From the NCBI GenBank assembly GCA_949710005.1, contig OX453285.1, forward strand, positions 22,528,503 through 22,592,502: a stretch of DNA of 64,000 bases, written 5' to 3'. This document shows, one piece after another, positions 1 to 64,000 of this stretch (the first letter of the stretch is position 1; each line of letters opens with the position of its first letter). The notes beneath the pieces were generated by a model. The model did not search any database, was not told the origin of the DNA, and saw only the letters and a list, made by a program, of their open reading frames with translations. Position numbers and translations under genes: made by a program. This stretch comes from Ricordea florida (Eukaryota; Cnidaria; Anthozoa; Corallimorpharia; Ricordeidae).

Positions 1-76
1 AAGACACACAGTCATCGGCTGATATCACAAGAGGGTCGGCATCGATCCCTCGATCAGACACCTGAAGCTGATGGAC
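1..76 (-). CDS. Cupredoxin-repeat gene, exon 18 (partial, cut by window edge)
   Basis: The acceptor is ..tggtctgccag at the high-coordinate side. Phase 0 follows directly from exon 17. It encodes the opening of domain 6, 'VHQLQVSDRGIDADPLVI', then 'SADDC'. The pattern matches the first strands of domains 1-5. The exon continues beyond the left edge. Confidence 0.75.
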
Positions 77-1653
77 CTGGCAGACCATGACAACAGGTAA
101 AGATGTTAGGTTACTTTACTTTACTTTCTATCTTCTCAGCTTTGCCTTGCTTTATAAATACAAGTATATAGATACACATATTTAATAATAAATATAGAAG
201 CCTGAGCCGTGTATTTCACCGTGATAAAACACGACGGGCATTTGAGTACACGAGTGAAATGTAGAAAACACGAGATTTCCGTTCGGATTTATGGCCCGGG
301 CGCTGCGCGCTTGGGCCATAAATCCGACCGGAAAACCTCGGCCCGTAACTTACAGTACGGACCTCGAACTCGGTTAGCAAGAGGTATTCACACTGAGCGT
401 ACCATTCATCACGCTGAGCGTAACATATATAAATGTAAATTACTATTATTATGACATTCATCACACTGAGCCTATCATTCCTCGCACTGAGCCTATCATT
501 TTTCACACTGAGCCTATCATTTATCACACTGAGCGTAAAATTTATCACACTGAGCGTAACATTCCTCACACTGAGTGTAAAATTCATCACACTGAGCGTC
601 ACATTCATCACACTGAGCGTATCATTCATCACACTGAGCGTGAAATTGCTCACACTGGGCCTATCATTTATCACACTGAGCGTAAAATTTATCACAATGA
701 GCGTAACATTCCTCACACTGAGCGTAACATTTATCACACCGAGCGAAACATTCATCACACCAAGCGTAACATTGATCACACCTAGCGTAACATTCATCAC
801 ATTGAGCGTAACATTCATCACGCCTAGCGTAACATTAATCACACTAAGCATAACATTCACCACACACTGAGCATAACATTCATCACACTGAGGGTAATAT
901 TCATCACACCGTAGGTAAAATTCAGTAAATTGCAAATTTTGGTTTTCAATACCAGTATTAATAAATTTTCCTCCACTTGCGAAATTACACATAAACATGT
1001 GTAAGATCCTCGTACCTGCTTCAATTGCTTACATAACTGCCACGATCTTTCACTTATCAAATCTTTGATCCCGTTCAAATATATGAGACCTTCATATATT
1101 CACATTCATTAGACATTAACATGAAGGAAGTGTAACCTGTAATCAATGTGACAATGTCTTCACCAACTGTTTTCGGATCAATATCAGTTTCTGGGCAACC
1201 GTGCACCTACCCCTCCCCTAAACCAACATTAACGCTAACTTTTTAACTCATTATAACTTGTTGGATTAGGGGAGGGTAGGTGCACAGTTGCCCAGAAACT
1301 GATATCGATCCCTCTTGTCTATGTCTGCTGCAGTATACGTAGGTCACGTTACCCCTGGAAGCTATTCTTGACCGAGTTTCATTTACAAATATACAACATT
1401 TCTAAACTCTCCTACACCAAAAATTAGGACGCTATATGTAACGAAAAACTGGAGTAAAATGTTATTACCTGAGATTCAGGTGTTACCACAACAGCACCGA
1501 ATACTTCAGGAAGGCCACTGCTGAATAAGGGACAGAAAAAGAAAATCACCGTGACAAACTTAAAACATTAATCATAACTATAACAAAATTCTCAAATCTG
1601 ATTGGCTATCAACTGCCCTGATTTCAGCCTTAATAGGACAGTCAAATAGGACA

Positions 1654-1688
<35 letters not shown>

Positions 1689-4600
1689 CCATCACGCGCG
1701 CGCTTAAATGGCTTTTTTTTTTTACTTCTGGCATAAAAAATCTTGGAATTTCATGTGTTTTGATTTAAAAAAAAGAAGTTTAAACATCACAAATTTTGTT
1801 AAAGTTATGATTAATTGGTAATAAGACTTTGTGTCGTCCAATTCGGTCTGCAATCATACTCGTGATTAAACAAATCGGACTCCCGCTACGCGGTCGTCCG
1901 ATTTTGTTTATCACTCGTATGATTACAGACCGAATTGGACTCCACTCAGTCCTATTACCGTTACTAATTCAGGTAATAAGAATGTCTAGCGTCTCTTTGG
2001 AAAGCTCAGTGATTAGCGCTAACCCAGGGTTAAGCATTAGGTCTTAGTTACTGACAAACGTTGTATGCCAGTTCTAGAAATAGACAAACAAGCAAGCTAC
2101 TGAACAGTACTGTACTGTGGTAGTGTTTGTTTTACTATACAGTGTGGTTCTATCTTTTTCATCTGTGGATACACCATGCAGTGTGACCATTCTTTGTAAA
2201 GCTACTGAACAGTGCTGTACTGTGGTACTGTTTGTTTTACTATACAGTGTGGTTCTATCTTTTTCATCTGTGGATAAACCATGCAGTGTGACCATTCTTT
2301 GTTAAGCTACTGAACAGTGCTGTACTGTGGTACTGTTTGTTTTACTATACAGTGTGGTTCTATCTTTTTCATCTGTGGATAAACCATGCAGTGTGACCAT
2401 TCTTTGTAAAGCTACTGAACAGTACTGTACTGTGGTACTGTTTGTTTTACTATACAGTGTGGTTCTATCTTTTTCATCTGTGGATAAACCATGCAGTGTG
2501 ACCATTCTTTGTAAAGCTACTGAACAGTACTGTACTGTGGTACTCTTTGTTTTACTATACAGTGTGGTTCTATCTTTTTCATCTGTGGATAAACCATGCA
2601 GTGCGACCATTCTTTGTAAAGCTACTGAACAGTACTGTACTGTGGTACTGTTTGTTTTACTATACAGTGTGGTTCTATCTTTTTCATCTGTGGATCAAAC
2701 CATGCAGTGTGACCATTCTTTGTAAAGCTACTGAACAGTACTGTACGGTGGTACTGTTTGTTTTACTATACAGTGTGATTCTTAAGTTTTTCATCTGTGG
2801 ATCAAATCATGCAGTGTCACCATTCTTTGTAAAGCTTCTCAACAGTACCGTACTGTGGTACTGTTTGTTTTACTATACAGTGTGGTTCTATCTTTTTCAT
2901 CTGTGGATAAACCATGCAGTGTGACCATTCTTTGTAAAGCTACTGAACAGTACTGTACGGTGGTACTGTTTGTTTTACTATACAGTGTGGTTCTATCTTT
3001 TTCATCTGTGGATAAACCATGCAGTGTGACCATTCTTTGTAAAGCTACTGAACAGTACTGTACTGTGGTACTGTTTGTTTTACTATACAGTGTGGTTCTA
3101 TCTTTTTCATCTGTGGATCAAACCATGCAGTGTGACCATTTTTTGTAAAGCTACTGAACAGTACTGTACTGTGGTACTGTTTGTTTTACTATACAGTGTG
3201 GTTCTATCTTTTTCATCTGTGGATCAAACCATGCAGTGTGACCATTCTGTGTAAAGCTACTGAACAGTACTGTACGGTGGTACTGTTTGTTTTACTATAC
3301 AGTGTGGTTCTATCTTTTTCATCTGTGGATAAACCATGCAGTGTGACCATTCTTTGTAAAGCTACTAAACAGTACTGTACTGTGGTACTGTTTGTTTTAC
3401 TATACAGTGTGGTTCTATCTTTTTCATCTGTGGATAAACCATGCAGTGTCACCATTCTTTGTAAAGCTACTAAACAGTACTGTACTGTGGTACTGTTTGT
3501 TTTACTATACAGTGTGGTTCTATCTTTTTCATCTGTGGATAAACCATGCAGTGTCACCATTCTTTGTAAAGCTACTAAACAGTACTGTACTGTGGTACTG
3601 TTTGTTTTACTATACAGTGTGGTTCTATCTTTTTCATCTGTGGATAAACCATGCAGTGTCACCATTCTTTGTAAAGCTACTAAACAGTACTGTACTGTGG
3701 TACTGTTTGTTTTACTATACAGTGTGGTTCTATCTTTTTCATCTGTGGATAAACCATGCAGTGTGACCATTCTTTGTAAAGCTACTAAACAGTACTGTAC
3801 TGTGGTACTGTTTGTTTTACTATACAGTGTGGTTCTATCTTTTTCATCTGTGGATAAACCATGCAGTGTCACCATTCTTTGTAAAGCTACTAAACAGTAC
3901 TGTACTGTGGTACTGTTTGTTTTACTATACAGTGTGGTTCTATCTTTTTCATCTGTGGATAAACCATGCAGTGTCACCATTCTTTGTAAAGCTACTAAAC
4001 AGTACTGTACTGTGGTACTGTTTGTTTTACTATACAGTGTGGTTCTATCTTTTTCATCTGTGGATAAACCATGCAGTGTCACCATTCTTTGTAAAGCTAC
4101 TAAACAGTACTGTACTGTGGTACTGTTTGTTTTACTATACAGTGTGGTTCTATCTTTTTCATCTGTGGATAAACCATGCAGTGTCACCATTCTTTGTAAA
4201 GCTACTAAACAGTACTGTACTGTGGTACTGTTTGTTTTACTATACAGTGTGGTTCTATCTTTTTCATCTGTGGATAAACCATGCAGTGTGACCATTCTTT
4301 GGAAAGCTACTGAACAGTACTGTACTGTGGTACTGTTTGTTTTACTATGCAGTGTGGCTCTAACTTTTTCATCTGTGGATCAAACCATGCAGTGTGACCA
4401 TTCTTTGGAAAGCTACTGAACAGTACTGTACTGTGGTACTGTTTGTTTTACTATACAGTGTGGTTCTATCTTTTTCATCTGTGGATCAAACCATGCAGTG
4501 TGACCATTCTTTGGAAAGCTACTGAACAGTACTGTACTGTGGTACTGTTTGTTTTACTATACAGTGTGGTTCTATCTTTTTCATCTGTGGATAAACCATG

Positions 4601-7600
4601 CAGTGTCACCATTCTTTGTAAAGCTACTAAACAGTACTGTACTGTGGTACTGTTTGTTTTACTATACAGTGTGGTTCTATCTTTTTCATCTGTGGATAAA
4701 CCATGCAGTGTCACCATTCTTTGTAAAGCTACTAAACAGTACTGTACTGTGGTACTGTTTGTTTTACTATACAGTGTGGTTCTATCTTTTTCATCTGTGG
4801 ATAAACCATGCAGTGTCACCATTCTTTGTAAAGCTACTAAACAGTACTGTACTGTGGTACTGTTTGTTTTACTATACAGTGTGGTTCTATCTTTTTCATC
4901 TGTGGATAAACCATGCAGTGTCACCATTCTTTGTAAAGCTACTAAACAGTACTGTACTGTGGTACTGTTTGTTTTACTATACAGTGTGGTTCTATCTTTT
5001 TCATCTGTGGATAAACCATGCAGTGTCACCATTCTTTGTAAAGCTACTAAACAGTACTGTACTGTGGTACTGTTTGTTTTACTATACAGTGTGGTTCTAT
5101 CTTTTTCATCTGTGGATAAACCATGCAGTGTGACCATTCTTTGTAAAGCTACTAAACAGTACTGTACTGTGGTACTGTTTGTTTTACTATACAGTGTGGT
5201 TCTATCTTTTTCATCTGTGGATAAACCATGCAGTGTCACCATTCTTTGTAAAGCTACTAAACAGTACTGTACTGTGGTACTGTTTGTTTTACTATACAGT
5301 GTGGTTCTATCTTTTTCATCTGTGGATAAACCATGCAGTGTCACCATTCTTTGTAAAGCTACTAAACAGTACTGTACTGTGGTACTGTTTGTTTTACTAT
5401 ACAGTGTGGTTCTATCTTTTTCATCTGTGGATAAACCATGCAGTGTCACCATTCTTTGTAAAGCTACTAAACAGTACTGTACTGTGGTACTGTTTGTTTT
5501 ACTATACAGTGTGGTTCTATCTTTTTCATCTGTGGATAAACCATGCAGTGTCACCATTCTTTGTAAAGCTACTAAACAGTACTGTACTGTGGTACTGTTT
5601 GTTTTACTATACAGTGTGGTTCTATCTTTTTCATCTGTGGATAAACCATGCAGTGTCACCATTCTTTGTAAAGCTACTAAACAGTACTGTACTGTGGTAC
5701 TGTTTGTTTTACTATACAGTGTGGTTCTAACTTTTTCATCTGTGGATCAAACCATGCAGTGTGGCCATTCTTTGTAAAGCTACTAAACAGTACTGTACTG
5801 TGGTACTGTTTGTTTTACTATACAGTGTGGTTCTATCTTTTTCATCTGTGGATAAACCATGCAGTGTCACCATTCTTTGTAAAGCTACTAAACAGTACTG
5901 TACTGTGGTACTGTTTGTTTTACTATACAGTGTGGTTCTAACTTTTTCATCTGTGGATCAAACCATGCAGTGACCAGTACAAAAAGTCTCACCTAGCAAA
6001 GTAGAACACTCCCAGCTCCTTGAACACGTGTTTAAAAGCGCTTGGTGATCGTACTGGCTTCTCACCACTGTCAAATCCATCACGTATCAACGTGCGCTGA
6101 TGAGTGACCTGTGCATGAGATCGTTCACGACACGTTATTCAAAGTGATTACCAAGTAACTTAATTGTTTCGCCTATTCAAAGGTTAAGCAAACTACGACG
6201 GGAAAGTCACCGAGCATTAAAGAAGACAACAAAACTACACGCGCAAAATACATACCTCTTACTAACCAAGTTCGAGGTCCGTACTGTAAGTTACGGATCG
6301 AGTTTTTTTCCGCTCGGATTTATGGCCCAGGGGCCCGTTTCTCGAAAGCTCCCGTAAATTCCGGGCCCGATAACTTACCGGGACGGTTAACGGGAAACTT
6401 TACCGGGCACGGAATAGTGTTTCTCGAAGCATCCGTAACCTTTCCCGGTACTTACCGGACCCGATAATACAGTTGGTTGTTTCCAATCTCTAAATCTCAA
6501 TCTCTCTCTAATCACTAACTTGCCATTTAGCTACAAACACTTATTTCAGCAGTTTGTACTGATACGAATTTTGCTTAACTAGGAGTAGAAAATCAGTATT
6601 GGAAAGAAGGAAGGATCTTCTGAAGTGAAAAGCTATAGATCAACCGGCGTGATTAGGGAGTTTAAGATCTCCGAAGGCGACGGCAGACGAAAACGTCACC
6701 CCAAAATATAACTTGGCTCTATCATAAGTCTTTCGCAAATATTCAGTCTCGTTCACGTCTTACAAAATGGGTAAAGTGTCCTAAAAAAAATTGGTACAAG
6801 CGGTTTCGGAATGAAAATAGAGAATGAAAGATTCTCTGTTGCATGCTTACGTTGTCATCAAAACATCAAATTTGGTGTTTTCACGTCGTCGTTAAGCTGA
6901 GGACCGCTAGTATACTTGCTAAAATCCGTGCAGCACGTGCAGCACGTGCAGTACGATTATTTATACTCTTCTAACCAATGATATTATTGTTTTGTGGGGT
7001 TACCGTAGTCGTAGCCGTCGTCGTTTCTCCCTCGTTTTTCCGGCCGGGAAACATCAAGCGCAATTTTCAAAGATCCCAAATTGACTGTCCTAGCATAAAG
7101 CAAGTTAAGATCAAGAGAAATGCGACTGAAACAATTTTGTGATTGGGGAGAATAATTTTAAAGCTCTTTATTCTCGTTTATCTATCGTGAGTACGGAGGG
7201 TCTCCCAGAGGTTTTGGGGAACAAGGGAACATTGGCAATTTATCGAAGGGAACAAGGGAACATTAGCCAATTTTTGGGAGCAGGGGAACAAAAAAGTGTG
7301 GGAACACATTCTGGAAATGTGTGGGAACATGGGAACACAGGGCAATTTTGGAAGGGAACAAGGGAACAAGGACTCCCCCAGGGAGACCCTCAGTACAGTA
7401 CGCTTCTTCGTGTTTGTGCAACGCGCATAATGCGACTCTTTTCCCGACCGCTCTTTTATGTAATTACTTTTATCTGTAGAATGTCTGTTTTCTTATTCCC
7501 TCCTCCTTCCCGAAAAGGTAAAAAAAAGTCCGAAATTAACACACAGGAAACAGATTTGCCTCTCAGTAGGATCAGGTTTGCGTGACGGGAACCATTATTT

Positions 7601-10600
7601 ACACAAAGAAGTCATTTGGAAGTCATAACGCGGGGTGAGTGATCGGAGTTTTATCTATTCATTGATTTTTCCGCTGTTTGTTGGTTTTAAAAAACAATCA
7701 AATAGAACCTCACATTTATATAGCGCTTCCATGCAAATGCATTCCAACTGTAAAAAATAAAACAACAAATATTTAACTACGTTTCCGAAGCCAGTGGGCA
7801 GCTTCTCGCCGTGTTTCTTTCCAATTCCTCCTTCAGTTCCTCAACGAGCTACTCTATTCTTGCTCGAGAGAGCCAAAATTGTTCAATGACCTCGCAGTCA
7901 GCCATATCGGCTAGAAAGGGGCGTCTTTGGTAAGACCGTGGTCTTCGCGCTAAACAAAAAAGTTCGCCTCTGGCCGCCATTTTGTTAGTTTTGCAACATT
8001 TGCGACTTCCCGCTAACTTTACTGGAGGTCACGACCTCCTGTAAATTACCGGGAGAGTTACCGGACAAATTAACGGGAACGAAAATAAGGGGAGCTTCGA
8101 GAAACACCTGAAAAGTTTACGGGGACTTACCGGGTAACTTACCGGGAAACTTACCGGGCCCGATAATTTACCGGGTCTTTCGAGAAACGGGCCCCAGGCG
8201 CGAAGCGCGCGGGCCATAAATCCGAGAGGAAAAAAAGAGGATCCGTAACTTACAGTACAAACCGACAAAACGAGGTTTGTAAGATATTTATTACATCTCT
8301 GGAGATATTTTGGCGACCAAAACAAACTTTTAAATTTAGCGGGCCGTACAGTGAAGTACGGCCCGCTAAATTGACCAATCACAGCGCGCGTACTAACTGA
8401 GAGATATAATAAGACGCAGTACGTTTCTTTCGATTTCTGTAGAACCGCAACGTGACACGACCATTTTCCAAGTTTTACAGAGGACCAATGTCTAGCACAG
8501 TAAATTTACTAAGAAGTGGGAGCTGATAATCCGTTGCTAAGTTTCCGCTATTCTGTAGAAAAAGTCAAAGGAAGTAAAATAGGCCAACCACCAGATGCTA
8601 TCGGGAAAGAGCTTCGTATCAAGTTTTCAATTGGTGCCATCTTGAAAGTTTCCGTCCCGTGTTTGCTTAATCAACCCTTTTCCTCGGTTCTGTCCTCGTA
8701 TACCGGTACACAAGGGAATAACCATTGTATTTTCTTTGTTTAGGAGTCATTTTTTAGCTGTAATGTATTGTTTGGTCTTTTGTATCGGCTCTTGAGTACT
8801 GGTACACGAGGACAGAACCCTTTTCCTCCCAAACCTGATCTGAGTAGCAACTCTCGTAACTGAAAGCCAGACATTGGGTTAAAGGCTTGTTTGGAGAATG
8901 TTGTGTTGGATCAATTCATCATATTAGAGGTGACCCTTTTACTAATTCTCATCATCAGTTTCCTATAAAGTGTCCTGTTAATATCAGGAGAATTTCCAAG
9001 TTGGTCACTCCTGACAGTGATAGGGTTAAACTACTCAACGCCTCTAATCATACCACTGCTAAAATACAGTACTGCTCGGCAGATCCTTTGAGGACATCGA
9101 CTGAATCAAAGCAACACCTCGCTCTTAAAGTGCACCACAATCTCCCGGCCAGACCCTGTAGGACCCTATGATAGCTACAAAACTTTCAAGCAGAGACTAC
9201 AATCATGGACAAAAACGTTGAGACAATTTACCAAACCTCACGCTTTGTAACTAACAACAGAATTTTGTATTTGAACGAAAACATCTTTTTCATCTGAAAT
9301 CACCCCCTCCCCCCCCCCCAAAAAAGAAAAAAAATATGTTGCAAAACGCTTTGTGGATGTTCAGTTGTTTCCAACATTGAAAAAGGGGGGAGGGGAGGGT
9401 ACCTTTCACGAGAGAAGAGAGAACAGAATTTACACCAAGGAAAAAGGTTGGTAATTGTCATGTGTCTCAACAACTTTTGTCTATGATTGTCATGCCACTA
9501 CCAGACGTTCTGGTTTCATATGTCCCTTACCTGTCTAATGTTGTGATGTCTCTCTGTATTGTCCCACCACCACCAGACACAGTCTCCAGGATGAACGTTC
9601 AATATCTTTGGTGTGAATCCTTGATCATGGACTCGAACAGTGTAATGCTTCAGTTAAACAAAACAACAATAATAAACAACAACCTACTGAACAGTACTGT
9701 ACTGTGGTACTGTTTGTTTTACTATAAATTGTGGTTCTAACTTTTTCATCTGTGGATCAAACCATGCAGTGTGACCATTCTTTGTAAAGCTACTGAACAG
9801 TACTGTACTGTGGTACTGTTTGTTTTACTATACAGTGTGGTTCTAACTTTTTCATCTGTGGATCAAACCATGCAGTGTGACCATTCTTTGGAAAGCTGCT
9901 GCGTGATCAGTACTGTACTGTGGTACTGTTTGTTTTACTACACAGTGTGGTTCTAACTTTTTCATCTGTGGATCAAACCATGCAATGTGACCATTCTTTG
10001 TAAAGCTACTGAACAGTACTGTACTGTGGTACTGTTTCTTTTACTATACAGTGTGGTTCTATCTTTTTCATCTGTGGATCAAACCATGCAGTGTGACCAC
10101 TCTTTGTAAAGCTACTGAACAGTACTGTACTGTGGTACTGTTTGTTTTACTATACAGTGTGGTTCTAACTTTTTCATCTGTGGATCAAACCATGCAGTGT
10201 GACCATTCTTTGGAAAGCTGCTGCGTGATCAGTACTGTACTGTGGTACTGTTTGTTTTACTATACAGTGTGGTTCTAACTTTTTCATCTGTGGATCAAAC
10301 CATGCAGTGTGACCATTCTTTGGAAAGCTGCTGCGTGATCAGTACTGTACTGTGGTACTGTTTGTTTTACTATACAGTGTGGTTCTAACTTTTTCATCTG
10401 TGGATCAAACCATGCAGTGTGACCATTCTTTGTAAAGCTACTGAACAGTACTGTACTGTGGTACTGTTTGTTTTACTACACAGTGTGGTTCTAACTTTTT
10501 CATCTGTGGATCAAACCATGCAATGTGACCATTCTTTGTAAAGCTACTGAACAGTACTGTACTGTGGTACTGTTTCTTTTACTATACAGTGTGGTTCTAA

Positions 10601-13600
10601 ATTTTTCATCTGTGGATCAAACCATGCAGTGTGACCATTCTTTGGAAAGCTGCTGCGTGATCAGTACTGTACTGTGGTACTGTTTGTTTTACTATACAGT
10701 GTGGTTCTAACTTTTTCATCTGTGGATCAAACCATGCAGTGTGACCATTCTTTGGAAAGCTGCTGCGTGATCAGTACTGTACTGTGGTACTGTTTGTTTT
10801 ACTATACAGTGTGGTTCTAACTTTTTCATCTGTGGATCAAACCATGCAGTGTGACCATTCTTTGTAAAGCTACTGAACAGTACTGTACTGTGGTACTGTT
10901 TGTTTTACTACACAGTGTGGTTCTAACTTTTTCATCTGTGGATCAAACCATGCAATGTGACCATTCTTTGTAAAGCTACTGAACAGTACTGTACTGTGGT
11001 ACTGTTTCTTTTACTATACAGTGTGGTTCTAAATTTTTGATCTGTGGATCAAACCATGCAGTGTGGCCATTCTTTGTAAAGCTACTGAACAGTACTGTAC
11101 TGTGGTACTGTTTGTTTTACTATACAGTGTGGTTCTAACTTTTTCATCTGTGGATCAAACCATGCAGTGTGACCATTCTTTGGAAAGCTGCTGCGTGATC
11201 AGTACTGTACTGTGGTACTGTTTGTTTTACTATACAGTGTGGTTCTAACTTTTTCATCTGTGGATCAAACCATGCAGTGTGACCATTCTTTGGAAAGCTG
11301 CTGCGTGATCAGTAATGTACTGTGGTACTGTTTCTTTTACTATACAGTGTGGTTCTAACTTTTTCATCTGTGGATCAAACCATGCAGTGTGACCATTCTT
11401 TGGAAAGCTGCTGCGTGATCAGTACTGTACTGTGGTACTGTTTGTTTTACTATACAGTGTTGTTCTAACTTTTTTATCTGTGGATCAAACCATGCAGTGT
11501 GACCATTCTTTGTAAAGCTACTGAACAGTACTGTACTGTGGTACTGTTTGTTTTACTATACAGTGTGGTTCTAACTTTTTCATCTGTGGATCAAACCATG
11601 CAGTGTGACCATTCTTTGTAAAGCTGCTGCGTGATCAGTACTGTACTGTGGTACTGTTTGTTTTACTATACAGTGTGGTTCTAACTTTTTCATCTGTGGA
11701 TCAAACCATGCAGTGTGACCATTCTTTGGAAAGCTGCTGCGTGATCAGTACTGTACTGTGGTACTGTTTGTTTTACTATACAGTGTGGTTCTAACTTTTT
11801 CATCTGTGGATCAAACGATGCAGTGTGACCATTCTTTGTAAAGCTACTGAACAGTACTGTACTGTGGTACTGTTTGTTTTACTACACAGTGTGGTTCTAA
11901 CTTTTTCATCTGTGGATCAAACCATGCAATGTGACCATTCTTTGTAAAGCTACTGAACAGTACTGTACTGTGGTACTGTTTCTTTTACTATACAGTGTGG
12001 TTCTAACTTTTTCATCTGTGGATCAAACCATGCAGTGTGGCCATTCTTTGTAAAGCTACTGAACAGTACTGTACTGTGGTACTGTTTGTTTTACTATACA
12101 GTGTGGTTCTAACTTTTTCATCTGTGGATCAAACCATGCAGTGTGACCATTCTTTGGAAAGCTGCTGCGTGATCAGTACTGTACTGTGGTACTGTTTGTT
12201 TTACTATACAGTGTGGTTCTAACTTTTTCATCTGTGGATCAAACCATGCAGTGTGACCATTCTTTGGAAAGCTGCTGCGTGATCAGTAATGTACTGTGGT
12301 ACTGTTTCTTTTACTATACAGTGTGGTTCTAACTTTTTCATCTGTGGATCAAACCATGCAGTGTGACCATTCTTTGGAAAGCTGCTGCGTGATCAGTACT
12401 GTACTGTGGTACTGTTTGTTTTACTATACAGTGTTGTTCTAACTTTTTTATCTGTGGATCAAACCATGCAGTGTGACCATTCTTTGTAAAGCTACTGAAC
12501 AGTACTGTACTGTGGTACTGTTTGTTTTACTATACAATGTGATCCTAAATTTTTCATCTGTGGATCAAACCATGCAGTGTGACCATTCTTTGTAAAGCTA
12601 CTGAACAGTACTGTACTGTGGTACTGTTTGTTTTGCTATACAATGTGATCCTAAATTTTTCATCTGTGGATCAAACCATGCAGTGTGACCATTCTTTGGA
12701 AAGCTGCTGCGTGATCAGTACTGTACTGTGGTACTGTTTCTTTTACTATACAGTGTGGTTCTAAATTTTTCATCTGTGGATCAAACCATGCAGTGTGACC
12801 ATTCTTTGGAAAGCTGCTGCGTGATCAGTACTGTACTGTGGTACTGTTTGTTTTACTATACAATGTGATCCTAAATTTTTCATCTGTGGATCAAACCATG
12901 CAGTGTGACCATTCTTTGGAAAGCTGCTGCGTGATCAGTACTGTACTGTGGTACTGTTTGTTTTACTATACAATGTGATCCTAAATTTTTCATCTGTGGA
13001 TCAAACCATGCAGTGTGACCATTCTTTGGAAAGCTGCTGCGTGATCAGTACTGTACTGTGGTACTGTTTGTTTTACTATACAATGTGATCCTAAATTTTT
13101 CATCTGTGGATCAAACCATGCAGTGTGACCATTCTTTGGAAAGCTGCTGCGTGATCAGTACTGTACTGTGGTACTGTTTGTTTTACTATACAGTGTGGTT
13201 CTAACTTTTTCATCTGTGGATCAAACCATGCAGTGTGACCATTCTTTGTAAAGCTACTGAACAGTACTGTACTGTGGTACTGTTTGTTTTACTACACAGT
13301 GTGGTTCTAACTTTTTCATCTGTGGATCAAACCATGCAGTGTGACCATTCTTTGTAAAGCTACTGAACAGTACTGTACTGTGGTACTGTTTCTTTTACTA
13401 TACAGTGTGGTTCTAACTTTTTCATCTGTGGATCAAACCATGCAGTGTGGCCATTCTTTGTAAAGCTACTGAACAGTACTGTACTGCGGTACTGTTTGTT
13501 TTACTATACAGTGTGGTTCTAACTTTTTCATCTGTGGATCAAACCATGCAGTGTGACCATTCTTTGGAAAGCTGCTGCGTGATCAGTACTGTACTGTGGT

Positions 13601-16600
13601 ACTGTTTGTTTTACTATACAGTGTGGTTCTAACTTTTTCATCTGTGGATCAAACCATGCAGTGTGACCATTCTTTGGAAAGCTGCTGCGTGATCAGTACT
13701 GTACTGTGGTACTGTTTGTTTTACTATACAGTGTGGTTCTAACTTTTTCATCTGTGGATCAAACCATGCAGTGTGACCATTCTTTGTAAAGCTACTGAAC
13801 AGTACTGTACTGTGGTACTGTTTGTTTTACTATACAGTGTGGTTCTAACTTTTTCATCTGTGGATCAAACCATGCAGTGTGACCATTCTTTGTAAAGCTA
13901 CTGAACAGTACTGTACTGTGGTACTGTTTGTTTTGCTATACAATGTGATCCTAAACTTTTCATCTGTGGATCAAACCATGCAGTGTGACCATTCTTTGTA
14001 AAGCTACTGAACAGTACTGTACTGTGGTACTGTTTGTTTTGCTATACAATGTGATCCTAAATTTTTCATCTGTGGATCAAACCATGCAGTGTGACCATTC
14101 TTTGGAAAGCTGCTGCGTGATCAGTACTGTACTGTGGTACTGTTTGTTTTACTATACAGTGTGGTTCTAAATTTTTCATCTGTGGATCAAACCATGCAGT
14201 GTGACCATTCTTTGGAAAGCTGCTGCGTGATCAGTACTGTACTGTGGTACTGTTTGTTTTACTATACAATGTGATCCTAAATTTTTCATCTGTGGATCAA
14301 ACCATGCAGTGTGACCATTCTTTGGAAAGCTGCTGCGTGATCAGTACTGTACTGTGGTACTGTTTGTTTTACTATACAATGTGATCCTAAATTTTTCATC
14401 TGTGGATCAAACCATGCAGTGTGACCATTCTTTGTAAAGCTGCTGCGTGATCAGTACTGTACTGTGGTACTGTTTGTTTTACTATACAATGTGATCCTAA
14501 ATTTTTCATCTGTGGATCAAACCATGCAGTGTGACCATTCTTTGGAAAGCTGCTGCGTGATCAGTACTGTACTGTGGTACTGTTTGTTTTACTATACAAT
14601 GTGATCCTAAATTTTTCATCTGTGGATCAAACCATGCAGTGTGACCATTCTTTGGAAAGCTGCTGCGTGATCAGTACTGTACTGTGGTACTGTTTGTTTT
14701 ACTATACAATGTGATCCTAAATTTTTCATCTGTGGATCAAACCATGCAGTGTGACCATTCTTTGGAAAGCTGCTGCGTGATCAGTACTGTACTGTGGTAC
14801 TGTTTGTTTTGCTATACAATGTGATCCTAAATTTTTCATCTGTGGATCAAACCATGCAGTGTGACCATTCTTTGTAAAGCTACTGAACAGTACTGTACTG
14901 TGGTACTGTTTGTTTTACTATCCAGTGTGGTTCTATCTTTTTCATCTGTGGATCAAACCATGCAGTGTGACCATTCTTTGTAAAGCTACTGAACAGTACT
15001 GTACTGTGGTACTGTTTGTTTTACTATACAGTGTGGTTCTATCTTTTTCATCTGTGGATCAAACCATGCAGTGTGACTATTCTTTGTAAAGCTACTGAAC
15101 AGTACTGTACTGTGGTACTGTTTGTTTTACTATACAGTGTGGTTATAACGTTTTCATCTGTGGATCAAACCATGCAGTGTGACCATTCTTTGTAAAGCTA
15201 CTGAACAGTACTGTACTGTGGTACTGTTTGTTTTACTATACAGTGTGGTTCTATCTTTTTCATCTGTGGATAAACCATGCAGTGTGACTATTCTTTGTAA
15301 AGCTACTGAACAGTACTGTACTGTGGTACTGTTTGTTTTACTATACAGTGTGGTTATAACGTTTTCATCTGTGGATCAAACCATGCAGTGTGACCATTCT
15401 TTGTAAAGCTACTGAACAGTACTGTACTGTGGTACTGTTTGTTTTACTATGCAGTGTGGTTCTATCTTTTTCATCTGTGGATCAAACCATGCAGTGTGAC
15501 CATTCTTTGTAAAGCTACTGAACAGTACTGTACTGTGGTACTGTTTGTTTTACTATACAGTGTGGTTATAACGTTTTCATCTGTGGATCAAACCATGCAG
15601 TGTGACCATTCTTTGTAAAGCTACTGAACAGTACTGTACTGTGGTACTGTTTGTTTTACTATGCAGTGTGGTTCTATCTTTTTCATCTGTGGATCAAACC
15701 ATGCAGTGTGACCATTCTTTGTAAAGCTACTAAACAGTACTGTACTGTGGTACTGTTTGTTTTACTATACAGTGTGGTTCTATCTTTTTCATCTGTGGAT
15801 CAAACCATGCAGTGTGACCATTCTTTGTAAAGCTACTGAACAGTACTGTACTGTGGTACTGTTTGTTTTACTATACAGTGTGGTTCTATCTTTTTCATCT
15901 GTGGATCAAACCATGCAGTGTGACCATTCTTTGTAAAGCTACTGAACAGTACTGTACTGTGGTACTGTTTGTTTTACTATACAGTGTGGTTCTATCTTTT
16001 TCATCTGTGGATCAAACCATGCAGTGTGACCATTCTTTGTAAAGCTGCTGCGTTATCAGTACTGTACTGTGGTACTGTTTGTTTTACTATACAGTGTGGT
16101 TCTATCTTTTTCATCTGTGGATCAAACCATGCAGTGTGACCATTCTTTGGAAAGCTGCTGCGTTATCAGTACTGTACTGTGGTACTGTTTGTTTTACTAT
16201 ACAGTGTGGTTCTATCTTTTTCATCTGTGGATCAAACCATGCAGTGTGACCATTCTTTGGAAAGCTACTGAACAGTACTGTACTGTGGTACTGTTTGTTT
16301 TACTATACAGTGTGGTTCTATCTTTTTCATCTGTGGATCAAACCATGCAGTGTGACCATTCTTTGTAAAGCTACTGAACAGTACTGTACTGTGGTACTGT
16401 TTGTTTTACTATGCAGTGTGGTTCTAACTTTTTCATCTGTGGATCAAACCATGCAGTGTGACCATTCTTTGTAAAGCTACTGAACAGTACTGTACTGTGG
16501 TACTGTTTGTTTTACTATACAGTGTGGTTCTATCTTTTTCATCTGTGGATAAACCATGCAGTGTGACTATTCTTTGTAAAGCTACTGAACAGTACTGTAC

Positions 16601-19600
16601 TGTGGTACTGTTTGTTTTACTATACAGTGTGGTTATAACGTTTTCATCTGTGGATCAAACCATGCAGTGTGACCATTCTTTGTAAAGCTACTGAACAGTA
16701 CTGTACTGTGGTACTGTTTGTTTTACTATGCAGTGTGGTTCTATCTTTTTCATCTGTGGATCAAACCATGCAGTGTGACCATTCTTTGTAAAGCTACTGA
16801 ACAGTACTGTACTGTGGTACTGTTTGTTTTACTATACAGTGTGGTTATAACGTTTTCATCTGTGGATCAAACCATGCAGTGTGACCATTCTTTGTAAAGC
16901 TACTGAACAGTACTGTACTGTGGTACTGTTTGTTTTACTATGCAGTGTGGTTCTATCTTTTTCATCTGTGGATCAAACCATGCAGTGTGACCATTCTTTG
17001 TAAAGCTACTGAACAGTACTGTACTGTGGTACTGTTTGTTTTACTATACAGTGTGGTTCTATCTTTTTCATCTGTGGATCAAACCATGCAGTGTGACCAT
17101 TCTTTGTAAAGCTACTGAACAGTACTGTACTGTGGTACTGTTTGTTTTACTATACAGTGTGGTTCTATCTTTTTCATCTGTGGATCAAACCATGCAGTGT
17201 GACCATTCTTTGTAAAGCTACTGAACAGTACTGTACTGTGGTACTGTTTGTTTTACTATACAGTGTGGTTCTATCTTTTTCATCTGTGGATCAAACCATG
17301 CAGTGTGACCATTCTTTGTAAAGCTGCTGCGTTATCAGTACTGTACTGTGGTACTGTTTGTTTTACTATACAGTGTGGTTCTATCTTTTTCATCTGTGGA
17401 TCAAACCATGCAGTGTGACCATTCTTTGGAAAGCTGCTGCGTTATCAGTACTGTACTGTGGTACTGTTTGTTTTACTATACAGTGTGGTTCTATCTTTTT
17501 CATCTGTGGATCAAACCATGCAGTGTGACCATTCTTTGGAAAGCTACTGAACAGTACTGTACTGTGGTACTGTTTGTTTTACTATACAGTGTGATTCTAT
17601 CTTTTTCATCTGTGGATCAAACCATGCAGTGTGACCATTCTTTGTAAAGCTACTGAACAGTACTGTACTGTGGTACTGTTTGTTTTACTATGCAGTGTGG
17701 TTCTAACTTTTTCATCTGTGGATCAAACCATGCAGTGTGACCATTCTTTGTAAAGCTACTGAACAGTACTGTACTGTGGTACTGTTTGTTTTACTATGCA
17801 GTGTGGTTCTAACTTTTTCATCTGTGGATCAAACCATGCAGTGTGACCATTCTTTGTAAAGCTACTGAACAGTACTGTACTGTGGTACTGTTTGTTTTAC
17901 TATGCAGTGTGGTTCTAACTTTTTCATCTGTGGATCAAACCATGCAGTGTGACCATTCTTTGTAAAGCTACTGAACAGTACTGTACTGTGGTACTGTTTG
18001 TTTTACTATACAGTGTGGTTCTATCTTTTTCATCTGTGGATCAAACCATGCAGTGTGACCATTCTTTGTAAAGCTGCTGCGTTATCAGTACTGTACTGTG
18101 GTACTGTTTGTTTTACTATACAGTGTGGTTCTATCTTTTTCATCTGTGGATCAAACCATGCAGTGTGACCATTCTTTGGAAAGCTGCTGCGTTATCAGTA
18201 CTGTACTGTGGTACTGTTTGTTTTACTATACAGTGTGGTTCTATCTTTTTCATCTGTGGATCAAACCATGCAGTGTGACCATTCTTTGGAAAGCTACTGA
18301 ACAGTACTGTACTGTGGTACTGTTTGTTTTACTATACAGTGTGGTTCTATCTTTTTCATCTGTGGATCAAACCATGCAGTGTGACCATTCTTTGTAAAGC
18401 TACTGAACAGTACTGTACTGTGGTACTGTTTGTTTTACTATGCAGTGTGGTTCTAACTTTTTCATCTGTGGATCAAACCATGCAGTGTGACCATTCTTTG
18501 TAAAGCTACTGAACAGTACTGTACTGTGGTACTGTTTGTTTTACTATACAGTGTGGTTCTATCTTTTTCATCTGTGGATCAAACCATGCAGTGTGACCAT
18601 TCTTTGGAAAGCTGCTGCGTTATCAGTACTGTACTGTGGTACTGTTTGTTTTACTATACAGTGTGGTTCTATCTTTTTCATCTGTGGATCAAACCATGCA
18701 GTGTGACCATTCTTTGGAAAGCTACTGAACAGTACTGTACTGTGGTACTGTTTGTTTTACTATACAGTGTGGTTCTATCTTTTTCATCTGTGGATCAAAC
18801 CATGCAGTGTGACCATTCTTTGTAAAGCTACTGAACAGTACTGTACTGTGGTACTGTTTGTTTTACTATGCAGTGTGGTTCTAACTTTTTCATCTGTGGA
18901 TCAAACCATGCAGTGTGACCATTCTTTGTAAAGCTGCTGCGTTATCAGTACTGTACTGTGGTACTGTTTGTTTTACTATACAGTGTGGTTCTATCTTTTT
19001 CATCTGTGGATAAACCATGCAGTGTGACTATTCTTTGTAAAGCTACTGAACAGTACTGTACTGTGGTACTGTTTGTTTTACTATACAGTGTGGTTATAAC
19101 GTTTTCATCTGTGGATCAAACCATGCAGTGTGACCATTCTTTGTAAAGCTACTGAACAGTACTGTACTGTGGTACTGTTTGTTTTACTATGCAGTGTGGT
19201 TCTATCTTTTTCATCTGTGGATCAAACCATGCAGTGTGACCATTCTTTGTAAAGCTACTGAACAGTACTGTACTGTGGTACTGTTTGTTTTACTATACAG
19301 TGTGGTTATAACGTTTTCATCTGTGGATCAAACCATGCAGTGTGACCATTCTTTGTAAAGCTACTGAACAGTACTGTACTGTGGTACTGTTTGTTTTACT
19401 ATGCAGTGTGGTTCTATCTTTTTCATCTGTGGATCAAACCATGCAGTGTGACCATTCTTTGTAAAGCTACTGAACAGTACTGTACTGTGGTACTGTTTGT
19501 TTTACTATACAGTGTGGTTCTATCTTTTTCATCTGTGGATCAAACCATGCAGTGTGACCATTCTTTGTAAAGCTACTGAACAGTACTGTACTGTGGTACT

Positions 19601-21890
19601 GTTTGTTTTACTATACAGTGTGGTTCTATCTTTTTCATCTGTGGATCAAACCATGCAGTGTGACCATTCTTTGTAAAGCTACTGAACAGTACTGTACTGT
19701 GGTACTGTTTGTTTTACTATACAGTGTGGTTCTATCTTTTTCATCTGTGGATCAAACCATGCAGTGTGACCATTCTTTGTAAAGCTGCTGCGTTATCAGT
19801 ACTGTACTGTGGTACTGTTTGTTTTACTATACAGTGTGGTTCTATCTTTTTCATCTGTGGATCAAACCATGCAGTGTGACCATTCTTTGGAAAGCTGCTG
19901 CGTTATCAGTACTGTACTGTGGTACTGTTTGTTTTACTATACAGTGTGGTTCTATCTTTTTCATCTGTGGATCAAACCATGCAGTGTGACCATTCTTTGG
20001 AAAGCTACTGAACAGTACTGTACTGTGGTACTGTTTGTTTTACTATACAGTGTGGTTCTATCTTTTTCATCTGTGGATCAAACCATGCAGTGTGACCATT
20101 CTTTGTAAAGCTACTGAACAGTACTGTACTGTGGTACTGTTTGTTTTACTATGCAGTGTGGTTCTAACTTTTTCATCTGTGGATCAAACCATGCAGTGTG
20201 ACCATTCTTTGTAAAGCTACTGAACAGTACTGTACTGTGGTACTGTTTGTTTTACTATACAGTGTGGTTCTATCTTTTTCATCTGTGGATCAAACCATGC
20301 AGTGTGACCATTCTTTGTAAAGCTACTGAACAGTACTGTACTGTGGTACTGTTTGTTTTACTATACAGTGTGGTTCTATCTTTTTCATCTGTGGATCAAA
20401 CCATGCAGTGTGACCATTCTTTGTAAAGCTACTGAACAGTACTGTACTGTGGTACTGTTTGTTTTACTATACAGTGTGGTTCTATCTTTTTCATCTGTGG
20501 ATCAAACCATGCAGTGTGACCATTCTTTGTAAAGCTGCTGCGTTATCAGTACTGTACTGTGGTACTGTTTGTTTTACTATACAGTGTGGTTCTATCTTTT
20601 TCATCTGTGGATCAAACCATGCAGTGTGACCATTCTTTGGAAAGCTGCTGCGTTATCAGTACTGTACTGTGGTACTGTTTGTTTTACTATACAGTGTGGT
20701 TCTATCTTTTTCATCTGTGGATCAAACCATGCAGTGTGACCATTCTTTGTAAAGCTACTGAACAGTACTGTACTGTGGTACTGTTTGTTTTACTATACAG
20801 TGTGGTTCTATCTTTTTCATCTGTGGATCAAACCATGCAGTGTGACCATTCTTTGTAAAGCTACTGAACAGTACTGTACTGTGGTACTGTTTGTTTTACT
20901 ATGCAGTGTGGTTCTAACTTTTTCATCTGTGGATCAAACCATGCAGTGTGACCATTCTTTGTAAAGCTACTGAACAGTACTGTACTGTGGTACTGTTTGT
21001 TTTACTATGCAGTGTGGTTCTAACTTTTTCATCTGTGGATCAAACCATGCAGTGTGACCATTCTTTGTAAAGCTACTGAACAGTACTGTACTGTGGTACT
21101 GTTTGTTTTACTATGCAGTGTGGTTCTAACTTTTTCATCTGTGGATCAAACCATGCAGTGTGACCATTCTTTGTAAAGCTACTGAACAGTACTGTACTGT
21201 GGTACTGTTTGTTTTACTATGCAGTGTGGTTCTAACTTTTTCATCTGTGGATCAAACCATGCAGTGTGACCATTCTTTGTAAAGCTACTGAACAGTACTG
21301 TACTGTGGTAGTTATTGTTACCATTTTACAAACTGTAATTAAAGTGAGGTCGCCTACCTCTGTCCCTCTTTGTACCAAAATCGAACATAAGCTTGATGGT
21401 AATGATGCCATGTTGCTGTCTTGCAGCTGATATGAGAACATGCCTGTGCTTTCAAATTTGTGCGTTGCCAGCCCCAATGAATTTGCAAACTTCAGAAGAT
21501 GTGGTATGGTCTTGCACAAACAACCTTTAAGAGATAACTAAATCTAAATGTCATTACCTCCGCCAAGGAGGTTATGTTTTCACGCCTGTCTGTTTGTTTG
21601 TCTGTCTGTCTGTTAATCGTTTTACGCAAAAAACTAATCAACGGATTTGCACCAAATTTGGTGGAAAGGTCGCAAATATACCCAGGATCAATCGATTAAA
21701 ATTTGGGATTTATCCGGATTAAACTCCGGATCTCAGATCCAGATGAGTGTAATATCAGGTGTACATATGTGGCGGGGCGGAGGTATGCGCTCTACCGAGT
21801 ACCCTTCTAGTTTCACCTTGCATTTAGTTATGGTAAACATACGGTTTTGAGTTTTATTTGTTGATGCCGCTACAGCGAGTACAATTTTAG

Positions 21891-21921
<31 letters not shown>

Positions 21922-22945
21922 ATATTATTATTATTAACCTTGGCACAATCTTGGTATACCCTTGGTAAAACCTTGATACAACTTTGGTACTACAACCTGG
22001 GGTTAACTTTGGGACAATCTTGGTATACCCTTGGTATACCCTTGGTACAACCTTGGTACAAGACTGGAACAACACTGGCACAACTTTGGGATATCCTGGT
22101 AAAAACCTTCATTCCACCACCAAATAGCTGTCTAAAATACTTACTGTCCTTGGTACACATGTCTGGATCAAACCTATAAAACTTACCAGGCTTTTGATGC
22201 TTCCCTGTTAATAAACGCTTAGGAGGTACACAACTTTCAACCTAAACATAACAAAGGACAACAATAATCTCTATTTTGTTTCCTTGTAAATTAAATAGAG
22301 GATATTACACGGTGGCGCGAAGATATGAATTTTCTTTTCGAGTGGCAAAACAATATTTTACGAACGAGCGCAGCAAGTGAGTAAAATATTGTTTTGGCCA
22401 CGAGACTAATCTAGGCGGGCCAGTAAATATATAAGTAGTCTAAACTATATCATACATTGGTGGAAATAACAATAACAGAGTAATAATTTATAGTAAATGT
22501 TACTTTATAACTACGAGAATTAAGAGCGGAGAAGAACGAAGAAGACTAGCTTTGATTTAAGTTATAATTACATATAAGATTTCAGTTTACGAATGATCAT
22601 GTGCATATTAGGAAAAGCATTGTCTTTGTTCAAACTACTCAGCAATTAATTTTTTATTTTTGATTTGAAAGACCTTCATGGTAGCTCTCTAAGAGTACAT
22701 GGTATCTCATTCCATACTCTAGCACCGAATCTTGAAAAGGAGGAACAGACTTTCAAAAAACACTATAACCATCTTCACATGCAAACAAAAAAAAAAGAAA
22801 CAAAGTAGTAAAAGTGACTAGCAAGAATAACACATATGAAAGGTGGCAGAGATTTAAAGCTTCAAAAAAGAATATACTACCATTCAAACCATACACTATT
22901 AACAGGACCTGGTATGGATAATTTCACTCCCACGAGTGACTTAAC

Positions 22946-22986
<41 letters not shown>

Positions 22987-23059
22987 GTGGAGACCTCTTA
23001 GGAGTGAAAGGGTTAAAAACTATCTCCCTTAACCCTTTCACTCCCACGAGTGACTTTAC

Positions 23060-23100
<41 letters not shown>

Positions 23101-23283
23101 ATGGAGACCCCTTGGGAGTGAAAGGGTTAAAAACTATCTCCCTTAACCCTTTCACTCCCAAGAGTGACTTTACAGATTTTACTCTGTCTGACGCCAGACG
23201 ATTTTACTCGTCAAGTGGAGACCTCTTAGGAGTGAAAGGGTTAAAAACTATCTCCCTTAACCCTTTCACTCCGAAGAGTGACT

Positions 23284-23328
<45 letters not shown>

Positions 23329-23514
23329 ATGGAGACCCCTTGGGAGAGAAAAGGTTAAAAACTATTTCCCTTAACCCTTTCACTCCCAAGAGTGACTTTA
23401 CAGATTTTACTCTGTCTGACGCCAAACGATTTCACTCGTCACATGGAGACCCCTTGGGAGAGAAAAGGTTAAAACTATCTCCCTTAACCCTTTCACTCCC
23501 AAGAGTGACTTTAC

Positions 23515-23554
<40 letters not shown>

Positions 23555-23627
23555 CATGGAGACCCCTTGGGAGAGAAAAGGTTAAAACTATCTCCCTTAA
23601 CCCTTTCACTCCCAAGAGTGACTTTAC

Positions 23628-23667
<40 letters not shown>

Positions 23668-23739
23668 CATGGACACCCCTTGGGAGAGAAAAGGTTAAAA
23701 ACTATCTCGCTTAACCCTTTCACTTCCAAGAGTGACTAC

Positions 23740-23775
<36 letters not shown>

Positions 23776-26700
23776 ATCACATGGACACCCCTTGGGAGTG
23801 AATGGGTTGAGTAGCCCAAATGTTTAACTTTAATTGAAAAAGCTATTGATATTGCAGAAAAATTAAAAAAGGTATTAGCAGTACACATCATAAATATACA
23901 GCTTTACAATAACTATTGCAGATGCGAAGGACGTCAATCACCTCTTTCAAGTAAAGTGAGGAATTCCAGCACTGTTCTTCCTGAAGAGCAGACCACCACA
24001 CTCTCTCACCTCTGTACACAGTATCAAGTGCTGCAGAGAGAGGAACAGAAAAGATGTATAGTGTCAAATAGCTAAGTTTTACTATTATGATACTGAGTCC
24101 ACGACTACAACTCCACCAAAGAAATGGAATCTTCTTGCTTTATTGCTTTAAAAACAAAAGCTCATGAACACGTAAACCCCTGGCAACTATATTTTCATGT
24201 GGCATCCTTCATTAGCCTCGCAGACCCGAGAGTTCCTGTAAATTTCCGCCCACTATATGTATGATCTTATGTTGAATTATAATAATAATAAAAAAAAAAC
24301 TATTGGTGTTACTATTGGTGTTACAAGTGTGAATAGCAAGGCTCAGTACAAGAGCAAAGAAAGAAAGTTCAAGTTCAGAGAAACGATAAATAGTATTAGT
24401 ATAAATACTCAGGTGATTATACAAATCGCGCGCTCGGATTGGTTCGCTATCTTGGATTACTAGGGACCTTTAGCAAGGACGACGCCGACGTCAACGAGAA
24501 CGACAACGAAAAACATAAATTCGCATTACTGCAATGAAATTGCAATTGTTCCAACACATTCTCCGTGTGAAACTCATGCCAACTGACCAGGACTTTAACT
24601 TGCATGAACGGCGTTGACGTTTTCCGAGTAACCTGAACATTTCTCTACTTGTGCTCACGTCCTCCACCTAACTTTAAATTTGGTCATTTCACGTCGTTGT
24701 TTTGGAGAGAACGGGAACGAAATGTACCAAAATGCGAAACGCACGTGTGGGGCGTGCAGAGCCATTGTTTTTGCTAATTATGCCTATTGTTTTTTTTGGC
24801 GTTCTCGTTCTCGTCGACGTCGTCCTTGCTAAAGGTCCCTATTAGCCGATAATCGCCTCGACGAAAAAATGGCTGCCAGTCGTTCGCGCGCTTTTGATGA
24901 AATAAAATATTTTCGTGTTGTACAATGCTTTTTCTTTTCTTTTTTTGAAATAATCAGCTGTGTATTTATACTAAAACAATTATTCGCCGAAGGCGAAGTG
25001 ATTATCGGTGAATATTCACCTCGACTTCGTCTCAGTGAATATTCACCGATAATCACTTCGACTTTGGCGAATAATTGTTAAATAAAAGTAATAATCATAA
25101 TCATAATCATAATAAATGATAATAATCATAATAATCATAATCATAATCATAATATCATGACCATAATCATGATTCAGGGCTCGAAAAAGAAAAAAAAATG
25201 ACCTGCCACAGCTTTTGTTTTTTGACAGTTGAAACAAATTTTCACCTGTCATTTTATATTTTGACTGTTATTTTTTACATTTTAATTGTGAAAATCATTT
25301 AGAGATAATATGCAGTATTTATTTTTCGCCTGCCATTTTGTTTTGCTTTTGGCGGTCCATTTTCTTTTAGAACTGCCAAATATTAAATAAGGCCTGTCTT
25401 TTGGCCATTGGCAGGCTGCTATTTCGAGCCCTGTGATCGCGTTCGACGAAGGAGGACGCAATCTATTCTTCAAGGCGCAGATACCAAATTTGTGTAGAGG
25501 CACTTTATACCAAATTCTTCACATCCCTTTGGTTAGTCACACATATTTGTTCCGTTTTCGTCGCCATTTTGTATTCTCATTGGCACGAGGTCTCGTTGAG
25601 TTTCGACTGCTTCAAGTACGTCAACTCCTTCTTAATTTTCGTCACGTTCGCTGTTGATTTCGGTTGCTTCTTCTGTTGACTGCTAAGTTTTCGCGTACAA
25701 TGTCGTTTAAAGGACTCGTGGCAACCATTTGTCAAAGCCTCAGAACGTTTTGCATCACTAAACTAGGACGCGTAGAAACGACATCTTTGGCGTTGAGTTC
25801 GTTGGACGAAACTTGTCTCTATCAGTTTACTGCATTTCGTCGCTGTACAATGTTTGAGCTGCCGATGTTGCCATATTTACAGAAGTTAGCCGACCTTTAA
25901 TTGTCTCCAACCAAATGAATGAGGTGGTTGTTCTTGTATGCAACTGAACATGACCAATATAAACCGAGTCAGTGTTCTCGTTTTCCATTGAGCATACCCA
26001 TTGTGATGGACACCTGAATGAAACGAGTCAAGGTACTCCTCTGCCATTGAACAACAAAATGAAACGAGTGATGGTACTCGTATTCCATCTAGCATGAGCT
26101 CTCTGAATGAACTCAATTGGCGCGTTCGTCGAGTATTTTCATAAAAATACAAGAAATTGGACTCTTCATAGTTCTTTGTTACACTACAGTACAACCTCTA
26201 TAAAAAGTCATACAAAGGTACACTGTGACACAGTTAACAATTTAATGTTGCACGGTTATTAACATATAGCCTGCGTAATGTGCTTTCAAACAGAAGGAGA
26301 AAAGAGAAAATTCAGATACGCAAAAAACGAATCGTAGTGCTCATGTTACATGTTGAGTGTAAATTACATACATATTGGAATTTCGCACCACAGCAGTGTT
26401 AATTACATATTGGAATTTCATATCACAACATATACAGAACTAGAACAGGCAAGATTTCCGCACAGGTTCCTACTTCACTACGCATGCTGAAGCTGTCTTG
26501 TCTGGTGTAATGCACGTGCAAATATTTCTTGTGTTCGAAGAACGAAATAGTATAGTTACAATATGCATAATGAAGTAGGGACCTGTACGGAAATCTTACC
26601 CTAGAACACACTGGTTCAATTTATCACATAGGGTACAATAAGTTAATAATGGTAAAAAAAACGGTAAGATTTCCGCACAGGTCCCTACTTCATTATGCAT

Positions 26701-37600: not shown

Positions 37601-40492
37601 AGATACTAGTGCCAATTGCTAAAACAAACAAATTTCACATATTTGTGGTAATCAAATGGTTTCAAGTGCAATTTGAAATAAACGAGCACAATTGAATGTT
37701 TCCAGGACTGAAAAAATTGCACGAGCCTGTGGGGTAAGTGCAATTTGTTGTCTTTGAAAAACTTACAAGTTCTTATTTATAAAAAATTGAACTAGAAATC
37801 ATTAGATTACTTATCAATAATACATGTATACAGGCAAAAATTCAATTTCAAATTTCTGCACTCAACTTCAACTTTCTGCACTGTTAAGGATTAATTGACA
37901 TGCTCTCAGCCAATCAGCGTGTACATTATTATGCAGTTAATAATATACATGCAAAAATTTCAGCATGCTCATTGGCTGAGAGCACGTCAATTAATCCCAA
38001 ACAGTGCAGAAAATTGAAATTGAGTGCAAAAAGTTGAAATTGAGTGCAGAAAGTTGAAATTAAATTTTTACATGTATATTATTAACAAGTAATCACATGA
38101 TTTGTCTCGTGCAATTTGGGATAAATCAGCACTCGTAAATTTTTCAAAGACTACAAATTGCACTCGCCCTACGGCCTCGTGCAATTTGGTTAGCCTTTGA
38201 AAAATTTACTTGTGCTGATTTATCCCAAATAGCACTCGAAATCATGTGATTACCTATACGAATTGCTTCAGGTCAAATATGAATATAAAAATTTCAATGC
38301 ACCGATTGGCTGAAAACATGCCAATTAATCGGCAAGCAGTGCAGAAAGTTGAAACTGAGTGCAGAAATTTGAAAGCAAATTAATTCTTGCATACATTATT
38401 AACAAGCAATCACATGTCGTTGAGGGCAATTTGTAGGAACACCCCTATTTTTTTCAGATAAGAAATTACACTCACCCTGAGCCTAAACAAAATGCACCAT
38501 CGACATATTTAGAGTATGCTAGCCAGGGAAATCTTTTCAGCCAGCTCCACACAAAATGACGGCTAGAATTTGAACATTCCACTGACGCTGGGAAATCAAA
38601 TAGCTCACCTGGTTTCCACACATTCTCTATGAACTTGAACTTGTCCTGGTCCGAATATGAGTTGACTTCCTTGAAAACCAAGCCAACATCATACTGTGAA
38701 CAGTCCTCCTTCCGACAAACCGGATCGCCTCGAACCATCATTTATAATTAAAATTTCCCTTGTCTTCCTCCGTAGCAAGTTACTTTAACAATGAACTCTG
38801 ATCGGAGCAAGAACAAACGAGGGACTTTCGGGGAGAGGCTTCCCTTTATATACGATTGTCAGTAGTTTGCACGGTAGTTTGCGTCCTGGATAGCCAATCA
38901 CAACCGAGTTTGAGTAGTTCGCAAGACAATGCGAGTAATTCTGGCCAATAGAGGAGGGTTTTGAGTGATTTGTGGAAAGATCGATAAACTAACCACTCCC
39001 ACCCACTGCGTACAAATTTTGTCCGGTCGTGCCTACGATTTTTTTCGTGTTGTTCTCCGAAGTCTCGACAAAGGACGAAAGCGCGCGAACGGAGATTCGT
39101 CAAATTCGTTCGGAATGGACTGGGTTTGCTGTGTAATCGACGGTAAAACGAGATTCGACGATTTTTTTCTTTGTTTTATTTCATAATAAACACTGCAACA
39201 AGAAGGATAATTGATTTCTTGAGCTTCAAGAAACAACCTGAGAAATAACAAACCCAGGTTTGGAAACATTTGAGTGATTTCTGGAAATCACTTGAACTAC
39301 TCTGGATCCGCCCCTGCCCTGAGGGCTTGTGCAATTTTTTAATTTACTTCTGTTCATTTATTCCAAATTGCACTTGAAATCATCTGCAATGATAAACCTA
39401 CACTAATCATTTAAATTTACCTAATGAGTTTAAACAAGAACATCATGATCTGAGAAAACATATTTTATGATTTCCACTAAGCTCCGAATTCAACACCTAT
39501 ACCTGTCAAACATATAATTTAATATTTTGATTCATAATGGGTTCATATCGCTCATTTAAAATGAGAGAATTGTTTAAATGTTTAAGGTAATCAAATGGCT
39601 TCAAGTGCAATTTTGAATGGATAAGCATAAGTAGCTTTTTCAAAGACTGAAAATAGCAATATGGATGAAAAAATTTAATTTCAAATTTCCACACTCAATT
39701 TCAAATTTATGCACTGTTTAGGATTAATTGAGGTGCCCTCAGCCAATCAATCCATTGAAATTTTTGCACACATATTATTAGTATGTGACTGTATTCAAAT
39801 GGCATACTTGTGAAATTAGGGAATAATAATTCACTTGCATTTAGTCCAAAATGTAACACATGTGTAATTTCCCTCACCTTCATAGCAACGCATACGATTC
39901 CAGACCAAATTGCACTCCACTCAGTTCAATTACCATTGTAAATAGTTAACTTAAACATGCATAATTTGATTTAGTTTACTGGGATATTACACGCACAACA
40001 GTTTTTTCCATGGTAATCGGAGAATCGAAGTCTCGATCAGTAAAACAAACAAACACTGCCCATGAAGATTCTTTCCCAAATTTGAGCAAACTGAAAACAC
40101 GGTTAGTAATAATTAAAAAGCAAAGTATATACCTGTCCTGCTTCAACAACGAGATTTGAAGGCCGAAATCCGTCGTCCGAAACAAGAACAGCGACTGAAC
40201 CTACAGCAAACACACCAATTAATTCACTAAACACAGCATTCTTGCCTAAGAACAGATCAAAGTCGAAGCAAAGGACTTCAACAACGGAATTAAAAAAATA
40301 CAATACAAAACTGTCAAAGATTAAACGGAACAATTAATTTTTTTCTTAATAATGGCTTCACGCTCCACGAGTCACAAAATTACCAAATTATGGGACAAAT
40401 TTGATTGTACATGTACCTTTGCACGCACAACTTTCACTTCTTGTTGCTGGTGTGATAAAATTCTTTTGAGGTCCAGAACAAACAATTCCCAT
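1..40492 (-). CDS. Multi-exon gene for a tandem cupredoxin-fold (plastocyanin-like) repeat protein, 3' end outside window
   Basis: Eighteen minus-strand exons were found by eye. Each is bounded by AG and GT, and every splice phase joins correctly: 40417-40492, 40133-40200, 37119-37175, 35819-35931, 34675-34741, 33780-33898, 32946-32987, 31712-31852, 30639-30738, 28778-28846, 27748-27785, 26811-26965, 23908-24030, 21358-21524, 9531-9647, 5993-6108, 1469-1520 and 1-76. The product (at least 565 residues) repeats a ~100-residue pattern: a strand like 'VSDDGFRPSNLVVEAGQ', a Trp-rich strand, a late 'G-(V/L/M/R)-(Y/F)-x-(Y/F)' strand and a closing hydrophobic strand. This is the order of a cupredoxin domain. 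Five domains are complete and a sixth begins at the window edge. The Cys-x-His-x-Met copper cluster of true blue copper proteins is absent, so metal binding is unlikely (inference). No signal peptide is visible at the inferred start. I do not recognise the gene name; its function is unknown. Confidence 0.85.
230..376. mobile_element. Foldback element, copy 1 of family also at 6262-8400 and 34804-35108
   Basis: It contains an inverted 'cggatttatggccc'/'gggccataaatccg' core around a GC-rich loop, then 'cgtaacttacagtacgg'. The same order appears in the two other copies. It is shorter than the 34804 copy and runs into the 21-bp minisatellite. Confidence 0.65.
385..908. repeat. 21-bp minisatellite, about 22-24 degenerate copies
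   Basis: The unit resembles 'cacactgagcgtaacattcat'. Because 21 is a multiple of 3, both strands stay open and give meaningless repetitive frames (7-residue period such as FITLSVT). It lies in the intron between exons 17 and 18. Confidence 0.9.
1173..1311. mobile_element. Short foldback element (about 139 bp)
   Basis: Arms of about 50 bp: 'gtttctgggcaaccgtgcac' at 1189 is matched in reverse by 'gtgcacagttgcccagaaac' at 1282, with 'ggatca/tgatcc'-type ends and a short AT-rich loop. Confidence 0.75.
1469..1520 (-). CDS. Cupredoxin-repeat gene, exon 17
   Basis: It has a strong acceptor (tctgtcccttattcag) and donor CAG|gtaata. One base completes the split Ser codon from exon 16. It encodes 'SGLPEVFGAVVVTPESQ', the closing strand of domain 5, and ends in phase 0, matching exon 18. 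Confidence 0.8.
1812..1975. mobile_element. Foldback element with ~60-bp arms
   Basis: 'ccaattcggtctg' at 1838 is inverted as 'cagaccgaattgg' at 1927. The arms extend through 'cgtgattaaacaaatcgga' to a 'ctacgcgg' centre and out to 'ggtaataag' ends. A diverged relative appears near 39890-39945. Confidence 0.7.
2096..5973. repeat. Satellite array I: ~37 monomers of 105-106 bp
   Basis: The monomer runs from 'gctactgaacagtactgtac' to 'accattctttgtaaa', with a core 'cagtactgtactgtggtact'. Most copies are 105 bp with 'gtggataaacc'; the outer ones are 106 bp with 'gtggatcaaacc'. From about 3361 to 5720 the copies are nearly identical and share 'ctactaaacag' and 'gtgtcacc', signs of recent amplification. 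105 is a multiple of 3, so frames of up to 444 codons are open on both strands without being genes. It fills most of the intron between exons 16 and 17. Confidence 0.97.
5993..6108 (-). CDS. Cupredoxin-repeat gene, exon 16
   Basis: The acceptor is ..ctcatgcacag and the donor GCTAG|gtgaga. Phase 0 in, phase 2 out. It encodes 38 residues of domain 5, starting 'VTHQRTLIRDGF' and ending 'HVFKELGVFYFA', the conserved late strand. The donor lies about 19 bp from the first satellite array. Confidence 0.85.
6332..8193. mobile_element. Nested inverted-repeat transposon (1862 bp) with 5-bp target duplication
   Basis: The ends GGCCCGTTTCTCGAAAG / CTTTCGAGAAACGGGCC are perfect inverted repeats flanked by CCAGG at 6327-6331 and 8194-8198. 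The terminal ~130 bp on each side carries repeated 'cttaccggg' motifs in opposite orientation. No transposase frame was recognised inside, so it is probably non-autonomous. The interior includes a G-rich 'gggaacaagggaac' stretch (7205-7385). Confidence 0.8.
7205..7385 (+). repeat. Degenerate 'gggaacaagggaaca' repeat
   Basis: 'gggaaca' recurs about ten times with short spacers, giving strong purine bias on the plus strand. It lies within the nested element. A 148-codon open frame across it looks repetitive and is not supported as a gene. Confidence 0.6.
8676..8822. mobile_element. Short foldback around 'gttctgtcctcgt'
   Basis: 'ggttctgtcctcgtataccg' at 8684 is inverted as 'gtacacgaggacagaaccc' at 8803, giving a ~145 bp hairpin element. 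Confidence 0.55.
8876..9036 (-). mobile_element. TTAA-type MITE relative
   Basis: On the minus strand it starts 'ttaaccctatcactg', followed by 'aggagtgaccaac'. This matches the element at 61269 ('ttaaccctttactccc', 'gagagtgaccaac'). The other end is 'gggttaaag'. Confidence 0.5.
9531..9647 (-). CDS. Cupredoxin-repeat gene, exon 15
   Basis: Exactly 39 codons, phase 0 at both ends, donor CAG|gtaagg. It encodes the start of domain 5, 'VRVHDQGFTPK', followed by 'GDCVWWWWDNTERHHNIRQ'. It sits 36 bp from the edge of the second satellite array. The plus-strand reading frame here is a shadow. Confidence 0.85.
9684..21310. repeat. Satellite array II: ~108 monomers, 105/106/110 bp, with higher-order structure
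   Basis: It has the same monomer family as array I in the same orientation. Three size classes differ at two places: 'gataaacc' (105), 'gatcaaacc' (106), and a 'gctgctgcg(t/g)(t/g)atcag' replacement (110). In the right half, landmarks recur at 1279 bp, e.g. the variant 'ggttataacg' at about 15352/16631 and 15563/16842, then again 2461 bp later. This is a 12-monomer higher-order repeat. The left half has another set of variants ('gtgatcctaaattt'). It fills about 99% of the intron between exons 14 and 15. Confidence 0.97.
21358..21524 (-). CDS. Cupredoxin-repeat gene, exon 14
   Basis: The acceptor is ..ttatctcttaaag (phase 1) and the donor ACAGAG|gtaggc (phase 0). It encodes 55 residues including 'HKFESTGMFSYQLQD', matching the late strand of the other domains. 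Without splicing, the frame would run into satellite DNA and stop at 21241. The array starts 47 bp past the donor. Confidence 0.8.
21886..21940. repeat. (ATT)n microsatellite
   Basis: Imperfect ATT repeats, located in the intron between exons 13 and 14. Confidence 0.9.
21943..22105. repeat. Degenerate 12-bp minisatellite ('cttggtataccc/cttggtacaacc')
   Basis: About 13 imperfect copies of a 'cttggtacaac' unit. 12 bp is a multiple of 3 and keeps frames open on both strands; no gene is supported. Confidence 0.8.
22300..22410. mobile_element. Foldback with 'aaaacaatattttac' arms
   Basis: 'gtggcaaaacaatattttac' at 22342 and 'gtaaaatattgttttggccac' at 22382 form near-perfect arms around a GC-rich 'gaacgagcgcagcaagtga' loop. 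Confidence 0.65.
22640..22765 (-). pseudogene. LINE retrotransposon 3' remnant
   Basis: The minus strand reads 'SSFSRFGARVWNEIPCTLRE', then an in-frame stop, then 'RSFKSK'. This is the typical C-terminal pattern of non-LTR reverse transcriptase polyproteins ('..G..(I/V)WN.IP..LR.L....FK'). It is a short, decayed fragment. Confidence 0.65.
22915..23815. repeat. 114-bp tandem array derived from a TTAA-ended MITE, ~8 copies
   Basis: Copies spaced exactly 114 bp near 23031, 23145 and 23259 start 'ttaaccctttcactcccaag' and end 'gggagtgaaagggttaa', joined by 'aaactatctccc'. Each is a full copy of the solitary element at 31587-31687. The open frame of 249 codons arises because 114 is 3x38. It sits in the intron between exons 12 and 13, or just beside exon 13. 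Confidence 0.9.
23908..24030 (-). CDS. Cupredoxin-repeat gene, exon 13
   Basis: It has a very strong acceptor (tgttcctctctctgcag) and donor TATT|gtaaag. Phase 1 to phase 1. It encodes 'VYRGERVWWSALQEEQCW' of domain 4, equivalent to 'IQEGDTVRWHC' in domain 2. The donor is a choice between nearby GTs; gtaaag keeps the phase. Confidence 0.75.
24464..24838. mobile_element. MITE with ~30-bp inverted ends and TA duplication
   Basis: The ends are 'gggacctttagcaaggacga' and 'tcgtccttgctaaaggtccc', flanked by TA on both sides, compatible with a Tc1/mariner-type target. Interior has no coding frame. Confidence 0.75.
24973..25083. mobile_element. Palindromic element with ~50-bp arms
   Basis: 'acaattattcgcc' at 24976 is mirrored by 'ggcgaataattgt' at 25067. 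The arms continue through 'gaagtgattatcggtgaata' to a 'cctcgacttcgtctcag' loop. Confidence 0.8.
25085..25172. repeat. AATCAT / AATAATCAT microsatellite
   Basis: Imperfect 'aatcat' repeats. They create a tyrosine/aspartate-rich shadow frame on the minus strand. Confidence 0.85.
25174..25433. mobile_element. hAT-like MITE, ~260 bp
   Basis: The ends CAGGGCTCGAAA and TTTCGAGCCCTG are perfect 12-bp inverted repeats of hAT type. An exact 8-bp target duplication was not found, so the superfamily is an inference. Confidence 0.6.
25434..26220. other. Unassigned intronic stretch with short open frames
   Basis: It lies between exons 12 and 13. It contains a slightly GC-richer part (25434-25880) with a 66-codon plus-strand frame starting at the ATG near 25699, and degenerate 'aaacgagtcaaggtactc' direct repeats (25965-26090). 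No recognised domain or splice-supported exon. Confidence 0.4.
26452..26600. mobile_element. MITE family M1, copy 1
   Basis: The arms 'agatttccgcacaggttcct' and 'agggacctgtacggaaatct' continue through 'acttca' and 'gcatgct'. About 148 bp with an unrelated centre. Confidence 0.8.
26664..26796. mobile_element. MITE family M1, copy 2, next to exon 12
   Basis: It has the same ~40-bp ends as the copy at 26452 ('agatttccgcacaggtccct') but a different centre. It lies within about 20 bp of the exon 12 donor, so read-through of exon 12 would end inside it. Confidence 0.8.
26811..26965 (-). CDS. Cupredoxin-repeat gene, exon 12
   Basis: It encodes the end of domain 3 ('SYHFMEPGVYQYVYKM') and the first strand of domain 4 ('VIEIKEGDFEP'). 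The donor CCAT|gtaggt (phase 1) joins exon 13 as a Ser codon. A MITE begins about 17 bp past the donor. Confidence 0.8.
27475..27727. mobile_element. MITE-like element with 'aggggtgg' ends
   Basis: 'aggggtggcaaatggt' is mirrored by 'accattcaccacccct'. The interior is rich in 'gagac' repeats. It abuts the donor side of exon 11. Confidence 0.6.
27748..27785 (-). CDS. Cupredoxin-repeat gene, exon 11 (38 bp)
   Basis: A small exon between acceptor ..cctacttacag and donor TCAAG|gtatgt. It encodes 'VSAKLTDSLGGS' plus a split Arg. Phase 0 in, phase 2 out. A MITE-like element (27476-27725) lies directly past the donor. Confidence 0.7.
27911..28145 (+). mobile_element. Diverged relative of the TTAA-type element
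   Basis: It starts 'aaaccctttcatcgccaaga' followed by 'ttgctgacatgcat', resembling the element at 61269. The right end is poorly defined ('aaacctttcac'). Confidence 0.35.
28598..28745 (+). mobile_element. tRNA-derived SINE-like element
   Basis: A pol III A box-like 'tagttcagtggt' (28607-28618) and a B box-like 'ggttgactcc' (28652-28661) stand at tRNA spacing. There is no cloverleaf that would make an intact tRNA. It lies in the intron between exons 10 and 11. Confidence 0.55.
28778..28846 (-). CDS. Cupredoxin-repeat gene, exon 10
   Basis: It has 23 codons, phase 0 at both ends, acceptor ..attttttgtcag and donor TTG|gtgagc. It encodes 'KLVGNIEDAVIYMTADGRG', the middle of domain 3. Confidence 0.8.
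29687..29996. mobile_element. Repeat element with 'acagggtt' ends and GCCGGC-rich interior
   Basis: The ends are 'acagggtt' and 'aaccctgt'. The interior has a hairpin 'gggtccgaaggaccc', 'gatgggctttagcccatc' and several 'gccggc' motifs. Confidence 0.55.
30639..30738 (-). CDS. Cupredoxin-repeat gene, exon 9
   Basis: The acceptor is ..ctgttttgtag and the donor AACAAG|gtaaag. Phase 2 in, phase 0 out. It encodes the start of domain 3, 'FTVQVSDEGLEPNF', then 'VKDRIWLDC', aligned with the domain-1 and domain-2 openings. Confidence 0.85.
30797..30922. mobile_element. Foldback element
   Basis: 'taacctaggttggtttgt' at 30822 is inverted as 'acaaaccaacctaggtta' at 30893. The arms extend with 'aatttctttgtc' and 'gacacaaagaaat'. 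Confidence 0.75.
30966..31122. mobile_element. Foldback element with ~57-bp arms
   Basis: 'tatttggcaataataccacg' (30989) is matched in reverse by 'ggtattattgccaaatacca' (31090). The arms extend to 'catgacttgta' and 'tacaggtcatg'; the centre is 'gagccgcgaagcagcaagtgg'. Confidence 0.8.
31587..31687. mobile_element. Solitary piggyBac-like MITE (~100 bp)
   Basis: The ends TTAACCCTTTCACTCCCAAG and CTTGGGAGTGAAAGGGTTAA are perfect inverted repeats. The TTAA at each end fits piggyBac-type target duplication with CCC..GGG termini. It is the apparent founder unit of the array at 22915-23815. Confidence 0.8.
31712..31852 (-). CDS. Cupredoxin-repeat gene, exon 8
   Basis: The acceptor is ..ctttatattgtag and the donor AGCAG|gtatct. 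It encodes 46 residues, including 'VEVRHDFEKRFQDVGLYYFC' and the closing strand 'FFCAIRVIE' of domain 2. Confidence 0.85.
32094..32425. mobile_element. Twin element, copy A (partner at 44371-44684)
   Basis: It begins 'ggtatcacccaactagtgga' and contains the inverted 'ctaactagttgggtcatact', then a second hairpin 'agacccttcgccctc' with 'gggctacaggtct'. The whole order is shared with the copy at 44371. Confidence 0.8.
32946..32987 (-). CDS. Cupredoxin-repeat gene, exon 7 (42 bp)
   Basis: A short exon with acceptor ..tattcctaccag and donor GACAG|gtagtt. It completes a split Glu codon from exon 6 and a split Arg into exon 8. It encodes 'YCFKHGGFIPKTD' in domain 2. Confidence 0.8.
33180..33460. repeat. 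Degenerate 'tcgatcgaca(c/t)tc' repeat tract
   Basis: Many variants of 'tcgacactcgatcgac' and 'atcaac(c/t)gagtatc' in both orientations, giving a local excess of CGAT/ATCG. No coding support. It lies in the intron between exons 6 and 7. Confidence 0.55.
33780..33898 (-). CDS. Cupredoxin-repeat gene, exon 6
   Basis: The acceptor is ..atcctctttacag and the donor ATGGA|gtatgt. It encodes 'INDGGFEPQWAEIQEGDTVR', the clearest cupredoxin opening (strand, turn, 'GDTVRW'), then 'SSCYIQEM'. Confidence 0.85.
34675..34741 (-). CDS. Cupredoxin-repeat gene, exon 5
   Basis: The acceptor is ..cttaactttcag and the donor ATTAAG|gtttgt. It encodes 'SLPLDKTVTIKVVEKPVTEI', the closing strand of domain 1 and the linker into domain 2. 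Confidence 0.8.
34804..35108. mobile_element. Foldback element, complete copy 3 (~305 bp)
   Basis: Uninterrupted reference copy: 'cctcttattaaccaagttt', a 'ccgtactgtaagttacgg' motif, the 'cggatttatggccc'-type hairpin, 'gggccgtacagtgaagta', and the end 'gaaagatataataag'. It lies in the intron between exons 4 and 5. Confidence 0.8.
35211..35724. mobile_element. Inverted-repeat element with an inner foldback
   Basis: The outer arms 'ttctttggtatgat' at 35218 and 'atcataccaaagaa' at 35706 continue with 'ggatttgtgatc'/'gatcacaaatcc'. An inner pair 'gcgcgaccatcaagtt'/'aacttgatggttgcacgc' lies at 35500 and 35634. Two 'tatagctttgggaaagca' direct repeats are inside. Confidence 0.65.
35819..35931 (-). 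CDS. Cupredoxin-repeat gene, exon 4
   Basis: The acceptor is ..tctaatacatag and the donor CATAAG|gtactg. It encodes 37 residues of domain 1, starting 'VSSSDLQAVPGGYNSGS' and ending 'SYNICVSKAGRFTF', the late strand that in copper-binding relatives would carry the Cys ligand. Confidence 0.85.
36286..36412. mobile_element. Asymmetric foldback
   Basis: 'actggtatct' and 'agataccagt' form the ends, with inner arms 'ttatggcttgagca'/'tgcttaagccataa'. Confidence 0.55.
36777..36866. repeat. Perfect-looking hairpin around 'aaaaactgtgccc'
   Basis: 'aaaaaactgtgcccttggtc' is inverted as 'caggcacagttttt', with 'cttgagtacagccc'/'gggctgcactcaag' inside and centre 'ttgacctccggcc'. Confidence 0.6.
37119..37175 (-). 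CDS. Cupredoxin-repeat gene, exon 3
   Basis: It has 19 codons, phase 0 at both ends, acceptor ..attaaattgcag and donor ATTCAG|gtaatc. It encodes 'SILFEWNAEESSPGFNIIQ' and continues the domain-1 strand begun in exon 2. Confidence 0.8.
37640..38430. mobile_element. Cluster of inverted 'cgtgcaatttg' elements
   Basis: Repeated 'gtgcaatttggg(a)taaatcagca', 'aatttttcaaag' and 'gattaattgacatgctctca' modules occur in both orientations, with a main palindrome at 38090-38260. The same module recurs at 39580-39790 and 58968-59056. Several overlapping insertions are likely. Confidence 0.6.
38472..38741 (-). pseudogene. hAT-type transposase / TTF zinc-finger N-terminal exon fragment
   Basis: Up to 89 residues. 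The first part 'MMVRGDPVCRKEDCSQYDVG' leads into 'WLKRFPWLAYSKYVDGAFCL', the pattern of the TTF-type zinc finger ahead of hAT transposases and domesticated ZMYM-like proteins ('..W(L)..(F/Y)PWL.YS...DGAFC..C'). It ends at a consensus donor (gtgagt) before the final Cys pair. No hAT catalytic or dimerisation domain was found nearby. It lies inside the intron between exons 2 and 3 of the cupredoxin gene, on the same strand; either a decayed insertion or the first exon of a nested gene. Confidence 0.6.
38742..39580. other. Intronic stretch without a supported gene
   Basis: A locally GC-richer region (38850-39170). Open frames on both strands overlap, with no domain or splice pairing seen. Possibly promoter-like sequence for the 38472-38741 exon. 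Confidence 0.3.
40133..40200 (-). CDS. Cupredoxin-repeat gene, exon 2
   Basis: The acceptor is ..tgtttgctgtag and the donor GGACAG|gtatat. It encodes the first strand of domain 1, 'VSDDGFRPSNLVVEAGQ'. The same strand opens domains 2, 3, 5 and 6, which confirms the frame. Confidence 0.8.
40417..40492 (-). CDS. Cupredoxin-repeat gene, exon 1 with inferred start codon
   Basis: An ATG at 40490-40492 opens 25 codons ('MGIVCSGPQKNF', then 'SESCACK') and ends G|gtacat in the phase needed by exon 2. No signal peptide is seen. The donor is weak, and an upstream exon or another first exon is possible. Confidence 0.5.
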
Positions 40493-40885
40493 CTTAAGAC
40501 AAGGTTAAGGAGGCGAATGCAAGCGATTTGCTTCAAAGTTTCGAAATGTTCAGACAGCTGCCATACAATGCCGTTATTGCGTTTTGCGCGCAGGGTTCCT
40601 CGCAACAACCCACTTGCTCCCAAAAATAGATCCAGTATTCCCTCATTGTTTTCTCAGTTAGTTAAAATCTCCAGAGTGGCCACTTTTATCGCCATACATG
40701 TATATTGGCCCATATTCTCCCTCAAGAAACCATTTCTTTCGCTGAGAGAACTCGAGCAATTGTTTGTTTGTATTGTGGTTCCCAGGGTATTTCGACCAAA
40801 CAACCCAAGCAGGGAGGGGTACGGAGATTACGTCCATGACCAGCCCACCCATAGGTCGTGACCTGTCTAGTATTATTAGTCGGGC
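40493..40885. other. Upstream region of the cupredoxin-repeat gene
   Basis: This is the putative 5' untranslated and promoter region for the minus-strand gene. No TATA box was recognised. The 169-codon plus-strand frame overlapping it (from 40352) is antisense to exon 1 and has no recognised domain. Confidence 0.35.
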
Positions 40886-40917
40886 AACCGACTATAGGGT
40901 TGGGTGGAATACGAGGA

Positions 40918-41163
40918 GTGCGGAGTCCGGAGTGCGGAGTGTAGAAAATGCGGAGTGTAGAAAATGCGGAGTGTAGAAAATGCGGAGTGTAGAAAATGAG
41001 GAGTGTAGAAAATGCGGAGTGTAGAAAATGAGGAGTGTAGAAAATGTGGAGTGTAGAAAATGAGGAGTGTAGAAAATGAGGAGTGTAGAAAATGAGGAGT
41101 GTAGAAAATGTGGAGTGTGGAAAATGGGAGTGTGGAAAATGGGGAGTGTGGAAAATGAGCGAA
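40918..41163. repeat. 16-bp minisatellite block A ('gtagaaaatgcggagt')
   Basis: About 15 copies, alternating 'gcggagt' and 'gaggagt'. It is preceded by 'gggtggaatacgagg' and followed by 'gagcgaaagtattctaaaga', the same flanks as block C. Confidence 0.95.
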
Positions 41164-41393
41164 AGTATTCTAAAGAAAACCTTATTGAGCAAATGCAGGA
41201 GCCCATTACCCGGAGCATGCAACTCCCATACTGGGTCTGTGAAACGGCGTTTTCACAAGTAAGGTTATTTTTAGATCGTCTCTCCGGCGAATTAGTTTGG
41301 GAGAGCCAATCACAAGTTACTCAGCATGATATGTGGCATGATAACCGCCTGTAGCGACAACGATCATAGCCGACTAGATCTCTATCACTCTTT

Positions 41394-41765
41394 TCTACAC
41401 TCCTCATTTTCCACACTCCTCATTTTCCACACTCCGCATTTTCTACACTCCGCATTTTCTACACTCCGCATTTTCTACACTCCGCACTCCGCACTCCGCA
41501 CTCCGCACTCCGCGTATTCCACCGAACCCGACTATGGTGGAATACGCGGAGTGCGGAGTGCGGAGTGCGGAGTGTAGAAAATGCGGAGTGTAGAAAATGA
41601 GGAGTGTAGAAAATGCGGAGTGTAGAAAATGCGGAGTGTAGAAAATGAGGAGTGTAGAAAATGAGGAGTGTAGAAAATGCGGAGTGTAGAAAATGCGGAG
41701 TGTAGAAAATGAGGAGTGTAGAAAATGAGGAGTGTAGAAAATGAGGAGTGTAGAAAATGAGCGAA
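41394..41765. repeat. 16-bp minisatellite blocks B and C forming a palindrome
   Basis: Block B (41394-41515) carries the unit inverted ('ctacactccgcattt'). Block C (41536-41765) carries it directly. They face each other across 'gtattccaccgaacccgac'/'ctatggtggaatacg', giving a hairpin with arms over 100 bp. Block C ends with the same 'gagcgaaagtattctaaaga' flank as block A. Confidence 0.95.
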
Positions 41766-41846
41766 AGTATTCTAAAGAAAACCTTATTGAGCAAATGGCA
41801 TTTAATACAGAATCAACCTCTACTGAGTGAGATATAACGACTATAG

Positions 41847-42023
41847 GTTTACCCTCGAGTTTCATCGCAAATCGCAGTCACGTGCTATGGGGAATACCGC
41901 AGACACATAATACGGGCGCAACCTTCTTTCTACGATGTCGAAGTCGATGGCGAATATGTTGAAAACAAATGGTGTCATCTTTTCTACGTTCAAACATACA
42001 GACCCACAAACCGTTCGCGGTAG
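41847..42023 (+). other. Orphan protein-like open fragment
   Basis: An open stretch of 58 codons between two TAG codons. It reads 'VTCYGEYRRHIIRAQPSFYD', then 'VEVDGEYVENKWCHLFYVQ'. The composition (Tyr, Trp, Cys, charged) looks protein-like rather than random, but there is no start codon, splice signal or recognised family. It could be a transposon remnant. Confidence 0.3.
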
Positions 42024-42261
42024 ACCCACTCTAAAAGATGGCGTGTGTAATGAGCGTATATTTCGAAACGGGTCGTTCCGCGAACTGAAAATAGCAAACT
42101 TGAGAATCAAATGATTTAGCGAATGTCTCAAAAGAATCAAACCAGAAATCAAACGAGTTACCAGTGAACAGAAAATGTGGACAGAGTGACAGAAGAGCAT
42201 CTGCTGATAAAGACAAAGTGCCTCGCGATGAAACTCGAGGAAACGACAACAAAGATGCCAC

Positions 42262-42756
42262 GTTTCCGTTGGGGCTGAAACTTCAGAATCCCGGCCACGA
42301 TTGCGTGACATTAAAGTTCTGCTCCAGCAGTCCCGCAGTCAATAAATATTTGCATATGGAAACAAATACCTCGTTCTATAATCCATGTGCCGAAAACAAG
42401 CACAGTACACACGAATATTCCTCGTTCTATAATCCATGTGCCGAAAACAAGCACAATACACATGAATGTTCCTCGTTCTATAATCCATATGCCGAAAATA
42501 AGCACAATACACATGAACATACCTCGTTCTATAATCTATGTGCCGATATCCTTTTTTTCAACTGCGGGACTGCGGGACTGCGGGAGCACTAGTTCTATAC
42601 CCACTCCATCCACTTTATTTCTTTTAAAATATTTTTTGGCCCATTTCTCTTTTTTAATTTCATGATTGACATCGCGACCGCGGCACCACGGGAGCACGAG
42701 ATTAATGTCACGCAATCGTGGCCGGGTATTCTGAAGTTGCTCCCATAACAGCACGT
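42262..42756. mobile_element. Inverted-repeat element (~495 bp) containing tandem repeats
   Basis: The arms 'ccggccacgattgcgtgaca' (42292) and 'tgtcacgcaatcgtggccgg' (42707) extend to 'cttcagaat'/'attctgaag' and 'ctgctcc'/'ggagcac'. The interior holds the 57-bp repeats at 42363-42545. Confidence 0.75.
42363..42545. repeat. 57-bp tandem repeat, ~3.2 copies
   Basis: The unit starts 'tcgttctataatccatgtgc', then 'cgaaaacaagcacaatacac'. 57 is 3x19, so both strands stay open. Confidence 0.9.
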
Positions 42757-43140
42757 CTACCTGTTGTCCGACTTACGATCTTAGATCGTCTTGTTTTTAG
42801 CTTATTTTGCCCTGACAAAAAAAAAATGTGCAAAGTTTTTGCTCTTTTTGGGGAAGCAACACAACATTAGAAGACGTATGATCGATCACTGCATTGAAAT
42901 TCATTGACAAAAATGAGGTTTTTCCATGTAAACCCCATACTAAATTGTCAGAGCATGGAGGTACTGTTAAACTTAACAGAAGACTTCTTTTCTAAAGAAC
43001 CATAGAATAAAAGTCCAAAAGATCCACGCTGAATTTCATTTGAGTACAAAGAAAAGTACAACTTTACTGCAATAGCAAAAAAAGACGGATGCCTTCGCCT
43101 TCCCTCTCCACCGGTTGGGAGCTGATTTAAACCGCGTGCC
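42757..43140. other. Intergenic, no feature seen
   Basis: AT-rich sequence upstream of the TATA box at 43144. Nothing recognised. Confidence 0.5.
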
Positions 43141-43143
43141 CGG

Positions 43144-43153
43144 TATAAAAATA
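43144..43153 (+). promoter_or_regulatory. TATA box of the small secreted-protein gene
   Basis: 'tataaaaata' stands about 28 bp ahead of a 'tcattcactg' initiator-like sequence and 97 bp ahead of a consensus donor (gtaagt). This is the spacing of a short non-coding first exon. Confidence 0.55.
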
Positions 43154-43171
43154 AATTGAGACAGTTTCATT

Positions 43172-43241
43172 CACTGCACGTTTTGGTGGAGAACCACGAC
43201 GTGTTCAGCGAATTTCAGTGCGTGTTTCATCAAATTCTGAG
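43172..43241 (+). other. Non-coding exon 1 of the small secreted-protein gene
   Basis: It ends TTCTGAG|gtaagt and is followed 124 bp later by the acceptor of the signal-peptide exon (ttatttttccag). The transcription start is inferred from the TATA box. Confidence 0.5.
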
Positions 43242-43365
43242 GTAAGTTTGATTTGTTTGCAATAAATTAGAGCAAATTTCTTCTCCTGTAAAATTAACGG
43301 ATGTAAAATGTGAATGCAGCATGTGCAGAAGTCTTTTTAGCTGAAAATTCCCGTTATTTTTCCAG

Positions 43366-43439
43366 AAAGTTTTACACTGCATTCCGACCCGTATGGCTTC
43401 GGCAGCTATTTTCGCAGCGATTTTCCTGAGCTTTCTTTG
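43366..43439 (+). CDS. Secreted-protein gene, exon 2 (signal peptide)
   Basis: The acceptor is ..gttatttttccag and the donor CTTTG|gtgagt. Fifteen residues, 'MASAAIFAAIFLSFL', then a split Cys codon. Strongly hydrophobic with small residues, as expected for a signal peptide. Confidence 0.6.
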
Positions 43440-44595
43440 GTGAGTTATTCCTTATTTGAATTTCGAATGAATTGTTCATTAATTAGAAAGTTTTTCTACG
43501 TTGCAAACTTAACAAATTAAACTACTGGTAAAAAAGTTAATTCTGCTCAAATAAGTGAGGTAAAAAATATTGCGCGTGAACTGCTAGCCGTAGACAAGAC
43601 TTGTAACAACCTTTCGTTTGGAGTAGTCCGGGTTTTCTATGCAAATTTTTCACTGAAATTTAAAGAACTTATGGCAGTTGCCAAAAACTTTATTTTGCAC
43701 TTTTTGGTTGACCAAATTGCCGTTCTTGAGCTGCATGGAAAACGTTTGACCGCTTTTATGTGTAAAAATACGCTTCGCTTTGAAAACGTGTTTTCGCCCA
43801 CGCTTGTCTGACTCGCCTGCTGTCATTTTTTCCCGCCAAAAAGTGTCTGGGAGCGGGGGGGGGGGGGGTTCGGAATTTCGACCTGTTCGTAAAACTCGGA
43901 ACGCTATTGCTGCTTTTTAATGAGCAGAGGGAACGAATATCGACCCACACTGAAATATCAAACACTCCTTAAAAAGGAGAAATTCCCAGAAGGCGTGCTG
44001 TGATTAAAGGGAAACTCTGACAAGATAAATTGAGTGTTCAGTGTTCGTTAGACCAAATACCCTTTTGAGATTTAAATGAAATTCCATGCCCTCCATTAAC
44101 TCCTCACTAAGTCAGGAACTGTTTGCGATTTGGGTCTTTCGCAAAATGCTAAACCTCCATCTCGGATATTTGAAAACATAAGGTTTGCTTAACTGGTAGA
44201 AAAAAAAAAAAAAACCCAATACAAGAATCTTGTCTAAGATAATAAACAAAACAAGTAAAGACCAAAAAGAAGCTTAAAAACGGTTCCGAATTTCATATCC
44301 AAGAGTAAAAATTGATACTCTCCCACGGTTTCAGAATGGTGCATCTTTTAGAGCTTACATAACTTCCTTTAGTATCACCCAACTAGTGGAGTAATGCAAA
44401 TGCCGCAATCTGATTGGCTACGCTACTAGTGGTCTATTAGTAATAGTCCTCGAGTAGCGAAATTCGTGGCGCTTTCTTTTGTTTTATTCCCAAATAAATC
44501 TTTCTTCAACTTGCATTCGCTAACTTTATTATTGCTTTTGCTGTCCGACTAGTTGGGTGATACTAAAACAATTAGACCCTTCGCCCTCAAGGGCT

Positions 44596-44629
<34 letters not shown>

Positions 44630-47600
44630 GCTATTGACCCGTAGCCCTTGCGGGCTGCGGGTCTAATTGTTAAATAGCACTTCCGAAGACAAAGGTTTTG
44701 AGTAGATAGTTTGGTTTAAACTGTTTCATCTGCAGATCAATCAAACCAGTGTGACTATTCTTAAGAAATTTAGCTACTAGATTGTACTGTGGTACTGTTT
44801 TACTATGCAGTTTTGGTTGTAAATTTTTTTCTTTTCTCCTGTGCAGTGTGACAGCTCTTCAGAAAGCTACAGTATAAGAGCGTAGCTAGGAATTTTTTGA
44901 GGGGGGGAGGGGGTAGGGGGTTTCACACTGTGTCTCACCAAGGGTGCCTACTAGATAATCATCACAGCTTGACACTGGCGCTGTGTATTGCTGAATTACC
45001 TCCCAAGGAGGTGAATGGGGTGGGTTCATGGGCACCCTATATCCCCCTCAGCTACACCCCTGCTGAACAGTGCTGTGTTGTGGTACTGTTTGTTTTACTA
45101 TACCGTGTAGTTCTGTCTTTTTTATCTGTGGATCAAACCATGGAGTGTGACCATTCTTTATAAAGCTACTGAGTGTGGTTCTAACTTTGCCGAGATAAAT
45201 TATATCTGTCGTGAGCAGATCTCAGGCATTTTTCCTGACAAAGCATTGAGGCAAGAATAAACAAAATGGCGCCTAATTTCTATTTGACGCATAGAGTGGG
45301 GTAAAACCCCCCACAAACAAACACTGAATTCTGCTTATTTTCGTTTCACTGCAAAATCGGGAATCGTCTCCAACAATTTACCGTTCAGTAAAACGTATCA
45401 GCAAGAACTTTTTAAAATGCGAAAATTTCGTGAAAACGTAAATAGGTTCTCGTAAAATAACGTTAATTAGCTTTCCAACTTGATTGAAATTGTCCTTGTT
45501 TTATAGTTTAATTTACACATAAAAAAGTTAAGAATTAGGTATGCAATGCAAGTTTCCTTTAAACGCTAAACTTGCACGCAATTTTTAGTTCTCATCTGAA
45601 AAGTAAACTTCAGTTTGAGAAAACAAGTTGAGAGACGCTTAAAAATAGGTGTGATTTCTTGGCGTTACTCAATTGAATTTTAAAGAATATATGTATTCAA
45701 TATCGAACTTCACACAAGAAAAAATTCGTGTTGACCAAGCTTATATAATAAGGTCACTCGTACCCCGAAAAATATTAAAATACGCTTCAAAGCATGTCAA
45801 CGAGTTAACTTCATGAGGATCGAGAGAACTTTCCCGTCGTGACAGCTTTACCCGGGTAGGAAAAATTTCCATTTTTCTCTGCCTTTAAAGTACACTGCAT
45901 CTGGTTAATATTAAAAGGCCTATACATGACTTAATTGTGGCCGGAATAATTTACTTATTAAGAACTGTTTGGATAGCTTACAAGGTGTTCGTGACTCTAC
46001 TAAACCCGGCTTTTCTTCAGTAAGCGTGCGACATAATCTCGAGAAGTTGCTTCTAAAAAGCTTTTGCTTGCAGTGCTACAGCTACTTTATCTCCAATCTG
46101 TGTCATTGTCAGTTAATAGTATCTTCATATTGTCCCTTTCGTGACGCGAAACTCTTTGTTTATTCCCACAATTTATTTTCGAGTGCAGCATTTTTTTCTT
46201 CTTTCTTCGTGTTGACGATATTCCTTTCACGGACCGGAATATTTGAAACAATAATATTTTGAATTTTTTCAATAGTTCTCTGCCAAACTCATGATTTTAA
46301 TTTAATTTATTTCTCTCTCCGACATATTTCTAGGTCATCTCTAATTTGAATTTCACCCGAACTAAACGCTTTGACAGTTGATTAAAAGATAAATGATTTT
46401 ACTCGGCGAGGTCACGAATTTCCACACTCCTTCAGCCCGTTTCTGCCACTGTCCACCGGTAAACGATAACGTTACCATGCGTGAAATTTCGTGAAGTAAA
46501 TAGATCGTTTAGCTGCGTGCCGTGTCGGTATATTCGCGACCAGTAGGAAGCGTGATTTATAGCGTAAGTTCCGACAATTTTCCCTCCTACGCAAAATCTC
46601 ACACCTGATGTAAAGAAGAAATGCAAATATTGCTTTGGATAGGAATTAATGCCATAAAGGACGCAATTTATAAAAAAGAAATCCTGATGCCGGCAAGTCA
46701 CGATATCGATTTTTAAAAAAAGGGGAAAAAATTAAGTCTTTGCCAACCCGCAACTTTTACAAACTCGGGGAAAGTCGAGTTAAGCACATCGCTGGGAATT
46801 CAGCTTTTTCTACGGTAAGAGGCAGCGATTTTACGGCAATAATTTTTATCGAGGGATCGTTTAGAGGAAATATAAACAAAAAGTCAGTGATCTAAATTTT
46901 GTTTCTTTCTGGTTCAATCTGGATACAACATTGTTAAACTTGCTTTGAATTTTGCCATATGTTTTGACGAAACTCAAGTGGCCTTCCAGTCTGACTCGGG
47001 GAACTTCTATGCATGAAGCACCATTAAGGTAAGCAAATGATCGAAGGTTTTAAGAAAAAAATATATTTTTTTGTTATTTATTCCAAACAGGTGGATCTAC
47101 ACTGGTTAAAAAATCTCGTTATTATGTTCCTCTTTCCTCTGCGAAAGTCCAGTGCAAGTCCATCCTAACTGGAAATTTTTACTCTGAAAACAAAAAACGC
47201 CCGCCATCGGGCAGTTTTCGCCAAAAGTGCTCTTTGACAAACGTTAGCTTTGAAATTATGAATTTTCTTCCTTATTTATATCCTATATTTGTCGGTCTAT
47301 TGAAGCGGCGCTCTGCAGTTCGATAAAAGCGTTCACCGCAAAATGCTGTGTTTTTATTCTACTAACCACAACGTTGGTTATTTCTGCTGTGAATTTACCA
47401 ACATAAATTCCACTTGATGTTATATTTAGATGTAAGAAGTTTAAAATAAACTTGGACACACTTTACAGTTGTGATGCGCTGCAGTGTAAAATTCTAAGGC
47501 TTACATATGTGTGGATTTGATGTTTGTATTGGGGGAGAAAAACTCAGTTTGGTTGGGAGGTTAAACTGAATCCCCACTAGGGGAGGGTAGAGTTAAATTA

Positions 47601-50600
47601 GCTGACCTCGTCGCCCCTTATCACATCACGGCTTGTCAGGTCGACTGTTTTTATTCGGTCAGACTCTCGACTATGTTTATTCTGAGGCGTCTTATCGCTT
47701 GTTCGGAAAAAAATTCTCGTAGGTACAAAATTAGCGTTTACAGTTCAACAAATGTTTTTTTTCATTTGTTCTTTAAGTTATAGCTCCACCATTGATTGAA
47801 ATTGCGGAAAATCTTTGTAGAAACTTGCGTTTGCCATCATGCGTGCTGTGTGTATTCCATCGAAGTTAAGAGATATACAACAAATGGCAATTAAAAGGCG
47901 AGACGTGCAGTGAATCGACTTTACACACATAAATCGCGGATTTAAAGAGCAAAGCATTGTTTTGTCGCTTTGCGTGGGTGAATTATGGCTATGCATAAAC
48001 TTACAAGTTGCAGTGATTCTTAGCGATAATTTTTCAAAAATCGCCCCACCAAGATTAATCGACATCTTTCTTTTTTTCGGCAGAACAATCTTTCTACCCC
48101 GGAACATAATTCGCCGATCGACAAGATCATTTTATTAAATCCACGGCTAACGGCTCAGTGCAGACTAAGGACCATATCTTCCCAAAAATCTAGGCCTCGC
48201 ATTTGTTACACAGACGACAGATTAAACAATTCCGAGTGAAAAAAACCCTTGCTATTCTAAATTTTATCATCGTCAACAGCAAGTCATTTGTCTTTGCATC
48301 TTATCTACCAGTTTTATACTTTTTTCCCAGCACCAAATCTGACTGGAGAGGGTAAAATTTGGAGTCGTTTCGTTGCTTGGCTATATTTCGTTGAAGAGCT
48401 TAAACTTTCTACCCTGGGAAACGTACAGTGTCTAAATTCAAACAACTTCTGTGCGAACAGCTTAACACGGTTTCATTTATTACCCTTTGATCTGCCACTG
48501 ATCGCTTTAAGGAACGGATCGTAAGATGTATTATCTGTTAGTTTGAAAGGCTGACTGAGGGCTAACTGCACCAAGAGTTACTCGCTCATTGCTCAGTGTG
48601 CAGTGATACGCTAAAATCGGCGCGGAAATTACTCCTTCGTTTTACACGAGCAAACTATCGCATATTCTCTTGACTACCTTTAATTTCTTCTCTTGATCCT
48701 TAAGACTTCCTTACTGTCAGTACTTTCAGTCTTTCTTCGGCGCCGTTTGATTCACACGATGTTTACCGCAGTAGTTTTTCAGACGAAAGCGCAGTTAATC
48801 TGTAAGCGGAAAACAGAACATCACCGCACAAGTCATCGGTTTTACCTGCCTGAACGCGTTCTTCTTCTTTGTTGTAGATGGATATTTTTTTTCTGCTAAA
48901 GCACATGTTCCTTTGTCGAAACCGACGCATGCGTGTTCTCATTGTCTCCTTACTGAGCATGCTCAAGGGATTCCTTTAGATCTTGGATGCTCTTTTAATG
49001 AAGAAGTTTTGAAAAGTTCGAGAAACTTTTTTAACAGCTCATAACACCCTTCAAATGCGGCTTTACAGACTGAACTTTTTTCTGACGCTCCTTTGTCGTT
49101 TCAGCTATAAAACTACACCATTTCTCAAAGGACATCTGTTGGGTAAAGGAGTCATGTGAGAGAGAACAAAGAACCTTTCAACCTATTAGACTGCATTATA
49201 ATAAACTGCATTAGAATGTCGATGTCAGCGACTAAAATAGGGTTCAATACTACAGATTTATTAGAGGCACTTTATATCGCCGTGCTTTTATCTGAATTGT
49301 GCTCCATAATAGCAGTTGCCAAGCTCGTAACAATCAAATCTGAGAGCGATCAATTTTAAATTTCCTCTTTTCTTTTAGAAAGTAGAGCACATTTTTGAAT
49401 GACAATGCAAGCCCAACCCTTCCTGGGTCTAATTCCGCTCTTTGTTTACTTTGCTTCTCTGACATCAAATCTGTTTTTCGTTCGTCATTGTTCATGCATC
49501 CCAGGTGAAGAAACTAAACTCGCACGTGTACATGGCACTGAGTTCAGTACATGAAGATACGAACAACCGACCAGAATCAACAAACTTTGGTATCTCTCTT
49601 TATTATTTCCATGGCAAGCTCTAGGTAAATAATTAAATAGTTCGAGCGGTAGACCGATGAATATCAATTTGTGGCTTTGAAAATCCCTTTGGTTTACCGC
49701 TCGATGCTTTAGCCAAGAATTCAACTGGGCTAAAAGCGTTTCGAACCTCCTCTTAATATGCTGCGCCTTGAGTTTCGCGCAAGACAATAGCGAAAACAAT
49801 CGAAAATCGACCTTTGACGATTCACAACGGTATACAGCGTCTCCGGTTATCAGCCTTCATCGGAAATCTTGTAACAGAGAGAATTGGATTCGTTCGCCTT
49901 AGGTAATGACTGAATTTTAAACGCTGAAACCTGTCACGTATTCTTCAGTACGCTTGCGCAAAGGCCGGCATTGTGCAATCGATTCAGTGTGACTAACCCA
50001 TCGACCAGTCATACCGCACTGTAACCAGCAGTAACACAGGTCTTTACAAGGTGGTATTGATAGAGATGTTTCCGTTCTTGCAGAGCAATGGAGCCAGGAA
50101 GTGAAAATAAGAAAAATCAAGCAGAGCAACTGGGACTCGACAGCGATGTGAGTGAACTCTTCCAGTTCTTTCTATTCTACTTTCTTGATAGGAATAAATT
50201 TTTTGTTTGACGTTCGTCTGCCGTACAAGGCGACAATTCGCAATTATTGTTTTGTTCCCTTACTGTGGCAGACGGTAGTTTTGATAAGGCTTTCCTTTAC
50301 TGAGGTATCTTTTCTCAATAATCTTGAGCTTTTATCATTTTCCTCTTTTTTTTTCACCATGTTCTTCACGGTATATTTTTTCTGATTCAAAATGTAAATT
50401 ATGCCGACCTGGGAGGCTGCCTTGACAACTTTGTAAATCTTGTGTATTAAATTGAATTGCTAATTCTTGCTACCAGCTTGCTTGCTCTGTTGTGGCTAAC
50501 TAACGTTCGCTGCTTTGGGAGACAGTTTTGTTCTGACTGAATGGAGGACAGCGTTTTAATGGCCGTAGGCCTCGAATGAGGATATTCCGTATGAAACAAC

Positions 50601-53600
50601 GGAAAGACGTCGTTTATTAGTCGCATTGTCGTGAACATCGTACAAGAGTAATCTCCTCTCAGTAACATAACGAAGAGGTCGCGAGTGTCCGCTCGGTTGG
50701 TAGAGTTAATCAGTGCTGTATGCAACGTAACAAAATGGTTCGAGATTTCCCCCCATCGAGGGAGGGGATAGTCTTGGATAGAAAGTCCCTTGGGGAGTCA
50801 CGGCTCCATGCGTCGAGGCCGGTTCACTGTTCCCTAGGAGTCTTTTCATTATAAATTAATTGTAAAGGAAACAGATGCAGTTCGTTCCCTTTTACACGGA
50901 CAGCCGATTGGTGGAGTGTTTGACAGGCCGTCATTAGGCGGTGGGTTACGAACAACTCGGCTCGTAAAAGAATAATACGTGATGTTCTATTTGACGTCTG
51001 TATGGCGAACTAAAATATCCACCAATCGCTTGTCGAGGATTCGCCAACTAATTACAATTATTTATCAAATCTTTTTATCGCGATATTGTTTTGAAGGTGG
51101 ACCCGTAAAGCGCCGAGCGCCTCCGTGCACCTGCTCAACGAGTTTCAGAATATTTTCTTGTGCGTATTATTCCCCGTTTCTCTCAAGTCATCGATCGTTC
51201 CCCAACCTCAGCATTTTTCCACAATGAAAAAGCACAACGTAAAACGCCACAAAATCCACAACTACCAAAATTTCCAGTCACAAACTGCTCGAGACATTCA
51301 TTTATTCGTCGGCAATGAGAAAATGTATTCCATTTTTGGTGAGTTTATTTACTATTTTCACCGCAATGGATTTTTCGTCCCTCGAACAAAATATCACCAG
51401 AACATTTCTGCTCGGGCGATTCTATTCACAAGATACGAATTGCAGAGTGTTTTTTGCCTGTTTTATGCCAAAACGCCAGAAAATAAAGTGTTTCGAGGTC
51501 AGTAAATGTAGTATTTATTTATTGCATCCGCAAATGCGCCATACCGCTTTACGCTAAGCTGCATCAAAGTCACTTTGCTCACGCTTTCCTACATTCGCTC
51601 TGCTAGCGCTTGTATGCCCTCATTCCTCTTACAGAGTGTCCTTAAACCCAATGCCTCACCTATAACGAGAACAGGGATGCAAAACCGTAGCGTATCTGTT
51701 AAATGAGTAGCATCTCAGAGTGTGTGTCTTCCTTGATTGTTGTGCTTTCTAAAAATGACTGCAAAATCAATCGGACCATGAGAAGAAGACAGTGTTAAAA
51801 CTATATGATTACGTGCAGGTAGTCTGCCTCTATTGCCCTTAATATTGTGTGCAGAAATTCTCCTGGTTTTTCACCCCAGAGAACTGGCGCCTGTGATCTA
51901 TTTGAGAGATTTTTCCTGCTGATTTTTCAATATTTTTAGTACGCATGGTCGTACAAACACGGCTTGTCATGAACAGCGAAGTTGCATGTTTATATGGCTT
52001 TGAAATAGTTTCAAAAATCCACCGTGCAAACTTCTGGAAAGTGAAGCATAAGCAGCAGTATTGTTTGTACCTCGTTGTGTTTATCGTTCTCGAAATTGGA
52101 AGTCTCGTTTGGGAAATAAATACGAAAAATGCTATGCCTCAGTTGGAGAATTATTGGAAATATTTTCTCTATGCAAAGGGAATATCCTGCAATGACCCAA
52201 GACTTGTTACTCTGGAATTTCAAGGATTGTATCTGCAGTGCTGCTAGTTTGTCAAGCTTTTAAACTCGAGCTTCTTTCATCTACATTTTCTACTTTATTG
52301 ACTGTAGAAGCTGTCAGGCTGACAGAACCAGCCAGTATGGAGGTTTTCTTTTTTAGTGGTGTCAATTCTGTTGCTTGGTTTTCTTTGCTTGTTCAGACTT
52401 TTGAAATAATCCTTGCTGTGGTGATAGCTGAGATGTATAAATTCTATTTCTTATTAGAGTGTTTTAAACACTATTTGCTGTTTGTGAAATTTGCTCTGTG
52501 TGCTGTGGCCTTGGCTTTTCATTGTTGACACACCATAGAATCGAGATCAAACCAAGTGCTGCTCTATCCTTGAGGAACTGAGGGTCAGAAAACATTTTAC
52601 TTGTGCAGGATTAAAATGCTTTAATCTCACAGTTTTAGCACAAAGAACTGAACGAAATCAAGGCCTTTAAGTTAGTGAAGCATTTGCCCTGCAACGATTT
52701 CCCTGTCTCACGGTGTGTGTAGCTTCAACCAGCCTTTTAAACCTTGTTTTTCTCTGATTTACTACAGGAGAAATATAGTTTGTTTGTATATTCCAGCATG
52801 TATTGCCGTCACAACGTTACTTAAGCCTTAAGGAGAAATTTTTCCTTTAACAATGCTGTGTTAATGAGGCAAACGTGTATCATAGAAGGTAAAAACGAAT
52901 ATACGAAAACAAATAGTCGTGCGGTATCATGGCTCTGCTGCGTTACTAGAAAATTGTCAACTCTGCAAAAATGCAAAACTTTATTGTTTTAACTCGGTCA
53001 CAAAAGGTAAACTCGTTGCTGTTAGAAAGTTTAGACGTTCTGCTGCTTATTGAAGACAAAAATGTACCGTAGAATGAAACGTTGCCAGAGTGGAGGCCTT
53101 TCCTGTGCGTTGTCTGAAGTAAGGTTTGACAGGCGCCATTTTACGTTCTGCATGAGCTGATCCCCTGATCCAAAGTCTGCTGACAAATATGTTAACAAAG
53201 ATGCAAAGAGAAATGAGAATAAACGTTTTTTACTTCAATCGTATCCTCTGCAGATCGCCAATTTGAGCTATAAAGGAGATAAGGTTTTTTTTCTGGTAAA
53301 ATTCTGGCCAAATTTGTTCGTAGTACATAAACGAGAACACGATGAAATTGTTGAGGAGCTGCTGTTACTCGGTAAAGAGGATTATACCTTGCATTTTTCG
53401 TGTTACAAAGGGTGGAAACTGTTGTATATTTGGAGGAAGCAAAGTAGGAAGTATAGGAAAGGAGTTCCCGCTTTAATAGAGACCTCTGTTATTGGTCGTT
53501 TGTGTTTTATTCTGTAGATGGCCATTGAGGTCGTAGCCACGAGTGTAAAACCTCAGTAGAAAAGCCGGTTCTGATCGGAATGAGTTGTTTGTTAGTGGCT

Positions 53601-55720
53601 TGGATCTAAAGCGTCTAAAAGACTTCCTATCTCCTTATGTTAACCTCAGATTTAGCTAACATGTCTCAACAGCAAGCTCAGCGGCGATATTTATTACGGT
53701 TAAGACATAATAAAGCGGCTGGTTGAAATGGAAGAAGGACTCTAGTGTGCAGTACCATGGACATGTTTTATTCGTTTTAAGCTCCTATGCACTAACAGAT
53801 GTCTCATGCAAAGACTTGCTTAGGTTATCTACGCTTACAGACCTTATACCTATAGCTATTTACAACGCCATTTTTCGATAGACTCCTACGCAATAGAAAT
53901 CTAAAGTGTTCATTTGGTCGTTCTTCCGGGCTCATAAGTTGTTCGGGTTCCTTTCAGTGGTCCTTCATTTGAGGTCAGCCCAAGTTCCACGACTTCTCTT
54001 TCGCGCATCTATGCACTTGAAAAAGGTCCAGAAAAACCACAGATTTTGATTACAAGCCCTCGTTTTGCACCACACAATGGAGGTAAAGCTTAGGCACCTT
54101 TTTACAACCGCGTCGTCGATCATTTAACGCGTTACTTTACGACATACAATCTTTGTTCCGCACCGTGCAACCAGAGCTGAAGGCTGTCAACTAAGAGCCA
54201 TGCCGAGCTCGAAGCATTTCGCTAACACGCCTCATACTGGCCTCGTATGTACACTCACACAAGTATTGCTTGCGTAAAACACAGTTTAAACTCGAAAGCG
54301 ATATGTACAGTCTCTCTAAACTTGATTTAGGCCACTTAATGTCGAGTTTGAGAATGGGAAGTGACCAAAATAGAACCGTTTGAAACGAAACTTTGGGGAA
54401 TGGAGCGAAACTGAAAATAGAATTAGATAGCAGCTCGTAACGATCCGTTCAACGTAAGCACTTGGGTGATTTTGTGTTTTCGCTCATTTTTGACGATCTT
54501 AGTTCTCATCACCCTAAAGAAACATACCAGTGAAATGAAATGCGCAATGTTTGCCGGTTAAGCTGCGTTTCTTGCGCGATTTATTGCGATCTGTAGAGCG
54601 TATAGAAGTTTGTTTCGCTCCTGGATTGGAGAAAGAGAGTGTGTTAGGGTGTTAGCGAAGAAAGCCTATGCTAGCGCTGTTGTTAAACGTCATGGAAAAT
54701 TCCATGTGATTGCGTGTCTTCCACGGGAATAAAACACGAAGCACCGAAGTGGTTTTCCTGTTAGTTAAGCCTTAAATTAGATGATGGTTAGAGTATTTTT
54801 GCAACGTTTGACCGGCGTGCCGTGGGGTTTGCACACAGGGCGTGTGTAACTCTGCCTCGCCAGCCGTAGTTTCCTGTTGTCATATCAGCACTCTTAATGC
54901 AATAAACAAAGCAATAATGCACACGGCCCTTATTGTAAATCCAGCTTCTTCTCTTTGCCTTTTTTGCTGGTAACCGAGCTCCACTTTATCGCCAATCTCT
55001 GCCAGCTGCTCGGCCACTTCAGACACAACCAGAGAGTTATTCAAGTCGCCATTAAGGGGAGCCCCATCTCGGGGCAGTTCGTTTATACCAACAATACTGT
55101 CCTTGCACATGACAGGAAAGTCCAACAACACGATCTCTATCTACTAACGACTCTATGGCACTAAATTTCACTTCTAAAGCCGCTTGCCGGCCGAGTTCGT
55201 CGCGTCACACCAGGGTAAGATCGGCACGTGGAGATGACTCACCGGTCTAAAAACGAGCGTGGATGATTGTCAATCAGCCGCGCAGTTCACAGCGAAAACA
55301 ACCTAAGCGAACCAGATTCAACTGGTTCTTTAACGGGTTTCAGCGACGTTCGGTAGAAGCTTGCTGCTGGTGTAACGCTCTTTAGTCCTAATATTTGACC
55401 GCCTCTTTGGGCAAAATGCTGGTCAGCTATGCTGTTGTTTCATCCATGCTAAGTAATTTTTATTGCGTGTGTTTTGCTTACGTAATTATTCATTCTGCTC
55501 GTCGCTGATTGGTTGGCCGGCAGAAGGAGAGGTTTGGTGATTCTATGAAGCGACGAAGGCGCAGGGCAGCGCAAAAAAGATTGGTGGAAAAAATATTAAT
55601 TGTAATCACTTCCATAAAGGGGATTTTGCAGGAATTCCCCTGCTGAAAGATGAGAACCGAGTTTGTTTAGTATTTCCTTTTTTTTTTCAGAAGCTGCCTC
55701 GGGGTACGGATCGTACATAA
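43366..55720 (+). CDS. Probable small secreted-protein gene with tiny exons and long introns
   Basis: Exons: 43366-43439 (ATG at 43393), 46990-47028, 50084-50147, probably 53254-53283, and 55691-55720 (stop). Phases agree at every join: 2, 2, 0, 0. The first coding exon, 'MASAAIFAAIFLSFL', is a classic signal peptide. The next pieces read 'LTRGTSMHEAPL', 'AMEPGSENKKNQAEQLGLDS', 'IANLSYKGDK' and 'KLPRGTDRT'. Splice sites are strong at 43440 (gtgagt), 47029 (gtaagc), 50148 (gtgagt) and before 55691 (long pyrimidine tract plus cag). An ATTAAA signal lies at 55793. The product of about 59-69 residues is hydrophilic and nearly cysteine-free after the signal. No family is recognised; a secreted peptide precursor is a guess. 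A possible 21-bp in-frame micro-exon at 48331-48351 is unproven. Confidence 0.5.
44371..44684. mobile_element. Twin element, copy B
   Basis: 'agtatcacccaactagtgga' with the inverted 'gactagttgggtgatact' at 44547, then a second hairpin 'gacccttcgccctcaagggc'/'gcccttgcgggctgcgggtc'. Better preserved than copy A at 32094. Confidence 0.85.
44700..45190 (+). repeat. Diverged satellite monomers, one split by a MITE
   Basis: Degenerate copies of the ~106-bp monomer at 44700-44876 and 45063-45190 ('gtactgtggtactgttt', 'catctgcagatcaa'). One monomer is interrupted between 'aagctac' and 'tgaacag' by the insertion at 44877-45061. Confidence 0.8.
44877..45061. mobile_element. MITE inserted in a satellite monomer (~185 bp)
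   Basis: It begins near 'agcgtagctaggaatttttt' with a G-rich run and ends 'ctcagctacacccctgct', giving short inverted 'gtagct'/'agctac' ends. The satellite sequence resumes exactly where it stopped. Confidence 0.7.
45191..46989. other. Intron stretch, nothing recognised
   Basis: Intron 2 of the secreted-protein gene. No repeat family or coding exon was seen on either strand. Confidence 0.4.
46990..47028 (+). CDS. Secreted-protein gene, exon 3 (39 bp)
   Basis: The acceptor is ..gtggccttccag and the donor TTAAG|gtaagc. It reads 'LTRGTSMHEAPL' after the split Cys, giving a plausible signal-peptidase site near 'RGTS'. Confidence 0.5.
47029..50083. other. Intron stretch; one possible 21-bp micro-exon
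   Basis: Intron 3 of the secreted-protein gene. At 48331-48351 a strong acceptor (cttttttcccag) and a 21-bp segment before gtaaaa would add seven residues in frame ('TKSDWRG'). Otherwise nothing recognised. Confidence 0.3.
50084..50147 (+). CDS. Secreted-protein gene, exon 4 (64 bp)
   Basis: The acceptor is ..tttccgttcttgcag and the donor AGCGAT|gtgagt. It reads 'AMEPGSENKKNQAEQLGLDS' plus Asp in the phase set by exon 3. Confidence 0.5.
50148..53253. other. Intron stretch, nothing recognised
   Basis: Intron between exons 4 and 5. Open frames at 51125-51505 and 52238-52528 have random-looking composition with no domain. Confidence 0.4.
53254..53283 (+). CDS. Secreted-protein gene, possible exon 5 (30 bp)
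   Basis: It has a strong acceptor (cgtatcctctgcag) in phase 0, reading 'IANLSYKGDK'. The donor gtttt is poor. The frame can also continue to a stop at 53517, giving an alternative, longer C-terminus. Confidence 0.3.
53518..54879. other. Intron stretch and 3' region of the BH3-only gene
   Basis: No exon recognised on the plus strand apart from a short frame after ..ttttattctgtag at 53518. On the minus strand, an AATAAA (54580-54585) about 300 bp past the BH3-only stop could serve as its poly(A) signal. Confidence 0.35.
54880..55110 (-). CDS. BH3-only Bcl-2-family pro-apoptotic protein, single exon
   Basis: It has 76 residues from ATG at 55108-55110 to TGA at 54880-54882. Residues 32-47 read 'VAEQLAEIGDKVELGY', a near-ideal BH3 helix: hydrophobic positions Val32, Leu36, Ile39 and Val43 plus the invariant Gly40-Asp41 pair. 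Residues 58-76 ('FTIRAVCIIALFIALRVLI') form a C-terminal membrane anchor, preceded by a basic/charged linker (KRQREE). No BH1 or BH2 region is present, so it is BH3-only, similar in size to Harakiri. Members bind the groove of Bcl-2-like proteins at the outer mitochondrial membrane and promote apoptosis (family knowledge). In-frame stops lie upstream of the start, so the frame is complete. It lies antisense inside the last intron of the plus-strand gene. Confidence 0.85.
   Translation of the reverse strand: MCKDSIVGINELPRDGAPLNGDLNNSLVVSEVAEQLAEIGDKVELGYQQKRQREEAGFTIRAVCIIALFIALRVLI
55111..55620 (-). promoter_or_regulatory. Upstream region of the BH3-only gene
   Basis: A GC-richer stretch than its surroundings, with a 'gcttacgtaatt' bZIP-like palindromic motif near 55477. 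No TATA box was recognised. Promoter role is inferred from position. Confidence 0.35.
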
Positions 55721-55815
55721 GTTAAGAGCGACACTGAAATATCACGCTCGGACTTGAATTACAGCGAGACTGATTTTCTACTTTGATTTTGCATTAAAGA
55801 AAAAGGTCTTGGCTG
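55691..55815 (+). CDS. Secreted-protein gene, terminal exon with ATTAAA signal
   Basis: A long T tract and cag precede phase-0 'KLPRGTDRT' and a TAA at 55718-55720. ATTAAA at 55793-55798 would place cleavage near 55815. Confidence 0.45.
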
Positions 55816-56879
55816 CAATTTTTTTTGTTTGTATTTTATTAGCATCTTTCTACATTTGTAAGAAAAAAAAACTAACTTTTCCAGGCAGGGAAATTAGAAT
55901 GGACACAAAAGTGAGTTAGAGCAACAGCTCTTAAGATCTCGAGCGTGCTCTCCTTGTGTGAATCCGTGTCATTTTTCTCACTTTCTCTTTGTCTGGTTGA
56001 GATAACGATTGGCTTCCGTGCACGCAGTTTACCCGTTTTCCGCACGGATTACGCGCTATTTCGTCGCAATCTAACTGCAGAAGCCGCCAGTCAAATTTTC
56101 AGTTTATTAAAAATAAATAATTCACATGAAAAGCGAGTAAAGATAGGGCATTTTATGAAGAAGGGAATTGCTTCAAATGTGTCGATCACGTTGGAAAAGC
56201 ACGGCAGAGGAACATGCGCGGTAGACACTCGACTGTCATGGCTCGTCGCATTCTAAACCAACGTGGAAAATTGCAATAATAGCGAGATATAGACTGCTTG
56301 TTAAACCCCTAACGCGATAAAAACTGAATATGATTCCCCTGCATGCAACTTGATAAGAAAGCGATCAAGGAATTTGCGATGGAAGCGATAAAAGCAGACC
56401 TAATCAAACAAGCATTTAGAGGCAAGATTGGCCAGTTGCCAGAGGCTAATTAGTGAATTACTTTTGTTAGGATTTCACGTCGACGTACGGGTCAAAATCG
56501 AGGCCGCAACTAAAGGACGGAAGGAATTTGCACAAAATGTTAATTTGGTTTGCCGGAAACGACCAAGTTCAAACTAAACCGTTTTTCCTTTCTCTCAGCA
56601 GGGTGAAAACAAACAGAAAATGTTGCTAATATTTACAAAATTATGCGAGCTGGTGTGAATTTTCGCGAAACTGACTTTATGGAAAATGTAACGGCTTTCC
56701 TTTCGTGACAAAAATGATAGAACGTTTTCTTGAGATAGTTTTCCAGGGACACGCAGAGAAAATCACTTTTGACCTTTTGCTGGCCTCTCTTTCTCTTCGA
56801 TTAACCTGCGCATTGTTTTTATAACACGAAATTTAACTGAATCAGCTCAGTATTGGAGTCACACTATCCCTGGACATGA
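55816..56879. other. Intergenic, nothing recognised
   Basis: No exon, RNA gene or repeat family identified. A 103-codon frame (55945-56256) has no domain. Confidence 0.4.
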
Positions 56880-56895
56880 TCCTCTCCATACCGGA

Positions 56896-57086
56896 ATGAA
56901 CAGTACTGTACTGTGGTACTGTTTGTTTTTCTATACAGTGTGGTTCTATCTTTTTCATCTGTGGATCAAACCATGCAGTGTGACCATTCTTTGTAAAGCT
57001 ACTGAACAGTACTGTACTGTGGTACTGTTTGTTTTACTATACAGTGTGGTTCCAACTTTTTCATTTTCTTTGGAAAGCTACTGACC
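56896..57086 (+). repeat. Two satellite monomers, second truncated by a SINE
   Basis: They match the plus-strand orientation of arrays I and II. The second lacks part of its 3' half ('ttcattttctttggaaagct') and ends 'agctactgac' directly at the SINE. Confidence 0.9.
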
Positions 57087-57089
57087 ACC

Positions 57090-57598
57090 GCCGACCGGTT
57101 AGCTCAGTTGGTAGAGCACCAGACTAGTACCGCGCGGGAGGATGCAAGTTCAAACTCCGGAGTGTTTCCGGAGGAGAAAGTGCAGCCTTTGTATTGACTC
57201 AGGGTCTTAAAGTAATTGAGGAGAAAGTGCTGCTTTTGTAATGCCATCTGCAAACGGTTAGACTTTCTAGTCTTCTCCAATGAGGATGATAAACCGTAGG
57301 TCCCGTCTCACAACGCTTGTTCCTAATAAATTTGTGGGACGTTAAAGAACCCACACACTGTTCAAAAATAGTAGGGAACACAGTTCCCTGTGTGGTAGTT
57401 TATCTCTACCTCTTGTTTCATCTGTCATTTCATGCATGGGCGGGGTGGGTGAGATTATATGTGGACTGATAGCGGCAGCCAGAGGCGCCTTTTCACGCTG
57501 ACGTCTGATCTCACCCAGTAGAAAGTGTAAAGCGCCTTAGAACATATTCGTATCACGGTAAAAGTGCGCTATATAAATTCATTATCATTATCACTGAG
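57090..57598 (+). mobile_element. tRNA-derived SINE, ~510 bp
   Basis: The head 'ccgaccggttagctcagttg' carries an A box (tagctcagttgg, 57100-57111) and a B box-like 'agttcaaactc' (57147-57157). A body with 'gggacgttaaagaaccc' resembles shared-core SINEs of invertebrates. The tail 'gtgcgctatataaattcatt' runs into 'atcattatcac' repeats, as in LINE-mobilised SINEs. Confidence 0.75.
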
Positions 57599-57692
57599 CA
57601 TCACTGCACTTTTGTACTTCTTTTTTGTTGTTTAATTGATTTTCCATTCTTCCGAAATTTTCCAATTAAACTCTTTGATTTCGTCTGATTTC

Positions 57693-57730
57693 GCGTTTTT
57701 TTTTTTTTTTTTTTTTTGGGGGGGGGGGGC
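57693..57730 (+). repeat. Adjoining poly(T)-poly(G) tract
   Basis: About 23 T followed directly by about 12 G. Possibly a triplex- or quadruplex-prone element, or an assembly-prone homopolymer. Confidence 0.9.
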
Positions 57731-58345
57731 GTATTAGGAGTATATTATGTTACGTGACATTACTACAAACATCTTGACACAGACTGTCTGAAACGTAGTA
57801 AAAATACTCTGTCTAGAAGAACTTCTGTGAGCTTTTTCTGTCTGAGGTTTAAAAAGAGAAAATTATTAACCGTAGAAAAGTGGAACGATCTCTTCCGGCG
57901 TGATTTTTGCAAACTTGAAAATACCTGTTTTGATCGCAACAACTGAATGACATTAATGTTGAAAATCAAAAAATGCAAAAAATGTTATGCATCTTAACCA
58001 AAAAGTATTATTAAGACATCTATTTGCAATGCAAGAAAATCTATCTTAAGCCTCACTGTCCTAACAATCAGCTGTCCTCACGGGTATGCCGGGTCTTGGT
58101 CTCTTGGTCGGAGGTAACACGTAATAAAATGATATGTTCAAATCGCTACCAGGCGTATGATCAGACATAATTTAATGCTACGCTGATGCAAACGCAAAAG
58201 TTCCAATTTAACGACCTCACCTGTTCTTACACTCCTAGCCTGTCTAGTGTCTTCTTCATGTGTAAAGTGGTTGAGTTGTGTTGCTCCATTTATACTAATT
58301 ATGTCTGTGTTAAATCACTATTGCGTTGCGTGATCAGATAATTTC

Positions 58346-58447
58346 GTAGATTATCATTATTATTATTATTATTTTTATTATTATTATATTATTATTATCA
58401 TTATTATTATTATTATTATATTATTATTATCATTATTATTATTATCT
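58346..58447. repeat. (ATT)n / ATTATC microsatellite
   Basis: Imperfect ATT repeats with interspersed 'atc', about 100 bp. Confidence 0.95.
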
Positions 58448-58782
58448 CATCATTGAATTTCTGATTTTCTCCTGTATTTGTATATTACATTCTTTTGGTG
58501 TAAATTTTTATTACATCTACAATAATACTTACAGTCCTCCAGCCGTCGTGAAACAAAACAATGTAACTTGCTGTCTCGTTTTTCGATCTAAAATATGGTG
58601 AACGTAATTCTTTTTAGCGATGATACTTTTTTGAAGAAAAGTGTTTGCATTTTTTAGATATAATCAACAATTTTTGGATTATTACTACAACTGCTACTGC
58701 TACTACTACTGTTATTTATTCATTTATTTTTCTTTTTTTGGTGGGGAGTGTTTTGGCTTGTCCGTCCTTTAGAAGTCCATAA

Positions 58783-58878
58783 CCATTGTCAACCCCGGGG
58801 GGTGGTGGTACTGCCATATTTAGGCTATATATGGGCTATAAAATTCCTACAGTACTCCCCGGGGTGTCAACCCTGTAC
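58783..58878. mobile_element. Short 'ccccggggggt' inverted-end element
   Basis: 'tcaaccccggggggtggt' on the left and 'actccccggggtgtcaac' on the right, with 'atatatgggctat' inside. Confidence 0.5.
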
Positions 58879-58967
58879 CGTAGTCAAAGTTTTCTTTGTC
58901 TCAGGTAGTTCTAAATTGCCAATACCGTGATTAAGGCTCAGTATGAATTCCAGGAGTAATTAGTATA

Positions 58968-59056
58968 GGTAATCACATGATTTGTCTCGTGCAATTTGGA
59001 ATAAATCAGCACGAGTAAATTTTTCAAAGGCTAACCAAATTGCACGAGCCCGTAGT
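58968..59056. mobile_element. Fragment of the 'cgtgcaatttg' family
   Basis: 'gtaatcacatgatttgtctc' followed by 'gtgcaatttggaataaatca', matching the module at 38088-38200. Confidence 0.7.
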
Positions 59057-59696
59057 CATTTATTAATGCCGCATCGCCACATATTTCGTCTCATTTTGCA
59101 ACATATTTCATTAACCAATACTCCAATGATGTGAACTGCTGTTAATATCTGCTTCATATAATTTTTATCTACTTAATTGTAGGCCTGGATGAGACATAAC
59201 CTGCTTTATTATAACAATGAAGAATTTGCGGTGGTCACTTTTTGTGGTTATTCTGCGGCTTGCGAGTCTGCCTGTGGATTTTAAAAATTATGCGCGAATA
59301 TAAACCGGTCGCATTGAGCGTAATCCAAGGAACACAAACGATACGGCTGTGATTTTATTGCTTCATTCCTTTAAGCCCCAATATTAATATTCATTTTCTC
59401 CTAACTGTTCTCATATATTTATTATTGTCCTAGCGAGGAGAATTTGTTTAGATATCAATACAACTCTTGTTTGGTGACCATTGCGTTATTCTCATAACAT
59501 GAATGATTGATGAATGTTAAATATTGTAATGAGAAATTGAATGTTGGTCACCTCTGGAACTTAAAGGGTTAAAGGTGTCCTATTCTCTATAAAGGTAGCA
59601 GGAAAGGTGCAGTAATGAAATCTTGTGAATGTTGCTCGTTTTCACCTACCCAATTTAGGGTTTGCGGTTTCCTTTACTGCTCAGGCGCGTAGCTAC

Positions 59697-59942
59697 CTGG
59701 GGCCGGTTGTTCGAAGGCCGATTAGCGCCAGGCCAGGGTTAGATTTTAACCCGGGTTTTTTTTCCTCTTGTTAAAAAGCATTTTCTCCGATAATTTTCTC
59801 TATTTTTTTTCAGAGCAAACAATCATCAAATAACATTCAAAAAGAATTATACTGAACATGCTTTTTAAGCTCTCATATCTGCATTTAAATTTCGCACTAA
59901 CCCTGGGTTACCTTAACCATGCTTCGAACAACCCAGCCCAGT
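59697..59942. mobile_element. MITE with 'ggttgttcgaag' ends
   Basis: 'tggggccggttgttcgaagg' is mirrored by 'atgcttcgaacaacccagcc', with inner 'ccagggttag..taacccggg' and 'ctaaccctgggtta' arms. About 245 bp. A fragment of the same kind, 'agcgctaacccagggttaag', lies at 2016-2036. Confidence 0.7.
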
Positions 59943-59982
59943 ACGCCAATACGCCATGCGTACCTGACATTTTGTAGGAATA

Positions 59983-60123
59983 TATTGCTCGGACAATTAT
60001 ACATCACCCGACGAATTGCTCGGACAATTATACATCACCCGACGAATTGCTCGGACAATTATACATCACCCGACGAATTGCTCGGACAATTATACATCGC
60101 CCAACGAATTGCTCGGACAATTA
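59983..60123. repeat. 31-bp minisatellite, ~4.5 copies
   Basis: Copies start at 59985, 60016, 60047, 60078 and 60109 ('ttgctcggacaattatacat', then 'cacccgacgaa'). Nearly identical. Confidence 0.95.
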
Positions 60124-60239
60124 ATATCCAACTTTGGCGTACCTGCTCCAAGTGTTTTGACGTGTATTTTGGTTTTCCTCTCTCCTCAGGCTTCAGAAAA
60201 GAGTCACGACGAATCAAAAGGGTATAGGCAAAATTTCAG

Positions 60240-60990
60240 ACATTTAATGGATGCGTGACCACCATACAAAAATGGGTATTGTGACTAACGGCTGAAAGAG
60301 GGCGTAAGCATCGGACAGATGTACTTGCCACCTTACGGCATCGAAATAAAGAGGGGAGTCAGGTTGAATTAAAAAGACGAAGGTGTTATGTTTAAAGAAG
60401 GCCTTACCATCCAGCAGAAGTGGGTGTTATTGTGGCTGACGTTTAATGATAGAAACAGGCTTAACCATCCAATAGATGTTCTCGTCCCTTGGGCTAATGG
60501 TAACAAAGAAATCGTGATGAATACCAAGATATAGGCGTCATTTCTAAAGGGGAAATGACAGACTGTTAAAAGAGGCGTAACCATCAAACAGATGTACTAA
60601 TCACCTACGGCAATGAAACGAGAAGGAAGTCATCATGAATTAAAAGATGTAGCGTTGTTTGTAAACGCGAAAGATCAGACGTTTAATGGAGGCGTGACCA
60701 TAAGATAAGAGCGGGTGTCTTTGTGACTGACATTTAGCGGTTGAAAGAGGCGTAACCATTAGACAGATGGACTCGTCACCTAGGCCAGTGGTGACAAAAA
60801 GAAACAAAGTGAATTAAAAAGAGGTAGGCGTCATTTGTTGAAGCGAAATCACCTAACAGATGCATTCACACCTTATGGCAATGAAAAGAAAAGGGAATTA
60901 TGATAAATTAAGAGATAGGCGTTCTTTATAAACGGGATATTTCAGACGTCCAGCAGAGGTGTAACCATCTCACAGATAGTTCAGTCAACT
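60240..60990. repeat. Degenerate ~147-bp tandem repeat, ~5 copies
   Basis: The module order 'ttgtgactgac', 'gaaagaggcgtaaccat', 'agacagatg', 'cacctacggcaatg', 'tgaattaaaaaga', 'taggcgtca' recurs at about 60280, 60427, 60570 and 60721 with 70-85% similarity by eye. A weaker copy lies near 61565-61640. Confidence 0.7.
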
Positions 60991-61266
60991 GAAGAATGCG
61001 CCGTCCAGCTTTGCAATTTCTGAAATGAAGATATCATTCCCTAAAATTTTCGAACACTATGATTTTTCAGCTAAGATATCCGAACAGATCCAAATCTTCT
61101 AGGTGATAAAAACGTCTCTTTAGACAGCCTTTAAACATTACAAGGAACCTAGAAATGTTTCTCAGATGCTTTTGGCTCAATCTGCTCGTTGGGTGCCCCT
61201 GATGTTGCAAAAAATGAAAACCTTTTTTTAATCATAAATATCAGGCGTGTTATCAAGAAAACAACC

Positions 61267-61485
61267 ATTAACCCTTTACTCCCTGAGAGTGACCAACATG
61301 CATCTTCTCTTAAACATATTACTACAAAGGCAACTGTAGAGCTCATGAGAATATGCAATCTGAAAACTCACATAGGTTTTTTTTGATATAACATCAAAAT
61401 CTCCACATTGGTGTAATGAAAGATGTTTTGAGATCAGTTAGAAGAATTAAGATTTTGATCTCAGGGGTTAAAGGGTTTAGCAGTA
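61267..61485 (+). mobile_element. TTAA-type MITE-like element
   Basis: It starts 'ttaaccctttactccctgag' and ends 'ggggttaaaggg', a TTAA/CCC..GGG terminal pattern shared with 8876-9036 and, more distantly, 31587-31687. Confidence 0.55.
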
Positions 61486-61937
61486 TAACAGATGTAATTG
61501 GTACCTTCACCACGGCATTTTAGATACGGAAACTGACGATTTACCATTCAACATGGAGCTGGTTTGGTAAAGCGACAATTCAGAACCCTCCGAAAGGGTG
61601 TAAGCATCAAGCAGGTGTAGTAGTCAATACTGGGCGGCATTACTGAGTCCTAAAATTGGCAATTCAGGATTCGGCATTTTCACTTTCAGTGCCCTTCGTT
61701 ACTTCCGCATATACAAAACAAGTGTATTATAATTGCAACCTATTTCTTTATTCGCACGTATTTCACGGTACGCAAAGCATTATTTGCTATGAAGAACGAG
61801 GTTCAAAGGTTGAGATTTGACTATATGGTTCCTGAGTTACATTTAATCATATAACTTTTAACCCTGTTATAGTACAATATTGTACACGATAGTTTATCTA
61901 AGGATGGCTGCATTGCCTCATGTTTCATCCACAGTTG

Positions 61938-62695
61938 ATAAAGTTATAACCTCACTGTATAGTAAAACAAACAGTACCACAGTACGGTACTGTTCAGTAG
62001 CTTTACAAAGAATGGTCACACTGCATGGTTTGATCCACAGATGAAAAAGATAGAACCACACTGTATAGTAAAACAAACAGTATCACAGTACAGTACTGTT
62101 CAGTAGCTTTACAAAGAATGGTCACACTGCATGATTTGATCCACAGATGACAAAGCTAGAACCACACTGTATAGTAAAACAAATTGTACCACAGTACAGT
62201 ACTGTTCAGTAGCTTTACAAAGAATGGTCACACTGCATGGTGTGATCCACAGATGAAAAAGATAGAACCACACTGTATAGTAAAACAAACAGTACCACAG
62301 TACAGTACTGTTCAGTAGCTTTACAAAGAGTGGTCACACTGCATGGTTTGATCCACAGATGAAAAAGTTAGAACCACACTGTATAGTAAAACAAACAGTA
62401 CCACAGTACAGTACTGTTCAAACTGCTTTACAAAGAATGGTCACACTGCATGGTTTGATTCACAGATGAAAAAGCTAGAACCACACTGTATAGTAAAACA
62501 AACAGTACCACAGTACAGAACTGTTCAGTAGCTTTACAAAGAATGGTCACACTGTATGGTTTGATTCACAGATGAAAAAGATAGAACCACACTGTATAGT
62601 AAAACAAACATGAGCACCACAGTACAGTACTGTTCAGTAGCTTTACAAAGAATGGTCACACTGCATGGTTTGATTCACAGATGAAAAAAATAGAA
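61938..62695 (-). repeat. Satellite array III, ~7 monomers in inverted orientation
   Basis: The monomers are the reverse complement of arrays I and II ('cagtactgttcagtagcttt', 'ggtcacactgcatggtttga'). Copies are more diverged from each other ('atgatttgatc', 'caaattgtacc'). Confidence 0.95.
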
Positions 62696-63140
62696 CCCCA
62701 CTACGTAATGAAACACAGTCACCCCCCATGGCTCTATTCCTTGCTATAACTAGTTTGGTGAGGGAATGTATCAAGATAGGATTGACGGCTATATCGAATA
62801 TTTGATCAAAAGGTAAAAACTTAAAACCACATTGCAAGGCTCAAGATGTGACTTTAAATGAAATGAGGCATAATGTGCACGTGAATGGTTTGACTCAGAG
62901 GGTCTCAGGGATGAAAGGAACAACATACATATTTACACACATACATAAATACATACTATAGAAAAATACTTCTAGAAAAGGTCTAGACTGTACTTGAAAC
63001 CAAGGACAGTTAAATTTTATTGTTTGACTCAGGGAGTAAAGGGGATGTATCGAGGCGTTTTGTCCCAGGTAATAATTGGTTGAGTTTTGTTCCCGGGGCC
63101 CCGGGGTTTCATTAAACTAAGGGGCTTTCTTTAGCTGTAG
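62696..63140. other. Intergenic, nothing recognised
   Basis: It contains only a short palindrome 'ccggggccccgg' near 63090. Confidence 0.4.
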
Positions 63141-63175
63141 GTGTTTGGATGGATAACACGATTCGTTTGTGGGAG
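63141..63175 (+). CDS. Possible WD40-type exon fragment
   Basis: After ..ctttagctgtag the frame reads 'VWMDNTIRLWE' and meets gtaaaa. 'D-N-T-I-R-L-W' is the end of a WD40 repeat blade. No neighbouring WD40 exon was found in the window, and the stretch is short, so this may be chance. Confidence 0.25.
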
Positions 63176-64000
63176 GTAAAACGCCGAGCAGCTCAACTGC
63201 ATCTTTCGAGTTTTACCATCTCCCTTGATTTCCAACGCCAAAAGATACATTTATCTTGTAGCGTGCAACACGACAGAATCTTAGACAAGTCTGATAAAAC
63301 TGATATCTCCCAGAAGGGCCTCAAAGGGAAAATGATTGCATTACAACTCCAAATACAACATTTATCATGACTGCCTGGAAAAAAAAATAATGCCTTAGTC
63401 TCGCTTGTATTGATTATTTTACTGCATGCTTTACAAAGCTAACGTTTTCTTTCGTTGATGTTTGGTGTGGACGCGAAGTCATTAGCCTTGTCCAATTCGC
63501 TTTCATACTATGGCTCAATTGATGATATTACATACTCCATTTTGTTGTTGGAAAGGAGGAGGCGATGCAGTCCGAGGTGCCGTGACCTGAGCTGCTCTAT
63601 TTAAATTCTCATCAAGCACGTTTGAACATCCAAGTATTAAAGATTCGTCATTAAAGTGGATTATAATTATTACTATCGTTAGCAAAACGAGTTAGACAAC
63701 AAAAGGGAAAACTAAAGCGTTGAAAGAGCTTCTTTTCCGGTTAATTTTTCCGCAAAAATTGATAGGAAGGTTTTGCGTGATTTAAACAAATTTCGTGCGT
63801 TTCAGTATCCATTAGATTAACAGTGGAGGTTTCGAGCCGATTGTTGTTTAGATGAGACCCTACTTAGTTATTCTTCGACGTGTTGAGTTCACTACAGGTG
63901 GAAAACAGCAGGAAATGCTTACCACTCGGTGGTCTAAACACGCAACTTTGTTTGGAAATATTTCAGACGCAAAAAAGCAATTCCGATTAAATCAAGTCGG
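63176..64000. other. Right window end, nothing recognised
   Basis: The 73-codon frame that continues past 63175 shows no further WD40 features. No repeat family seen. Confidence 0.4.

What the first reader, a model, noticed from the sequence alone, without database searches (positions are those of the whole stretch)
9684..21310. An intron that is ~99% satellite DNA
The intron between exons 14 and 15 runs 9648-21357 (11,710 bp) and the satellite array covers 9684-21310, leaving 47 bp on the donor side and 36 bp on the acceptor side. Both flanking exons clearly encode adjacent cupredoxin strands, so a satellite is being transcribed and spliced out of a protein-coding gene. Wall-to-wall occupancy suggests amplification bounded by the need to keep splice signals.
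Basis: partly seen in the sequence, partly recalled or inferred. Interest (0 to 1): 0.9.

Follow-up and report, generated by a model that had tools for sequence, protein, structure and literature searches.

The report
Intron filled by satellite DNA
In a gene for a protein built of repeated copper-protein-like domains, one 11.7-kilobase intron consists almost wholly of about 109 copies of a 106-base satellite repeat, a finely resolved further case of something best known from fruit-fly Y-chromosome genes.

Summary
Confirmed: array 9684-21310 (TRF 108.2 copies of a 106-bp unit) fills 99.3% of intron 9648-21357 of a minus-strand gene, leaving 36 and 47 bp. Seventeen exons, 37175 to the window edge, join into 524 codons without a stop, with cupredoxin-like domains on both sides, so one gene is very probable. 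No transcript could be checked. New: (1) a second array of the family (2094-5972) is 86.7% of intron 1521-5992 of the same gene, 20 bp from its donor but 573 bp from its acceptor. (2) Both intron positions and phases recur in other domains, in introns free of this satellite, so the introns are probably older than the satellite. (3) The arrays grew locally: array-specific variants, exact internal repeats of 1109 and 944 bp. (4) The transcribed strand has almost no strong splice decoys, while the other strand has 94 and 37 strong acceptors; this depends on the threshold, and 68 of 193 control tiles are as clean. 'Bounded by splice signals' is plausible, not shown. Closest known: satellite introns of Drosophila kl-3 and kl-5. 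A new member of a known kind.

The parts
9684..21310 (+). Satellite array A, about 109 units of 106/110 bp; unit written in + orientation, so its reverse complement is transcribed with the gene
9648..21357 (-). Intron A, 11,710 bp, phase 0, 99.3% satellite
   Evidence: position equal to that of intron 77-1468 (compared by eye)
21358..21524 (-). Exon before array A, end of cupredoxin-like domain 4
9531..9647 (-). Exon after array A, start of cupredoxin-like domain 5
5993..6108 (-). Middle exon of domain 5
1521..5992 (-). Intron B, 4,472 bp, phase 2, 86.7% satellite
2094..5972 (+). Satellite array B, about 37 units, mostly 105 bp, same orientation as A
1469..1520 (-). Last exon of domain 5
77..1468 (-). 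Intron at the same position and phase as intron A, without this satellite (it holds a 21-bp array)
1..76 (-). Start of a further cupredoxin-like domain 6, cut by the window edge
34742..35818 (-). Intron in domain 1 at the same position and phase as intron B, without this satellite
21525..40310 (-). Remaining exons and introns of the gene, domains 1 to 4; the start at 40310 is uncertain
61871..62715 (-). Array C of the same satellite in the opposite orientation, outside the detected exons
56897..57087 (+). Short copy of the satellite, about two units with an internal deletion
45060..45188 (+). Short copy of the satellite
44697..44828 (+). Diverged short copy of the satellite

Best explanation
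A 106-bp satellite that is dispersed in this region entered two older introns of a multi-domain cupredoxin-like gene and grew in place by unequal exchange and segmental duplication, until it formed 99% of one intron and 87% of another. The gene still reads through: the array is carried in the pre-mRNA and leaves with the intron, because donor and acceptor lie in short unique flanks and because, in this orientation, the transcribed strand of the unit offers almost no strong decoy splice sites and no AATAAA or ATTAAA. Shown: arrays, coordinates, open reading frame, recurrence of the intron positions in other domains, local homogenisation. Inferred: transcription, splicing, how the satellite first came in, and loss (or original shortness) of the non-satellite part of intron A.
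For: Array and intron coordinates. 524 codons without a stop over 17 exons. Domain 5, assembled across one ordinary intron and intron B, matches PDB 5fc9 over residues 11-90, E 0.002. Domains 1 and 5 align with score 65 against a maximum of 34 in 500 shuffles and share two intron positions with equal phases, one of them intron B. Local growth: exact internal repeats of 1109 and 944 bp; the 110-bp type in 39 of 107 units of A, 0 of 36 of B, 0 of 6 of C; nearest neighbour only within the own array for 84 of 107 units of A and 26 of 36 of B. Decoys at the 25th-percentile threshold: transcribed strand 0 donors and 0 acceptors in A, 0 and 1 in B; opposite strand 94 and 37 acceptors.
Against: No RNA evidence and no homologous protein. 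Only the domain-6 boundary repeats the exact position of intron A; at domain 3 the intron is one base away in another phase, at domain 2 it is shifted by several residues, and at domain 4 there is none at that point (by eye). The decoy contrast depends on the threshold: with the laxest one, 163 donors and 275 acceptors appear on the transcribed strand of A, and 68 of 193 control tiles are as clean as the satellite at the 25th percentile. The weak poly(A) variant AGTAAA occurs 104 and 37 times on the transcribed strand.
Confidence: 0.75

Rival explanations
1. Misassembly: the arrays glue together exon sets of two or more cupredoxin paralogs, or their assembled length is wrong.
For: Exact repeats of up to 1109 bp inside the arrays are a known hazard for assembly; no reads were available to test it.
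Against: Across both arrays the strand, the reading frame and the domain order continue, and domain 5 is completed only across array B. A false join between tandem paralogs could still look like this. The window holds no N.
Confidence: 0.12
2. The satellite made the intron: an insertion carried or created the splice sites, as introner elements do.
For: Only 83 bp of intron A are not satellite, which is less than the shortest other intron of the gene (662 bp).
Against: Intron A has the position and phase of intron 77-1468, and intron B those of intron 34742-35818; neither of these holds this satellite. The splice sites lie in unique flanks, not in the unit.
Confidence: 0.04
3. The gene is broken: transcripts end in or near array A, and the exons beyond it are remnants.
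For: No RNA. Reading on from the exon before the array without splicing gives an open frame into the satellite (ORF 21244-21537).
Against: The exons beyond the array have no stop and intact splice sites and complete a domain. The arrays hold no AATAAA or ATTAAA, while the 15 other introns hold 21 and 26 in 22,377 bp.
Confidence: 0.08
4. The arrays have a function in the gene: a transcription delay, a binding platform for proteins, or a length-dependent damper of expression.
For: Two introns of one gene hold the same satellite in the same orientation. In human CACNA1C, long alleles of an intronic array go with lower expression in fibroblasts and testis (PMC13131567, abstract).
Against: The same satellite also lies outside the detected exons in both orientations. 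One 321-nt stretch of its RNA folds no better than shuffles (z +1.59, 94 of 100 shuffles at least as stable). Two arrays share an orientation by chance half the time.
Confidence: 0.1

Closest known systems
Satellite-rich giant introns of Drosophila Y-linked genes kl-3 and kl-5 (PMC6508621, passages read)
   Same: Satellite arrays inside introns of a protein-coding gene that remains in use; the satellite-rich introns make up over 99% of the kl-3 locus.
   Different: There megabase introns, simple repeats such as AATAT, Y-linked, transcription and RNA-binding proteins shown; here 11.7 and 4.5 kb, a 106-bp unit, arrays sequenced through, nothing known of expression.
TRACT, the 30-bp intronic VNTR of human CACNA1C (PMC13131567, abstract and one section)
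   Same: A kilobase-scale tandem array inside an intron, with array-specific unit variants and expansion through runs of identical units (here up to 3 in A and 5 in B).
   Different: Unit length; population and expression data exist there, and they show no overt present-day instability. I did not see there what share of its intron it fills.
TCAST elements in introns of Tribolium castaneum (PMC3411249, passages read)
   Same: A satellite dispersed near and within genes, 29 of 68 elements in introns.
   Different: At most four units per place there (up to 1440 nt); about 109 and 37 units here.

Membership tests
Satellite-filled intron of a protein-coding gene (Drosophila Y-loop type) | Most of an intron is tandem satellite | tested here: met
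   99.3% of intron A, 86.7% of intron B
Satellite-filled intron of a protein-coding gene (Drosophila Y-loop type) | Flanking exons belong to one coding frame | tested here: met
   524 codons without a stop over 17 exons; no homologous protein to confirm the joins
Satellite-filled intron of a protein-coding gene (Drosophila Y-loop type) | Satellite transcribed and spliced out | not testable with these tools
   no RNA data
Satellite-filled intron of a protein-coding gene (Drosophila Y-loop type) | Megabase size | tested here: not met
   11.7 and 4.5 kb; so it works like the Y-loop introns at most, and is not one of the giant introns
Introner-type intron | Intron created by the inserted repeat, hence at a new position | tested here: not met
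   both positions and phases recur in other domains without this satellite
Retrozyme or hammerhead-ribozyme tandem repeat | Ribozyme motif in the unit | tested here: not met
   no Rfam match in the window at gathering scores or in 20000-21400 at E up to 5
Cupredoxin domain (of the host gene) | Sequence match to cupredoxin profiles or structures | tested here: met
   Pfam Cupredoxin_1 28.2 bits, cut-off 27, residues 72-102 of a 493-residue version; domain 5 to PDB 5fc9, E 0.002. But domain 1 alone is below the cut-off, domain 5 alone has no Pfam match, and the piece across array A matched nothing

The most novel reading that the evidence does not exclude
The satellite is an intron specialist: it persists and expands where its splice-quiet strand is the transcribed one, so that splicing filters its orientation relative to genes, and the array length in this gene varies between individuals and tunes how much full-length protein is made.
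Probability: 0.12. Interest if true: 0.7.

Novelty: new member of a known kind. Interest (0 to 1): 0.45.

Why it matters
It is a compact, fully sequenced case of an intron almost wholly made of a complex satellite, with introns free of that satellite at the same positions in sister domains of the same gene as built-in controls. That makes two questions testable at one locus: how close a satellite may grow to splice sites, and whether splicing selects the strand on which a satellite may sit in a gene.

Tried and rejected
My first gene model ended intron B at 2074 with a short exon and a stop, which made intron B look 99.0% satellite with 20 bp at each end. I rejected it: exon 1520-1469 has a better acceptor (8.3 against 7.3) and a donor, completes the domain and improves the PDB match from E 0.013 to 0.002. 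A short alternative exon at 2073 is not excluded. The decoy counts used other intron sets; one search replaces them, and the laxest-threshold count is kept as a result against my reading.

Known RNA family or ribozyme: none. RNA structure: none beyond chance in one 321-nt stretch. A transposon carrying the arrays: 400-bp flanks of the six places share only matches of 13-48 bp, apart from sequence counted twice because two places are neighbours; still, 4 of the 6 places (A, B, 45060, 56897) begin near the same point of the unit, CTGAACAG. Satellite elsewhere: 0 exact matches in viral contigs with a 31-base and a 21-base pattern and 0 in prokaryote genome contigs with a 30-base pattern; these collections are not of animals, so this says little. 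Protein relatives: none (E up to 0.001, 2749 candidates, E up to 10, 4877, E up to 10, 1474). Searches used the rejected last exon, one search also the uncertain first one. The organism was not identified; that the sequence looks like a stony coral's is recall, not a result.

Literature: searches. In the listings that I saw, no title or abstract start describes this satellite or this gene; the library lacks most subscription papers. PMC8226300 (passages) proved irrelevant.

Full report
Tandem Repeats Finder places one array at 9684-21310 with a 106-bp unit, 108.2 copies and 96% matches. The intron on the minus strand runs from donor 21357 to acceptor 9648, 11,710 bp, phase 0; the array takes 11,627 bp of it, 99.3%, leaving 47 bp at the donor and 36 bp at the acceptor.

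The gene. On the minus strand I joined 17 exons, from 37175 to the edge of the window, into 524 codons without a stop; the 16 introns between them begin with GT and end with AG. A likely first exon ends at 40133; its start is uncertain. The protein is a string of cupredoxin-like domains. Pfam Cupredoxin_1 scores 28.2 bits against a cut-off of 27 at residues 72-102 of a 493-residue version. Domain 1 alone reaches 20.7 bits, below the cut-off, and domain 5 alone has no Pfam match. Domain 5, spread over the exons 9647-9531, 6108-5993 and 1520-1469, matches the blue copper protein 5fc9 over residues 11-90 (E 0.002). The 96-residue piece that spans array A matched nothing in Pfam or the PDB, and no relative was found in three protein searches, so the join across array A has no outside support. 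It rests on strand, frame and domain order: the exon before the array ends domain 4 and the exon after it starts domain 5. This is good evidence, not proof, that both exon sets are one gene.

A second satellite intron. Array B, 2094-5972, is of the same family and orientation and lies in intron 1521-5992 (4,472 bp), of which it is 86.7%. It stops 20 bp from the donor but 573 bp from the acceptor. My first model put the acceptor at 2074 and was replaced. The other 15 introns of the model, the one after the uncertain first exon included, have a median of 1,093 bp (662-3,422). In them the unit found only one chance-level match, 13 bases with E 0.45.

The introns are probably older than the satellite. 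Domains 1 and 5 align with a score of 65, against a mean of 10.8 and a maximum of 34 in 500 shuffles. In that alignment both carry a phase-0 intron after NIIQ/NIRQ and a phase-2 intron that splits a serine codon after FTFI/FYFA. The second is intron B in domain 5 and a 1,077-bp intron without this satellite in domain 1. Intron A lies ten residues before the conserved glycine in phase 0, as does intron 77-1468 before domain 6 (1,392 bp); this comparison was made by eye, with 25 residues of domain 6. At the other boundaries the position is one base off (domain 3), shifted by several residues (domain 2) or without an intron at that point (domain 4). The satellite therefore most likely entered existing introns. 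As the counterparts are about 1 kb long and intron A keeps only 83 bp besides satellite, either intron A was short before or most of its old sequence was lost; I cannot tell which.

How the arrays grew. Array A has 34 distinct sequences among 107 complete units, array B 18 among 36, one of them 18 times; the longest exact repeat found within A is 1,109 bp and within B 944 bp. Some variants are array-specific: the 110-bp type makes up 39 of 107 units in A, 0 of 36 in B and 0 of 6 in C; a C at alignment column 85 is in 19 of 36 units of B and 0 of 107 of A. Others are shared: the one-base deletion typical of B is in 28 of 36 units of B and in 3 of 107 of A, and two unit sequences are identical in A and B. 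This fits a common source and later local growth by unequal exchange. Further copies lie at 44697-44828, 45060-45188, 56897-57087 and, in the other orientation, 61871-62715.

Why splicing may tolerate it. With scoring matrices from the other 15 introns and a threshold at the 25th percentile of their left-out scores, the transcribed strand of A holds 0 donors and 0 acceptors and that of B 0 and 1, whereas the opposite strand holds 94 and 37 acceptors and 0 and 1 donors. The strongest opposite-strand acceptors are of the form CTGTTTGTTTTACTATACAG|T. The 15 other introns have 102 donors and 85 acceptors in 21,477 bp on the transcribed strand. Against this: with the laxest threshold the transcribed strand of A shows 163 donors and 275 acceptors, and 68 of 193 control tiles of 136 bases are as clean at the 25th percentile. 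A clean unit is common; what matters is that a unit repeated a hundred times multiplies whatever it carries. Neither array has AATAAA or ATTAAA, but the weaker AGTAAA occurs 104 and 37 times on the transcribed strand. One 321-nt stretch of the RNA folds no better than shuffles. That AGTAAA is a weak signal, and what a decoy splice site does in a cell, is recalled knowledge.

What is known. Introns dominated by satellite are established in Drosophila: the satellite-rich introns of kl-3 make up over 99% of its locus and are transcribed (PMC6508621, passages), and larger introns of Y-linked genes are mis-spliced more often, in hybrids above all (PMC12965833, outline and one section). Human CACNA1C holds a 30-bp intronic array of 3-30+ kb; its long alleles go with lower expression, yet no overt present-day instability was found, so the recent growth seen here need not mean that lengths vary today (PMC13131567, abstract and one section). 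Beetle TCAST elements lie in introns, 29 of 68, with at most four units (PMC3411249, passages). The present case is a new member of a known kind, notable for near-total occupancy by a complex unit, two introns in one gene, and introns free of the satellite at the same positions as controls.

Noticed in passing
22922-23802: A different tandem array, 114-bp unit, 7.8 copies, makes up about half of another intron of the same gene (22242-23941). A similar single copy is visible at about 31587-31690 in intron 30739-31711, near its donor.
   Followed up: no
61871-62715, 56897-57087, 45060-45188, 44697-44828: Further copies of the 106-bp satellite outside the detected exons; the first in the opposite orientation.
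   Followed up: partly
454-924: A 21-bp tandem array, 22.3 copies, in intron 77-1468, the positional counterpart of intron A.
   Followed up: no
40936-41761: Arrays of a 16-bp unit in both orientations just upstream of the likely first exon.
   Followed up: no
57085-57130: Next to a short satellite copy lies a stretch that resembles a tRNA-derived SINE promoter box (recalled motif); ARAGORN found no tRNA in the window.
   Followed up: no
9684-21310: Each unit carries CAGTACTGTACTGTGGTACTG, with three GTAC and a near-perfect palindrome; 4 of the 6 places with the satellite begin just before it. It may be an amplification origin or an element end.
   Followed up: partly
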